A program made the position numbers and the translations under genes. Positions 1-64,000 of a DNA stretch of 64,000 bases are shown in pieces (position 1 is the first letter of the stretch; every line of letters starts with the position of its first letter). The DNA comes from Siphonodentalium dalli (Eukaryota; Mollusca; Scaphopoda; Gadilida; Siphonodentaliidae). A model generated the notes under the pieces. That model searched no databases, had not been told where the DNA came from, and worked only from the letters and a program-made list of their open reading frames with translations. The stretch covers positions 54,520,025 through 54,584,024 of the forward strand of contig CP136068.1 in assembly GCA_032622095.1 (NCBI GenBank), written 5' to 3'.

Positions 1-39
1 TGAACTTCCGGATGACAAATGTTGTATTTACGGTAGTGA

Positions 40-165
40 TGCGGACCGGACCGCTTTGGACCGGTCCAGGGGTGGACCGCGGTCCGATCCGGACCGTGTG
101 TCACTGGACCGGACCGGACCGCTTTTTGCCACCGGTTCGGTACTCTCCGGTCCGGTCCACTATAT
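40..165. repeat. GGACC/CCGGT-rich repeat, copy 1
   Basis: A very GC-rich block made of short GGACCGGACC and ACCGGTCC motifs sits abruptly in AT-rich sequence. Its first part (GGACCGGACCGCTTTGGACC) is nearly identical, in the same orientation, to a block at 3521-3603. It is a simple/interspersed repeat. The short reading frame across it has low-complexity composition and I do not call it a gene. Confidence 0.7.
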
Positions 166-883
166 TACTTCATTTATAATAAACTGTCGCGAAAATTATT
201 GCGTATTTGCCGTCATATCAATTAGCAACGATGTGTTGACACATTCAAGTGGTTAATATATATTAAATGTTTGATGCCACGAAAACAATGTATAGATGTA
301 CTTTTTACATGTCACTTTCCTTAAAATGTATAATGTAACACTGGCCAACACTATGTAGCACCCTATCAATGCGACAAACATGCAACTGAGTGAGTATGGG
401 ACTATTTGTCATAAACAGTGTAGCATGATATGGCATCAACTAATCAACTTGGATGGATATCGAATCGAGTATGCTATTGTTTTTCAGTTATAATTATCGA
501 AGAAACATGCAAACCAAATTATATAGTACATACACAAGACAGTCACATTAATCTAGTAGGTGTACTTAGGTATATAACTGTAATTGTCAGGACTATACAA
601 TCAGCCATCACAGTCTCCAAGACTCCAATATTAATGTAGTACCGGTAGTCATATTAGTACACATTTGTATAATTGTCATCAGTATAGTTATTTCGTTTAA
701 ATTTCAATTTAATGAAAATAAGTATGATACGAATCATGCATACGATCAGTTGAGTGCCATGTTAGATTGTTTATAACACATTCTGGCCCCAGCTATATAT
801 ATATGTCCAATACATTTAATTAGTGCATGTTCGCATTACTAGAAATACTATTATCGTGCATCGTTCCCAGTATATCAAACCAG
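166..883. other. Intergenic, no recognisable feature
   Basis: AT-rich sequence with only short frames (under 70 codons) that lack recognisable domains or splice context. Nothing supportable was seen. Confidence 0.6.
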
Positions 884-3520
884 AGATAGACAAGATACAA
901 GATACAAGATTTTATTGCAATAACACCTCAGTGGGCAGTTGCAAGCATATAACATATAATATAAAACATACATATACAATAATAGCATGAATTAAACAAA
1001 ACCCGACTAAGTCAAAATTTATATTCAGTATACTCACTCACAAGTTGTTCTTATAATTATTATGCACTTGATAAAATCTGCCGTTTTTCAAAGAAGGACC
1101 GGATCATGTCGCATATGATATTTATGGTATCAATGTGCCTCAGTTCTTGTTTCTTGAATTCCACTGTCTTCCGCAATATCGATTCCAAGCTTCAGTCGTA
1201 ATACATTCCACGATTCCGTGGATAATTTCGAATTAGTTGATTCAACGTAGGCCGCATAAACTAATGTATGACGCTTTGACTTAGAAATTTCATTCCTATA
1301 TCTGAAACTCTTTAAAACCGCGTCATGAAATACGGGGAATCTACCCAGTTCTGCACGAGAAGCATGGTTCGACGCTTTTCTATTTATACAAAGTACATTT
1401 TTGCAGAATTTCAATTGAACCTGCTCGCAAGGTAAAGAATCAGTATGCAGATTCGGCACATCTCCCAGCCATACTTCACAACCATACAACATTACTGGTT
1501 TTATTAGTTTATCAAACAACTTGCATTTTGTAGGGGTCGTTAGCTGAAGTCTTGATGGAATAGATTGTGTTAGGAAAAACATTGATTTTAATACCTTTGC
1601 ACTCAAATGCTCCTGCGATTTTAACGTTTTGCCAGTTGCACTGAATTTTAGACCCAAATACATATAATCCCCAACCATTTCCAGTGGCTTCGATCGAAAT
1701 ATGAATTTCGGTTCATATTTTGACTTGCGAGATCTAAAAACCATGCATTTTGTTTTATTTACATTAACAGTGAGACTATTATCTGTTGCATAATTTTCCA
1801 AGTTATTCAAGCATTTCTGTAAACCTTCTTTCGTTTCCGATATTATTACAAGGTCATCTGCGAATAAAAGATGACTGATCGGCCGATTATTTAGAATAAC
1901 GGGATTACAAGTCGAGTCAAATGAATACCTTAGGTCATCAATATACATTTTAAACAGCGTGGGTGAAATTGAACAGCATTGTCTTACTCCAATAGTTGAT
2001 AGAAGTTGTGGTCCAACGCCTGCCTCTGTTTTCACACTTATGTAGCTTGCTTGATACATTGAACGTATACACTGATTTATTTTACCAGAAATTCCATAAT
2101 CACGTATTTTGTGTAACATTAACGATCTATCTACTGAGTCGAACGCTTTTTTGAAATCAATGAATGCAGCATAAATGGGCTTATTTTTCTGCTTGTATTT
2201 CTTCACAATGGTATTTAAAACAAATGCACTATCAATTGTACTACGATTCGTCCGAAAACCAAACTGATTGTCACTGATCAGATCATTCTCCTCAAGGTGG
2301 TTATTTATCCTGGTGTTAATTATTTTGCTGAAAAGTTTACCTAGGTTATTTGTCAGAGCAATCGGGCGATAATTATTCGGATCATGTCGATCTCCCTTTT
2401 TATAGAGCGTCTTTATGAGTGAAAAACTCCAATGTTTAGGGTAATGTCCGGAACATAGCACTAGATTGAACAGTTTTGTTGTCTCATCTATTATCTCCGG
2501 TACTACTGATTTAAGAAATTCATTTGAAATATTTCCATTTTCAGAAGATTTCCTATTTTTCAAGAGCTTAAGGCATTTTAGTATTTCTTCCGATGTTATC
2601 TCTTCGTCGCTAATATTTTGATCTATATCTATGCGCGGCGTTCCCCGCACACGGTCATTTTCGTCTCGTGGAATTATTTCTTTACATAAAAGTTCTTTTA
2701 AAAAATCTACACATTCATCAGGGTGCAAATAATTCATTTCAACTTTTCGTGGTCTAAGACCATTAATTATACGCCAATATTCCGAAGGGTCACTTGTCTC
2801 AATATCATCCAGGTTTTCCGATATTTCCTGATAATACAATTTTGATTTCTTTTTTGTTTCTCTTTTATAAGTTTTTTTAGCTGCGAAAAACTCATTTCGG
2901 AGATCTGCATTGCGAGGGTATCGCTTCATTTCTTTACTCGCGTGCTTCATATGTTTTTTCAATTCTTTGCATTTTGCATCAAACCATTTACGTTTCCTTT
3001 GCATTTGTTTATTTTTACTTTTAACAAATTGAGTTGCGGTGGCATTAACAGAATTCACGATATTATCATAATCGCGCACAGCTTGTTCTATTCCGTTCTT
3101 ATCGCGTGCGTATACGTTTGATCTAAATTTCAATAAGCGGTGTTGCGTATCAGCATCTACCAGAGCCTGTTTTACTTTAGCATCACTATCTCGAGACCAT
3201 TTAGCCACACCGTGCGGTTTCGTATAATGATATTTAAATGCAGTTTTATTGACATCTTGTGACTTTATGTTCATATGTATTGCTAGTTGACAGTGATCTG
3301 AATATTCAGTAGGTTGTTTAACACAAAAGTAACTCACATCGGATAAATATCTGTATGAAATAATCACAATGTGACAATGATGCATACAATCGGCAAACAA
3401 TGTAAGTTTTAACATATATGGACTCATTGCAATGCACTGAACCATTAACCTTATAGTTTGTACTATACAGAGTAAAAACTTTGAGAAAACAGAGAATTCA
3501 TTAACATAAAGCCTATTATA
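884..3520 (-). mobile_element. 5'-truncated non-LTR retrotransposon (LINE 1 of this window)
   Basis: A LINE reads on the minus strand from roughly 3400-3520 down to its 3' end near 890. The 3' end has an AATAAA-like hexamer followed by three copies of a 7 bp motif (ACAAGAT on the plus strand, 890-910), the short microsatellite tail typical of CR1/L2/Jockey-group LINEs. Only the last part of the endonuclease domain remains, so the copy is 5' truncated, as is usual for target-primed insertion. Where the LINE ends and the unrelated GC-rich repeat (3521-3603) begins cannot be set exactly. The clade is not determined. Confidence 0.85.
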
Positions 3521-3646
3521 GGTGGACCGGACCGTTTTGGACCGGTCCAGGCATGTGTACCGGACCGGAATGGCCTGGACCGGACCGGAATGGACCGCCT
3601 TTAATGGATACATTGCATAACTTTCGTCGATACATATATGTAGCAC
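1130..3646 (-). pseudogene. LINE reverse transcriptase ORF2 fragment, degraded at its end
   Basis: An 838-codon frame. Residues about 1-45 come from the GGACC repeat and flank, not from the LINE. At about residue 116 is SDHCQL, the SDH motif that ends an APE-type endonuclease domain; the rest of that domain is missing. A basic, lysine-rich linker follows (about 200-290). The reverse transcriptase has YRPIAL, FIDFKKAFDSVD (about 490-502, catalytic Asp), a GVRQ motif and LLFADDL (about 590-596, catalytic Asp pair). YGCEVW lies near 719. The usual GVRQG is GVRQC here. The frame ends early: a short stretch in another frame at 1060-1137 (minus), containing RSFFEKRQ, matches the final residues of the LINE at 32.6 kb. 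The C-terminal Cys/His knuckle region therefore looks deleted with a frameshift. It is probably inactive. Confidence 0.85.
3521..3603. repeat. GGACC-rich repeat, copy 2
   Basis: Direct-orientation relative of 40-165, sharing GGACCGGACC, GGACCGGTCCAGG and repeated ACCGGACCGGAATGG motifs. It lies just beyond the 5' truncation point of the minus-strand LINE. The sequence after it (3604-3732) is AT-rich and featureless. Confidence 0.7.
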
Positions 3647-3732
3647 TGTAACATGTATATAAGCATATATAAATAAAGAGATTTATTGTATATGCTCACA
3701 TATACTTATACGTATTTATAAATATATATTAA

Positions 3733-4407
3733 CTAGCTGGTGGGCCCGACTTCGACCGGGCTGTTTGCCCTCTGCTTTCGTCCGGACAAAAGTGCCCATA
3801 GGTATAAAATTTCGTTGAAATCCGTATTTTACCCGATTTGACCTTGAATTGACAATTTTTAAGGTCAAGGTCAGGTCGGGGTCATGATCTGACCCGTCCA
3901 AATCACTCCCCGGACAAAAGTAACCTAGGTATAAAATTCGTCGAAATCCGTCCGTTTTAATCGATTTGACCTTGAATTGACCATTTTGAAGGTCAATGTC
4001 AGGTCGGGGTAACGATTTGACCCGTCCAAAAGACTGCCGGGACAAAATTAGCCCTAGGTATCAAATTTCGTCGAAATCCGTCCGTTTTACTCGATTTGAC
4101 ATTGAATTGACCATTTTGAAGGTCAGGGTAAGGTCGGGGTCACGATTTGACCCGTCCAAAAGACTCCCGGGACAAAAGTAGCCCTAGGTATAAAATGTCG
4201 TCGAAATCCGTCCGTTTTACCCGATTTGACCTTGAATTGACAATTTTGAAGGTCAAGGTAAGGTAGGGTCACGATTTGACCCGTCCAAAAAAAACCCTGG
4301 ACAAAATTACCCCTAGGTATCAAATTTCGTCAAAATCCGTCTGGCAGTTTTCCCGGCCATAGCTAACACACACACAGACAGACAGAAGTCCCAAAATATA
4401 TATTACA
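3733..4407 (-). mobile_element. Helitron-like non-autonomous element A with five ~130 bp tandem units
   Basis: Read on the minus strand, the element ends in a short GC hairpin (CCCGGtCGAAGTCGGG) followed about 7 nt later by GCTAG and then T. This is the classic Helitron 3' terminus (hairpin plus CTRR at an A/T target). The other end is the conserved AT-rich TATATTTTGGGACTTCTGTC. Between them are about five tandem units of ~130 bp, each carrying GACAAAAGTA..CCTAGGTAT, TTTCGTCGAAATCCG, TTTGACCTTGAATTGACC and GGTCAAGGTCAGGTCGGGG. No protein is encoded. The body/tandem-core plan resembles Helitron-related elements such as lepidopteran Lep1 and mollusc pearl-type elements (from memory). Confidence 0.75.
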
Positions 4408-5332
4408 CTAGCAGGTTAGCCCGCCACTGGCGGCATTCGTCTCATGGCTTTGTTTCAGAAACATGACATTTTTTTAATTTAACCAAATTTCAAGTCGATA
4501 GCTCCACCCGTTTCCGAGATCTGGTCTGCGCATGCGCGAAGCTTGCGTCGCACGGGCTCGGCGACCCGATAAAATTCGTATCCGGGGCAAGATACATAGC
4601 AAATTTCAAGTCGATAGCTCCACCCGTTTCCGATATCTCGTCTGCGCACGCGCTGCACGGGCTCGGCGACCAGATAAAATTCGTACCCGGGGCAAGATAC
4701 ATTCACATACCAAATTTCAAGTCGATAGCTCCACCCGTTTCCGAGATCTCGTCTGCGCATGCGCGAAGCTGGCGTCGCACGGGCTCGGCGACCCGATAAA
4801 ATTTGTATCCGAGGCAAGATACATTCACATAGCAAATTTCAAGTCGATAGCTCCACCCGTTTCCGAGATAACGCATTCTATGTTTTTCAATGAGTTAATT
4901 CATGGTACCCGTCCTCCCCGTCCTAAACTTCAGAGCGGACAGTCAATTAATCCCGTCGTGAAATCCCTCTGCATAATATTTCGAGCTCTTAGATCGAGAT
5001 AATTGCATTTCGTCCGCATCCGTATTTCGGACGCATGGGGTCAGTCGTTTAGCCACGTCCATTGCAATAAAGAGCGTTGATTGTTAACACCTCCGTATAA
5101 GGCCAATATAAAGATCGTTGCTGTCTTAACCACCGCAGTGCCGTTTTTGTGACTGAGATTGGAGAACGGGTGCTCTGGGCTTCTCCAAAAACGCGACCAC
5201 GGTCGTGTCGGTGGGATTTTACACTTACATACGAAATTTGAGCTCAATCTGTACACGCGTTTGGATTCTATGAATTACCCACATATATACACACATATAT
5301 ATATATACGGAAGTCTCAAATTATATAGTAGA
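4408..5332 (-). mobile_element. Helitron-like element B (GCATGC-core family)
   Basis: It starts (plus strand) with CTAG at the exact base after element A and ends with TAGTAGA immediately before element C. The terminal hairpin differs in sequence (CGCCACTGGCG) but keeps the stem. The core has four tandem units of ~110-125 bp with AATTTCAAGTCGATAGC, CTCCACCCGTTTCCGAG, TCTGCGCATGCGCGAAGC and CGGGCTCGGCGACCCGATA. From about 4900 a different module follows, shared with 8990-9170 (CCGCAGTGCCGTTTT, CTCTGGGCTTCTCC). The open frames across the tandem units arise from the repeat and are not genes. Confidence 0.7.
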
Positions 5333-5544
5333 CTAGCAGGTGACCCGACTTCGTCCGGGCTTTGACCTTGAATTGACAATTTTGAAGGTCAAGGTCAGGT
5401 CGGGGTCACTATTTGACCCGTCCAAAACACTCCCCGGACAAAATAATCCGTATGTATCAAATTTCGTCGAAATCCGTCCAGCAGTTTTCCCGGTCATAGC
5501 TAACAGACAAACAAACAGACAGAAGTCCCAAAATATATATTAGA
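5333..5544 (-). mobile_element. Helitron-like element C, single-unit copy
   Basis: A compact 212 bp copy. It has CTAG plus hairpin (CCCGACTTCGTCCGGG on the plus strand) at 5333-5362, one GGTCA-type unit, the conserved subterminal CAGTTTTCCCGGTCATAGC, an ACAGACAAACA stretch and the AT-rich end at 5544. It abuts element B on its left with no intervening base and element D on its right. Confidence 0.8.
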
Positions 5545-6200
5545 TAGCAGATTAGCCCACCACTTGCCGGATTCGTCCGATGGCTTTGGTCGATCCATTA
5601 TTTTTTTTTTTTCAAGGTAACCCCGTACAGGCACGCCGACAGCATGCTGATGCCCGAAATATAATTTGCGGGTACCCGTTTCAAGGTCAAGGTCACGTCG
5701 GGTGGACAAACTGACTCGACAAAAATATTCCACGTCCCGAGTTAACCAAACATAATAAATTTCACGTTGCTGCTGATGCCCGAAATATCGCCCAAGGTCA
5801 TTTGCTGGTACCCGTTTCAAGTATTGCCCGTCCCGAGTTGAGCAAAGCAATCTCGACTCGACACCCACACCTGGATAATTACTGACCGCTCAACACCTTG
5901 CAGCACTATAGGCAATCAACGAACAGCGCTTACTGACCGCTCGACACCTCGCAGCACAATAGGCAATCAACGGACAGCGCGCATTAACTATTACGCGATT
6001 AACCCATGAACTAACCATTGCGGTGGCGGGGGATTGGAGAATGAGTACTCTGACGTTCTCAGACGCGGTGCGATGACATTCCATCTGGTATTTTACCCTT
6101 AGATAGGAAGTTTGGGCTCAATCCGCCCGACAGTTTTCCCGGCCATAGCTAACAAACAAACAACAAACAAACAGACAGAAGTTCCAAAATATATAGTAGA
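5545..6200 (-). mobile_element. Helitron-like element D (GGTACCCGTTTCAAG module)
   Basis: It begins directly at the end of element C with a degenerate terminus (TAGCAGATTAGCCCACC) and ends with TATATAGTAGA just before the CTAG of element E. The body contains two GGGTACCCGTTTCAAG modules, two imperfect direct copies of a GACCGCTC(A/G)ACACC segment near 5880-5970, and a GGAGAATGAGT..CTCTGACGTTCTCAG module that recurs at 8120-8160. No protein coding potential is seen. Confidence 0.65.
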
Positions 6201-6380
6201 CTAGCTGGTGAACCCGACTTCGTCCGGGCTGTTTCCCCTCTGCTTTTCGGCGAATTGCGCGATTTGATCTTGAATTGACCATTTTGAAGGTCAAGGTCAG
6301 GTCGGGGTCACGATTTGACCAGTCCAAACCACTCCCCGGACAAAAGTACCCGTCGAAATCCGTCCGATTTTACCCGATAG
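6201..6380 (-). mobile_element. Helitron-like element E, truncated
   Basis: CTAG and the hairpin (CCCGACTTCGTCCGGG) at 6201-6230 are followed by one GGTCA-type unit. The similarity stops near 6378 without the subterminal and AT-rich end, so the copy has lost its 5' portion (minus-strand sense). Confidence 0.7.
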
Positions 6381-6630
6381 AACAGTGCATAATGAGATAA
6401 CTATACTATTTGAATTTATCATATAAGTGTCATTAATCAAGAAATGTGTCAACATAATCACATTTCTAGGGATATATAGGCAGAGTGCCAAGGTTTTTAT
6501 TAACATTCATTTTCATAATATATAGTCACATGATCTAGTCACATAATCACATTTGAGTATTCTACAGAATACATGGTACCGGTACAACAAATTTCAGATT
6601 ATTTGATATTTTGATATTTGCTATGTGATA

Positions 6631-6782
6631 TACAGTAATGCCCTAATTAATCGACTCCATAACCACAGCAGAATAATGGGTAATTTAATGTTAATTTCCG
6701 ACTAAATCAGCTGACTAAATCCTGAAAAATTACCCATTATTCTGCTGTGATTATGGAGTCGTTTAATTAGGTCATTACTGTA
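6631..6782. mobile_element. Hairpin MITE, ~150 bp, TA-flanked
   Basis: A near-perfect inverted repeat. The left arm starts CAGTAATGCCCTAATTAA and continues through ACTCCATAACCACAGCAG and AATAATGGGTAATTT. The right arm is its reverse complement with only a few mismatches and ends CATTACTG. Arms are about 58 bp and the loop about 35 bp. TA lies outside both ends, which fits a Tc1/mariner-type MITE. The RNA or single strand would fold into a long hairpin. Confidence 0.85.
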
Positions 6783-7560
6783 TTGCTGGAATCAAATTGT
6801 TTATCAAAACATGTGGAAATACATTTTACTGTTCATCCCAGTTCATCCCAGTTTGAAGAATAATGCTAATACCAAACATAACCATGATATACATGCGTGA
6901 CTCTTCTTGGGGCATCTCAGAAACCAGAACTGAGGAAACATGTTATAGCGTGTAATGGCAGGCTGGTAGCCACTGCCTGAAGTAATAGGCTTCGTAATAA
7001 TTGGGAATAATATGGAATTATGGATGGATAGCCCAATTTCACTTCTTTTTTGCTCACGATATGAGTGACGATAAAATCTTCGTTACTGTGATTAACATTA
7101 CAAGCTGATCAACATTAACATTGAAAACAATGTGAAATTGTTCAAGCTGGCCCGGCTGGCCTTCAATTTATTTGTTAAGATTTTGTTTTACGTTGTCAAA
7201 AGTCTATTTTATTCCATTATTTATTATATCTTTATTTCCAAGTCACATATGGTCAAGTGTGCTTTCATTTTATTGCTTATTTTCAGCTGAGTTCTGCATA
7301 GTTATTCTTATTTTGCTGTATCAGTAGATGGAATCCTGATTAAATTTTATTTTTCCAATAGCGCAGTGTCTAGTTCTATCAAGTTGAATTTGGGTTATTG
7401 TTGGCCATTGTGCAACTGATCCAACTTCTGATAACCTCTATATGTAGTATAGCATTAGTATTAACTATATATGACCTGTTTCTGTTCAAAACACATCAAA
7501 ATAAGACTCAATAGCAGAAATGGAAAAAAAAATTGGCATATGGAAAAAAAATGTTTTTTG
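6783..7560. other. Intergenic, no recognisable feature
   Basis: AT-rich sequence with no long frame, repeat or motif I can support. Confidence 0.55.
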
Positions 7561-7662
7561 GACCCAAGAGACACCCACCCACCCCATCATACGTGTCTGG
7601 AAAATTTTTCCGACCCCCACCCCCTGTACGTGCCTGAAATTTTTTCCGACCCCCCCCCCCTG
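7561..7662. repeat. C-rich imperfect direct duplication
   Basis: Two adjacent copies of a unit CCCTGTACGTGCCTGAAA / CATACGTGTCTGGAAA followed by TTTTTCCGACCCCC. The block runs into the truncated left side of element F. Confidence 0.6.
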
Positions 7663-7877
7663 TCTAGGTATCAAATTTCGTCGAAATCCGTCCCGTTTTA
7701 CCGATTTTACCTTGAATTGACCATTTTGAAGGTCAAGATCAGGTCGGAGTCACGATTTGACCCGTCCAAAACACTCCCCGGACAAAATTAAAGGTATCAA
7801 ATTTCGTCGAAATCCGTCCAGCAGTTTTCCCGGCCATAACTAACAGACAGACAAGAAGTCCCAAAATATATATTAGA
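7663..7877 (-). mobile_element. Helitron-like element F, lacks its CTAG end
   Basis: One GGTCA-type unit beginning CTAGGTATCAAATTTCG, a second partial unit, the CAGCAGTTTTCCCGGCC subterminal and the TATATATTAGA end at 7877. The hairpin/CTAG terminus is absent, so it is truncated at 7663. Confidence 0.7.
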
Positions 7878-8277
7878 TCATTTGTGGGTACCCGTTTCAA
7901 GTTGACGGTCACCTTGGGAGGAAAAAACTGACCCGATTAAAATCTCCCCCATTCCCAGGAACCCCGAAGTACGAACACAGACAACACGCTCATGTCTGTA
8001 CACAGACACAACACGCTCATGTCTGGACACATACTCGTTCTTTATCAATGACACTGCGGATACGAACGCTCTTTAACTATCACGCGATTAACCCATGAAT
8101 TTCCATTGCGGTGGCGGGGGATTGGAGAATGAGTGCTCTGACGTTCTCAGAAGCGGTGCGATGACACTCCATCTGTGATTTTACCCTTAGATAGGAAGTT
8201 TGGGCTCAATCCGTCCGGCAGTTTTCCCGGCCATAGCTAACAGACAAACAAACAGAAGTCCCAAAATATATATTAGA
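7878..8277 (-). mobile_element. Helitron-like element G, partial
   Basis: It shares the GGTACCCGTTTCAAG module and the GCGGTGGCGGGGGATTGGAG module with element D and ends in the conserved GAAGTCCCAAAATATATATT end at 8277, directly before the CTAG of element H. The CTAG/hairpin end on its left is missing. A short direct duplication (ACACGCTCATGTCTG) lies near 7987-8020. Confidence 0.65.
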
Positions 8278-8720
8278 CTAGCCGACGAGCCCGACGTTGT
8301 CCGGGCTATTCAAAAACCAAATTTCAAGTCGATAGCTCCACCCGTTTCCGAGATCTGGTATGCACATGCGCGAAGCTGGCGTCGCACGGGCTCGGTGACC
8401 CGATAAAATCCGTATCCGGGGCAAGATACATTCACATACCAAATTTCAAGTCGATAGCTCCACCCGTTTCCGAGATATGGTCTGCGCATGCGCGAAGCTG
8501 GCGTCGCACGGGCTCGGCGACCCGATAAAATTCGTATCTGGGGCAAGATACATTCACATACCAAATTTCAAGTCGATAGCTCCACCCGTTTCCGAGATCT
8601 CGTCCGCGCATGCGCTACACGGGCGTCGCACGGGGTCGCCAATACGACAACGACGACCACCTGGCCAAACTACACACACGTACCAAGTTTCGTCCCGATC
8701 GGTCGAGGTGTTGGTATCTG
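8278..8720 (-). mobile_element. Helitron-like element H (GCATGC-core family)
   Basis: CTAG at 8278-8281 directly follows element G. The hairpin is GCCCGACGTTGTCCGGGC. Three tandem ~122 bp units contain AATTTCAAGTCGATAGC, CCCGTTTCCGAGAT and GCATGCGC, and then a GCCAATACGACAACGACGAC module that recurs in element J. The AT-rich end is not recognisable, so the right boundary is approximate. Confidence 0.7.
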
Positions 8721-8982
8721 ATGCAAAAGACGAAATTGTGAGTGTTGGTTTGTAACCGGGATTTCTGAGAAGCATTAGGCCTATATCCACACTAACTACC
8801 CCCCCCCCTAAGCCCTGATCTAAGTGTCATACATACTATAGCAATGATGTTGTAAGAGTACTATGGCATCCAATTAATCTCCCCGCATAGGAAACCACTC
8901 AAAAGTATTGTTCCCGTATATCTCTCTGCAGATGCTAATAACGTTGAATGGTAAATAAACGCTCTTTATAGCGATGCGTCAA
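8721..8982. other. Short intergenic gap in the Helitron nest
   Basis: No recognisable feature apart from a CCCCCCCC run near 8800. Confidence 0.5.
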
Positions 8983-9782
8983 AAACAAACGCTCATTAAA
9001 TTATCACTTGATTAACCACCGCAGTGCCGTTTTTTTTGTGACTGAGAGTGGAGAATGTGTGCTCTGGGCTTCTCCAAAATGCGACGTCGACGATTCCCGT
9101 GGGATTTTACCTTTGGATAGGAAGTTTGGTCTCGATCGGTCAACCCGTTTTCGATTCTATAAAGGACATACAGACAGACACGATTTGACCCGTCCAAAAC
9201 ACTACCCGGACAAAAGTACCCGTCGAAATCCATCCAGTTTTACCCGATTTGACCTCAAATTGACCATTTTGAAGGTCAACGTCAAGTCAGGGTCACGATT
9301 TGACCCGTCCAAAACACTCCCCGGACAAAAGTATTCCTAGGTATAAAATTTCGTCGAAATCCCATCAAAATTCACGATTTGACCTTGAATTGACCCGATT
9401 TCAAGGTCAAGGTTATGTCGCACGGGCAAACGAATAGGCTTACGACACTCCCCATACGAAAGTATCCCCAGACACTAATTTTCATCGAAATCCCGTGATA
9501 CTCGGGCGTTTGACCTTCAAATGACCCGATTTCAAGGTCAAGGTCACGCCGCACGGGCAAATTAATAGGCCCATGCCACTCCTCTGCCGAAAGTACCCCC
9601 ACATACCAAGTGACACGATTTCAAGGTGAAGGTCACGTCGCACGGGCAAATTAATAGGGTCATGCCACTCCCCGGCCGAAAGTACCCCCACATACCAAGT
9701 TTCATCGAAATGGGCTCGGCCGTTTTCGAGTCCATCGCGAACACACAGACACACACACAGATTTTCCAAAATATATAATAGA
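8983..9782 (-). mobile_element. Helitron-like composite element I
   Basis: The left part (about 8990-9170) is the CCGCAGTGCCGTTTT / CTCTGGGCTTCTCC module also found in element B. GGTCA-type units follow (9180-9370), then a second unit type (9370-9720) with TTTCAAGGTCAAGGTCACG, CGCACGGGCAAATTAATAGG and GAAAGTACCCCCACATACC. It ends in ATATATAATAGA at 9782, immediately before CTAG of element J. The left end is not resolved. Confidence 0.6.
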
Positions 9783-10179
9783 CTAGCCGATGAGCCCGAC
9801 GTTGTCCGGGCTATTTAAAAACCAAATTTCAAGTCGATAGCTCCACCCGTTTCCGAGATCTGGTCTGCGCATGCGCGAAGCTGGCGTCGCACGGGCTCGG
9901 CGACCCGATAAAATTCGTATCCGGTGCAAGATACATTCACATAGCAAATTTCAAGTCGATAGCTCCACCCGTTTCCGAGATCTCGTCTGCGCATGCGCGA
10001 AGCGGGCGCCGCACTGGCTCGCCAATACGACAACGACGACCGCCTGGTCAAACTACACACACGTACCAAGTTTCGTCCCGATCGGTCGAGAATCGTAGAT
10101 TTGTATAAATGACATACAGACATACCGACAAACATACAGACAAACAAACAGACAGAGGTCTTCAAAAATATATATGAGA
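9783..10179 (-). mobile_element. Helitron-like element J, apparently complete, 397 bp
   Basis: The best-preserved short copy. On the minus strand it begins TCTCATATATATTTTTGAAG after a flanking A. It ends with the hairpin GCCCGGACAACGTCGGGC, seven or so bases, then CTAG followed by T. Inside are two GCATGC-type units and the CCAATACGACAACGACGAC module. The ends match the Helitron rule (5' TC, 3' CTRR, insertion between A and T, no target duplication). Confidence 0.75.
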
Positions 10180-11032
10180 TTACTATGTGTATGCGCGTAT
10201 ATCGGTACACGTCTTGTAGAAATTGTGATAATGCTTGTTCTACCTATTGCCTGGCTTAGTTATTCGGTCATTTCTCTATTTACAAGCTTAATAAATTCGC
10301 ACAACTTGCGGAGATGTGTGACATTGTCGTCATTGAGTAAATCACTCATCAATATTGTATTAGGACGTCGAACAGTTAACATTGTTAACAATCTGCGCCG
10401 GGCGTTTGTCATTTTTTACACATGAGAAGGTACAATCGCAACTTCTCGGATTATCGTTCTTGGGAAAATAATTATTTGCGTACGGAAATCACCGAGGTTT
10501 GCCGATTGGAGAAGGTAGTGAAATTCGTCACCAATTACCCTTGTTTCAGCCAAACCTTGGCTGTTTATTTCACAGTTGTTTCTGGGATGATCTGTGTGTC
10601 GACTGAGAACACATGGATGATTTGTGTAAATGTTAGCCCAAACTACATTTCGAAGTAACGAGGGCTTTGTTGTTTATATCGAGGAATAATACCGCATCAG
10701 ATGAATTCAGCCCAAATATATTGACATGTGTCGAGGATCTAACTCTATACTGAGCAATAAAAAAGTAATATAATAAATACCGAGTATATTTAATTTAACG
10801 CCAATGGGTCGTTTCTGTGCGTTTAAGAGTGTATTTATGCCTAAATCAAAGTGAAATAACGATCTTAAAATGAATTGGCCGGTATATTTTATTAGTTATC
10901 AGGGTTACCAGGGTCGTAGTGTACCCTCTTATTTTTATGCTAAGATAATTGCGTGGTTATTTGTTATAGCTTGATCGGTATTGAGGTTAATACAAATCCC
11001 ATAAATGGAAATTCCAAATATGGAAAGTGACT

Positions 11033-11044
11033 TGCGCATGCGCA
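11033..11044. promoter_or_regulatory. NRF-1-type palindrome TGCGCATGCGCA, site 1
   Basis: Exact match to the YGCGCAYGCGCR consensus bound by NRF-1 (consensus from memory), in AT-rich surroundings. Binding is not shown. The flanks contain a GGAAATTCCAAATATGGAAA stretch. Confidence 0.4.
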
Positions 11045-12176
11045 AAACAGATACAATGGTCTTGCTAAAAACGAAGCAATAAACGATTGATAACAACAAA
11101 CACCGACCCAGTTAAATAACGACATTAGATGGCGGTGTATTGAGTCTTTAAGAGTGTGTTGATGTCTATATCATGTGATTAACTAATTAAAAAATATTTC
11201 GCCTACATATTTCGATAATTATCAGGTCCGCAGTTCGATCATGAAACAATATTTCTGACTTTATGTTAAGATTATTGCTTGGTATTTGTTTCAAATCAGA
11301 TAGCTGCATCTCGGTAATCTTGATCGCCTTGAGCAGATATATTTATAGCGTTGTCAAATTCCACGTCTAAATACGCGTCTTATTCTCACTTATACCGTGT
11401 TTATATCAGTTTTATTCTATGTGTTGTTGTGTATTGTATTACTTTGATCAAGGTTGCGCTTTTGTTATTCTCACAAAAGGTAAATTTGATGCGTGTTTGA
11501 TGCGTGTTTACATTTCACAATTGCGTCTGCCATGTACAGTCTGTGACGGAATTCCACATGTCCGAGCGCCATTGATTCCTTAATTACGAGACTAATTTAT
11601 CGAATGAGGTCAAATTTTCGCATATAACAAGACTCGTATGTTATTCTGCACCATTCTGACGAGTGCCGACTTTCATTTCGCATTATTTTCGTTTTTATCG
11701 AAAAATAATCGTTCTCTATGGAGATTCCCTTGTAAATTTTTTCAACCAAAAAAAATTCATTGTTTTGCCAATTTCAAGCTAGTTTATAGCATGGTCATGG
11801 CATAATTTGGCCTAGCGAGTCACGGTAGACGTTCCTTGAGTGTGCACAACACATTTTTTTTCCCAACGAAGCAGGCTAAAATCCTTAAATTTGTCAATTT
11901 TACTTTGCGTGTGAAGAAAGTATTCATTTAAACTTCCAAAATTGGTTGAAATATGCTCAACAACATTCAGTTGAATGGTGACATTATTTATAGTCACCGA
12001 CTAACTTCCACGATGAATAAAATTTGTTTTTATTGGTGACAATTATGTCGCGAGAGATAAAAATGTAAATTTTTTAAAGAAAATGTTAAATTTTAGCTCA
12101 TTTTAAGACTTTAATTGCTTGGTAATTATTGAGATTGCAGTTTCCTTATATGGCAACTCCTTATTTGGAAGTTTCT

Positions 12177-12188
12177 TGCGCATGCGCA
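12177..12188. promoter_or_regulatory. NRF-1-type palindrome TGCGCATGCGCA, site 2
   Basis: Second exact copy, about 1.1 kb downstream of the first and about 580 bp upstream of the Harbinger-like exon. The preceding bases (CTTATTTGGAAGTTTCT) loosely resemble those of site 1. Confidence 0.4.
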
Positions 12189-12761
12189 GAAATGATAGAA
12201 TTCCATGAAGACGTGGCAATTTTTTGTATTAGTCCAGGCAGAGAAATTTTTGTTTCATTTATTTAATTTATGATGGCGATGTTATTTGATCAATAATAGT
12301 CAATTTTGTGTTGATAACACGATGGTAAGATCAGTTCTGCAAATATTCACCGCACCTGCGAAGTTGATTTGTATAATTGCAGATTTCAATGATCCTTTGT
12401 TCTTGTACTAATAATACTATTACGCGTTGGGCGGATTTACTGGTTATCCGTAACTTTTTGATTATCTCCCCTGATCTCGTTAGGTGATCACGTGACCCAA
12501 TACAAATGGCAGCTACCATGAAAATTAGAAGATTCATCGTTTGCGATACAAAACATAACTAAAATGGCAATTTTATTGGAGGAAAAATATAATTTATTTT
12601 GCGAATGCAATGTAAACCTCACCGCGATGATATGCAATATATAAAAGTGTTTATGGGTGGCTAAATCAAGCAGATATCGCCATTATTGTTGCCTGCATTG
12701 TCTCTGTTTAGTTTTTTGCCTTCTGGAAGTTCTGCCAGGTTCTGGTAGTTCTGCAACTCAG

Positions 12762-12912
12762 TGTACTTTAAAACCTGATATGTTTGCTCTCCTTCTTTCC
12801 ATGGTGGCTAATAGAGAAGCAGGATACCAACATGAGATTATCAATATTAATCAGATAATAGCAGCCGAAAGACTGTCAATTACCTTAAGGTATTTGGCTA
12901 CTGCCACTACTG
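12762..12912 (+). pseudogene. PIF/Harbinger (HARBI1-like) N-terminal exon fragment, tentative
   Basis: The translated stretch reads KPDMFALLLSMV, then a short linker, then IIAAERLSITLRYLAT. This resembles the helical start of HARBI1-like DDE nucleases, where a D.F..LL.MV segment is followed by IS..ERL.(I/V)TLR(F/Y)LATG (family pattern from memory). The segment runs into ACTG followed by GTACGT, a good splice donor, with a CTCAG acceptor candidate just before 12762. No catalytic DDE exons are visible nearby. It is either one exon of a spread-out gene or a transposon remnant. The frame is open further upstream but that part has no recognisable similarity. Alternative: chance similarity in a short frame. 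Confidence 0.4.
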
Positions 12913-13366
12913 GTACGTACTTCTCGTAGATCGGTGTTAATTATCTTCGTCAATGATGTCATGTCACGCTTGTTAATAATTCATTTGTTCGGAAATACTT
13001 ATTGGGGGTCGAAACGTATAAAATTGAACTACCACCACTTCCAAAAACAACACCGATAAACAATAACGCTCTTTTCTGTTCCATGCAATGGAATTGGCTA
13101 TTTATTGTCCTGATATCAGTGATATAAATGAATGCCTAAAATTAGTATTATCCTGAAATAAATTTATGCCACTTTGGCGAACATGGGAACCACGGTACAA
13201 TTTATGCCATTTAGGCACACTTCAGAGTGAAATCAGGGCTTATATTTCGGCGAGAATCCAAATTTAGATTCTCGTAAATATTCTCGCAAATTACCCTGGA
13301 TTCTCCTGAAAAAGTATATATGGATTCTCGCAAAATCAGATGAAATATATGCCCTGGAAATATAGC
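12913..13366. other. Intergenic, no recognisable feature
   Basis: AT-rich. The words ATTCTCG and TTCTCGCAAA recur around 13255-13330 but form no array. Nothing else is supportable. Confidence 0.5.
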
Positions 13367-13850
13367 AAATCGTTTAATGCTTTAGAATTTTTTTTTCGGA
13401 GATTTATATATATGCTTAAAGACATATTATGGACTTGTTTTGGACTTTTTCGGGTGCGAGAAATTGATAAGTTAGTGCTCAGGCACTTTGCCAACCTGGG
13501 GAATGTTATCATTCTACTAACATCACTGAATATTTCCAAAAAAAATCTACCACACCACTTCATAGAGAACATCGTCTGAACTACTCCAAATTGTAAATAT
13601 TTACATCTCGATTCGGGGCGCAACTATCGGCTATAATTAAACAAAAATGATTTCGCCATCGAGAGTCATTGCATTTAACTAATATATTAGAATGACGTTG
13701 TGTATCATCCATTTGGATTAATATTCGTAACAAATAACTACTTTGAGAAAGATTATTCTTAATTTCTATTTGATCACTCTGCCCGGTGTCTGTCGGAGTG
13801 TTTCACATCACTTTAATCAAGGACGACTGTTCAGAAAAACTGCATTTCAA
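13367..13850. repeat. Dispersed ~485 bp repeat R1, copy 1
   Basis: Starts AAATCGTTTAATGC, contains GACATATTATGGACTTG, TCGGGTGCGAGAAATTGA and ATCTCGATTCGGGGCGCAAC, and ends near CTGCATTTCAAG. Copies at 13851, 15932 and 18264 are almost identical over the shared part, so the family amplified recently. Frames differ between copies through A-run length changes, which argues against a conserved protein. No TIR or LTR was recognised. Confidence 0.8.
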
Positions 13851-14173
13851 GAAATCGTTTAATGCTTTAGAATTTTTGTTTTCGGAGATTTATATATAAG
13901 CTTAAAGACATATTATGGACTTGTTATGGACTTTTTCGGGTGCGAGAAATTGATATGTTAGTGCTCAGGCACTTTGCCAACCTGGGGAATGTTATCATTC
14001 TACTAACATCACTGAAAATTTCCCAAAAAATCTACCACACCACTTCATAGAGAACATCGTCTGAACTACTCCAAATTGTAAATATTTACATCTCGATTCG
14101 GGGCGCAACTATCGGCTATAATTAAACAAAAATGATTTCGCCATCGAGAGTCATTGCATTTAACTAATATATA
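13851..14173. repeat. Repeat R1, copy 2 (tandem to copy 1, truncated)
   Basis: Begins GAAATCGTTTAATGC directly at the end of copy 1, giving a head-to-tail period of about 484 bp, and stops after GCATTTAACTAATATAT. Confidence 0.8.
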
Positions 14174-14429
14174 TATATCTTTATTCCTCCATACAATGAA
14201 GAGCATATATATTAACAAAACAAAGAAGAAAAAAAAATCATTACAAATAAGTTGAGAACAAAAATACATCAAAATTTGGCTATACAATATACATGGTTAT
14301 ATAATTTGACTGCCAAAAGAGACAGATACGAACATAGTTTATTACATATAAGCATGTATGTATACACGAGTACACGCTCGATCACGCACTTGCATATGCA
14401 CTTCATGCATATACACATACATCCACTTA

Positions 14430-14443
14430 TACATATATAGACA

Positions 14444-14481
<38 letters not shown>

Positions 14482-14564
14482 CACACACACACACACACCC
14501 TCACACACCCTCACACACACACAAACACACACGAACGCACCCTCTCCATCCTCCCACACGCACC

Positions 14565-14595
<31 letters not shown>

Positions 14596-14632
14596 CCACC
14601 CTCACACACACATCCACGCATATATATGAATA
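14430..14632. repeat. CA-rich microsatellite
   Basis: Long runs of (AC)n broken by CCTC, with CACCCTCTC and CACACGCACC interruptions. Several overlapping frames on both strands are by-products of the dinucleotide repeat. Confidence 0.9.
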
Positions 14633-14879
14633 CATTATGTAACGTCATGCACCTATATATGCAGTGTATATGTGCATGTACATGGAATTGACTACACCAA
14701 AGCATATTATGTGGGACATTATGAGGAAATAAGGAGTATGAAATAGTTCACGTCGAGCTGAAGCGGGACTTTAAATTGTGTTTAAAACGGTTATACAATA
14801 TGTTAATTAAAAAGGGTTATCTTAAGTGCAAGCGAGATATCTCCAAGGTTTGAATAATTGCAAAAGTTGTATGGTATTT
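14633..14879. other. Short gap between microsatellites
   Basis: No recognisable feature. Confidence 0.5.
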
Positions 14880-15110
14880 ATATACACATACATATGTATA
14901 CACACATACGAATGCATGTATACATATACATATACGGACTATACGCATACATACACATACATATACATATACATACATATACATATACATACACATACAC
15001 ATGTATATATACATACACATACATACATATATATACATACATATACATACACATACATACATATATATATATATATATACATATATATATACATGCACAC
15101 ACACATACAT
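14880..15110. repeat. (ACATAT)n-type microsatellite
   Basis: Alternating TACATACACATACATATA motifs and a long (AT)n run near 15060-15090. All frames across it are artefacts of the repeat. Confidence 0.9.
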
Positions 15111-15426
15111 GTAGATATGGGTATGGCTTGTGCCATCATGTATCCGGAAGAATACTAAGATTCATGGATGTCCGTTGAAGTCAGGTTATGTAAAATGTAT
15201 CGTACGTAAACTGTTAAACAGCCTACACATGCAGGAAGATATGGGTAATTTGAAGTATATATAATTATACATGTTTGGCGGAACGGTGCATGGTACTGAA
15301 TTGACCAAAGCTGTGACTGAGATAATTTACCAACTAGTTGTAAATGTATTAATAGAAGAAAAAAAAGGAAAAAAAAAAGAAAAAAAAAAGATAACGCCAT
15401 TATATTCCGAAAGAGCGCTGATCACT
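15111..15426. other. Intergenic with A-rich tract
   Basis: Contains an A/G-only tract at about 15356-15391 (AGAAAAAAAAGGAAAAAAAA pattern). No gene seen. Confidence 0.5.
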
Positions 15427-15933
15427 TTAGTTAACCATCATCAAAATGAAACTGTTTCCACATAAATGATGTTGTCCTAACGAGCAACCGAGATAAATTA
15501 AGGTGGTTATCTGAGAGCAGAGCGAGATCTCTATGTGGCGATCCCAGAAGGGCAGACAGTACTGTAGCTGCAAACGGGGTAATTGGTCTAGGTAAAGGAA
15601 ACATTCAATGCCATGTTGGTCAATGACGTGATACCACATGTCATTCCGAATATGTAGCAATGATGGGCAATCTAACAAGATATGTTGTACTACACATGGG
15701 TAGGTCGCTAAACAGTGTTTGCATGTGTCAGTTTCTCCGAAAGCTGTATGTGCGATTATGCGACCAATCAGGAGGAATACAAATTTTTCCTTCGGAAATT
15801 GTGAGCACAGTTTCCATATACCGATTGTTCGCAGCGTGGGATGAATGGTACGGAAAGCTGCTAAAGAGGAGTCGCTGGCGATATGATTATTCCAGTCGAG
15901 TTCATCTAACTCCTGTACAGCTGACCGCACCAA
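15427..15933 (-). pseudogene. LINE ORF2 C-terminal fragment
   Basis: A 168-codon frame. Near its start is VRSAVQELDELDWNNHIASD, then IWKLCSQFPKEKF. A Cys/His knuckle CKHC...HILLDCP lies around plus-strand 15660-15735, and LHIRNDMW follows. This arrangement (C-x2-C, His, Cys then a basic/aromatic stretch) is typical of the C-terminus of CR1/Jockey-group LINE polyproteins. No reverse transcriptase is attached: the upstream side is cut exactly where repeat R1 copy 3 begins. It is a dead 3' fragment. Confidence 0.65.
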
Positions 15934-16397
15934 TTTTTTTTCCGGAGATTTATATATATGCTTAAAGACATATTATGGACTTGTTTTGGACTTTTTCGGG
16001 TGCGAGAAATTGATAAGTTAGTGCTCAGGCACTTTGCCAACCGGGGGAATGTTATCATTCTACTAACATCACTGAAAATTTCCAAAAAAATCTACCACAC
16101 CACTTCATAGAGAACATCGTCTGAACTACTCCAAATTGTAAATATTTACATCTCGATTCGGGGCGCAACTATCGGCTATAATTAAACAAAAATGATTTCG
16201 CCATCGAGAGTCATTGCATTTAACTAATATATTAGAATGACGTTGTGTATCATCCATTTGGATTAATATTCGTAACAAATAACTACTTTGAGAAAGATTA
16301 TTCTTAATTTCTATTTGATCACTCTGCCCGGTGTCTGCCGGAGTGTTTCACATCACTTTAATCAAGGAAGACTGTTCAGAAAAACTGCATTTCAAGA
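15932..16397. repeat. Repeat R1, copy 3
   Basis: Starts within TTTTTCCGGAGATTTATA and runs through the shared core to CTGCATTTCAAG. It abuts the LINE fragment on its left. Sequence beyond 16397 is not shared with the other copies. Confidence 0.8.
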
Positions 16398-16551
16398 TCA
16401 CCAAACAACTTTCCTTTTTAGGGTCACCACATCTTTCCAAAGATGTACTTCTTCCATTTTGCTATCAAAGACCGAAAAATGTCGTTAAACTAGAGATCCA
16501 AATACCCACTAAGGGCCCCTATATCTTGAAATATTAAAGACCGAAAATGTC

Positions 16552-16740
16552 GTTAAAGGTACTCAATCCGATAAAACTCCTCCCAATTACTATTTCAATG
16601 GCTTCGGGGGTCAAAAATATTTGATTCGAGTTGAGGAATTCACCCATCAAAGCTCAGATTTGTTAGATATCGATTTTAGAAATCTATTATTTTTCATTAT
16701 CGGGAATACTTTCTGGCCCAGAACGCAGTCAAAATTGCGT
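16552..16740. repeat. Fragment of the ACTCAATCCGA MITE family
   Basis: Begins TTAAAGGTACTCAATCCGAT, continues with TCCCAATTACTATTTC and reaches CTGGCCCAGAACGC. This matches the left side of the element at 24004-24449 in the same order. The matching right terminus is not found here. Confidence 0.55.
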
Positions 16741-17829
16741 TATTATTACCACTTGATTTTAGAGTTATTCACCATTGTCTGTTTGAATAGAGTTTTGGTG
16801 TACACATCTCGAGCAGGATACGAAATTGACGGCAATTATTAGTACTCATCTCGAGAATATATCAAATTATAGCGTTTATACCATTTGTGTGTGATTAGCC
16901 AGTAGCATTGTGCTGCCTTCTATAACACAATCAGACTCTTGTTTAGGTAAAATTTAGTAGGTCTTTATGTAAGCATGATGTTTACGCGATAGTGAACCAA
17001 AATGTATGCGTTTTAATATTTTTCTGTTTACGGTGTTTGGAACAAACATGAATATTTTCGACAACTAAGCTCCCTCGTCCCTTTAATATAATTAATATAA
17101 CATCCCTCATCCAATAATCTCCAAATTGCATATCTAATTTCAATCCTAGTTACACGTAACGCCGCCCCTCATCATTTGCCAATTGTACACCCTTTTTTTT
17201 GCTGCTACTGCAACTGCCCAATTTCTTGAAAAATTATTGAAAAAATGGCCCTCCCGCCCGCCGACATTTACCTCTGATTTTTATTTTGATCATCGGTCCG
17301 CACCAAAATTGAGCACACGTCCCTATATAATATACCTATTTAAACCGATTATACACGGTGGTGTAATAGATCAACCGTTAATTTAACCGTTTAGGTAGCA
17401 TATTTCCACGTATACGTTATCACGACAAATCCCTGCTGATCTGTTATTAATGAACCATACAATTAACATGTCAGTTTGACACACTCTGGCCCGCCAATGC
17501 TACAGTGTATAAACGTAACGGGACAAATATGCACATTATATTGGCAGCTAACGAGAACATTCATCACCAGCAATCTGCTCACCCCTTTCAGCCGATACGA
17601 TAGAAACTAAACGATTTGTTACTTCTAATTACCCGTACTTAATTACACTACTTGCGTGTTAATAAAGTACGACCCCATTACCACTAAAGGTGAAACATGG
17701 GATTTAGAACAATAATATTCACTCTTACATAGTTCCACATTCAAGGTTCGTCTTGTGTAATCGTATGTCAGTTGTAGCGTTGTGAAACTGCAACCGAACT
17801 GAATTATTCTATGCTAAATAGTTCATGGC
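16741..17829. other. Intergenic, no recognisable feature
   Basis: AT-rich, only short frames, no repeat or RNA gene recognised. Confidence 0.55.
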
Positions 17830-18263
17830 TGACCTGATGCATGCATCTTAGTTTTCTTGTACCACATAACACGCAAGTGCGGTCATCACGGTCGGTATTG
17901 TTCCACCGTCCCGTTTCTATTGGTAACTTATGTTTACTAGTTCGGAATTTGCATAACAGTGTTCGGTCTTGGTCGCTAAGTACATCAAGATAGGGTTCGA
18001 AATCAAAGTCGAGTTTGAAACACGACTTGTGTTGTTCATATCACGTTCCCAAGAATCTCTTTGTTCGGAAATAAGGCAACATTTTAGATATGATACTAGC
18101 TGATCTACGTTGGTGGCATGACCCGCACACCATATATGCGACTGATTGCATCTTTTCTGGCATCGCTCAGCATTGACTGCGTTAGATTCAGTAAATTTTT
18201 TGGAAATCTTTCACGCTCGCTATTTGTGACTTTGCACCAGTATTTGAACATTCTAGTTCTAAT
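17830..18263 (-). pseudogene. LINE ORF2 C-terminal fragment, frameshifted
   Basis: Minus-strand translation gives RMFKYWCKVTNSERERFPKN, then after a frame change FKLDFDFEPYLDVLSDQDR, LLCKFRTSKHKLPIETGRW and CVLCG. The (C/R)FRTS.H.LPIE.GR pattern followed by C-x2-C is characteristic of LINE C-termini and also matches the LINE at 33.1 kb (TKLRVSDHKLPIEKGRHH). At least one in-frame stop and one frameshift are present. The remainder of the Cys/His knuckle is lost. The upstream side is cut by repeat R1 copy 4 at 18264. Confidence 0.7.
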
Positions 18264-18663
18264 TAAAGACATATTATGGACTTGTTATGGACTTTTTCGG
18301 GTGCGAGAAATTGATAAGTTAGTGCTCAGGCACTTTGCCAACCTGGGGAATGTTATCATTCTACTAACATCACTGAAAATGTCCCAAAAAATCTACCACA
18401 CCACTTCATAGAGAACATCGTCTGAACTACTCCAAATTGTAAATATTTACATCTCGATTCGGGGCGCAACTATCGGCTATAATTAAACAAAAATGATTTC
18501 GCCATCGAGAGTCATTGCATTTAACTAATATATAAGAATGACGTTGTGTATCATCCATTTGGATTAATATTCGTAACAAATAACTACTTTGAGAAAGATG
18601 ATTCTTAATTTCTATTTGATCACTCTGCCCGGTGTCTGCCGGAGTGTTTCACATCACTTTAAT
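18264..18663. repeat. Repeat R1, copy 4
   Basis: Starts AAAGACATATTATGGACTTG and ends CACATCACTTTA. It is shorter on both sides than copy 1 and interrupts or abuts a LINE 3' fragment, as copy 3 does. Confidence 0.8.
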
Positions 18664-18838
18664 ATACTTAAAGGCAATTACCCACTTTTGCCACATATCA
18701 TACAATTTTGGGTTAATGGTCGGAGTCGAAGTATGTGCTTTAAAATTTTTCGTTGAACGCTCCCTGCATAAATATGAAAATATATTATTGGTATAATTAC
18801 AGCCATTCGTGGAGGTTAATATTTGTATTTTTTTCTAG

Positions 18839-19063
18839 ATTCTTCAGCGTCTTATAGACTTGGAACTGGAACTACACGAGCTGGTGAAGGATGCAGAGAA
18901 TCAGGCGGGCGATGAAGACCATTCATACATGCAATGGATGGAACGGATTAAATGGCTGACTGAACTGGACAGAAATGATAACGGCGAGCCGATGATAGTA
19001 CGCCGATATGTACACAAATATCCAGATACAGACAATGTGAAGAGGAGAAAGCGATTCCTGTGG
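18839..19063 (+). CDS. Exon-like segment, 75 codons, unknown protein
   Basis: A pyrimidine-rich tract ending TTTTTTCTAG is followed by an open stretch of exactly 225 bp (75 codons) that ends TGG before GTTAGT, a plausible donor, so the exon would be symmetrical (phase 0 at both ends). The translation begins ILQRLIDLELELHELVKDAE, continues through SYMQWMERIKWLTELDRND and RRYVHKYPDT, and ends KRRKRFLW. It is charged and probably helical, without low complexity, and codon-like in composition unlike its surroundings. I do not recognise the family, and no partner exon was found nearby. It may be one exon of a gene with large introns, or an exon captured by a mobile element. Confidence 0.45.
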
Positions 19064-21060
19064 GTTAGTATATATGCTTGTCCGTGCAAAAATAATGATT
19101 TAATGTGCGTTAATGTACCGCTAAATATCAAAACATGTCGATTAAGGGGGATGTCCAGTGACCAATTTTGAATCGGGGATTTCCATGCAAATATGCGGAG
19201 CAAAAGTTAGAGCTGCTCATACTTCTGAGTGTGATTTTATGTGATATTGGAAACAACAGGTATTTATCTGGATCTAGCTGGTCCGCTTGGTAAATTATAA
19301 GATTTTGCAATAACTATATTTTTGAGAATTTGTTTCTGGAGTTACATCACTTGACCTACATTTGAAAAATCAATACAAAACTATAGGTCTGATTCCATGT
19401 AATCAGATATACTTCCATGGTATCGCATTCCATGTGTGTGTTCTGTGTATGGGTGTGTTCCTCTTCATGCGAATACGTAGTGGTGCTTTGTGATCTGATG
19501 GCGGACTTGAATTGACATTTCTAAATAAGATATACATTCCAAAGGTTTATTTCATTTGGTTCGACCCATTGTAGATGGTTAATGACAGTCTAATGCATCA
19601 TGGTCCTGACCTATTGAACCACCGTTGACCCCAACCAAGCGTTCAGTTTTATTCGGTAGAGATACATTTTAGGGCTAATTACAACACCTCCCCATGAGTA
19701 TAGGTGACATTAAGCTGACATGTTGCATATGGGACGGTGAGGTGAAAACCTTCCTCCCCGGCAACCTTCAAAAGAAACTTCGAGAAATGTAAAACTGAAA
19801 ATAATAAACTTGTCCTCATGTAACTAAGACATTTAAGCCAAGATCATTGTGTGCATGGAAAAAGAGCGATGTGACTATGAATGTCTAGAAAATAATGTTC
19901 ATCAGTGCATCAAGCTAATCAATGAATTAGTTACATGTCTATCAATTCAGATGAACTGTTGATATCACAACACCTAAAGTATCCAAGTCTGGTATTTAGT
20001 ATAAAAGAAGATGCTCCCATAGACTAAACACAAGTTGTATAGAATAATGCAATATAATGTTCTGGTGGACAGACTAATCCGGAAATAGTTAGGAAATGAT
20101 GGAATTGTGTGTATCCTGTACAATGAACTAGGTTTGCAGATATCAGCTATTCATAAAATAGTATTTCCAATTTCAGCCTGGAAAATATCCTCTCTAGATA
20201 TGTATTTATTTTTTAAATATGTCAACTCTAGTTCAATTGAAGCTTAACAACTGATATATCATGGATATGTCTACATAATGTAAAAAGTGACTCTAAAGTC
20301 AAGATTGAGTTCACTGTCCTACGATATTATGAGCCAAATAGCCAAAACACATGTTCGGTTCGTATAATAGCTTGCAAGGGAAAATTATATCTCACTGGAT
20401 ATACAGGGGATATATATCATTTGTTTTTGTTAAATTGGATGTATTTGCCTTATAATAGTGTTTATGTGCACCTATCAGTTCTGTTGGGTTACTGTATTTG
20501 CCCACTATATGGATGCATTAGCATTTATATTTAGCAGTATGGAATTTGACCACCCAGGAAGACCTATAGCATACTCCCATCACACACTGACCTGGAAAAT
20601 CCATTGGATGTACATGTATGTATTGCCTATCAGCCAGTCTTTGAAAACAAATGTCCATATTTACCTGTATTAACCATTTTTTTCAATTAAAACAGCTTAA
20701 AGCCACATGGCGGTTTGCGCTCCAAAATACACAAAATAATATTCGCTTTTGAAATTTTCCCGGTATCAAATAGGTAGATAAATACGGGTCCCGAACATTT
20801 TTCCAACATAGCTGCCATTTTTGGATGATGCAATCACCCGACAACAGCCGAGGATTTCCGGGTGTAATCGTAAATAAGCTTCCCCAGCGTCTTATTTACG
20901 CCACAGGTGTAAGATGTTTTGGTATTTTTATTTACGAGTGGACCAATGGGCGAATGCATTATGGGTGATTAGGTATTCTCGTACTTTGAGTAAACCGTAC
21001 ATATAGAGTCACGATAGTCCGACTCAGATTAGCACATGTGTTTACGCCACCGGTGTAATT
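19064..21060. other. Intergenic or intronic, no recognisable feature
   Basis: About 2 kb of AT-rich sequence with short frames only. If 18839-19063 is a real exon this could be intron. Confidence 0.5.
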
Positions 21061-21820
21061 GGGGGACATGTCTCTATTCCGAAGGTTCGCTATCCCGAAG
21101 GTCCACTATTCCGAAGGTTCTCTATTCTGAATATTCGCTATTCCGAAGGTTCGCTATTCCGAAGGTTCGTTATTCCGAAGGTTTTTGTTATTTTAAGGTT
21201 AGTTCTATATTCTAAAGTATTGAGAGGGTTCATTATCACGACGATTCTTTTAATGAAGGAAATAACTTATAACATTAAATGTGATTTTGTTTTGTTCTCG
21301 CGGGTTTTCTTGAGATTTAATGTCATTACGTGGGCCCATACCTTTGAATTCTTGGCATATAATATGAATGTTGCGGCATATATGGACCCTCCTGCATTGG
21401 GACATGACACAGATACAGTTGACTTAAGTTATGTTCTGCGCGGGCTCCAATTTGGGGTTCAATATTTTAAGGGCCAAATTTATAAATTTATGGGCCCATA
21501 CCTTTGAACTCTGGGCATATAATATGAATATTGGGGGGTGGCATGTCTCTATTCCGAAGGTTCGCTATCCAGAAGGTCCACTATTCCGAAGGTTCTCTGA
21601 ATGTTCGCTATTCCGAAGGTTCACTATTCCGAAGGTTCGCTATTCCGAAAGTTCTCTATTCCGAAGGTTTTTGTTATTTTAAGGTTAATTCTATATTCAA
21701 AAGTATTGAGAGGGTTCATTATCACGAAGATTCTTTTTATGAAGGAAATAACTTAAAACATTAAATGTGATTTTGTTTTGTTTTCGCGGGATTTCTTGAG
21801 TTTAATGTCATTACATATGA
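21061..21820. repeat. ~475 bp tandem duplication containing a CGAAGGTTCGCTATTC minisatellite
   Basis: Two direct copies start at CATGTCTCTATTCCGAAGG (21068 and 21544). Each has 6-8 imperfect 16-18 bp units of CTATTCCGAAGGTTCG, then TTTTTGTTATTTTAAGGTTA, AAGTATTGAGAGGGTTCATTA and TTAAATGTGATTTTGTTTTG. Between the copies, GGGCCCATACCTTTGAA is itself repeated (about 21332 and 21494). Confidence 0.8.
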
Positions 21821-22299
21821 CCTTATTCCTCATTACATATTCACGCCAAGCAGCCCACACAATTGCTATGTTTCCATGCGATTTAATCTCATTACGTGTG
21901 ACGTAATATCTCAATAATCTCAGAGGCAAGAATACGCCAGCTAAAGGCGGATTATAACAGTGGGGCTATAACGCTTAATGAATACTGGAGGCTATAACAT
22001 ACTGCGTAGCAGAATATCGCTGAATAGACGAGTATGAGGTGAACCTAACTGCAATTGTGACTTTGTATTGACTTTAAAGGTCCACTTAATTTTCGAGTCA
22101 TCGATTTGTTTATAGTATATACGGTTTTAATAACAATTTATGCCATAAAATTTGAATAAAATACTATAATTCATCACCATTTGAAACTCAGAATACTTCT
22201 ATCTCCTAGTTTGAAACACCCGGAAACACCTTAACAAAACCGCGTCAAGTCGTGCGTCGTATAACTAGCAATTAGCAACTAGCATTTCCCCTTCGGCTT
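21821..22299. other. Intergenic, no recognisable feature
   Basis: Nothing supportable seen. Confidence 0.5.
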
Positions 22300-22995
22300 T
22301 CCATAGATTTCGACGTAATTTGATACTTAGGGGTACTTGTGTCCGGTATTAAAAGTGTTTTGGATGGATCAAATCATGACCCTGACCTTCAAAATGGTCA
22401 ATTCGAGGTCAAATCGGGTAAAACGGACGGATTTCGACGAAATTTGATACCTAGGGATACCTTTGTCCGGGGAGTGTTTTGGACGGGTCAAATCGTGACC
22501 CCGACCTGACCTTGACCTTTAACACAGTCAATACAAGGTCAATTTGGGTAAAACGGACGGATTTCGACGAAATTTGATACCTATGGATACTTTTGTCCGG
22601 GGAGTGTTTTGAACTGGTCAAATTGTGACCCCCGGCGTGACCTTGACCTTCGATATGGTCAATCAAAGGTAAAATCGGGTAAAATGGATGGATTTCGACG
22701 AAATTTGATACCTATGGTTACTTTTGTCGGGGGAGTGTTTTGGACGGGTCAAATCATTACTCTGACCTGACCTTGACCTTCAAAATTGTCAATTAAAGGT
22801 CAAGTCTGGTAAAACGGACGGATTTCGACGAAATTTCATACCTAGGGGTACTTTTCCCCGGGGGTGTTTTGGACGGGTCAAATCATGACCCTGACCTGAC
22901 CTTGACTTTCAAAATAGTCAATTCAAGGTCAAATCGCGCCTTTCGCCGGAAATCAGATGGGAAACATCCCGGACGAAGTCGGGCCCACCAGCTAG
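22300..22995 (+). mobile_element. Helitron-like element K (GGTCA-core family), plus orientation
   Basis: The right end is CCCGGACGAAGTCGGGCCCACCAGCTAG followed by T, that is, hairpin, short spacer and CTAG, here in plus orientation. Upstream are about five tandem units of ~125 bp with TTTCGACGAAATTTGATACC, GGGGAGTGTTTTGGACGGG, TGACCTTGACCTTC and AAAACGGACGGA. It is the inverse-orientation relative of element A. The AT-rich 5' end is missing, so it is truncated near 22300. Confidence 0.75.
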
Positions 22996-24003
22996 TGTAA
23001 TAAAGAAGACAGTTTGAAGAATGTAATGTATAACACGAGAAACGGGAAAACTTGATATATGGAAGTATGCAAATTTCCCACATGAAATTTGAAAGCTAGT
23101 TTATATTATAATTATATTATAATTTATATTTATGGCTAATAATATGATCTTGGTGGCGTTACCATTTCTGACTATGGTTTTCTTGTAATTTCCAGTACGC
23201 GATGAAGGGGTTTCAATTTGATCGTATGTGTCCCTGTGAGAAAACTGGTCTCTGTTGACAATAATTTAATGATAGGACGGTCATGCTGAATTTATCCGAG
23301 ACATGCCGATGGTGCGATTGGGGGAGGGGGTTCAGAAAGGAACATAATATTACTTATATATGTATAATAAGTAATTATGTTGAGATGCATTTGTATTTAA
23401 ATTTCAATCCAACATCATTATCGTAGTAAATTGCATGATTTGTAGTATATGCTGAATATATTTCTTACAGAATATATGAATGTTCGCCAAGTATTAGATC
23501 ATGTCATGAATTTATATTCTGGCTACCGTAGAGGTTATATTCAACCAGTTAAAAATATGGGAACGTTTTAATGTTCTGACGGAGAACTTTATAGCATTGA
23601 AGAAAAAAAAAATCAGTGACTATGTATATTTATTTATTACTTGTTCCTTAATAATATATTTCACAATATGGGTGTGACACTCCAGATTGCACGATTTGTC
23701 TGTGACTTTTGTGAGTCGACATCGAAATAAACATTGAATTGATTACCCGTGAGAAATTTAATGATTGTAAAGGATGCTAATCAAACTCGACTCAAGTTCA
23801 CAAAGTGATATATTTCATGCAACATCGAGCTGGGATCTTCGTAAACTACGTACACAGTGGAGTACACTATTTACTGAGGAACGATATTAACTAAGAATAT
23901 ATTAGCTGCATGCACTGTTTTTTTTTAAATGTTTTAAACTTCCCTATATATCTGAACATGAAACATTTCACATTACTTGAACTGGTGTAGAATTTTTCAC
24001 CAC
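22996..24003. other. Intergenic, no recognisable feature
   Basis: AT-rich, no gene or repeat recognised. Confidence 0.5.
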
Positions 24004-24449
24004 CTGGGTAGGCACTCAATCCGATCAGACGCTCCTAAATTACTATTTCTTTGGTTCCGGGGGTAAACAATATTTGACGAGCTCAGAGTGATCAGATATC
24101 GATTGTTGAAGTTTGTTATTTCTCAAGATGTGTACTAATATGTGGCCCAGAAACACGTGATCAAATGGAGGGTCTCGGACAAAATTGCGGATGAAGATGG
24201 ATAACTCTAAAGTCAAGTGGTAATACGGTCAAATTTTGTGATACTTTAGTGATAATACGGCCATATTTTGTTGAACAAAATGTTGATAAACAACAAGTTT
24301 TGGGAAATTTGATACAATAGTTGACAGTGATTAGCATTATATTGTTGCAATATATCGATTCTGACAACTAAAGCGTATTTTGAAGAAATGTTGTTGCTGT
24401 TGTATCTTAATGGTATGGGGACCGCCTGGTCGGATTGAGTACCTTTAAA
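24004..24449. mobile_element. MITE with ACTCAATCCGA terminal inverted repeats, ~445 bp
   Basis: The left end GGGTAGGCACTCAATCCGAT and the right end CGGATTGAGTACCTTTAAA are inverted copies of one another, and the similarity continues a few bases into AGACG / CGCCT. The interior is AT-rich with no coding frame. A partial relative lies at 16552. The superfamily is not determined because the target duplication is not clear. Confidence 0.6.
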
Positions 24450-25218
24450 AAGAACTACGGAATTGAACTAACTGCAGTTCATCGACACACTCAACTGAAA
24501 ATTATTGCCTATACAAAATTGCGAATAGAGTATATTTGAGAAAAATCAATGTGTTCAAAGGATCAATGTAAATGACTAAAATTCATGTTGACATTGTGTA
24601 ACAAATTGGAAAACCGTTCTATCGTCACATCCTTGTCAACAGAGGTTATTATTCTCGCATGGACAAATAGGATCCAACGGAAACATATTATCGCGTACCG
24701 AAAATGATAGAGACGCTGGGGAAACTTGGAAAATATTACGTCACAAACATGGCGGTATTCAAGAATGCACTTATTTCCGAAAACACACGAGCGCTGTCGG
24801 CATCACTCGGAAGATCGGCAGATTAGAAAAATTTAACCCGAACAGCGAAACGATATCAAATTTACGCAAAAATATAACTAACAACACGCGTTTTTTTAGC
24901 GCTATATCGACGAATTAGCTCTGGAATAGTTTGCATATGGATGTTTTGAGACCCCTTTTCTCGAATTACGTACACATAAATTTTAGGGTTAGAATGAGCC
25001 ATGTCCGTTTAAAACTGGTCAAACTGTCATTTGAACTAAAGGAGATAATTTCCCAGTCATATGAGTGACATCAGTAGGGTGGGGGGGGGGGGGTGTCAAA
25101 AAATATGGGAGTAAAAACATTTTTTTTGCAGGTTTGGGGTGGTGGGTACCCAAAAATGCCAGATGCAAAAAAACGGCATACCTTCCTGCAAATCTTTTAC
25201 TACCTATTAAATTTTTGT
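24450..25218. other. Intergenic; G run
   Basis: Includes a run of about 13 G near 25079-25093 and a G-rich stretch at 25133-25150. No gene recognised. Confidence 0.5.
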
Positions 25219-26234
25219 CACCTATATGGTTATACTGATGTTCACCTATATGGTTATACTGATGTTCACCTATATGGTTATACTGATGTTCACCTATATG
25301 GTTATACTGATGTTCACCTATATGGTTATACTGATGTTCACCTATATGGTTATACTGATGTTCACCTATATGGTTATACTGATGTTCACCTATATGGTTA
25401 TACTGATGTTCACCTATATGGTTATACTGATGTAATTCACCTATATGTTTATACTGATGTTCACCTATATGTTTATACTGATGTTCACCTATATGTTTAT
25501 ACTGATGTTCACCTATATGTTTATACTGATGTTCACCTATATGTTTATACTGATGTTCACCTATATGTTTATACTGATGTTCACCTATATGGTTATACTG
25601 ATGTTCACCTATATGGTTATACTGATGTTCACCTATATGTTTATACTGATGTTCACCTATATGGTTATACTGATGTTCACCTATATGGTTATACTGATGT
25701 TCACCTATATGGTTATACTGATGTTCACCTATATGGTTATACTGATGTTCACCTATATATGTTTATACTGATGTTCACCTATATGGTTATACTGATGTTC
25801 ACCTATATGGTTATACTGATGTTCACCTATATGGTTATACTGATGTTCACCTATATGGTTATACTGATGTTCACCTATATGGTTATACTGATGTAATTCA
25901 CCTATATGTTTATACTGATGTTCACCTATATGTTTATACTGATGTTCACCTATATGTTTATACTGATGTTCACCTATATGTTTATACTGATGTTCACCTA
26001 TATGTTTATACTGATGTTCACCTATATGTTTATACTGATGTTCACCTATATGGTTATACTGATGTTCACCTATATGGTTATACTGATGTTCACCTATATG
26101 TTTATACTGATGTTCACCTATATGTTTATACTGATGTTCACCTATATGGTTATACTGATGTTCACCTATATGGTTATACTGATGTTCACCTATATGGTTA
26201 TACTGATGTTCACCTATATGGTTATACTGATGTT
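25219..26234. repeat. 24 bp minisatellite, 42 units
   Basis: The unit is CACCTATATGG(T)TATACTGATGTT, with two main variants: GGTTATAC (G) and GTTTATAC (F). Order by eye: G x9, then a +3 bp spacer variant (TGTAATTCAC), F x6, G x2, F, G x4, a +2 bp F unit, G x5, the same +3 variant, F x6, G x2, F x2, G x4. Because 24 is divisible by 3 several frames stay open (for example HLYGYTDV repeated); this is a by-product and not evidence of a gene. Confidence 0.95.
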
Positions 26235-26951
26235 CCAAATACGTCTACATGTACTATTGCCATATCGTTGCTGTATAGGAGTATACAAACCCTTTCATAC
26301 ATTTCTTGGGCCATAGTATCCACCATGTCACGTGGCGCAACTAAACTATTATTATACCCGGTATTCCAATTCAATACATGTATTCTTTACAGGCCCATTG
26401 GTCGAAACATTTGACGGACAATAAACAGTAATTGATTACAACGGAAGGATTCTCTTCTTGGACTGGGCGTCGGGACACACGATCCAGGGTATAATCAGCG
26501 TTGTATCATTGGAGCCAAGTGATTAGTACAACAGACACTGGTCAACAACTCTGAACAGATCGATCTGTGAAGTACCTTCAAATCTAAACAAATATTGTAT
26601 TGCCATGCCACGGATCTGAATATGGGAATCTAAACATGTATGAGACTCTACACCAATCGTGTGCATAATTGTATTTCATAAACTGAAATAAACTGAATGA
26701 GTTGAACGAATTATCCCCTGGAAATAATATTTCAGACAGCATTGAATTGAAATTATTATTAAGGTTAATTATAATGTACCTCGAAATTCATGTGTTTTCA
26801 ATGGTTATCAAAATATTTTCAGCATAGTTTCCACTCATGCAATTTGTTCTCAGCGACCTTGTCAATTGTTGCAAAATGAGAATCCCATAATAAATACTTG
26901 GCACATGGAGAATGGGAACTAAAAGGGACTCGATGCATTTGAAGTGGGTTC
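26235..26951. other. Intergenic, no recognisable feature
   Basis: No gene or repeat recognised before the LINE. The LINE 5' truncation point probably falls near its end. Confidence 0.5.
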
Positions 26952-27519
26952 ATGCGAAGCAACAATAATGTCTGTAAAATAACTAGCATGAGTGACTACG
27001 ACAAGAAAACCGACAACACTTTAAATGACATACATACCGACACCTCGACCTGGTGGAAGAATCTACAAAAAATAATTGTCCAAAATATTAAAAAATCCAT
27101 ACCCCCACTCTCATGTGACAACTGTTATCTAGTTTCCCCACATGACAAAGCTAATGCACTGAACGATTATTTTTGCAAAATATCGCAAATTGATGACAAT
27201 TCTCATAATATTGACATGACACCTACTCCTAGAAACTCCGATACTGATCCCGAATTAAATGACTTGGACATTAAATCTGTAGATGTTTTTAACGTCCTAA
27301 GAGCCCTAAAAGTATCTAAATCGTGTGGACCCGACACGATTAGTCCCCGTATACTGAAAAACTGTGCTTCGGCTCTTAGTAAACCCCTTGCGCACGTCTT
27401 TAACATATTCACCCAAAAAATGTAATACCCATGCGAATGGAAAAAAGCAAACATTACTCCCGTTTTTAAAACCGGTGATCCTAGCATCATATCGAACTAT
27501 CGTCCTATCTCACTATTAA
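26952..27519 (+). pseudogene. LINE 2 ORF2, first segment (pre-RT and RT start), nonsense codon
   Basis: The frame reads TWWKNLQKIIVQNIKK, then LKVSKSCGPDTISPRILKNC, the region just before the reverse transcriptase. A TAA at 27423-27425 stops it. In the same frame beyond the stop the sequence continues [20 protein letters not shown] and NYRPISLL, the first RT motifs, up to the MITE insertion point at the TTAA of 27516-27519. The nonsense codon is thus a later mutation in a dead copy. Confidence 0.8.
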
Positions 27520-28039
27520 AGATGGATTATCTCTTTAAATAACACATTTTAAATAGTTGCGTGGGTATAAAATAATAGATATGAACTGAAGTCCTATGTC
27601 CGGAAAAGCTTCTATCAATTAATATTGATTTTATTTCGAATATTAAATCGGGCCCATTTATGTTACTATTTTTAGAACCGACCATTCGGATGAGACCGGA
27701 TTGCGATATAGAGCACTGGGCTGTTCCTACGGCTACGCAACGAATGTCAAATGTCACATATTGGTTGTTTGTACTGTTTTGTTCCACAGATATAAGCGAT
27801 AATGAGTATAATTAACGTTTATTTGTGACAAAATTGCACAATATAATTTCTGGTCTCTGTTAACAGTAACCAATATTGTTCGTTAGCTGAACAAACACAC
27901 CTTTTTAGACCAGAAAATATTCGAAATAAAATTAATATTAATCGATAGAAGCATTTCCGGACAGGAGTCTTCGATTCAGATATAATATTTTATACCCCGG
28001 TAATTATATAATACATGTTTACAAAGAGATAATCCACCT
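27520..28039. mobile_element. 520 bp MITE with TTAA target duplication, copy 1
   Basis: TTAA flanks both sides (27516-27519 and 28040-28043). The ends are AGATGGATTATCTCTTT and its inverted partner AAAGAGATAATCCACCT. The inverted similarity extends imperfectly about 125 bp inward (for example TCCGGAAAAGCTTCTATC versus GATAGAAGCATTTCCGGA), so it can fold back. Removing it with one TTAA rejoins the LINE frame exactly. TTAA is the piggyBac-superfamily target, but the termini do not start CCC, so assignment stays open. An 86-codon minus frame (27527-27787) is open in both copies but probably only reflects their recent common origin. Confidence 0.9.
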
Positions 28040-29556
28040 TTAAGTTGTTTATCCAAAAGGTACGAGAAGTGTATTTATAAATACATGTCAGCATATATCA
28101 ATGAACATAACCTAATCTCTGTCTATCAGTCTGGCTTTACAGCAGGTGATTCCGCAGTGTACCAAATTACTGATGTGTATGATTATATTATTAGATCCCT
28201 AGATGATGGTAAGGAGGTGCGCTGTATCTTTTGTGACATTAGTAAAGCATTTGATAAGGTCTGGCATAAGGTTCTCCTATTTAAAATTAGGCAAATGGGA
28301 ATCGGAGGTAACTTAATTAAACTTTTAGAATCATATTTAGAATGTCGACAACAGAGAGTATTTATAGATAATGTTAGTTCAGATTGGAAATGCATATCTG
28401 CGGGCGTGCCCCAGGGGTCTATCATCGGACCGCTATTATTTCTTATTTATATAAATGACATAACCGACAAAATAGTGTGTAACATCCGTCTTTTTGCAGA
28501 TGACACATCCATATACTTATGTGTTGAAACCCAACTCTCGCTGCTGAAATAATTAACAAAGATATCAGTACTATCTTTGAATGGTCAAAACAGTGGCTAG
28601 TAAAGTTTAACCCCCTTAAGACCGAAGCTATAGTAGTATCCAGGAAAGCAACAACCATAGATCACCCGCCCCTCTTCATGTGTGGATATGAAATAACTAA
28701 AGTAAGTAGTCACAAACATCTTGGAGTCACATTCGATAGTTCTGGGTCATGGGAAAGTCACGTCTGTAGCATAATTGATAAGGCATGGAAGAGAGTAAAC
28801 CTTGTAAAAAGACATAAATTTAGATTAAGCAGAAAGTCCCTTGAAACAATATATTTTTCATTTATTCGCCCTATCCTAGAGTATGCATCACCTGTGTGGG
28901 ATAATATCCCCAAGTGTACGAGCGATAGAATTGAGGATATCCAGTATGAAATGGCAAGAATAGTTACTGGGGCAACCAGAAGTGCTAGCGATAGGAAATT
29001 ATTACTTGAAACAGGTTGGAAACCGCTTGCACAACGCAGGCATAAGCAGAACATAATTCAGTTTTACAATATGACAAAACACAGAGCTCCATCCTACTTA
29101 TCTAATATGATTCCACCTGATTCTTCCTCAACAGTTACTGGCTACAATCTTAGACATCCCAGCATCCACCCGCCTGATAGTAATAATAATTACTATATGT
29201 ATACATTTCTACCATCTGCCACACGTGCTTGGAACAGCTTATCTGACTCGGTAAGGTCTTCAGAAACGTTAGCCGATTTTAAACGAAACATTAACACTGG
29301 TCGTTCAAAGATTGCTAAATTTTATTACCATAATTATTCTCGTACAGCTCAAGTTTATCATACTAGAATCATATTGGGGTGCAGAAACCTGAACAAAGAC
29401 CTTGTCACAAATCACCTTAAAGAGTCCCCGATGTGTCCTTGTGGTGGTTTTGAAATTGAATCAGCATATCATTTTCTCTTGAAATGTCCATTATATACTC
29501 AAGCAAGAACTGAAATGTTAGCTGATCTGTCATCAATTGTAATATCACCTAATGTA
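28040..29556 (+). pseudogene. LINE 2 ORF2, RT core to C-terminal knuckle, frameshifted
   Basis: It resumes with SCLSKRYEKCIYKYM and contains FCDISKAFDKVWH (28228-28265, catalytic Asp), AGVPQGSIIGPLLFLIYIND (about 28399-28458) and RLFADDTS (catalytic Asp pair, about 28488-28510). A one-base loss near 28525-28545 breaks the frame: the next segment in the shifted frame is IFEWSKQWLVKFNPLKTE, then FMCGYEITKVSSHKHLGVTF at 28675 onward. The C-terminus has CPCGG...YHFLLKCPLY (29433-29495), the LINE zinc knuckle. The frame runs into the GGATA repeat at 29556. Confidence 0.85.
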
Positions 29557-29700
29557 GGATAGGATAGGATAGGATAGTTTATTTACAATACACACGAATG
29601 ATACAGTGGCAGTAATACATAATAAATTATAACAGTGTATTGTCGGGGGTAGCTTAGCCCTATCGGGCTGTCTTCCTGCTATCCCCTAAAACAAGTATAA
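29556..29700 (-). mobile_element. Antisense LINE/SINE 3' tail fragment inside LINE 2
   Basis: On the minus strand the piece ends AATAAACTATCC followed by about four CTATC repeats, the AATAAA-plus-microsatellite tail of CR1-like elements. It starts after the last good LINE 2 residues at 29552. LINE-like coding sequence seems to resume after it, so it is best read as a short insertion. Its far boundary is approximate. Confidence 0.55.
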
Positions 29701-29792
29701 CTATACGTAATAGCATAGATGCTTGTATTTCAGATCCACGCACTTGTACAGACTATAGTCATATATCAAACTTTTTAGAATCTAGTACTTAG

Positions 29793-31324
29793 GGCATATC
29801 ACAAATGAGTATTGTCGTGGTTGTGAGCCAATCCAGACGATTTATCAGATCGAAGATGTACTATCTTTCCATAGGAATTTTTTGAACTGTTCAAATTATC
29901 TAAAACATATTAACAGTTTCAGTTCCAGTTCCAGTTCCATGGGTATATATTAGCAACAAAATATTTTGTTTTCTGTTGCTACAACGGTTTCAGGCGAGAG
30001 ATACCGCCATCTTTATATAGGTAAACAGAATGAGAATCTATATGGATCGTCGGAAAGTCTCTTTGTTGAGTGAGGTTTTGGGATAATTTAAATTATCAAT
30101 ATTACATATATATATATCTGTTTATGTATATCTGGTGGTGTATGGTAATAGTCCCGTTAGATAAATCATGATAATGTACGGTAACATTTATGATGTGTGG
30201 CAGTATATATGGGCATGTTAGGAACGAGAATGCGACGTGTGTCCACATGCAGCTGAGAAGAAACTTATTTGAATAGTATTATGATTATACAACTACAACG
30301 AGTATGACTATGATTATCCGTGTAGTTTATTGAGCACAATCGGGACATCCTTTGTTTTTACAGCGTACATTTTCGGAGTAATTTTTCAGCATGGCTATCT
30401 GCAAGCGCTTCTTCAATGTGTGCCTGCTTTGGCAAGCAGTATGGTCTTTTTCCATATTGTTCCATGTTGTTGGGAAGGCGTGGTGTACTTCTGTATGGGT
30501 CTCCTGATCTCGCTGATGATTTGAGCATTAAAATTTTCGATGTTGTACAGAAGTTCATTGTCTGTACTGTGCGTTTCTGACTCACGGGTACGGTGGTTTA
30601 AGCCGAAACACGCGTGTTACTAATAACCTATATGTAATGTCTTAAATTATAGTCACTGCGCGTGTTTTAGCCCTACCACCTCGCCCTCTATACTGGAATA
30701 ATTATTTATGGTACATACACATTTCGTCACTTATTAAATACTTATTAAATACATTAACTAAAAAGCTCATTAAAGGAATGTGAATAATTATGATATTCCG
30801 CCGATTTGGAATTCTCTCCAATTGGGTCGTAGCGTGCTAAAATTTATTTGCATTAAGACTTTTCACTGGCTGTGACAATAAATGGTGATCAATTTAAAAC
30901 GATACAATCCTCACGTATTTCTCCGTGAAATATCTTACTAGTATCCTACTGTTAATAGTAAGTTCACCTACCCATTTTCAACCACTGCCTGCACTCCCTT
31001 TCTCTTTCCTATCCCTTCACCTAAACTTTATTATTCGGATCACACAGAACCAAACCCGTCTGCTATACCCCAATGGTATCTATTGGGGTAACATTTATTT
31101 CCTGAGGATAGGACTTAACAAAAGCCCCCAAGCTTGTTGCCCAATCCTCTTTTGAACACTTAAAAAAATGATATGTTTTGTATTTATTGTATGTAATAAT
31201 GTTCTGTATTAGTTCAAATTAAATATTGTTTAAACCAAAATAACTAGCATCAACGATACGCGAACAAGTATTTTGATTTTGTTCTTATTTTAATTATTAA
31301 TAACTCTCCAATAACGAGATTTAG
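29793..31324. other. Intergenic, no recognisable feature
   Basis: Contains a short CAGTTC repeat (about 29918-29938) and AT-rich sequence. No gene recognised. Confidence 0.5.
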
Positions 31325-32225
31325 CATGTAAAAACCGTTATGTAACATGTAAAACCCGTTATGTAACATGTAAAAACCGTTATGTAACATGTAAAAACCG
31401 TTATGTAACATGTAAAAACCGTTATGTAACATGTCAAAACCGTTATGTAACATGTCAAAACCGTTAAGTAACATGTCAAAACCGGTATGTAACATGTCAA
31501 AACCGTTATGTAACATGTCAAAACCGTTAAGTAACATGTCAAAACCGGTATGTAACATGTAAAAACCGTTATGTAACATGTCAAAACCGTTAAGTAACAT
31601 GTCAAAACCGGTATGTAACATGTCAAAACCGTTAAGTAACATGTCAAAACCGTTATGTAACATGTAAAAACCGTTATGTAACATGTAAAAACCGTTATGT
31701 AACATGTAAAAACCGTTATGTAACATGTCAAAACCGTTATGTAACATGTCAAAACCGTTATGTAACATGTCAAAAACCGTTATGTAACATGTAAAAACCG
31801 TTATGTAACATGTAAAAACCGTTATGTAACATGACAAAACCGTTATGTAACATGTCAAAACCGTTATGTAACATGTCAAAACCGTTAAGTAACATGTCAA
31901 AACCGGTATGTAACATGTCAAAACCGTTATGTAACATGTCAAAACCGTTAAGTAACATGTCAAAACCGGTATGTAACATGTAAAAACCGGTATGCAACAT
32001 GTCAAAACCGTTAAGTAACATGTCAAAACCGGTATGTAACATGTCAAAACCGTTAAGTAACATGTCAAAACCGTTATGTAACATGTAAACACCGTTATGT
32101 AACATGTCAAAACCGTTATGTAACATGTCAAAACCGTTATGTAACATGCCAAAACCGTTATGTAACATGTCAAAACCGGTATGTAACATGTCAAAACCGG
32201 TATGTAACATGTCAAAACCGTATGT
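31325..32225. repeat. 21 bp minisatellite, about 43 units
   Basis: The unit is CATGTCAAAACCGTTATGTAA, with variants TAAAAACC, GTTAAG and GGTATG that recur in blocks (for example GTTAAG then GGTATG pairs), indicating multi-unit duplications. One unit near 31771 has an extra A, which shifts all frames. The long minus-strand frames are artefacts of a period divisible by 3. Confidence 0.95.
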
Positions 32226-32586
32226 TGAACATCACGGCTCCAGATGAATTAACGATACCAATTAGTCCAACAAGATACCAGTTTAATCAAAACTTGACTG
32301 AAAAAGGTCAAAGCATTGACAACTATTCTGAAAATCATATTCAGATTAAAATATTTGAACTTATTATGAGATTACCGATGTTTGCTGACAAATCACGGTG
32401 ATAATTAATTTCTATAAACTGAACTGAATTGTTTCTCTTTGGATATATTACACCATGCCCAATATTCTACCTGTGAATTATCGATCGATTAGTCATTAGC
32501 TATGGCCGCACACTTAGATGTGTTTTATTGGGATATGAAGTGGAGGAAATAGTGTAACACACTTTGTAAATGTTTACATAACATAC
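32226..32586. other. Spacer with a short dispersed fragment
   Basis: Contains TATTCTGAAAATCATATTCAG (about 32318-32338) followed by AAAATATTTGAACT, which recurs at about 58970-59005. It is probably an old interspersed repeat. No gene. Confidence 0.5.
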
Positions 32587-33602
32587 TTACATACTTATAC
32601 GGATGTGAAGTATGGGGATGTGGTACATCACGAAGTAACCAGTATAGTTTGAGTTGCGAAAAGTTACACACTACTTATTGTAAGCATATATTGGGAGTAG
32701 GTAAGTACGCTCCAAATCATGCAGTGAGAGCAGAGCTCGGTAGATATCCATGTTCCGTCGAAATATTATGCAGAATGGCTAACTATGGTGCAAAATTATC
32801 AAATGTATCTAAAAACAAACTAATGGCATCAGCCGTCTCTGAACATGTGATGAGGAAAGCCAAATGCAACTCTTTATTCAGGACGATAAACGCATTTGGC
32901 TGTAAAAATATACAGGTTCCATTAAATAACCAAACATATAGTATCATTAGAAATCTCAAGTGTAAGCTCCAGGAAGAACATGTGAAAGAATTCAAGAGAT
33001 CTATATTTGATGACTCAAAACGAGATGGCCATAAAAATAAACTCAGAACATATAGATTGTTTAAAAATGATTATATCTTAGAGACTTACTTAATAAACAC
33101 AACATCTTTAAAAGATAGGATCAGTTTTACAAAACTCCGTGTTAGTGATCACAAACTCCCTATTGAAAAAGGTAGACACCATCAGCCTATAATTAAGGAG
33201 GGGAAGAGACTGTGCCTTAAATGCAGGACAGGTTCGGATATAGAAAATGAGTATCATTTCATTATGGAATGTCCACACTATTGCGATCTCAGAAATGAAC
33301 TGTTCCAAATTGTTGGTAGATATCACAGCTATTTTACAAGTATGTCAAACGATCAGAAATTTAATCTTGTAATGAAAAATGATAACCCTAAAATAAGCAG
33401 CAAAATCAGCAACGTGGTCCGGCGCTTCTTTGATAAGCGCTCTGAATGAATATTATGCTTGCCATCACACAATAAAATACATATAGCTAGACATGCCATG
33501 TTCACATGTAATTGTTTATTAATTGTTTATTGTTTTATTACTATTTGTATCGTTAGCATAATGCCTTTATTGGTGTTTATGCAAATAAATCGTATCGTAT
33601 CG
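32587..33602 (+). mobile_element. LINE 3' fragment (LINE 3) with (ATCGT)n tail
   Basis: 5'-truncated LINE copy. It starts within the post-RT region at LYGCEVWGCG, carries the complete C-terminus and the 3' UTR, and ends AAATAAATCGT followed by four ATCGT repeats (33579-33607). It is in the same family group as the LINE at 0.9-3.4 kb: both have YGCEVW, a CK..L.(V/I)...(A/S)NHA.RAELGR motif and an RSFF.KR / RRFFDKR ending. Confidence 0.8.
32649..33449 (+). pseudogene. LINE 3 ORF2 C-terminal domain
   Basis: 267 codons, no internal stop; the frame is open from about 32587, before the first ATG. Motifs: CKHILGVGKYAPNHAVRAEL near the start, TKLRVSDHKLPIEKGRH, and CLKCRTG...EYHFIMECPHY (33213-33281), a C-x2-C/His/Cys knuckle, ending VRRFFDKRSE. 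It lacks endonuclease and reverse transcriptase, so it cannot mobilise itself. The intact frame suggests a rather young insertion. Confidence 0.8.
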
Positions 33603-33607
33603 TATCG

Positions 33608-34106
33608 TAACAATGTTTTCAACACGCGAAATTTCGTTATTGGAATAAAGTTTACGAATGTGACTTCCTTGTCCGAATAATTTTATATTTCGCTAAAATA
33701 TATGGTGTCGTATGGTGGCCACAAAGACACCCTTTCTCTACACCCAACAAACTATACCCTGATCCAAAATGGCCGCTGTCCAAATAATGGACCCGTGTCA
33801 TTTCTCCTGACGGATTTAGGTCAAACAAATTGTGTTGTTTTTAAAATAAAAAGTTTATTTTGGCGAAAACTCATACCGCTTTCTTTAAAACAGCGCATTT
33901 GGAAAAGACAATAAATGTTAGGATCCAACAGATCAACAAATATGATGCCCAAGTGATTGTTATCATGATTGAAGAGAAATGTATTCCGGAATCGTCACCA
34001 GTTCGATACAATCGGAAATGATGTAGACAACATGTGTGGAAAATCTAAAATTTTCCCACTTCCGGTCGGCATTTTGGCAGTCATCTTTGACCGAGAGGAC
34101 AAATTG
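33608..34106. other. Intergenic, no recognisable feature
   Basis: No gene or repeat recognised. Confidence 0.5.
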
Positions 34107-34241
34107 TTATATATAAATATAACATGGTGTCACACCATACACGGTAGGATTATTATATATAAATATAACATGGTGTCACACCATACACGGTAGGATTATA
34201 TATAAATATAACATGGTGTCACACCATACACGGTAGGATTA
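34107..34241. repeat. 46 bp tandem repeat, left part (3 units)
   Basis: The unit contains TATATATAAATATAACATGG, the 15 bp palindrome ATGGTGTCACACCAT and ACGGTAGGATTA. Spacing is 46 bp then 43 bp. The array is cut at 34241 by the Helitron-like insertion and continues at 37073. Confidence 0.9.
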
Positions 34242-37072
34242 TCTATATCTATATTTGCGAATGTCTGTCTGTCTGTCTGTCTGTGTTCTATCGAAATTCA
34301 CAGGGGACCATCTAGATGATGCCAAAGGGGTCTACTAGGAGTAGCTTTTCACGAGAAAGATAATGGTCGGGGTTAGAATTTTATAAAGTGACGCCGTTGT
34401 TGTCAGGGGCAGAAAAGGGGGAGAGGCAGAACATTTTTTTGTCGCCGATTGCCACCAAACTTATATATAATCATCCCCATAATATGAGGAATCTAATGGC
34501 GTGGTTTAAATATGCAAAAGTCGCGCCGTTCGCGTCAGGGGTGCCCGGAAGGCGGGGGGACAGATGATTTTTTTTCTGTCGCCGATTGCCACGAAACTTA
34601 CATATAATCATCCCCATGATATGAAGAATCCAATGGTGTGGTTTAAATATATCAAAAGTGGCGTCGTTTGAGTCAGGGATGAACGGAAGGGGAGAGGGCC
34701 ACCAAAATTGATAAAACTAATTTTAGCGCCGATTTCCACCAAATTGATATATATTCTTCTTCATGATACAAGGAATCTAATTGTGCGATTTAACAACGCC
34801 AAATTGTTGTTTTGGGATGAGAGATTGGGAGGGGGGTGGGGACTAAATTTGCTAATAAGTCGCCGATATTGCCACCACATTTATACAAAATCATCCCCAT
34901 GGTATGAGGAGCCTGATGGTGTGGCTTTTATCTGTCAAATGTGGCCTCATTCGAGTCAGGATTGCATTGAAAGGGACAGGGGCATCAAAATTGATGCACA
35001 ATGTTTTTAGCGCCAATTTCCACCAAATTGATACACTTTCTTATCCATGATACGAGGAATCTAATCGTGATTTAAAAACGCCATAGTGGTGCTGTGAGAG
35101 ATGGAGAGGGGAGGGATTGGCACCTAATTTGATAAAAAAATTGTTTAGTCGCCGATTATCATCAAACTTATAAACAATCATCTCCATGATATCAGGAGTG
35201 TAATCGTGTGGTTTAAGGATGTCACAAGTAGGGCCATTCGAGTCAGTGGTGTATAGAGATGAGAGGGACACAACAAATTATATCGATATGTTTAGTGCCG
35301 ATTTCCGCCAGATTGATACATATTCTTCTCCGTGATACGAGGAATCTTATCGTGTGGTTTAGATACACCAAATTGGTGCCATATGGGTGAGAGATATCGG
35401 GACCTTAAATTTGATACGAATTTGTATACTCGCCAATTTTCACCAAGTTCATATATATGCATCTCTAATCTCTAATGAGTCTTAGTGTGTGCAGCTTGAG
35501 TCCGAAATAGGGACGGGAGGGTCACAAAAACTGATACAAAATATTTTTAGTACCAATTACCATCAAATTCAGACACGTTCTTCTCAAATGATACAAGAAA
35601 TAAAATCGTGCTGTCTGTCTGTCTTTTTGTCTGTCTGTGTGCGTTCTATATATAACTTCACACGGTACAATCGAGATGGCACCAAGGCGTTCTAAGATGG
35701 GTAGCTTTTTACAAGGAAGATAATGGTGCGGGTTAAAATTTTCTAAAATGACGCTGTTGGTGGGTGAGGATATTTAAAAAATATGGTGAAATAGTTTTTT
35801 CGCTGATTTCCACCAAACGAATACATAATCACCTTCGCAATATGGCGTTGTTCGAGTCAGCGTTGCATCAACAATTGATTAAATAAACCAAATTCCCCAA
35901 AATTCATACACGTTTTTCTCTAATGATATACCATGAATTAAATCACATTTGGTGTCGTTTGCGTCACGGATGGCGAGCGGATATGCACTATCATTGATAA
36001 GATTGCTATTCGCCGATATCCGCATATAAGTTATATACAGTCACCAGGCCATCTCCATATCATTTTAAGTAGTTGGGCGTTCACATTTCATAATCCCGAC
36101 ATATGGTGACCCACATAAGTCACTTGAACAATTATATCTTCTTAAAAGTCATATTTATATGGGAATGGCAATCAAAGCATTCACACAATGATCTAGCAAA
36201 AAGAGATAACTAGAAGAAGCATTAAACGTATATTTATCATTCTATTGAAGAGATATATATATATATTCGTGCAAACTGAGAGACATCGAACCGTCAGAGG
36301 ATTGCATAGATATAATAACAAAATTTAGTCTGTTCCATTCAATACAGTTTCCACAAAAAGTTACAATTTGTCAAGAGATATGGAAGGCCTGTTCAAAATA
36401 GTGGTCACAGTGTGCAGTCAAATATAGTTTCTTCTGATATACAAGAAAATTCAGTTAGTAGCACAAGACTTTTCAGGATTCTACCAATACTGACATCTGA
36501 CAAGGGTTTTAGAACAGACTCATCGACTGACATAAACAACTCAAAATCTCGCTCTGTGCCTGGCACATGTAGCTGATATATGTGCGCAGCAACATTTCGT
36601 TTAAACTAAGAATATTTAGCCAATATATAGCACCATGAACAGAGGAGCACCTGGAAATTTCTTTGAAACATCTGTATCTTCATGGATATATGATAGCCAC
36701 GTGTCCTCGAGATCTTAGTCCAACCCACTAGATTGATTGATACATCTCAATATGTAAAACCCAATTATCATCTTTTATCGAACTAATGTGTATATGATGT
36801 TCATGTATCATATTATAATGTCTAATGTATACGCAGTTGTAAATAAATAAATACTTCATTATTGGTGGAACAGATTAATCGCGATAAACAGAATGACAAT
36901 TGACAAGGTGACCACTACTTATATTCCATGACTGTAATAATCATGTTTTGTGATGCTATTTGAATATACAATTTATGAGAAAACGTATAACAATTTAAGC
37001 AAGAGCATTCTCTATTCCCAACAAATATCCACAGCATACATTAACCTGTGCAACGCCGGGTAACCCTGCTAG
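34242..37072 (+). mobile_element. Helitron-like non-autonomous element, 2.83 kb, apparently complete
   Basis: It begins TC (after A) with TCTATATCTATATTTGCGAA and a TCTG microsatellite, and ends GCCGGGTAACCCTGCTAG before T. GGGTAACCC is a small hairpin just before the CTAG end. The body is a diverged tandem array of ~135 bp units, alternating GTCGCCGATTGCCACCAAAC and GCGCCGATTTCCACCAAATT types with ATGATA(C/T)GAGGAATCTAAT and GTCAGGGGTG motifs (about 34440-36010), then about 1 kb of unique AT-rich sequence. A second copy of the 5' module (TCTGTCTGTGT..GTTCTATAT, ATGGCACCAAGG) occurs near 35605-35760. No Rep/helicase frame is present, so it must depend on proteins from elsewhere. Confidence 0.75.
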
Positions 37073-37211
37073 TCATATATAAATATAACATGGTGTCACA
37101 CCATACACGGTAGGATTATTATATATAAATATAACATGGTGTCACACCATACACGGTAGGATTATTATATATAAATATAACATGGTGTCACATCATACAC
37201 GGTAGGATTAT
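37073..37211. repeat. 46 bp tandem repeat, right part (3 units)
   Basis: Same unit and orientation as 34107-34241, including the palindrome (one unit has ACATCAT instead of ACACCAT). With the left part it would form a single six-unit array without the insertion. Confidence 0.9.
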
Positions 37212-38143
37212 CATACATTTGTTATCGCAATTATATTTTTATCATGAAATCCAACAATAGCGAACTTAATAAAATGAGCATGGCGGCTATTTTTGTGACA
37301 TCATCAAATCCAAGCTGCAAAACAGTTCAGTCCCATCGATACGTTATGTCTGAACGCTGCCGGCATGTGTATTTATATTCTTAAAGTTAAAATTCATTCT
37401 GGCTTGATCTAGACAATTTTCAAATGAATATGTAATGTTCAGTTTCTCAGAATAATGCAGAATGAATTGTAACCTGCAAAAATCTCAAATAAATAAATGT
37501 GACAGTTTTTCACATTACGTGTCGGTGCGGCCAGCGATAAGTCCTGCGTAGGGGACTGAACTCTGCATGAATCTTGCATCAGACCACCCAGTCGCGACCA
37601 CAGGGAGTCTAAAAAATATTTGTTTCTGAACTATATACCATATACTTGCTCATGAGCATTGTCTCTATCTTTGTTCATAATTTTCCCACGGGAGTCGAAA
37701 ACCGAAAATAAGCGACTCTACTAGCCATGCTTATAAGTTCTTGACTATATAAGAGAAGGAAACGTGTGATAGTACAGATAAGAGGCACACATCTCTGCAC
37801 ATATTCCCTTATAACGCGAACTGTTATATAAGGCCGCATTGTGATGTCGTGGTCACGTGATATTTTCGTAGGTCACGTGTGTCTCTAACTACGATATTTT
37901 AACAAATATTAATATAAAGATGAAATTCAAATACAGCAACTTACCCAGCATGATATGTTCATCACAAGCTTATAACATAACAAAGTAGAAAAATACCCAA
38001 AAATACGGTTATACAGGGGTTATAGATTGAAGATGGCCACCAAGATCACGTGACCACTATGGGGTGGCCAACATGGTTGCAGCAGTCAATAGGTATATAT
38101 TACCGTCTAAATATAATTATCGACATAAAGACATTTTGCAATA
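37212..38143. other. Intergenic, no recognisable feature
   Basis: No gene or repeat recognised. Confidence 0.5.
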
Positions 38144-38786
38144 TTTAAAGGGGTACTGTACCCCAATTTCAATAAATTCCCGGTGACAATAGCGATCTAA
38201 TATCAATATTATTTTTTTAAATAACTAATTTGAGTCGACGATGTTTACTGAAAACGTTCCGGTTAACAGGCTATCATAAAAGTAAAATTGAATTATTTAA
38301 TATAAATTAATTTATGGCTGGAGTCATAAAATGGAGAATTATGCCATTACGAGTTACCGTTCTTGAAATCTCATCTGTTGCGTGTCTTTTATCGACAGCC
38401 GTTCGCGAACATTATTGAGTTGCAAACAAAACATGTTACCTGCAAAATGAAGGCCCGCTATAACCGATTCGGAGAAAGAAACAAGAGTCATAAAGAGTAA
38501 AGTATTTTTTATAGGGAGTGAGATTGTTGATGGAAGAGATTGAAGGCATTGCAGCTGTAAACAATGAACTTCCGGTTCTTCCTGCGACCTGCGTCTTCTC
38601 TGGTGAAGGTCAAAAACATGGCGCGTAGTTTGAAATCGTAATATTTTTGTTTCCAAGATCAATATTTTCTTCGCTAAATTAGGTCTATACGAAACTCGTA
38701 TAACACGAACACAATCTAACTTGAAAGTTATTTCAATGGGAGTAAATAAACAAATCGCCTATCTCTGTGTACAGTACCCCTTTAAA
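38144..38786. mobile_element. MITE with AAAGGGGTACTGTAC terminal inverted repeats, ~640 bp
   Basis: The left end TTTAAAGGGGTACTGTAC and the right end GTACAGTACCCCTTTAAA are perfect inverted copies (18 bp). The outer TTTAAA is self-complementary, so target duplication and terminus cannot be separated (TTAA or TTTAAA possible). The interior has a 102-codon minus frame (38354-38662) without recognisable similarity; I treat it as non-coding. Confidence 0.75.
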
Positions 38787-39608
38787 TTTAATGCATTTAT
38801 CCGTACATATACATATTTGTATACATGAACTGTGACCATACACAGAAGTGCATGGTAATCATCATGGTCACGTGACATCTTCAAATGTGGTTGTATATAG
38901 CACATATGGGCCGGGTATGAGTCGCTCCCTGAAATATGTCAACTAAAGGGCTATTCAAGCAGGGGCGCGAGCGTCGCGACTTCAGCTTCGACGCTCAATT
39001 AGGACAAACATAATATCACCGAGTTATTCACACGGCGTATATGCGACCAACATGTCAATCACTAGGATAGGATTTGTTTTTATTGAGCGACGCGATCAGT
39101 GCGTTTACTCGAGTGTTTTCGGGGTTTTTTTTCAATGACGGGGGGATAGACGAAGTCACCGAATGTGCAATCCATCAACATTGCCAAGTTCATTCGTTGC
39201 AAACAGAATGGCTGATTCAAATTCAATGTTCATAGTATAGCGGAAATATGAAGTATTATTATCCATCCCTTAACTAACACTATTTCTGATTGGGCAAAAG
39301 CCGTCACGTGATAATCCGGGAAAAGTCATAATCGGGACTCTGTGACATCACGAATTAACTATTGAGAAATTGATCGTCCAATATGACTTTTCACCACAAC
39401 CTGGACTCGTACAAGAAAAACACATACTGTACACAACATTGTATAATAACTTTATATTATGTAACACCACTCTGCCTCATATAAAACACACAGAACGTAT
39501 ATGGAATATGGATGGACATTGCATTCAAAAGACTATTCAGTGCCATTGACTCGACCTGTGTTGGACCAATGAGCCTATAGTTCTTTGTGAAAAATGACCA
39601 CATATTTA
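38787..39608. other. Intergenic flank of the giant array
   Basis: No gene recognised. Ordinary AT-rich sequence up to the abrupt array start. Confidence 0.5.
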
Positions 39609-42600
39609 CTATATTTGATGACTTAAATAATTGCTGCCACGTTTCCATTTGAAGTCTAAAACAAACGATGTGCCTCTGTGGTGGTGGTATGATGTGCCTC
39701 TATGGTGGTGGTATGATGTGCCTCTATGGTGGTGGTATGATGTGCCTCTATGGTGGTGGTATGATGTGCCTCTATGGTGGTGGTATGATGTGCCTCTATT
39801 GTGGTGGTATGATGTGCCTCTATGGTGGTGGTATGATGTGCCTCTATGGTGGTGGTATGATGTGCCTCTATGGTGGTGGTATGATGTGCCTCTATGGTGG
39901 TGGTATGATGTGCCTCTATGGTGGTGGTGGTATGATGTGCCTCTATGGTTGTGGTATGATGTGCCTCTATGGTGGTGGTATGATGTGCCTCTATGGTGGT
40001 GGTATGATGTGCCTCTATGGTGGTGGTATGATGTGCCTCTATGGTGGTGGTATGATGTGCCTCTATGGTGGTGGTATGATGTGCCTCTATGGTGGTGGTA
40101 TGATGTGCCTCTATGGTGGTGGTATGATGTGCCTCTATGGTGGTGGTGGTGGTATGATGTGCCTCTATGGTGGTGGTATGATGTGCCTCTATGGTGGTGG
40201 TGGTGGTATGATGTGCCTCTATTGTGGTGGTATGATGTGCCTCTATGGTGGTGGTGGTGGTATGATGTGCCTCTATGGTGGTGGTATGATGTGCCTCTAT
40301 GGTGGTGGTATGATGTGCCTCTATGGTGGTGGTATGATGTGCCTCTATGGTGGTGGTGGTGGTATGATGTGCCTCTATGGTGGTGGTATGATGTGCCTCT
40401 ATGGTGGTGGTATGATGTGCCTCTGTGGTGGTGGTATGATGTGCCTCTATGGTGGTGGTATGATGTGCCTCTATGGTGGTGGTATGATGTGCCTCTATGG
40501 TGGTGGTATGATGTGCCTCTATGGTGGTGGTATGATTTGCCTCTATGGTGGTGGTATGATGTGCCTCTATGGTGGTGGTATGATGTGCCTCTATGGTGGT
40601 GGTATGATGTGCCTCTATGGTGGTGGTATGATGTGCCTCTATGGTGGTGGTATGATGTGCCTCTGTGGTGGTGGTATGATGTGCCTCTGTGGTGGTGGTA
40701 TGATGTGCCTCTATGGTGGTGGTATGATGTGCCTCTATGGTGGTGGTATGATGTGCCTCTATGGTGGTGGTATGATGTGCCTCTATGGTGGTGGTATGAT
40801 GTGCCTCTATGGTGGTGGTATGATGTGCCTCTGTGGTGGTGGTATGATGTGCCTCTATGGTGGTGGTGGTATGATGTGCCTCGATGGTGGTGGTATGATG
40901 TGCCTCTATGGTGGTGGTATGATGTGCCTCTGTGGTGGTGGTATGATGTGCCTCTGTGGTGGTGGTATGATGTGCCTCTATGGTGGTGGTATGATGTGCC
41001 TCTATGGTGGTGGTATGATGTGCCTCTATGGTGGTGGTATGATGTGCCTCTATGGTGGTGGTATGATGTGCCTCTATGGTGGTGGTATGATGTGCCTCTA
41101 TGGTGGTGGTATGATGTGCCTCTATGGTGGTGGTATGATGTGCCTCTATGGTGGTGGTATGATGTGCCTCTATGGTGGTGGTATGATTTGCCTCTATGGT
41201 GGTGGTATGATGTGCCTCTATGGTGGTGGTATGATGTGCCTCTATTGTGGTGGTATGATGTGCCTCTATGGTGGTGGTATGATGTGCCTCTGTGGTGGTG
41301 GTATGATGTGCCTCTATGGTGGTGGTATGATGTGCCTCTGTGGTGGTGGTATGATGTGCCTCTATGGTGGTGGTATAATGTGCCTCTGTGGTGGTGGTAT
41401 GATGTGCCTCTATTGTGGTGGTATAATGTGCCTTTGTGGTGGTGGTATGATGTGCCTCTGTCGTGGTGGTATGATGTGCCTCTATGGTGGTGGTATGATG
41501 TGCCTCTATGGTGGTGGTATGATGTGCCTCTATGGTGGTGGTATGATGTGCCTCTATGGTGGTGGTATGATGTGCCTCTATGGTGGTGGTATGATGTGCC
41601 TCTATGGTGGTGGTATGATTTGCCTCTATGGTGGTGGTATGATGTGCCTCTATGGTGGTGGTATGATGTGCCTCTATTGTGGTGGTATGATGTGCCTCTA
41701 TGGTGGTGGTATGATGTGCCTCTGTGGTGGTGGTATGATGTGCCTCTATGGTGGTGGTATGATGTGCCTCTATGGTGGTGGTATGATGTGCCTCTATGGT
41801 GGTGGTATGATGTGCCTCTATGGTGGTGGTATGATGTGCCTCTGTGGTGGTGGTATGATGTGCCTCTATGGTGGTGGTATGATGTGCCTCTATGGTGGTG
41901 GTATGATGTGCCTCTATTGTGGTGGTATGATGTGCCTCTATGGTGGTGGTATGATGTGCCTCTATGGTGGTGGTATGATGTGCCTCTATGGTGGTGGTAT
42001 GATGTGCCTCTGTGGTGGTGGTATGATGTGCCTCTATGGTGGTGGTATAATGTGCCTCTGTGGTGGTGGTATGATGTGCCTCTATTGTGGTGGTATAATG
42101 TGCCTTTGTGGTGGTGGTATGATGTGCCTCTGTCGTGGTGGTATGATGTGCCTCTATGGTGGTGGTATGATGTGCCTCTATGGTGGTGGTATGATGTGCC
42201 TCTATGGTGGTGGTATGATGTGCCTCTATTGTGGTGGTATGATGTGCCTCTATTGTGGTGGTATAATGTGCCTCTGTGGTGGTGGTATGATGTGCCTCTG
42301 TCGTGGTGGTATGATGTGCCTCTATGGTGGTGGTATGATGTGCCTCTGTTGTGGTGGTATGATGTGCCTCTGTGGTGGTGGTATGATGTGCCTCTATGGT
42401 GGTGGTATGATGTGCCTCTATGGTGGTGGTATGATGTGCCTCTATTGTGGTGGTATGATGTGCCTCTATGGTGGTGGTGGTATGATGTGCCTCTATGGTG
42501 GTGGTATGATGTGCCTATATGGTGGTGGTATGATGTGCCTCTATGGTGGTGGTATGATGTGCCTCTATGGTGGTGGTATGATGTGCCTCTATGGTGGTGG

Positions 42601-45600
42601 TATGATGTGCCTCTATGGTGGTGGTATGATGTGCCTCTATTGTGGTGGTATGATGTGCCTCTATGGTGGTGGTGGTATGATGTGCCTCTATGGTGGTGGT
42701 ATGATGTGCCTCTATGGTGGTGGTATGATGTGCCTCTATTGTGGTGGTATGATGTGCCTCTATGGTGGTGGTATGATGTGCCTCTATGGTGGTGGTATGA
42801 TGTGCCTCTATGGTGGTGGTGGTATGATGTGCCTCTATGGTGGTGGTATGATGTGCCTCTGTGGTGGTGGTATGATGTGCCTCTATGGTGGTGGTATGAT
42901 GTGCCTCCGTGGTGGTGGTATGATGTGCCTCTATTGTGGTGGTATGATGTGCCTCTGTGGTGGTGGTATGATGTGCCTCTATGGTGGTGGTATGATGTGC
43001 CTCTATGGTGGTGGTATGATGTGCCTCTATTGTGGTGGTATGATGTGCCTCTGTGGTGGTGGTATGATGTGCCTCTATGGTGGTGGTATGATGTGCCTCT
43101 GTGGTGGTGGTATGATGTGCCTCTGTGGTGGTGGTATGATGTGCCTCTATTGTGGTGGTATGATGTGCCTCTGTGGTGGTGGTATGATGTGCCTCTGTGG
43201 TGGTGGTATGATGTGCCTCTATGGTGGTGGTATGATGTGCCTCCGTGGTGGTGGTATGATGTGCCTCTATTGTGGTGGTATGATGTGCCTCTATGGTGGT
43301 GGTATGATGTGCCTCTATGGTGGTGGTGGTATGATGTGCCTCTATGGTGGTGGTATGATGTGCCTCTATGGTGGTGGTATGATGTGCCTCTGTGGTGGTG
43401 GTATGATGTGCCTCTATGGTGGTGGTATGATGTGCCTCTGTGGTGGTGGTATGATGTGCCTCTATGGTGGTGGTATGATGTGCCTCTGTGGTGGTGGTAT
43501 GATGTGCCTCTATGGTGGTGGTATGATGTGCCTCTATGGTGGTGGTATGATGTGCCTCTATGGTGGTGGTATAATGTGCCTCTGTGGTGGTGGTATGATG
43601 TGCCTCTATGGTGGTGGTATGATGTGCCTCTATTGTGGTGGTATGATGTGCCTCTATGGTGGTGGTATGATGTGCCTCTATTGTGGTGGTATGATGTGCC
43701 TCTATTGTGGTGGTATGATGTGCCTCTATTGTGGTGGTATGATGTGCCTCTATGGTGGTGGTATGATGTGCCTCTATTGTGGTGGTATGATGTGCCCCTA
43801 TTGTGGTGGTATGATGTGCCTCTATGGTGGTGGTATGATGTGCCTCTATTGTGGTGGTATGATGTGCCTCTATGGTGGTGGTATGATGTGCCTCTATGGT
43901 GGTGGTATGATGTGCCTCTATGGTGGTGGTATGATGTGCCTCTGTGGTGGTGGTATGATGTGCCTCTATGGTGGTGGTATGATGTGCCTCTATTGTGGTG
44001 GTATAATGTGCCTCTGTGGTGGTGGTATGATGTGCCTCTATGGTGGTGGTATGATGTGCCTCTATTGTGGTGGTATGATGTGCCTCTATTGTGGTGGTAT
44101 GATGTGCCTCTATGGTGGTGGTATGATGTGCCTCTATTGTGGTGGTATGATGTGCCCCTATTGTGGTGGTATGATGTGCCTCTATGGTGGTGGTATGATG
44201 TGCCTCTATTGTGGTGGTATGATGTGCCTCTATGGTGGTGGTATGATGTGCCTCTATGGTGGTGGTATGATGTGCCTCTATGGTGGTGGTATGATGTGCC
44301 TCTGTGGTGGTGGTATGATGTGCCTCTATGGTGGTGGTATGATGTGCCTCTATTGTGGTGGTATAATGTGCCTCTGTGGTGGTGGTATGATGTGCCTCTA
44401 TGGTGGTGGTATGATGTGCCTCTATGGTGGTGGTATGATGTGCCTCGATGGTGGTGGTATGATGTGCCTCTATTGTGGTGGTATGATGTGCCTCTATTGT
44501 GGTGGTATGATGTGCCTCTATTGTGGTGGTATAATGTGCCTCTATGGTGGTGGTATGATGTGCCTCTGTGGTGGTGGTATGATGTGCCTCTATGGTGGTG
44601 GTATGATGTGCCTCTATGGTGGTGGTATGATGTGCCTCTATGGTGGTGGTATAATGTGCCTCTGTGGTGGTGGTATGATGTGCCTCTATGGTGGTGGTAT
44701 GATGTGCCTCTATGGTGGTGGTATGATGTGCCTCTGTGGTGGTGGTATGATGTGCCTCTATGGTGGTGGTATGATGTGCCTCTATGGTGGTGGTATAATG
44801 TGCCTCTGTGGTGGTGGTATGATGTGCCTCTATGGTGGTGGTATGATGTGCCTCTATTGTGGTGGTATGATGTGCCTCTATGGTGGTGGTATGATGTGCC
44901 TCTATTGTGGTGGTATAATGTGCCTCTGTGGTGGTGGTATGATGTGCCTCTATGGTGGTGGTATGATGTGCCTCTGTGGTGGTGGTATGATGTGCCTCTA
45001 TGGTGGTGGTATGATGTGCCTCTGTGGTGGTGGTATGATGTGCCTCTATGGTGGTGGTGGTATGATGTGCCTCTGTGGTGGTGGTATGATGTGCCTCTAT
45101 GGTGGTGGTATGATGTGCCTCTATGGTTGTGGTATGGTGTGCCTCTATGGTGGTGGTATGATGTGCCTCTATGGTGGTGGTATGATGTGCCTCTATGGTG
45201 GTGGTATGATTTGCCTCTATGGTGGTGGTATGATGTGCCTCTATGGTGGTGGTATGATGTGCCTCTGTTGTGGTGGTATGATGTGCCTCTATGGTGGTGG
45301 TATGATGTGCCTCTATGGTGGTGGTATGATTTGCCTCTATGGTGGTGGTATGATTTGCCTCTATGGTGGTGGTATGATGTGCCTCTATGGTGGTGGTATG
45401 ATGTGCCTCTGTTGTGGTGGTATGATGTGACCCTGTGGTGGTGGTATGATGTGCCTCTATGGTGGTGGTATGATGTGCCTCTATGGTGGTGGTATGATGT
45501 GCCTCTGTGGTGGTGGTATGATGTGCCTCTATGGTGGTGGTATGATGTGCCTCTATGGTGGTGGTATGATGTGCCTCTATGGTGGTGGTATGATGTGCCT

Positions 45601-48600
45601 CTATGGTGGTGGTATGATGTGCCTCTATGGTGGTGGTATGATGTGCATCTATTGTGGTGGTATGATGTGCCTCTATGGTGGTGGTATGATGTGCCTCTGT
45701 GGTGGTGGTATGATGTGCCTCTGTGGTGGTGGTATGATGTGCCTCTGTGGTGGTGGTATGATGTGCCTCTGTGGTGGTGGTATGATTTGCCTCTATGGTG
45801 GTGGTATGATTTGCCTCTATGGTGGTGGTATGATGTGCCTCTATGGTGGTGGTATGATGTGCCTCTGTTGTGGTGGTATGATGTGACCCTGTGGTGGTGG
45901 TATGATGTGCCTCTATGGTGGTGGTATGATGTGCCTCTATGGTGGTGGTATGATGTGCCTCTGTGGTGGTGGTATGATGTGCCTCTATGGTGGTGGTATG
46001 ATGTGCCTCTATGGTGGTGGTATGATGTGCCTCTATGGTGGTGGTATGATGTGCCTCTATGGTGGTGGTATGATGTGCCTCTATGGTGGTGGTATGATGT
46101 GCATCTATTGTGGTGGTATGATGTGCCTCTATGGTGGTGGTATGATGTGCCTCTGTGGTGGTGGTATGATGTGCCTCTGTGGTGGTGGTATGATGTGCCT
46201 CTATGGTGGTGGTATGATTTGCCTCTATGGTGGTGGTATGATGTGCATCTATGGTGGTGGTATGATGTGCCTCTATGGTGGTGGTGGTATGATGTGCCTC
46301 TATGGTGGTGGTATGATGTGCCTCTATGGTGGTGGTGGTATGATGTGCCTCTATGGTGGTGGTATGATGTGCCTCTATGGTGGTGGTGGTATGATGTGCC
46401 TCTATGGTGGTGGTATGATGTGCCTCTATGGTGGTGGTATGATGTGCCTCTATGGTGGTGGTGGTGGTGGTATGATGTGCCTCTATGGTGGTGGTATGAT
46501 GTGCCTCTATGGTGGTGGTATGATGTGCCTCTATGGTGGTGGTGGTATGATGTGCCTCTATGGTGGTGGTATGATGTGCCTCTATGGTGGTGGTGGTATG
46601 ATGTGCCTCTATGGTGGTGGTATGATGTGCCTCTATGGTGGTGGTATGATGTGCCTCTATGGTGGTGGTATGATGTGCCTCTATGGTGGTGGTGGTATGA
46701 TGTGCCTCTATGGTGGTGGTATGATGTGCCTCTATGGTGGTGGTGGTATGATGTGCCTCTATGGTGGTGGTATGATGTGCCTCTATGGTGGTGGTATGAT
46801 GTGCCTCTATGGTGGTGGTATGATGTGCCTCTATGGTGGTGGTATGATGTGCCTCTATGGTGGTGGTATGATGTGCCTCTATGGTGGTGGTATGATGTGC
46901 CTCTATGGTGGTGGTATGATGTGCCTCTATGGTGGTGGTATGATGTGCCTCTATGGTGGTGGTATGATGTGCCTCTATGGTGGTGGTATGATGTGCCTCT
47001 GTTGTGGTGGTATGATGTGCCTCTATGGTGGTGGTATGATTTGCCTCTATGGTGGTGGTATGATGTGCCTCTATGGTGGTGGTATGATGTGCCTCTATGG
47101 TGGTGGTATGATGTGCCTCTATGGTGGTGGTATGATGTGCCTCTATGGTGGTGGTATGATGTGCCTCTATGGTGGTGGTATGATTTGCCTCTATGGTGGT
47201 GGTATGATGTGCCTCTATGGTGGTGGTATGATGTGCCTCTATTGTGGTGGTATGATGTGCCTCTATGGTGGTGGTATGATGTGCCTCTGTGGTGGTGGTA
47301 TGATGTGCCTCTATGGTGGTGGTATGATTTGCCTATATGGTGGTGGTATGATGTGCCTCTATGGTGGTGGTATGATGTGCCTCTATGGTGGTGGTATGAT
47401 GTGCCTCTGTGGTGGTGGTATGATGTGCCTCTATGGTGGTGGTATGATGTGCCTCTATGGTGGTGGTATGATGTGCCTCTATTGTGGTGGTATGATGTGC
47501 CTCTATGGTGGTGGTATGATGTGCCTCTATGGTGGTGGTATGATGTGCCTCTATGGTGGTGGTATGATGTGCCTCTGTGGTGGTGGTATGATGTGCCTCT
47601 ATGGTGGTGGTATGATGTGCCTCTGTGGTGGTGGTATGATGTGCCTCTATTGTGGTGGTATAATGTGCCTCTGTGGTGGTGGTATGATGTGCCTCTGTCG
47701 TGGTGGTATGATGTGCCTCTATGGTGGTGGTATGATGTGCCTCTATGGTGGTGGTATGATGTGCCTCTATGGTGGTGGTATGATGTGCCTCTATTGTGGT
47801 GGTATGATGTGCCTCTATTGTGGTGGTATAATGTGCCTCTGTGGTGGTGGTATGATGTGCCTCTGTCGTGGTGGTATGATGTGCCTCTATGGTGGTGGTA
47901 TGATGTGCCTCTGTTGTGGTGGTATGATGTGCCTCTGTGGTGGTGGTATGATGTGCCTCTATGGTGGTGGTATGATGTGCCTCTATGGTGGTGGTATGAT
48001 GTGCCTCTATTGTGGTGGTATGATGTGCCTCTATGGTGGTGGTGGTATGATGTGCCTCTATGGTGGTGGTATGATGTGCCTCTATGGTGGTGGTATGATG
48101 TGCCTCTATGGTGGTGGTATGATGTGCCTCTATGGTGGTGGTGGTATGATGTGCCTCTATGGTGGTGGTATGATGTGCCTCTGTGGTGGTGGTATGATGT
48201 GCCTCTATGGTGGTGGTATGATGTGCCTCCGTGGTGGTGGTATGATGTGCCTCTATTGTGGTGGTATGATGTGCCTCTGTGGTGGTGGTATGATGTGCCT
48301 CTGTGGTGGTGGTATGATGTGCCTCTATGGTGGTGGTATGATGTGCCTCTGTGGTGGTGGTATGATGTGCCTCTGTGGTGGTGGTATGATGTGCCTCTAT
48401 TGTGGTGGTATGATGTGCCTCTGTGGTGGTGGTATGATGTGCCTCTGTGGTGGTGGTATGATGTGCCTCTATGGTGGTGGTATGATGTGCCTCCGTGGTG
48501 GTGGTATGATGTGCCTCTATTGTGGTGGTATGATGTGCCTCTATGGTGGTGGTATGATGTGCCTCTGTGGTGGTGGTATGATGTGCCTCTATGGTGGTGG

Positions 48601-51600
48601 TATGATGTGCCTCTGTGGTGGTGGTATGATGTGCCTCTATGGTGGTGGTATGATGTGCCTCTGTGGTGGTGGTATGATGTGCCTCTATGGTGGTGGTATG
48701 ATGTGCCTCTATGGTGGTGGTATGATGTGCCTCTATGGTGGTGGTATAATGTGCCTCTGTGGTGGTGGTATGATGTGCCTCTATGGTGGTGGTATGATGT
48801 GCCTCTATGGTGGTGGTATGATGTGCCTCTATTGTGGTGGTATGATGTGCCTCTATTGTGGTGGTATGATGTGCCTCTATGGTGGTGGTATGATGTGCCT
48901 CTATTGTGGTGGTATGATGTGCCTCTATTGTGGTGGTATGATGTGCCTCTATGGTGGTGGTATGATGTGCCTCTATTGTGGTGGTATGATGTGCCCCTAT
49001 TGTGGTGGTATGATGTGCCTCTATGGTGGTGGTATGATGTGCCTCTATGGTGGTGGTATGATGTGCCTCTATGGTGGTGGTATGATGTGCCTCTATGGTG
49101 GTGGTATGATGTGCCTCTGTGGTGGTGGTATGATGTGCCTCTATGGTGGTGGTATGATGTGCCTCTATTGTGGTGGTATGATGTGCCTCTATGGTGGTGG
49201 TATGATGTGCCTCTATTGTGGTGGTATGATGTGCCTCTGTGGTGGTGGTATGATGTGCCTCTATGGTGGTGGTATGATGTGCCTCTGTGGTGGTGGTATG
49301 ATGTGCCTCTATGGTGGTGGTATGATGTGCCTCTGTGGTGGTGGTATGATGTGCCTCTATGGTGGTGGTATGATGTGCCTCTATGGTGGTGGTATGATGT
49401 GCCTCTATGGTGGTGGTATAATGTGCCTCTGTGGTGGTGGTATGATGTGCCTCTATGGTGGTGGTATGATGTGCCTCTATGGTGGTGGTATGATGTGCCT
49501 CTATTGTGGTGGTATGATGTGCCTCTATTGTGGTGGTATGATGTGCCTCTATGGTGGTGGTATGATGTGCCTCTATTGTGGTGGTATGATGTGCCTCTAT
49601 TGTGGTGGTATGATGTGCCTCTATTGTGGTGGTATGATGTGCCTCTATGGTGGTGGTATGATGTGCCTCTATTGTGGTGGTATGATGTGCCCCTATTGTG
49701 GTGGTATGATGTGCCTCTATGGTGGTGGTATGATGTGCCTCTATGGTGGTGGTATGATGTGCCTCTATGGTGGTGGTATGATGTGCCTCTATGGTGGTGG
49801 TATGATGTGCCTCTGTGGTGGTGGTATGATGTGCCTCTATTGTGGTGGTATGATGTGCCTCTATTGTGGTGGTATGATGTGCCTCTATGGTGGTGGTATG
49901 ATGTGCCTCTATTGTGGTGGTATGATGTGCCCCTATTGTGGTGGTATGATGTGCCTCTATGGTGGTGGTATGATGTGCCTCTATGGTGGTGGTATGATGT
50001 GCCTCTATGGTGGTGGTATGATGTGCCTCTATGGTGGTGGTATGATGTGCCTCTGTGGTGGTGGTATGATGTGCCTCTATGGTGGTGGTATGATGTGCCT
50101 CTATTGTGGTGGTATAATGTGCCTCTGTGGTGGTGGTATGATGTGCCTCTATGGTGGTGGTATGATGTGCCTCTATTGTGGTGGTATGATGTGCCTCTAT
50201 TGTGGTGGTATGATGTGCCTCTATGGTGGTGGTATGATGTGCCTCTATTGTGGTGGTATGATGTGCCCCTATTGTGGTGGTATGATGTGCCTCTATGGTG
50301 GTGGTATGATGTGCCTCTATTGTGGTGGTATGATGTGCCTCTATGGTGGTGGTATGATGTGCCTCTATGGTGGTGGTATGATGTGCCTCTATGGTGGTGG
50401 TATGATGTGCCTCTGTGGTGGTGGTATGATGTGCCTCTATGGTGGTGGTATGATGTGCCTCTATTGTGGTGGTATAATGTGCCTCTGTGGTGGTGGTATG
50501 ATGTGCCTCTATGGTGGTGGTATGATGTGCCTCTATGGTGGTGGTATGATGTGCCTCGATGGTGGTGGTATGATGTGCCTCTATTGTGGTGGTATGATGT
50601 GCCTCTATGGTGGTGGTATGATGTGCCTCTATGGTGGTGGTATGATGTGCCTCTATGGTGGTGGTATGATGTGCCTCTATGGTGGTGGTATGATTTGCCT
50701 CTATGGTGGTGGTATGATGTGCCTCTATGGTGGTGGTATGATGTGCCTCTATTGTGGTGGTATGATGTGCCTCTATGGTGGTGGTATGATGTGCCTCTGT
50801 GGTGGTGGTATGATGTGCCTCTATGGTGGTGGTATGATTTGCCTATATGGTGGTGGTATGATGTGCCTCTATGGTGGTGGTATGATGTGCCTCTATGGTG
50901 GTGGTATGATGTGCCTCTGTGGTGGTGGTATGATGTGCCTCTATGGTGGTGGTATGATGTGCCTCTATGGTGGTGGTATGATGTGCCTCTATTGTGGTGG
51001 TATGATGTGCCTCTATGGTGGTGGTATGATGTGCCTCTATGGTGGTGGTATGATGTGCCTCTATGGTGGTGGTATGATGTGCCTCTGTGGTGGTGGTATG
51101 ATGTGCCTCTATGGTGGTGGTATAATGTGCCTCTGTGGTGGTGGTATGATGTGCCTCTATTGTGGTGGTATAATGTGCCTCTGTGGTGGTGGTATGATGT
51201 GCCTCTGTCGTGGTGGTATGATGTGCCTCTATGGTGGTGGTATGATGTGCCTCTATGGTGGTGGTATGATGTGCCTCTATGGTGGTGGTATGATGTGCCT
51301 CTATTGTGGTGGTATGATGTGCCTCTATTGTGGTGGTATAATGTGCCTCTGTGGTGGTGGTATGATGTGCCTCTGTCGTGGTGGTATGATGTGCCTCTAT
51401 GGTGGTGGTATGATGTGCCTCTGTTGTGGTGGTATGATGTGCCTCTGTGGTGGTGGTATGATGTGCCTCTATGGTGGTGGTATGATGTGCCTCTATGGTG
51501 GTGGTATGATGTGCCTCTATTGTGGTGGTATGATGTGCCTCTATGGTGGTGGTGGTATGATGTGCCTCTATGGTGGTGGTATGATGTGCCTCTATGGTGG

Positions 51601-54600
51601 TGGTATGATGTGCCTCTATGGTGGTGGTATGATGTGCCTCTATGGTGGTGGTGGTATGATGTGCCTCTATGGTGGTGGTATGATGTGCCTCTGTGGTGGT
51701 GGTATGATGTGCCTCTATGGTGGTGGTATGATGTGCCTCCGTGGTGGTGGTATGATGTGCCTCTATTGTGGTGGTATGATGTGCCTCTGTGGTGGTGGTA
51801 TGATGTGCCTCTGTGGTGGTGGTATGATGTGCCTCTATGGTGGTGGTATGATGTGCCTCTGTGGTGGTGGTATGATGTGCCTCTGTGGTGGTGGTATGAT
51901 GTGCCTCTATTGTGGTGGTATGATGTGCCTCTGTGGTGGTGGTATGATGTGCCTCTGTGGTGGTGGTATGATGTGCCTCTATGGTGGTGGTATGATGTGC
52001 CTCCGTGGTGGTGGTATGATGTGCCTCTATTGTGGTGGTATGATGTGCCTCTATGGTGGTGGTATGATGTGCCTCTGTGGTGGTGGTATGATGTGCCTCT
52101 ATGGTGGTGGTATGATGTGCCTCTGTGGTGGTGGTATGATGTGCCTCTATGGTGGTGGTATGATGTGCCTCTGTGGTGGTGGTATGATGTGCCTCTATGG
52201 TGGTGGTATGATGTGCCTCTATGGTGGTGGTATGATGTGCCTCTATGGTGGTGGTATAATGTGCCTCTGTGGTGGTGGTATGATGTGCCTCTATGGTGGT
52301 GGTATGATGTGCCTCTATGGTGGTGGTATGATGTGCCTCTATTGTGGTGGTATGATGTGCCTCTATTGTGGTGGTATGATGTGCCTCTATGGTGGTGGTA
52401 TGATGTGCCTCTATTGTGGTGGTATGATGTGCCTCTATTGTGGTGGTATGATGTGCCTCTATTGTGGTGGTATGATGTGCCTCTATGGTGGTGGTATGAT
52501 GTGCCTCTATTGTGGTGGTATGATGTGCCCCTATTGTGGTGGTATGATGTGCCTCTATGGTGGTGGTATGATGTGCCTCTATTGTGGTGGTATGATGTGC
52601 CTCTATGGTGGTGGTATGATGTGCCTCTGTGGTGGTGGTATGATGTGCCTCTATGGTGGTGGTATGATGTGCCTCTATGGTGGTGGTATGATGTGCCTCT
52701 ATGGTGGTGGTATGATGTGCCTCTATGGTGGTGGTATGATGTGCCTCTGTGGTGGTGGTATGATGTGCCTCTATGGTGGTGGTATGATGTGCCTCTATTG
52801 TGGTGGTATAATGTGCCTCTGTGGTGGTGGTATGATGTGCCTCTATGGTGGTGGTATGATGTGCCTCTATTGTGGTGGTATGATGTGCCTCTATTGTGGT
52901 GGTATGATGTGCCTCTATGGTGGTGGTATGATGTGCCTCTATTGTGGTGGTATGATGTGCCCCTATTGTGGTGGTATGATGTGCCTCTATGGTGGTGGTA
53001 TGATGTGCCTCTATTGTGGTGGTATGATGTGCCTCTATGGTGGTGGTATGATGTGCCTCTATGGTGGTGGTATGATGTGCCTCTATGGTGGTGGTATGAT
53101 GTGCCTCTGTGGTGGTGGTATGATGTGCCTCTATGGTGGTGGTATGATGTGCCTCTATTGTGGTGGTATAATGTGCCTCTGTGGTGGTGGTATGATGTGC
53201 CTCTATGGTGGTGGTATGATGTGCCTCTATGGTGGTGGTATGATGTGCCTCGATGGTGGTGGTATGATGTGCCTCTATTGTGGTGGTATGATGTGCCTCT
53301 ATTGTGGTGGTATGATGTGCCTCTATTGTGGTGGTATAATGTGCCTCTATGGTGGTGGTATGATGTGCCTCTGTGGTGGTGGTATGATGTGCCTCTATGG
53401 TGGTGGTATGATGTGCCTCTATGGTGGTGGTATGATGTGCCTCTATGGTGGTGGTATAATGTGCCTCTGTGGTGGTGGTATGATGTGCCTCTATGGTGGT
53501 GGTATGATGTGCCTCTATGGTGGTGGTATGATGTGCCTCTGTGGTGGTGGTATGATGTGCCTCTATGGTGGTGGTATGATGTGCCTCTATGGTGGTGGTA
53601 TAATGTGCCTCTGTGGTGGTGGTATGATGTGCCTCTATGGTGGTGGTATGATGTGCCTCTATTGTGGTGGTATGATGTGCCTCTATGGTGGTGGTATGAT
53701 GTGCCTCTATTGTGGTGGTATAATGTGCCTCTGTGGTGGTGGTATGATGTGCCTCTATGGTGGTGGTATGATGTGCCTCTGTGGTGGTGGTATGATGTGC
53801 CTCTATGGTGGTGGTATGATGTGCCTCTGTGGTGGTGGTATGATGTGCCTCTATGGTGGTGGTGGTATGATGTGCCTCTATGGTGGTGGTATGATGTGCC
53901 TCTGTGGTGGTGGTATGATGTGCCTCTATGGTGGTGGTATGATGTGCCTCTATGGTTGTGGTATGGTGTGCCTCTATGGTGGTGGTATGATGTGCCTCTA
54001 TGGTGGTGGTATGATGTGCCTCTATGGTGGTGGTATGATGTGCCTCTATGGTGGTGGTATGATGTGCCTCTGTGGTGGTGGTATGATGTGCCTCTATGGT
54101 GGTGGTATGATGTGCCTCTGTGGTGGTGGTATGATGTGCCTCTATGGTGGTGGTATGATGTGCCTCTATGGTTGTGGTATGGTGTGCCTCTATGGTGGTG
54201 GTATGATGTGCCTCTATGGTGGTGGTATGATGTGCCTCTATGGTGGTGGTATGATGTGCCTCTATGGTGGTGGTATGATGTGCCTCTGTGGTGGTGGTGT
54301 GATGTGCATCTGTGGTGGTGGTGGTATGATGTGCCTCTGTGATAGTGGTATGATGTGCCTCTATGGTGGTGGTATGATGTGCCTCTATGGTGGTGGTATG
54401 ATGTGCCTCTATGGTGGTGGTATGATGTGCCTCTGTTGTGGTGGTATGATGTGCCTCTATGGTGGTGGTATGATGTGCCTCTATGGTGGTGGTATGATTT
54501 GCCTCTATGGTGGTGGTATGATTTGCCTCTATGGTGGTGGTATGATGTGCCTCTATGGTGGTGGTATGATGTGCCTCTGTTGTGGTGGTATGATGTGACC

Positions 54601-57002
54601 CTGTGGTGGTGGTATGATGTGCCTCTATGGTGGTGGTATGATGTGCCTCTATGGTGGTGGTATGATGTGCCTCTATGGTGGTGGTGGTATGATGTGCCTC
54701 TATGGTGGTGGTATGATGTGCATCTATGGTGGTGGTATGATGTGCCTCTATGGTGGTGGTGGTATGATGTGCCTCTATGGTGGTGGTATGATGTGCCTCT
54801 ATGGTGGTGGTGGTATGATGTGCCTCTATGGTGGTGGTATGATGTGCCTCTATGGTGGTGGTGGTATGATGTGCCTCTATGGTGGTGGTATGATGTGCCT
54901 CTATGGTGGTGGTATGATGTGCCTCTATGGTGGTGGTATGATGTGCCTCTATGGTGGTGGTGGTGGTGGTATGATGTGCCTCTATGGTGGTGGTATGATG
55001 TGCCTCTATGGTGGTGGTATGATGTGCCTCTATGGTGGTGGTGGTATGATGTGCCTCTATGGTGGTGGTATGATGTGCCTCTATGGTGGTGGTGGTATGA
55101 TGTGCCTCTATGGTGGTGGTATGATGTGCCTCTATGGTGGTGGTATGATGTGCCTCTATGGTGGTGGTATGATGTGCCTCTATGGTGGTGGTATGATGTG
55201 CCTCTATGGTGGTGGTGGTATGATGTGCCTCTATGGTGGTGGTATGATGTGCCTCTATGGTGGTGGTATGATGTGCCTCTATGGTGGTGGTATGATGTGC
55301 CTCTATGGTGGTGGTATGATGTGCCTCTATGGTGGTGGTATGATGTGCCTCTATGGTGGTGGTGGTATGATGTGCCTCTATGGTGGTGGTATGATGTGCC
55401 TCTATGGTGGTGGTATGATGTGCCTCTATGGTGGTGGTATGATGTGCCTCTATGGTGGTGGTGGTATGATGTGCCTCTATGGTGGTGGTATGATGTGCCT
55501 CTATGGTGGTGGTATGATGTGCCTCTATGGTGGTGGTATGATGTGCCTCTGTGGTGGTGGTATGATGTGCCTCTATGGTGGTGGTATGATGTGCCTCTAT
55601 GGTGGTGGTATGATGTGCCTCTATGGTGGTGGTGGTATGATGTACCTCTATGGTGGTGGTATGATGTGCCTCTATGGTGGTGGTGGTATGATGTGCCTCT
55701 GTGGTGGTGGTATGATGTGCCTCTATGGTGGTGGTATGATGTGCCTCTATGGTGGTGGTATGATGTGCCTCTATGGTGGTGGTATGATGTGCCTCTATGG
55801 TGGTGGTATGATGTGCCTCTATGGTGGTGGTATGATGTGCCTCTATGGTGGTGGTGGTATGATGTGCCTCTATGGTGGTGGTATGATGTGCCTCTATGGT
55901 GGTGGTATAATGTGCCTCTGTGGTGGTGGTATGATGTGCCTCTATGGTGGTGGTATGATGTGCCTCTATGGTGGTGGTATGATGTGCCTCTGTTGTGGTG
56001 GTATGATGTGCCTCTGTGGTGGTGGTATGATGTGCCTCTATGGTGGTGGTGGTGGTATGATGTGCCTCTGTGGTGGTGGTATGATGTGCCTCTATGGTGG
56101 TGGTGGTGGTATGATGTGCCTCGATGGTGGTGGTATGATGTGCCTCGATGGTGGTGGTATGATGTGCCTCGATGGTGGTGGTATGATGTGCCTCTATGGT
56201 GGTGGTGGTGGTATGATGTGCCTCTATGGTGGTGGTGGTGGTATGATGTGCCTCTATGGTGGTGGTGGTGGTATGATGTGCCTCTGTGGTGGTGGTATGA
56301 TGTGCCTCTATGGTGGTGGTGGTGGTATGATGTGCCTCGATGGTGGTGGTATGATGTGCCTCGATGGTGGTGGTATGATGTGCCTCGATGGTGGTGGTAT
56401 GATGTGCCTCTATGGTGGTGGTATGATGTGCCTCTATGGTGGTGGTATGATGTGCCTCTGTTGTGGTGGTATGATGTGCCTCTGTGGTTGTGGTATGATG
56501 TGCCTCTATGGTGGTGGTATGATGTGCCTCTGTGGTGGTGGTATGATGTGCCTCTGTGGTGGTGGTGGTATGATGTGCCTCTATGGTGGTGGTATGATGT
56601 GCCTCTGTGGTGGTGGTATGATGTGCCTCTGTGGTGGTGGTATGATGTGCCTCTATGGTGGTGGTGGTGGTATGATGTGCCTCTATGGTGGTGGTATGAT
56701 GTGCCTCTATGGTGGTGGTATGATGTGCCTCTGTGGTGGTGGTATGATGTGCCTCTATGGTGGTGGTGGTGGTATGATGTGCCTCGATGGTGGTGGTATG
56801 ATGTGCCTTTATGGTGGTGGTGGTGGTATGATGAGCATCTATGGTGGTGGTGGTATGATGTGCCTCTATGGTGGTGGTATGATGTGCCTCTATGGTGGTG
56901 GTGGTGGTGGGATGATGAGCCTCTATGGTGGTGGTATGATGTGCCTCTATGGTGGTGGTATGATTGGCTACTAACTTGCGGTGCTATGTCTAATAACATA
57001 TG
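39609..57002 (-). other. Uninterrupted minus-strand frame through the giant array (RGTSYHHH)n; coding status doubtful
   Basis: A frame of nearly 5800 codons reads the repeat as Ser-Tyr-His-His-His-Arg-Gly-Thr. The first ATG gives MLLDIAPQVSSQ before the repeats (no clear signal peptide), and the end is SFVLDFKWKRGSNYLSHQI after them. His runs vary from 2 to 6. Many substitutions are silent in this frame (CAT/CAC, AGA/CGA), but His to Asn and other replacements are also common. Three of its eight codons are one substitution from a stop and none has become one, whereas two plus-strand frames do contain stops. That is suggestive only: homogenisation by duplication would also spread stop-free units. 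I see no promoter or splice evidence. If translated it would be a huge His-rich, metal-binding-type protein. Confidence 0.2.
39667..56966. repeat. Giant 24 bp minisatellite, about 17.3 kb, about 700 units
   Basis: The unit is TATGATGTGCCTCTATGGTGGTGG, in one orientation throughout and without any interruption by other sequence. Length variants are always in steps of 3 (27, 30, 36 bp) from TGG expansion. Point variants include CTGTGG, CTATTGTGG, CTGTCGTGG, CTCCGTGG, CTCGATGG, GATTTGCC, GTATAATG and GTGACCC. Rare variants recur at fixed offsets, showing multi-kilobase higher-order duplication (47.2-50.6 kb and 50.7-54.1 kb are 3510 bp apart; a related block lies at 41.6-45.4 kb). The plus strand is G/T-rich with GGTGGTGG in every unit. 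Four of six frames are open by construction. Confidence 0.98.
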
Positions 57003-57014
57003 AAGTTTCAACAA

Positions 57015-57681
57015 ATTATTCCAAGTGATACTTGAGATACACTATGTTACACATATACACCTATAATGCTTATATACATGTTTGGTATGCTTAGCAGTGG
57101 GGAATCCATCTGCGGTGTCGAGCGGCAGCGAAAGAGTTAATACAACAATGAATCTGAGCCATCGAGTAGTTACTTGGGTAGGCTTTAGCCTATTCGGGCG
57201 TATGATCGGACGGGTGAATGGTGAATACTAACGCATAGAAACTGTAATATACGTCAGGGACTCAATATCGTTCAACTTCGTGAAATGGCCCCAATGTCGA
57301 CATTGGTTCACTTCCAGGTTCCCCATATTTCTGACCCATATACCCTTATTTCAAAACAAACTCTGGTAAAAGTCAGGTAAACAACGGTTTACATGGATCG
57401 AGTACCGGGCACTCTGGTAAAGTCAGGTAAACAATTATACACTCTGGTAAAAACCATGTAATGTCCATGTAAAAAGGACATATACCCTTATAAATTCCAT
57501 GTCAATCCATGGTGTACCCCATTTTACTCTCGTAAAATGCTGGTGAAACGGGACATACATGGGCAATACAATTATTGTCGCCAGTTGATAATTTGCTATA
57601 TAACATATATACCCTGTTATAGTGAGCGGATTAGAGTGAACTACAAAAGAACGTATGCAGGATATACTGCTTTTGTGTTAA
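57015..57681. other. Intergenic with short CTCTGGTAAA motif repeats
   Basis: CACTCTGGTAAA and GTCAGGTAAACAA recur about three times between 57360 and 57460. No gene recognised. Confidence 0.5.
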
Positions 57682-58201
57682 AGATGGATTATCTCTTTAA
57701 ATAACAAATTTTAAATAGTTGCGTGGGTATAAAATAATAGATATGAACTGAAGACCTATGTCCGGAAAAGCTTCTATCAATTAATATTGATTTTATTTCG
57801 AATATTAAATCGGGCCCATTTATGTTACTATTTTTAGAACCGACCATTCGGATGAGACCGTATTGCGATATAGAGCACTGGGCTGTTCCTACGGCTACGC
57901 AACGAATTTCAAATGTCACAGATTGGTTGTGTGTACTGTTTTGTTCCACAGATATAAGCGATAATGAGTATAATTAACGTTTATTTGTGACAAAATTGCA
58001 CAATATAATTTCTGGTCTCTGTTAACAGTAACCACTATTGTTCGTTAGCTGAACAAACACACCTTTTTAGACCAGAAAATATTAGAAATAAAATTAATAT
58101 TAATCGATAGAAGCATTTCCGGACAGGAGTCTTCGATTCAAATCTAATATTTTATACCCCGGTAACTATATATTACATGTTTACAACGAGATAATCCACC
58201 T
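57682..58201. mobile_element. 520 bp TTAA-flanked MITE, copy 2
   Basis: TTAA at 57678-57681 and 58202-58205. Ends AGATGGATTATCTCTTT and GAGATAATCCACCT. It has the same length (520 bp), orientation and sequence as 27520-28039 apart from scattered substitutions, so both inserted recently from one source. Confidence 0.9.
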
Positions 58202-58514
58202 TTAACATCCATTTAGATATAATGTTGACAATCCACAATGTATGTATTCATATCCCATTTTAAACAAGAAAATACTGATTATCTTTGACAAAAAATAATA
58301 TAATTAAAATAGACGTCGAATTGTTCATTAGTAATTGTTCCCATATACTTGTATTCTGAACGGAGAGACAGTAATACGTTCTTATTTAACTGCTCTTTTT
58401 TAAATTTAAGAAACTGTTGAATGGCCCTGCTCGCAGTGTTTGTGGATCCTGATTACAGTGGTTGCCTTTCTATGAAATGTTAACGACTACAGGTGGTCTT
58501 GCGTCTAGTGGATA
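58202..58514. other. Intergenic, no recognisable feature
   Basis: Nothing supportable seen. Confidence 0.5.
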
Positions 58515-58875
58515 TTCTATACACTGCTAAAAATAATTTCTTAATAAGTAAATAATTATTTGAAACAAGAAATATTAAGAAACCATAAATCTTATTTTGA
58601 GAAAATATACCCCTCAACTTTTCTAAGTTAAGAACATTTAAGAAAATCCTACCAGACAAGAGATAGTTTCCTCAAATAAGATACATTTAATCTTGAAACA
58701 AGACACATTTAAGATATAAATGTTTCATCTGAGAAACCATTGTCTTAGTAAGGAAATGGTTTCTCAAATGAAAGATATATATATTTTTTTTTTCTTGTTA
58801 CAAGATTTTTTTTCTAAGTTAAGAACTATTTTAAGAAATAATAGAAAATATTTCTAAACAAAGAATTAATTGTTA
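58515..58875. repeat. AT-rich repeat with TTTCTTAA / TTAAGAAA motifs
   Basis: Dense in AAGAAA, TTTCTTAA, CTTATTTGAG and TCTCAAATGA words in both orientations, starting ACTGCTAAAAATAATTTCTT. It may be a degraded palindromic MITE, but clear terminal repeats are not seen. Confidence 0.4.
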
Positions 58876-59989
58876 TGTACAAATTATGCTATAATTGAAT
58901 AACTGTTAAAAGTCCAATGAGAGCAAAACTTTATGGTAAATATTGGAAAAGTTCCAACACGTTGATTAGATATTCTGAAAATCATATTCAGACAAAAATA
59001 TATGAACTAATACTGCAACAAATGTAATGTTGTTATTGGAGAACTGTCAGTAAGTTTTTTTTAAATTTTTTGTATCTATTTCTCAATGTTCTTAGGGCAT
59101 GGTGAACTTTATACAATTTTATTAAAATTTTGTTTGCACTATATAGTGGGTCTCCATTGAGGAGGTCGTCCCTTGACATCTCCAGTTGACGGTTTGCCAC
59201 CACCCCCCCCCCCCCCACCCCCTCCCCCCGAACAACTAGACAAACCTCTCTGGTGGCCCCTTGCATTGAACCTATTAATTAAACTGGTACTTCAAGCTAG
59301 TAGACACACCCTATTATAAGGATGGAAGATGCTACAAATTTCAAACCAATGGCATTTCTTCCGAGTTGACTCTCTTTTATGATGAAAGCAAGTCCAATGA
59401 TACCACCTATTGTATGGTTATAACACACAAAAGACTATATCTTAGCAGAATGCATGTCTCTGATGATACAAACAATAAAATATCCAATTTATCCATAGTT
59501 GAATTTCATTTGGCGATACATGTACAATGTGTTATGACTATAGAATTGGTTTAAACACATTTATTGCAACACAAATACAAGGGATTGGATAACAAGTTAT
59601 AACAACTGAATACAGCCCCTTCCCAATAATATTTATACAAATGTTTACTTGAGTAAAGCCCATTAAATTGACAGTAGACCAGGCTCAGACAGTACCCTTA
59701 CCACATGCAGACAATATCATAAAAAAATTGGAAGCGCAGGAATTTGGTGGGAGTTGATGTTAAGTTTTCTTGAGTGGCGTCTTATAACTATCAGTCGTTC
59801 CAAAGGCAGGTATTCTTGAGATGCCGTATCTATATATAAAAAGACGATACATGTAAACAGATCTACAAACCGGTACTTTGACAAGAATGAGCTAGAAAAT
59901 GGGAAAAAATCAATCGAAACTATCAGGTTATTTCCATGAAATATCAACAATACACTAATATGGTATTTTGTAATGCGAATACGTCTTTA
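58876..59989. other. Intergenic; poly-C tract
   Basis: Includes TATTCTGAAAATCATATTCAG (about 58970), shared with 32318, and a C run at about 59203-59231. No gene recognised; frames under 80 codons only. Confidence 0.5.
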
Positions 59990-61090
59990 ATTTGTCAAAT
60001 TGTGTCACCTATTTGTGTGTTTCATAATTGTTTTCAAATATCGTCTGTATAAGTATGTATAAGTTTTGTGGAAATAGGCGACAAAAATAATTAATCATTT
60101 TTGCTACAGTTTTTCTTCCCCTGACCCCAACAACGTCACTTTAGAAAACTTGACCCACATAATTATCTTTCTGTAAAAAAAAGTTACCCCTGTTAGACCC
60201 CTTTGGTGCCATATAGATGGTTCCCCGTTAAGTTATATAGAACACAGGCAGACATTCGCAAATATAGGCACCAAATGTGGCGTCTTTAACACACACGATT
60301 TGATTGCTCGTATCATTGGACAAGATCGCGTATGAATTTGGTGGAAATTGTCGCTAAACATGTTTTTAGAATTTTTTGTGACCCCCCCCCCCCCCCCCCC
60401 CCCCCACCCACTCCCTATCTCTGAATCAAGCGCACACTTTTGACATCTTTAAACCACACAATTATACTCATTATGAAGATGACTATATATAAAATTAGTG
60501 GTAATCGGCGACTAAATAAATTCTTGTCAAATTTGGTGCACCCCACCCCCATCTCTCACCCAGACGGTACCAATTTGGCATCTTTAAATCACACGATTAG
60601 ATTACTCGTATCATCGAGAGAAATGTGTATCAATTTGGTAAAAATCGGGCGCTAAAAATATTTTTAATTTTTTTGTGCCCCTCTCCCCTTCAGCGCAGCC
60701 CTGACCAGAATGACGCCACTTTTGACAGCTTTAAGCCACACCATTAGACTCTTGATATCATGGATAGTATTAAGTATAAGTCTGGTTGTAATCGGCGACT
60801 AAACAAATTCTTTAAAATTTTGTGACCCCCATCTCTCATCCAAACATCAACAATTTGGCGTCTTTAAATCGGGTATATCGTGGGGAATATGTATCAATTT
60901 GGTGGAAATCAGCGCTAAAATATTTGTATCAATGTTGATGCCCCTCTCACATTCCGTGCGCCCCTGACTCGAATGGCGGCACGTTTGACAACTTTAAACG
61001 AACCATTATATTCCTCATATCGTGGAGATGATTGTGTATAAGTTTTGTGGAAATCTGCGACAAAAATTTGTGCTGCCCCTCCCCTTTTAT
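59990..61090 (-). mobile_element. Degraded relative of the 34.2 kb Helitron-like element
   Basis: On the minus strand, ~135 bp units of the GTCGCCGATT(A/T)CCAC and GCGC(C)GATTT(C/T)(T/C)ACCAAATTGATAC types (61090 to 60270) are followed by the 5' module CTATATTTGCGAATGTCTGC, GTGTTCTATATAACTTAA and AAAGGGGTCTAACAGGGG (60268 downward). A long C run interrupts at about 60381-60405. The order repeats-then-5'-module matches the interior of the 34.2 kb element near 35.6 kb. No CTAG terminus was identified. Confidence 0.65.
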
Positions 61091-61671
61091 TTAGATTACC
61101 TCAAATACATGTAGATGCGTATTTTTGAAGTTTCAATATTAAGTTTATAATATTTCCCAAATATACGTGATTTATTCTTTGTAAAATATTTCTTGGGTGA
61201 TCTGGAGCATGCATCTTTTTTTTTTCTTGTATCATGGTGGTAATCGTGTCAACGAGTTATGACTCATTACGCCCTTTGGGTGTATGCTGTGAATGTGGTT
61301 TGGCGTGCGATACGACATATGAGCTATGGGCAAATATGATTAGAAATGTACTTGGGTATTTTCGTACTCGAACCATGGAACGAAGATCGACATTATCCAG
61401 TAGCATGTAGTGTAATGATGGTAGTTTGGTATACAACCCCACAAAAATCGCTATTATTATTTTACTTTAGTAACAAGGGACGTACTCGCAAAATGCGTAC
61501 CGGTTAGTCTTTTCGCATGATGTATATATTCGCGCCCGGATATCTTATTGTTGCAGTATGTAACTTTTATGACCGCGTTAAATTGCGTGGGACGGCCGAT
61601 ATATCGAGGATTATGGCATTGTCATTATTCGGTCGACGACTGACCTACCATCAAATTGTCGATATCAAGGC
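61091..61671. other. Intergenic, no recognisable feature
   Basis: Short frames only. The foldback element has inserted just to the right. Confidence 0.5.
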
Positions 61672-61679
61672 TGCGGAAC

Positions 61680-63873
61680 GGAAGTGTCTATATACCATCG
61701 GATGGCAAATAGCGATTCTACCGATATGCGCTATTTACCATCCGATGGTATTTTAAAGAAAAACAAATAGCATATCATCACAATACACTCCTATAATGAC
61801 AATTACTACACACCTTCTTGGTAAATAGGCCCAGTTGACCCTCGGTTGACCACCTACAGATATCCTGGGGGGATGGTACGCAAAAAATGACAAATTTTGA
61901 AGGAAATTTCGTATAGTTTGAGTATTTAGTGGCACAAGCTGTCGCTTTATGCCCACATAATCACCATTCCTACCCGCCTTACAGAAAACCCCGACCAGTT
62001 GACCCTCGGTTGACCACCTACAGATATCCTGGGGGGATGGCACGCAAAAAATGACCAATTTTGAAGGAAATTTCGTATAGTTTGAGTATTTAGTGGCACA
62101 AGCTGTCGCTTTTTGTCCACATAATCACCATTCTTACCCGCCTTACAGAAAACCCGGACCAGTTGACCCTCGGTTGACCACCTACAGATATCCTGGGGGG
62201 ATGGTACGTACAAAATGACAAATTTTGAAGGAAATTTCGTATAGTTTGAGTATTTAGTGGCACAAGCTGTCGCTTTATGCCCACATAATCACCATTACTA
62301 CCCGCCTTACAGAAAACCCGGACCAGTGGACCCTCGGTTGACCACCTACATATATCCTGGGGGGATGGTACGCAAAAAATGACAAATTTTGAAGGAAATT
62401 TCGTATAGTTTGAGTATTTAGTGGCACAAGCTGTCGCTTTTTGTCCACATAATCACCATTCCTACCCGCCTTACAGAAAACCCGGACCAGTTGACCCTCG
62501 GTTGACCACCTACATATATCCTGGGGGGATGGTACGTAAAAAATGACCAATTTTGAATAATGGAGCCTTTTTTCGAAAGTGATTTGAAAATGAACGACTT
62601 TTCTCGAACAGGTCGATTTGGACCCGTTTTGGACTCCGTTTCGTGTGTAGCATAACGGGGAATTTATGAATTAGTATTTGAATAAGACGTGATAAAGTTA
62701 CGGCCGCGTCTTTGATACGGAGTATATATATATAAAGGATTATTTTTGCAGAACTTTTTCGCTTCACTGAGAGAAAATTGCTTTTCTAAGTGCAAAATTT
62801 TAGGTGGAATTATTTTTTGACTTTTTGAGGCGTGAAAAGAAAATGAGGTCGATTCGAAAAGGACAAGATTTGAAACACTTTTGGACTGGCATTCCTTCAA
62901 ACCCAAGTCCCCGTTTAGTGTGTGGCATGAGGCGAGCAATGACGAAAAAAAGCGACAGCTTGTGCCACTAAATACTCAAACTATACGAAATTTCCTTCAA
63001 AATTGGTCATTTTTTACGTACCATCCCCCCAGGATATCTGTAGGTGGTCAACCGAGGGTCAACTGGTCCGGGTTTTCTGTAAGGCGGGTAGGAATGGTGA
63101 TTATGTGGGCATAAAGCGACAGCTTGTGCCACTAAATACTCAAACTATACGAAATTTCCTTCAAAATTGGTCATTTTTTGCGTACCATCCCCCCAGGATA
63201 TATGTAGGTGGTCAACCGAGGGTCAACTGGTCCGGGTTTTCTGTAAGGCGGGTAGGAATGGTGATTATGTGGGCATAAAGCGACAGCTTGTGCCACTAAA
63301 TACTCAAACTATACGAAATTTCCTTCAAAATTGGTCATTTTTTACGTACCATCCCCCAGGATATCTGTAGGTGGTCAACCGAGGGTCAACTGGTCCGGGT
63401 TTTCTGTAAGGCGGGTAGGAATGGTGATTATGTGGACAAAAAGCGACAGCTTGTGCCACTAAATACTCAAACTATACGAAATTTCCTTCAAAATTTGTCA
63501 TTTTTTGCGTACCATCCCCCCAGGGTATCTGTAGGTGGTCAACCGAGGGTCAACTGGTCGGGGTTTTCTGTAAGGCGGGTAGGAATGGTGATTATGTGGG
63601 CATAAAGCGACAGCTTGTGCCACTAAATACTCAAACTATACGAAATTTCCTTCAAAATTGGTCCTTTTTTGCGTACCATCCCCCCAGGATATCTGTAGGT
63701 GGTCAACCGAGGGTCAACTGGGCCTATTTACCAAGAAGGTGTGTAGTAATTGTCATTATAGGAGTGTATTGTGATGATATGCTATTTGTTTTTCTTTAAA
63801 ATACCATCGGATGGTAAATAGCGCATATCGGTAGAATCGCTATTTGCCATCCGATGGTAAATAGCCGCTGCCC
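61680..63873. mobile_element. Foldback transposon, ~2.19 kb, long inverted arms of 164 bp tandem repeats
   Basis: The outer ends are inverted copies: CCATCGGATGGCAAATAGCG, then GATTCTACCGATATGCGC and ATTTACCATCCGATGG on the left; the same order appears on the minus strand at the right. Each ~870-930 bp arm contains five units of ~164 bp marked by TATCCTGGGGGGATGG (about 61864, 62029, 62192, 62356, 62520 and, inverted, about 63031, 63195, 63358, 63522, 63686). A ~400 bp unique centre (62547-62947) separates the arms. TGCGGAAC occurs directly outside both ends (61672-61679, 63874-63881), a candidate 8 bp target duplication. No transposase is present. The design resembles Drosophila FB and sea urchin TU elements (from memory). 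Confidence 0.85.
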
Positions 63874-63881
63874 TGCGGAAC

Positions 63882-64000
63882 AGCTGTAGAATTGTGCGAT
63901 AAAGATATGCCCAAAAGCAAACGTGTTCAAATGAAGTTTAACATCTATTGCGCAACATAGATGTATTCAATCGACCGAAAGGGTTGTTTTTGTACATATA
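63882..64000. other. Window end, no recognisable feature
   Basis: Short flank of the foldback element. Nothing seen. Confidence 0.5.

Follow-up and report, generated by a model that had tools for sequence, protein, structure and literature searches.

The 64-kb window examined here (the whole stretch of DNA that was analysed) contains a long, continuous tandem array of a 24-bp unit, which we interpret as a non-coding minisatellite (VNTR) that most likely occupies a single locus, has grown by slippage of a TGG run together with duplication of blocks of units, and most likely has no selected function. We put the probability of this reading at roughly 85%. The array, large and non-coding, is also young and probably unstable; it is unusually long and otherwise behaves as such repeats are known to. 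Its 712-unit variant map, sequenced in full in an animal that seems to be a non-model species, provides a natural case of minisatellite growth by nested block duplication, and the array is probably a highly variable marker, though one that alters no general idea. The coordinates of the array and its internal features are given in Table 1.

Table 1. Position of the minisatellite array and of the features within it.
Feature	Position	Strand	Basis
24-bp minisatellite array, 712 units, consensus GATGTGCCTCTATGGTGGTGGTAT	39667..56966	+	Tandem Repeats Finder and segmentation
Super-block I, 153 units when aligned with III	41521..45207	+	Unit-string self-alignment
Local duplication, 17 units at 45328-45735 copied exactly at 45784-46191, start 19 units on	45328..46191	+	0 mismatches in 408 bases
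Super-block II, 90 units aligned with I; 81 units (47086-49035) aligned with III	47062..49227	+	Unit-string and base alignments
Super-block III, 143 units aligned with I	50596..54036	+	Unit-string and base alignments
3′ tenth of the array, most TGG-expanded units	55147..56966	+	Decile table, terminal piece excluded

Unit structure and variants of the array

Segmentation assigned all 17,300 bases of the array to head-to-tail units with nothing between them, which bears out the initial annotation in describing a minisatellite of about 700 units free of foreign insertions. Tandem Repeats Finder reported the same array at 39667–56902 (period 24, 711.9 copies, 94% matches, score 29403), with a further 2.6-copy stretch carrying it on to 56964. 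The segmented units comprise 661 of 24 bp, 34 of 27 bp, 13 of 30 bp, and 3 of 33 bp, plus a terminal 29-base piece that overruns the last full unit by 5 bases, into the flank. These units represent 33 sequence types (32 without the terminal piece), with the consensus type accounting for 368 of the 712, and base composition is uniform along the array (GC ~0.50, GC skew ~+0.5, AT skew ~−0.53). Minisatellites, or VNTRs, are recognized by head-to-tail units of 10–100 bp and by interspersed variants whose order is duplicated; the 24-bp unit, repeated 712 times, and the 32 full types arranged in super-blocks display both features. Such an array lies far beyond chance.

Length variation inside the units comes from the TGG run, which has three copies in the standard unit and 4, 5, or 6 in the variants. 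According to the initial annotation, the length changes are all multiples of 3 bp produced by gain or loss of TGG, and this stands with respect to the multiples of 3 and to gain (50 units are longer than 24 bp), but not with respect to loss, as no unit is shorter. The motif GGTGGTGG, proposed to occur in every unit, is not strictly universal either, the TGG run being broken in 126 of the 661 24-bp units, with a run of two remaining in 120 and a run of one in 6. With the terminal 29-base piece excluded, 18 of the 71 units in the last tenth of the array are TGG-expanded, compared to 32 of 640 elsewhere, although the expanded units of the last tenth may partly be copies of one another, such that the 18 should not be read as so many independent events.

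Super-blocks and the growth of the array

When each unit is replaced by its type, the resulting string resolves into three related super-blocks of ~153, ~90, and ~143 units (I, II, and III, respectively). Local self-alignment of this string, with rare types given more weight, returned five alignments with scores above 40. The strongest joins super-blocks I and III over their full extents (135 of 159 columns identical, score 250.2), compared to top scores of 16.1, 18.7, and 20.3 in three shuffles of the unit order. Super-blocks II and III align at 47086–49035 and 50596–52569 (80 of 82 columns, score 183.8), and I and II at 41497–44076 and 47062–49227 (85 of 109 columns, score 117.6). At a smaller scale, 48436–49587 aligns with 49108–50259 (42 of 52 columns), and the fifth alignment is the exact 17-unit copy at 45328 and 45784. 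The blocks are both nested and diverged from one another.

Compared unit by unit, with only whole-unit gaps allowed, super-blocks II and III differ by a single substitution in 1944 bases and one unit gap. Super-block I is further removed, at 27 substitutions in 3408 bases and 12 unit gaps from III and 10 substitutions in 2160 bases and 17 unit gaps from II (~0.5–0.8% divergence). Base-level alignment with MAFFT gave higher values, with 6 mismatches in 1950 bases for II–III (0.3%), and 70 in 3417 and 45 in 2163 for I–III and I–II, respectively (~2% for super-block I). Gaps in the MAFFT alignments measured 3 bp or multiples of whole units (24, 216, and 408), the exceptions being gaps of 21 and 27, which sum to 48. 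Given MAFFT sets gaps inside units, its divergences are inflated and the unit-by-unit values are likely closer to the truth. By either alignment, II–III is the youngest block pair, and the near-identity of its two members indicates a recent duplication at the kilobase scale.

We propose that the array arose from a short 24-bp seed, and two scales of enlargement can be read directly from it. Inside the unit, slippage has extended the (TGG)3 run to 4, 5, or 6 copies, and at the larger scale, blocks ranging from a single unit to ~150 units (~3.5 kb) have been duplicated in register. Block copying of this kind requires homologous pairing of misaligned copies, whether in homology-driven exchange or in replication restart, for which unequal sister exchange, conversion-like transfer, and break-induced replication are all candidate routes, with none of them favored by the sequence. 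The freedom of the array from transposon insertions could follow from recent copying, which would have left little time to collect them, and no protection mechanism would be needed. The presence of a near-identical block pair in one assembly further suggests that the array may be polymorphic in length between individuals.

An assembly artefact, in which the array differs from its real length in either direction and mis-joined reads or merged haplotypes account for the super-blocks, would be compatible with the minisatellite reading and is, in our judgment, unlikely. The array is difficult territory for an assembler, since its longest exact internal repeat spans 1338 bases and only 659 of its 17,250 51-mers are found once, placing it beyond the resolution of short reads; the divergence between super-blocks II and III is also small enough for an assembly duplicate. 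Against this, 13,351 of the 16,800 501-mers are found once, and therefore long reads could anchor the array. Super-block I, moreover, lies both substitutions and whole units away from II and III, and the window contains no N.

A more specific proposal, which we consider quite unlikely, is that kilobase-sized blocks are still being copied in register at this locus, by break-induced replication or sister exchange, making it a hot spot, and that TGG slippage is concentrated toward the 3′ end as replication or breakage enters there. Were this proposal true, the array would naturally record the direction in which the repeat has grown.

Surroundings, coding potential, and DNA structure

Besides the array, the window holds several tandem and dispersed repeats. 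A second 24-bp minisatellite (unit TCACCTATATGGTTATACTGATGT) occupies 25218–26235 with 42 units and likewise shows a repeated block order, indicating that this mode of growth is not peculiar to the main locus. Kinship between the two units was not supported, with the best ungapped rotation matching at 13 of 24 positions, a value reached in 365 of 5000 shuffles. At 31325–32225, the minus strand of a 21-bp minisatellite (~43 units) contains long open frames, and a three-copy tandem repeat of 43–46 bp occurs twice, 3 kb apart, at 34103–34248 and 37075–37215 (96% alike). Downstream, two inverted arrays of a 164-bp unit (61680–62557 and 62996–63872) are 98% alike over 878 bases and carry short palindromes at their outer ends; together, they are perhaps one large inverted-repeat element. 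A MITE-like element of ~530 bp with ~130-bp terminal inverted repeats is present in two copies, at 57676–58207 and 27516–28043, which are 97.5% alike. One of these lies directly upstream of, and slightly overlaps, an open reading frame (ORF) with a reverse-transcriptase match. A Pfam search of seven ORFs of the window identified reverse transcriptase in two and nothing in the other five. The window is therefore eukaryotic and metazoan-like, and the resemblance of its repeats suggests that it is perhaps from a mollusc or some other invertebrate of the sea.

This wealth of repeats bears on whether the array is a local outpost of a genome-wide satellite family, seeded by transposition or extrachromosomal circles. 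A precedent is reported in the Pacific oyster, where satellite-like arrays are scattered by Helentron elements (PMC7492417, PMC8268682). In keeping with such an origin, a diverged repeat with ~140-bp periodicity lies on either side of the array at a distance of 3–4 kb (34262–35844, plus strand; 60054–61088, minus strand; ~70% alike) in opposite orientations, and with this inverted arrangement on both wider flanks, the array could conceivably be linked to a larger element. However, the remaining 46.7 kb of the window contain no unit-like 24-mer when both strands and all rotations are scanned with as many as 6 mismatches allowed, and the immediate flanks share no repeat, with the longest direct and inverted matches between the 400-base flanks (9 and 8 bases, respectively) being nothing beyond chance (7–12 bases in 20 shuffles of the direct comparison). 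On the evidence of this 64-kb window, we therefore regard membership of a satellite family as very unlikely. Viral and prokaryote contigs yielded 0 exact matches to the unit, a result uninformative about animals; the unit sequence had no match as text in papers, and the literature on mollusc and invertebrate minisatellites included no paper on this locus among the matches listed.

For coding potential, we sorted 20 distinct substitutions into silent, replacement, and stop changes in each of the six frames and compared these counts with an even spread at the observed transition share. This is a test of low power, and it gave no clear coding constraint in any of the six frames. In the minus frame YHHHRGTS, 15 replacement and 5 silent changes compare with 14.2 and 4.8 expected (stops 0 against 1.0 expected). 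Two frames depart most from expectation. For the minus frame TTTIEAHH, 14.8 replacement and 5.0 silent changes were expected and 11 and 8 were observed, a modest excess of silent changes, yet this frame gains a stop and is interrupted by stops within the array. One plus frame shows 12 replacements against 14.8 expected, and its unit itself contains a stop. A protein-coding repeat, whether in YHHHRGTS or in the plus frames DVPLWWWY or MCLYGGGM, with TGG steps preserving the frame, is in our judgment highly improbable, and two further points in its favor have simpler explanations: the minus strand at 39609–57041 is open over 5810 codons with no internal stop (unit YHHHRGTS) because the 24-bp unit lacks a stop, and the length changes are all multiples of 3 because they arise by TGG slippage and whole-unit steps.

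The suggestion that a two-tetrad G-quadruplex could form in every unit is not supported on the plus strand, given that GG tracts number three in the standard unit and four or more in only 53 of the 712 units. The plus strand contains 50 two-tetrad sites (four GG tracts, loops of up to 7 nt) and no G3 quadruplex motif with loops of up to 12 nt; a G-quadruplex minisatellite of the CEB1 type, marked by four close G3 tracts, was accordingly rejected for this strand. Formation of R-loops is possible, judging from the strong strand asymmetry. A hairpin-forming repeat was also rejected, as a four-unit stretch (39693–39788) folded as single-strand DNA no better than shuffles (z of −0.05 for the plus strand and 0.88 for the minus strand), and a search of the 64-kb window for structured RNA with Rfam, at the gathering score, gave 0 matches.

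Comparison with known minisatellites

The closest counterparts of the array are found among human single-locus VNTR arrays exceeding 10 kb, for which Table 1 of Warburton et al. 2008 (PMC2588610) lists 11 with units of 20–61 bp and lengths of 10.5–52.9 kb, higher-order structure (HOR) being marked in 5 of the 11. The non-coding minisatellite described here falls within the range of these listed arrays in unit size, length, and organization. The two nearest in unit size in that table (20 and 28 bp) measure 10.8 and 15.5 kb, slightly shorter than the present array. The unit itself is different and the animal group, judging from the transposons in the window, is most likely another; and while the human arrays are single-locus, the uniqueness of this one is judged within the 64-kb window.

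The human FOXF1 minisatellite at 16q24.1, described as having a 33-bp unit and 8.7 kb in the reference (PMC4411736), is similarly a large array of a short unit. It is about half as long as the present array, and its size is reported to vary strongly between individuals and species, a variation that was measured there and is inferred here. Human CEB1 (PMC3486850), for which size-dependent instability is reported in yeast, with rearrangement strongly dependent on G-quadruplexes, likewise is a tandem array with a G-rich strand, but the plus strand of the present array differs in having no G3 motif and few short-loop two-tetrad sites. Taken with these systems, the array belongs to an already known kind of repeat, of which it is a new example.
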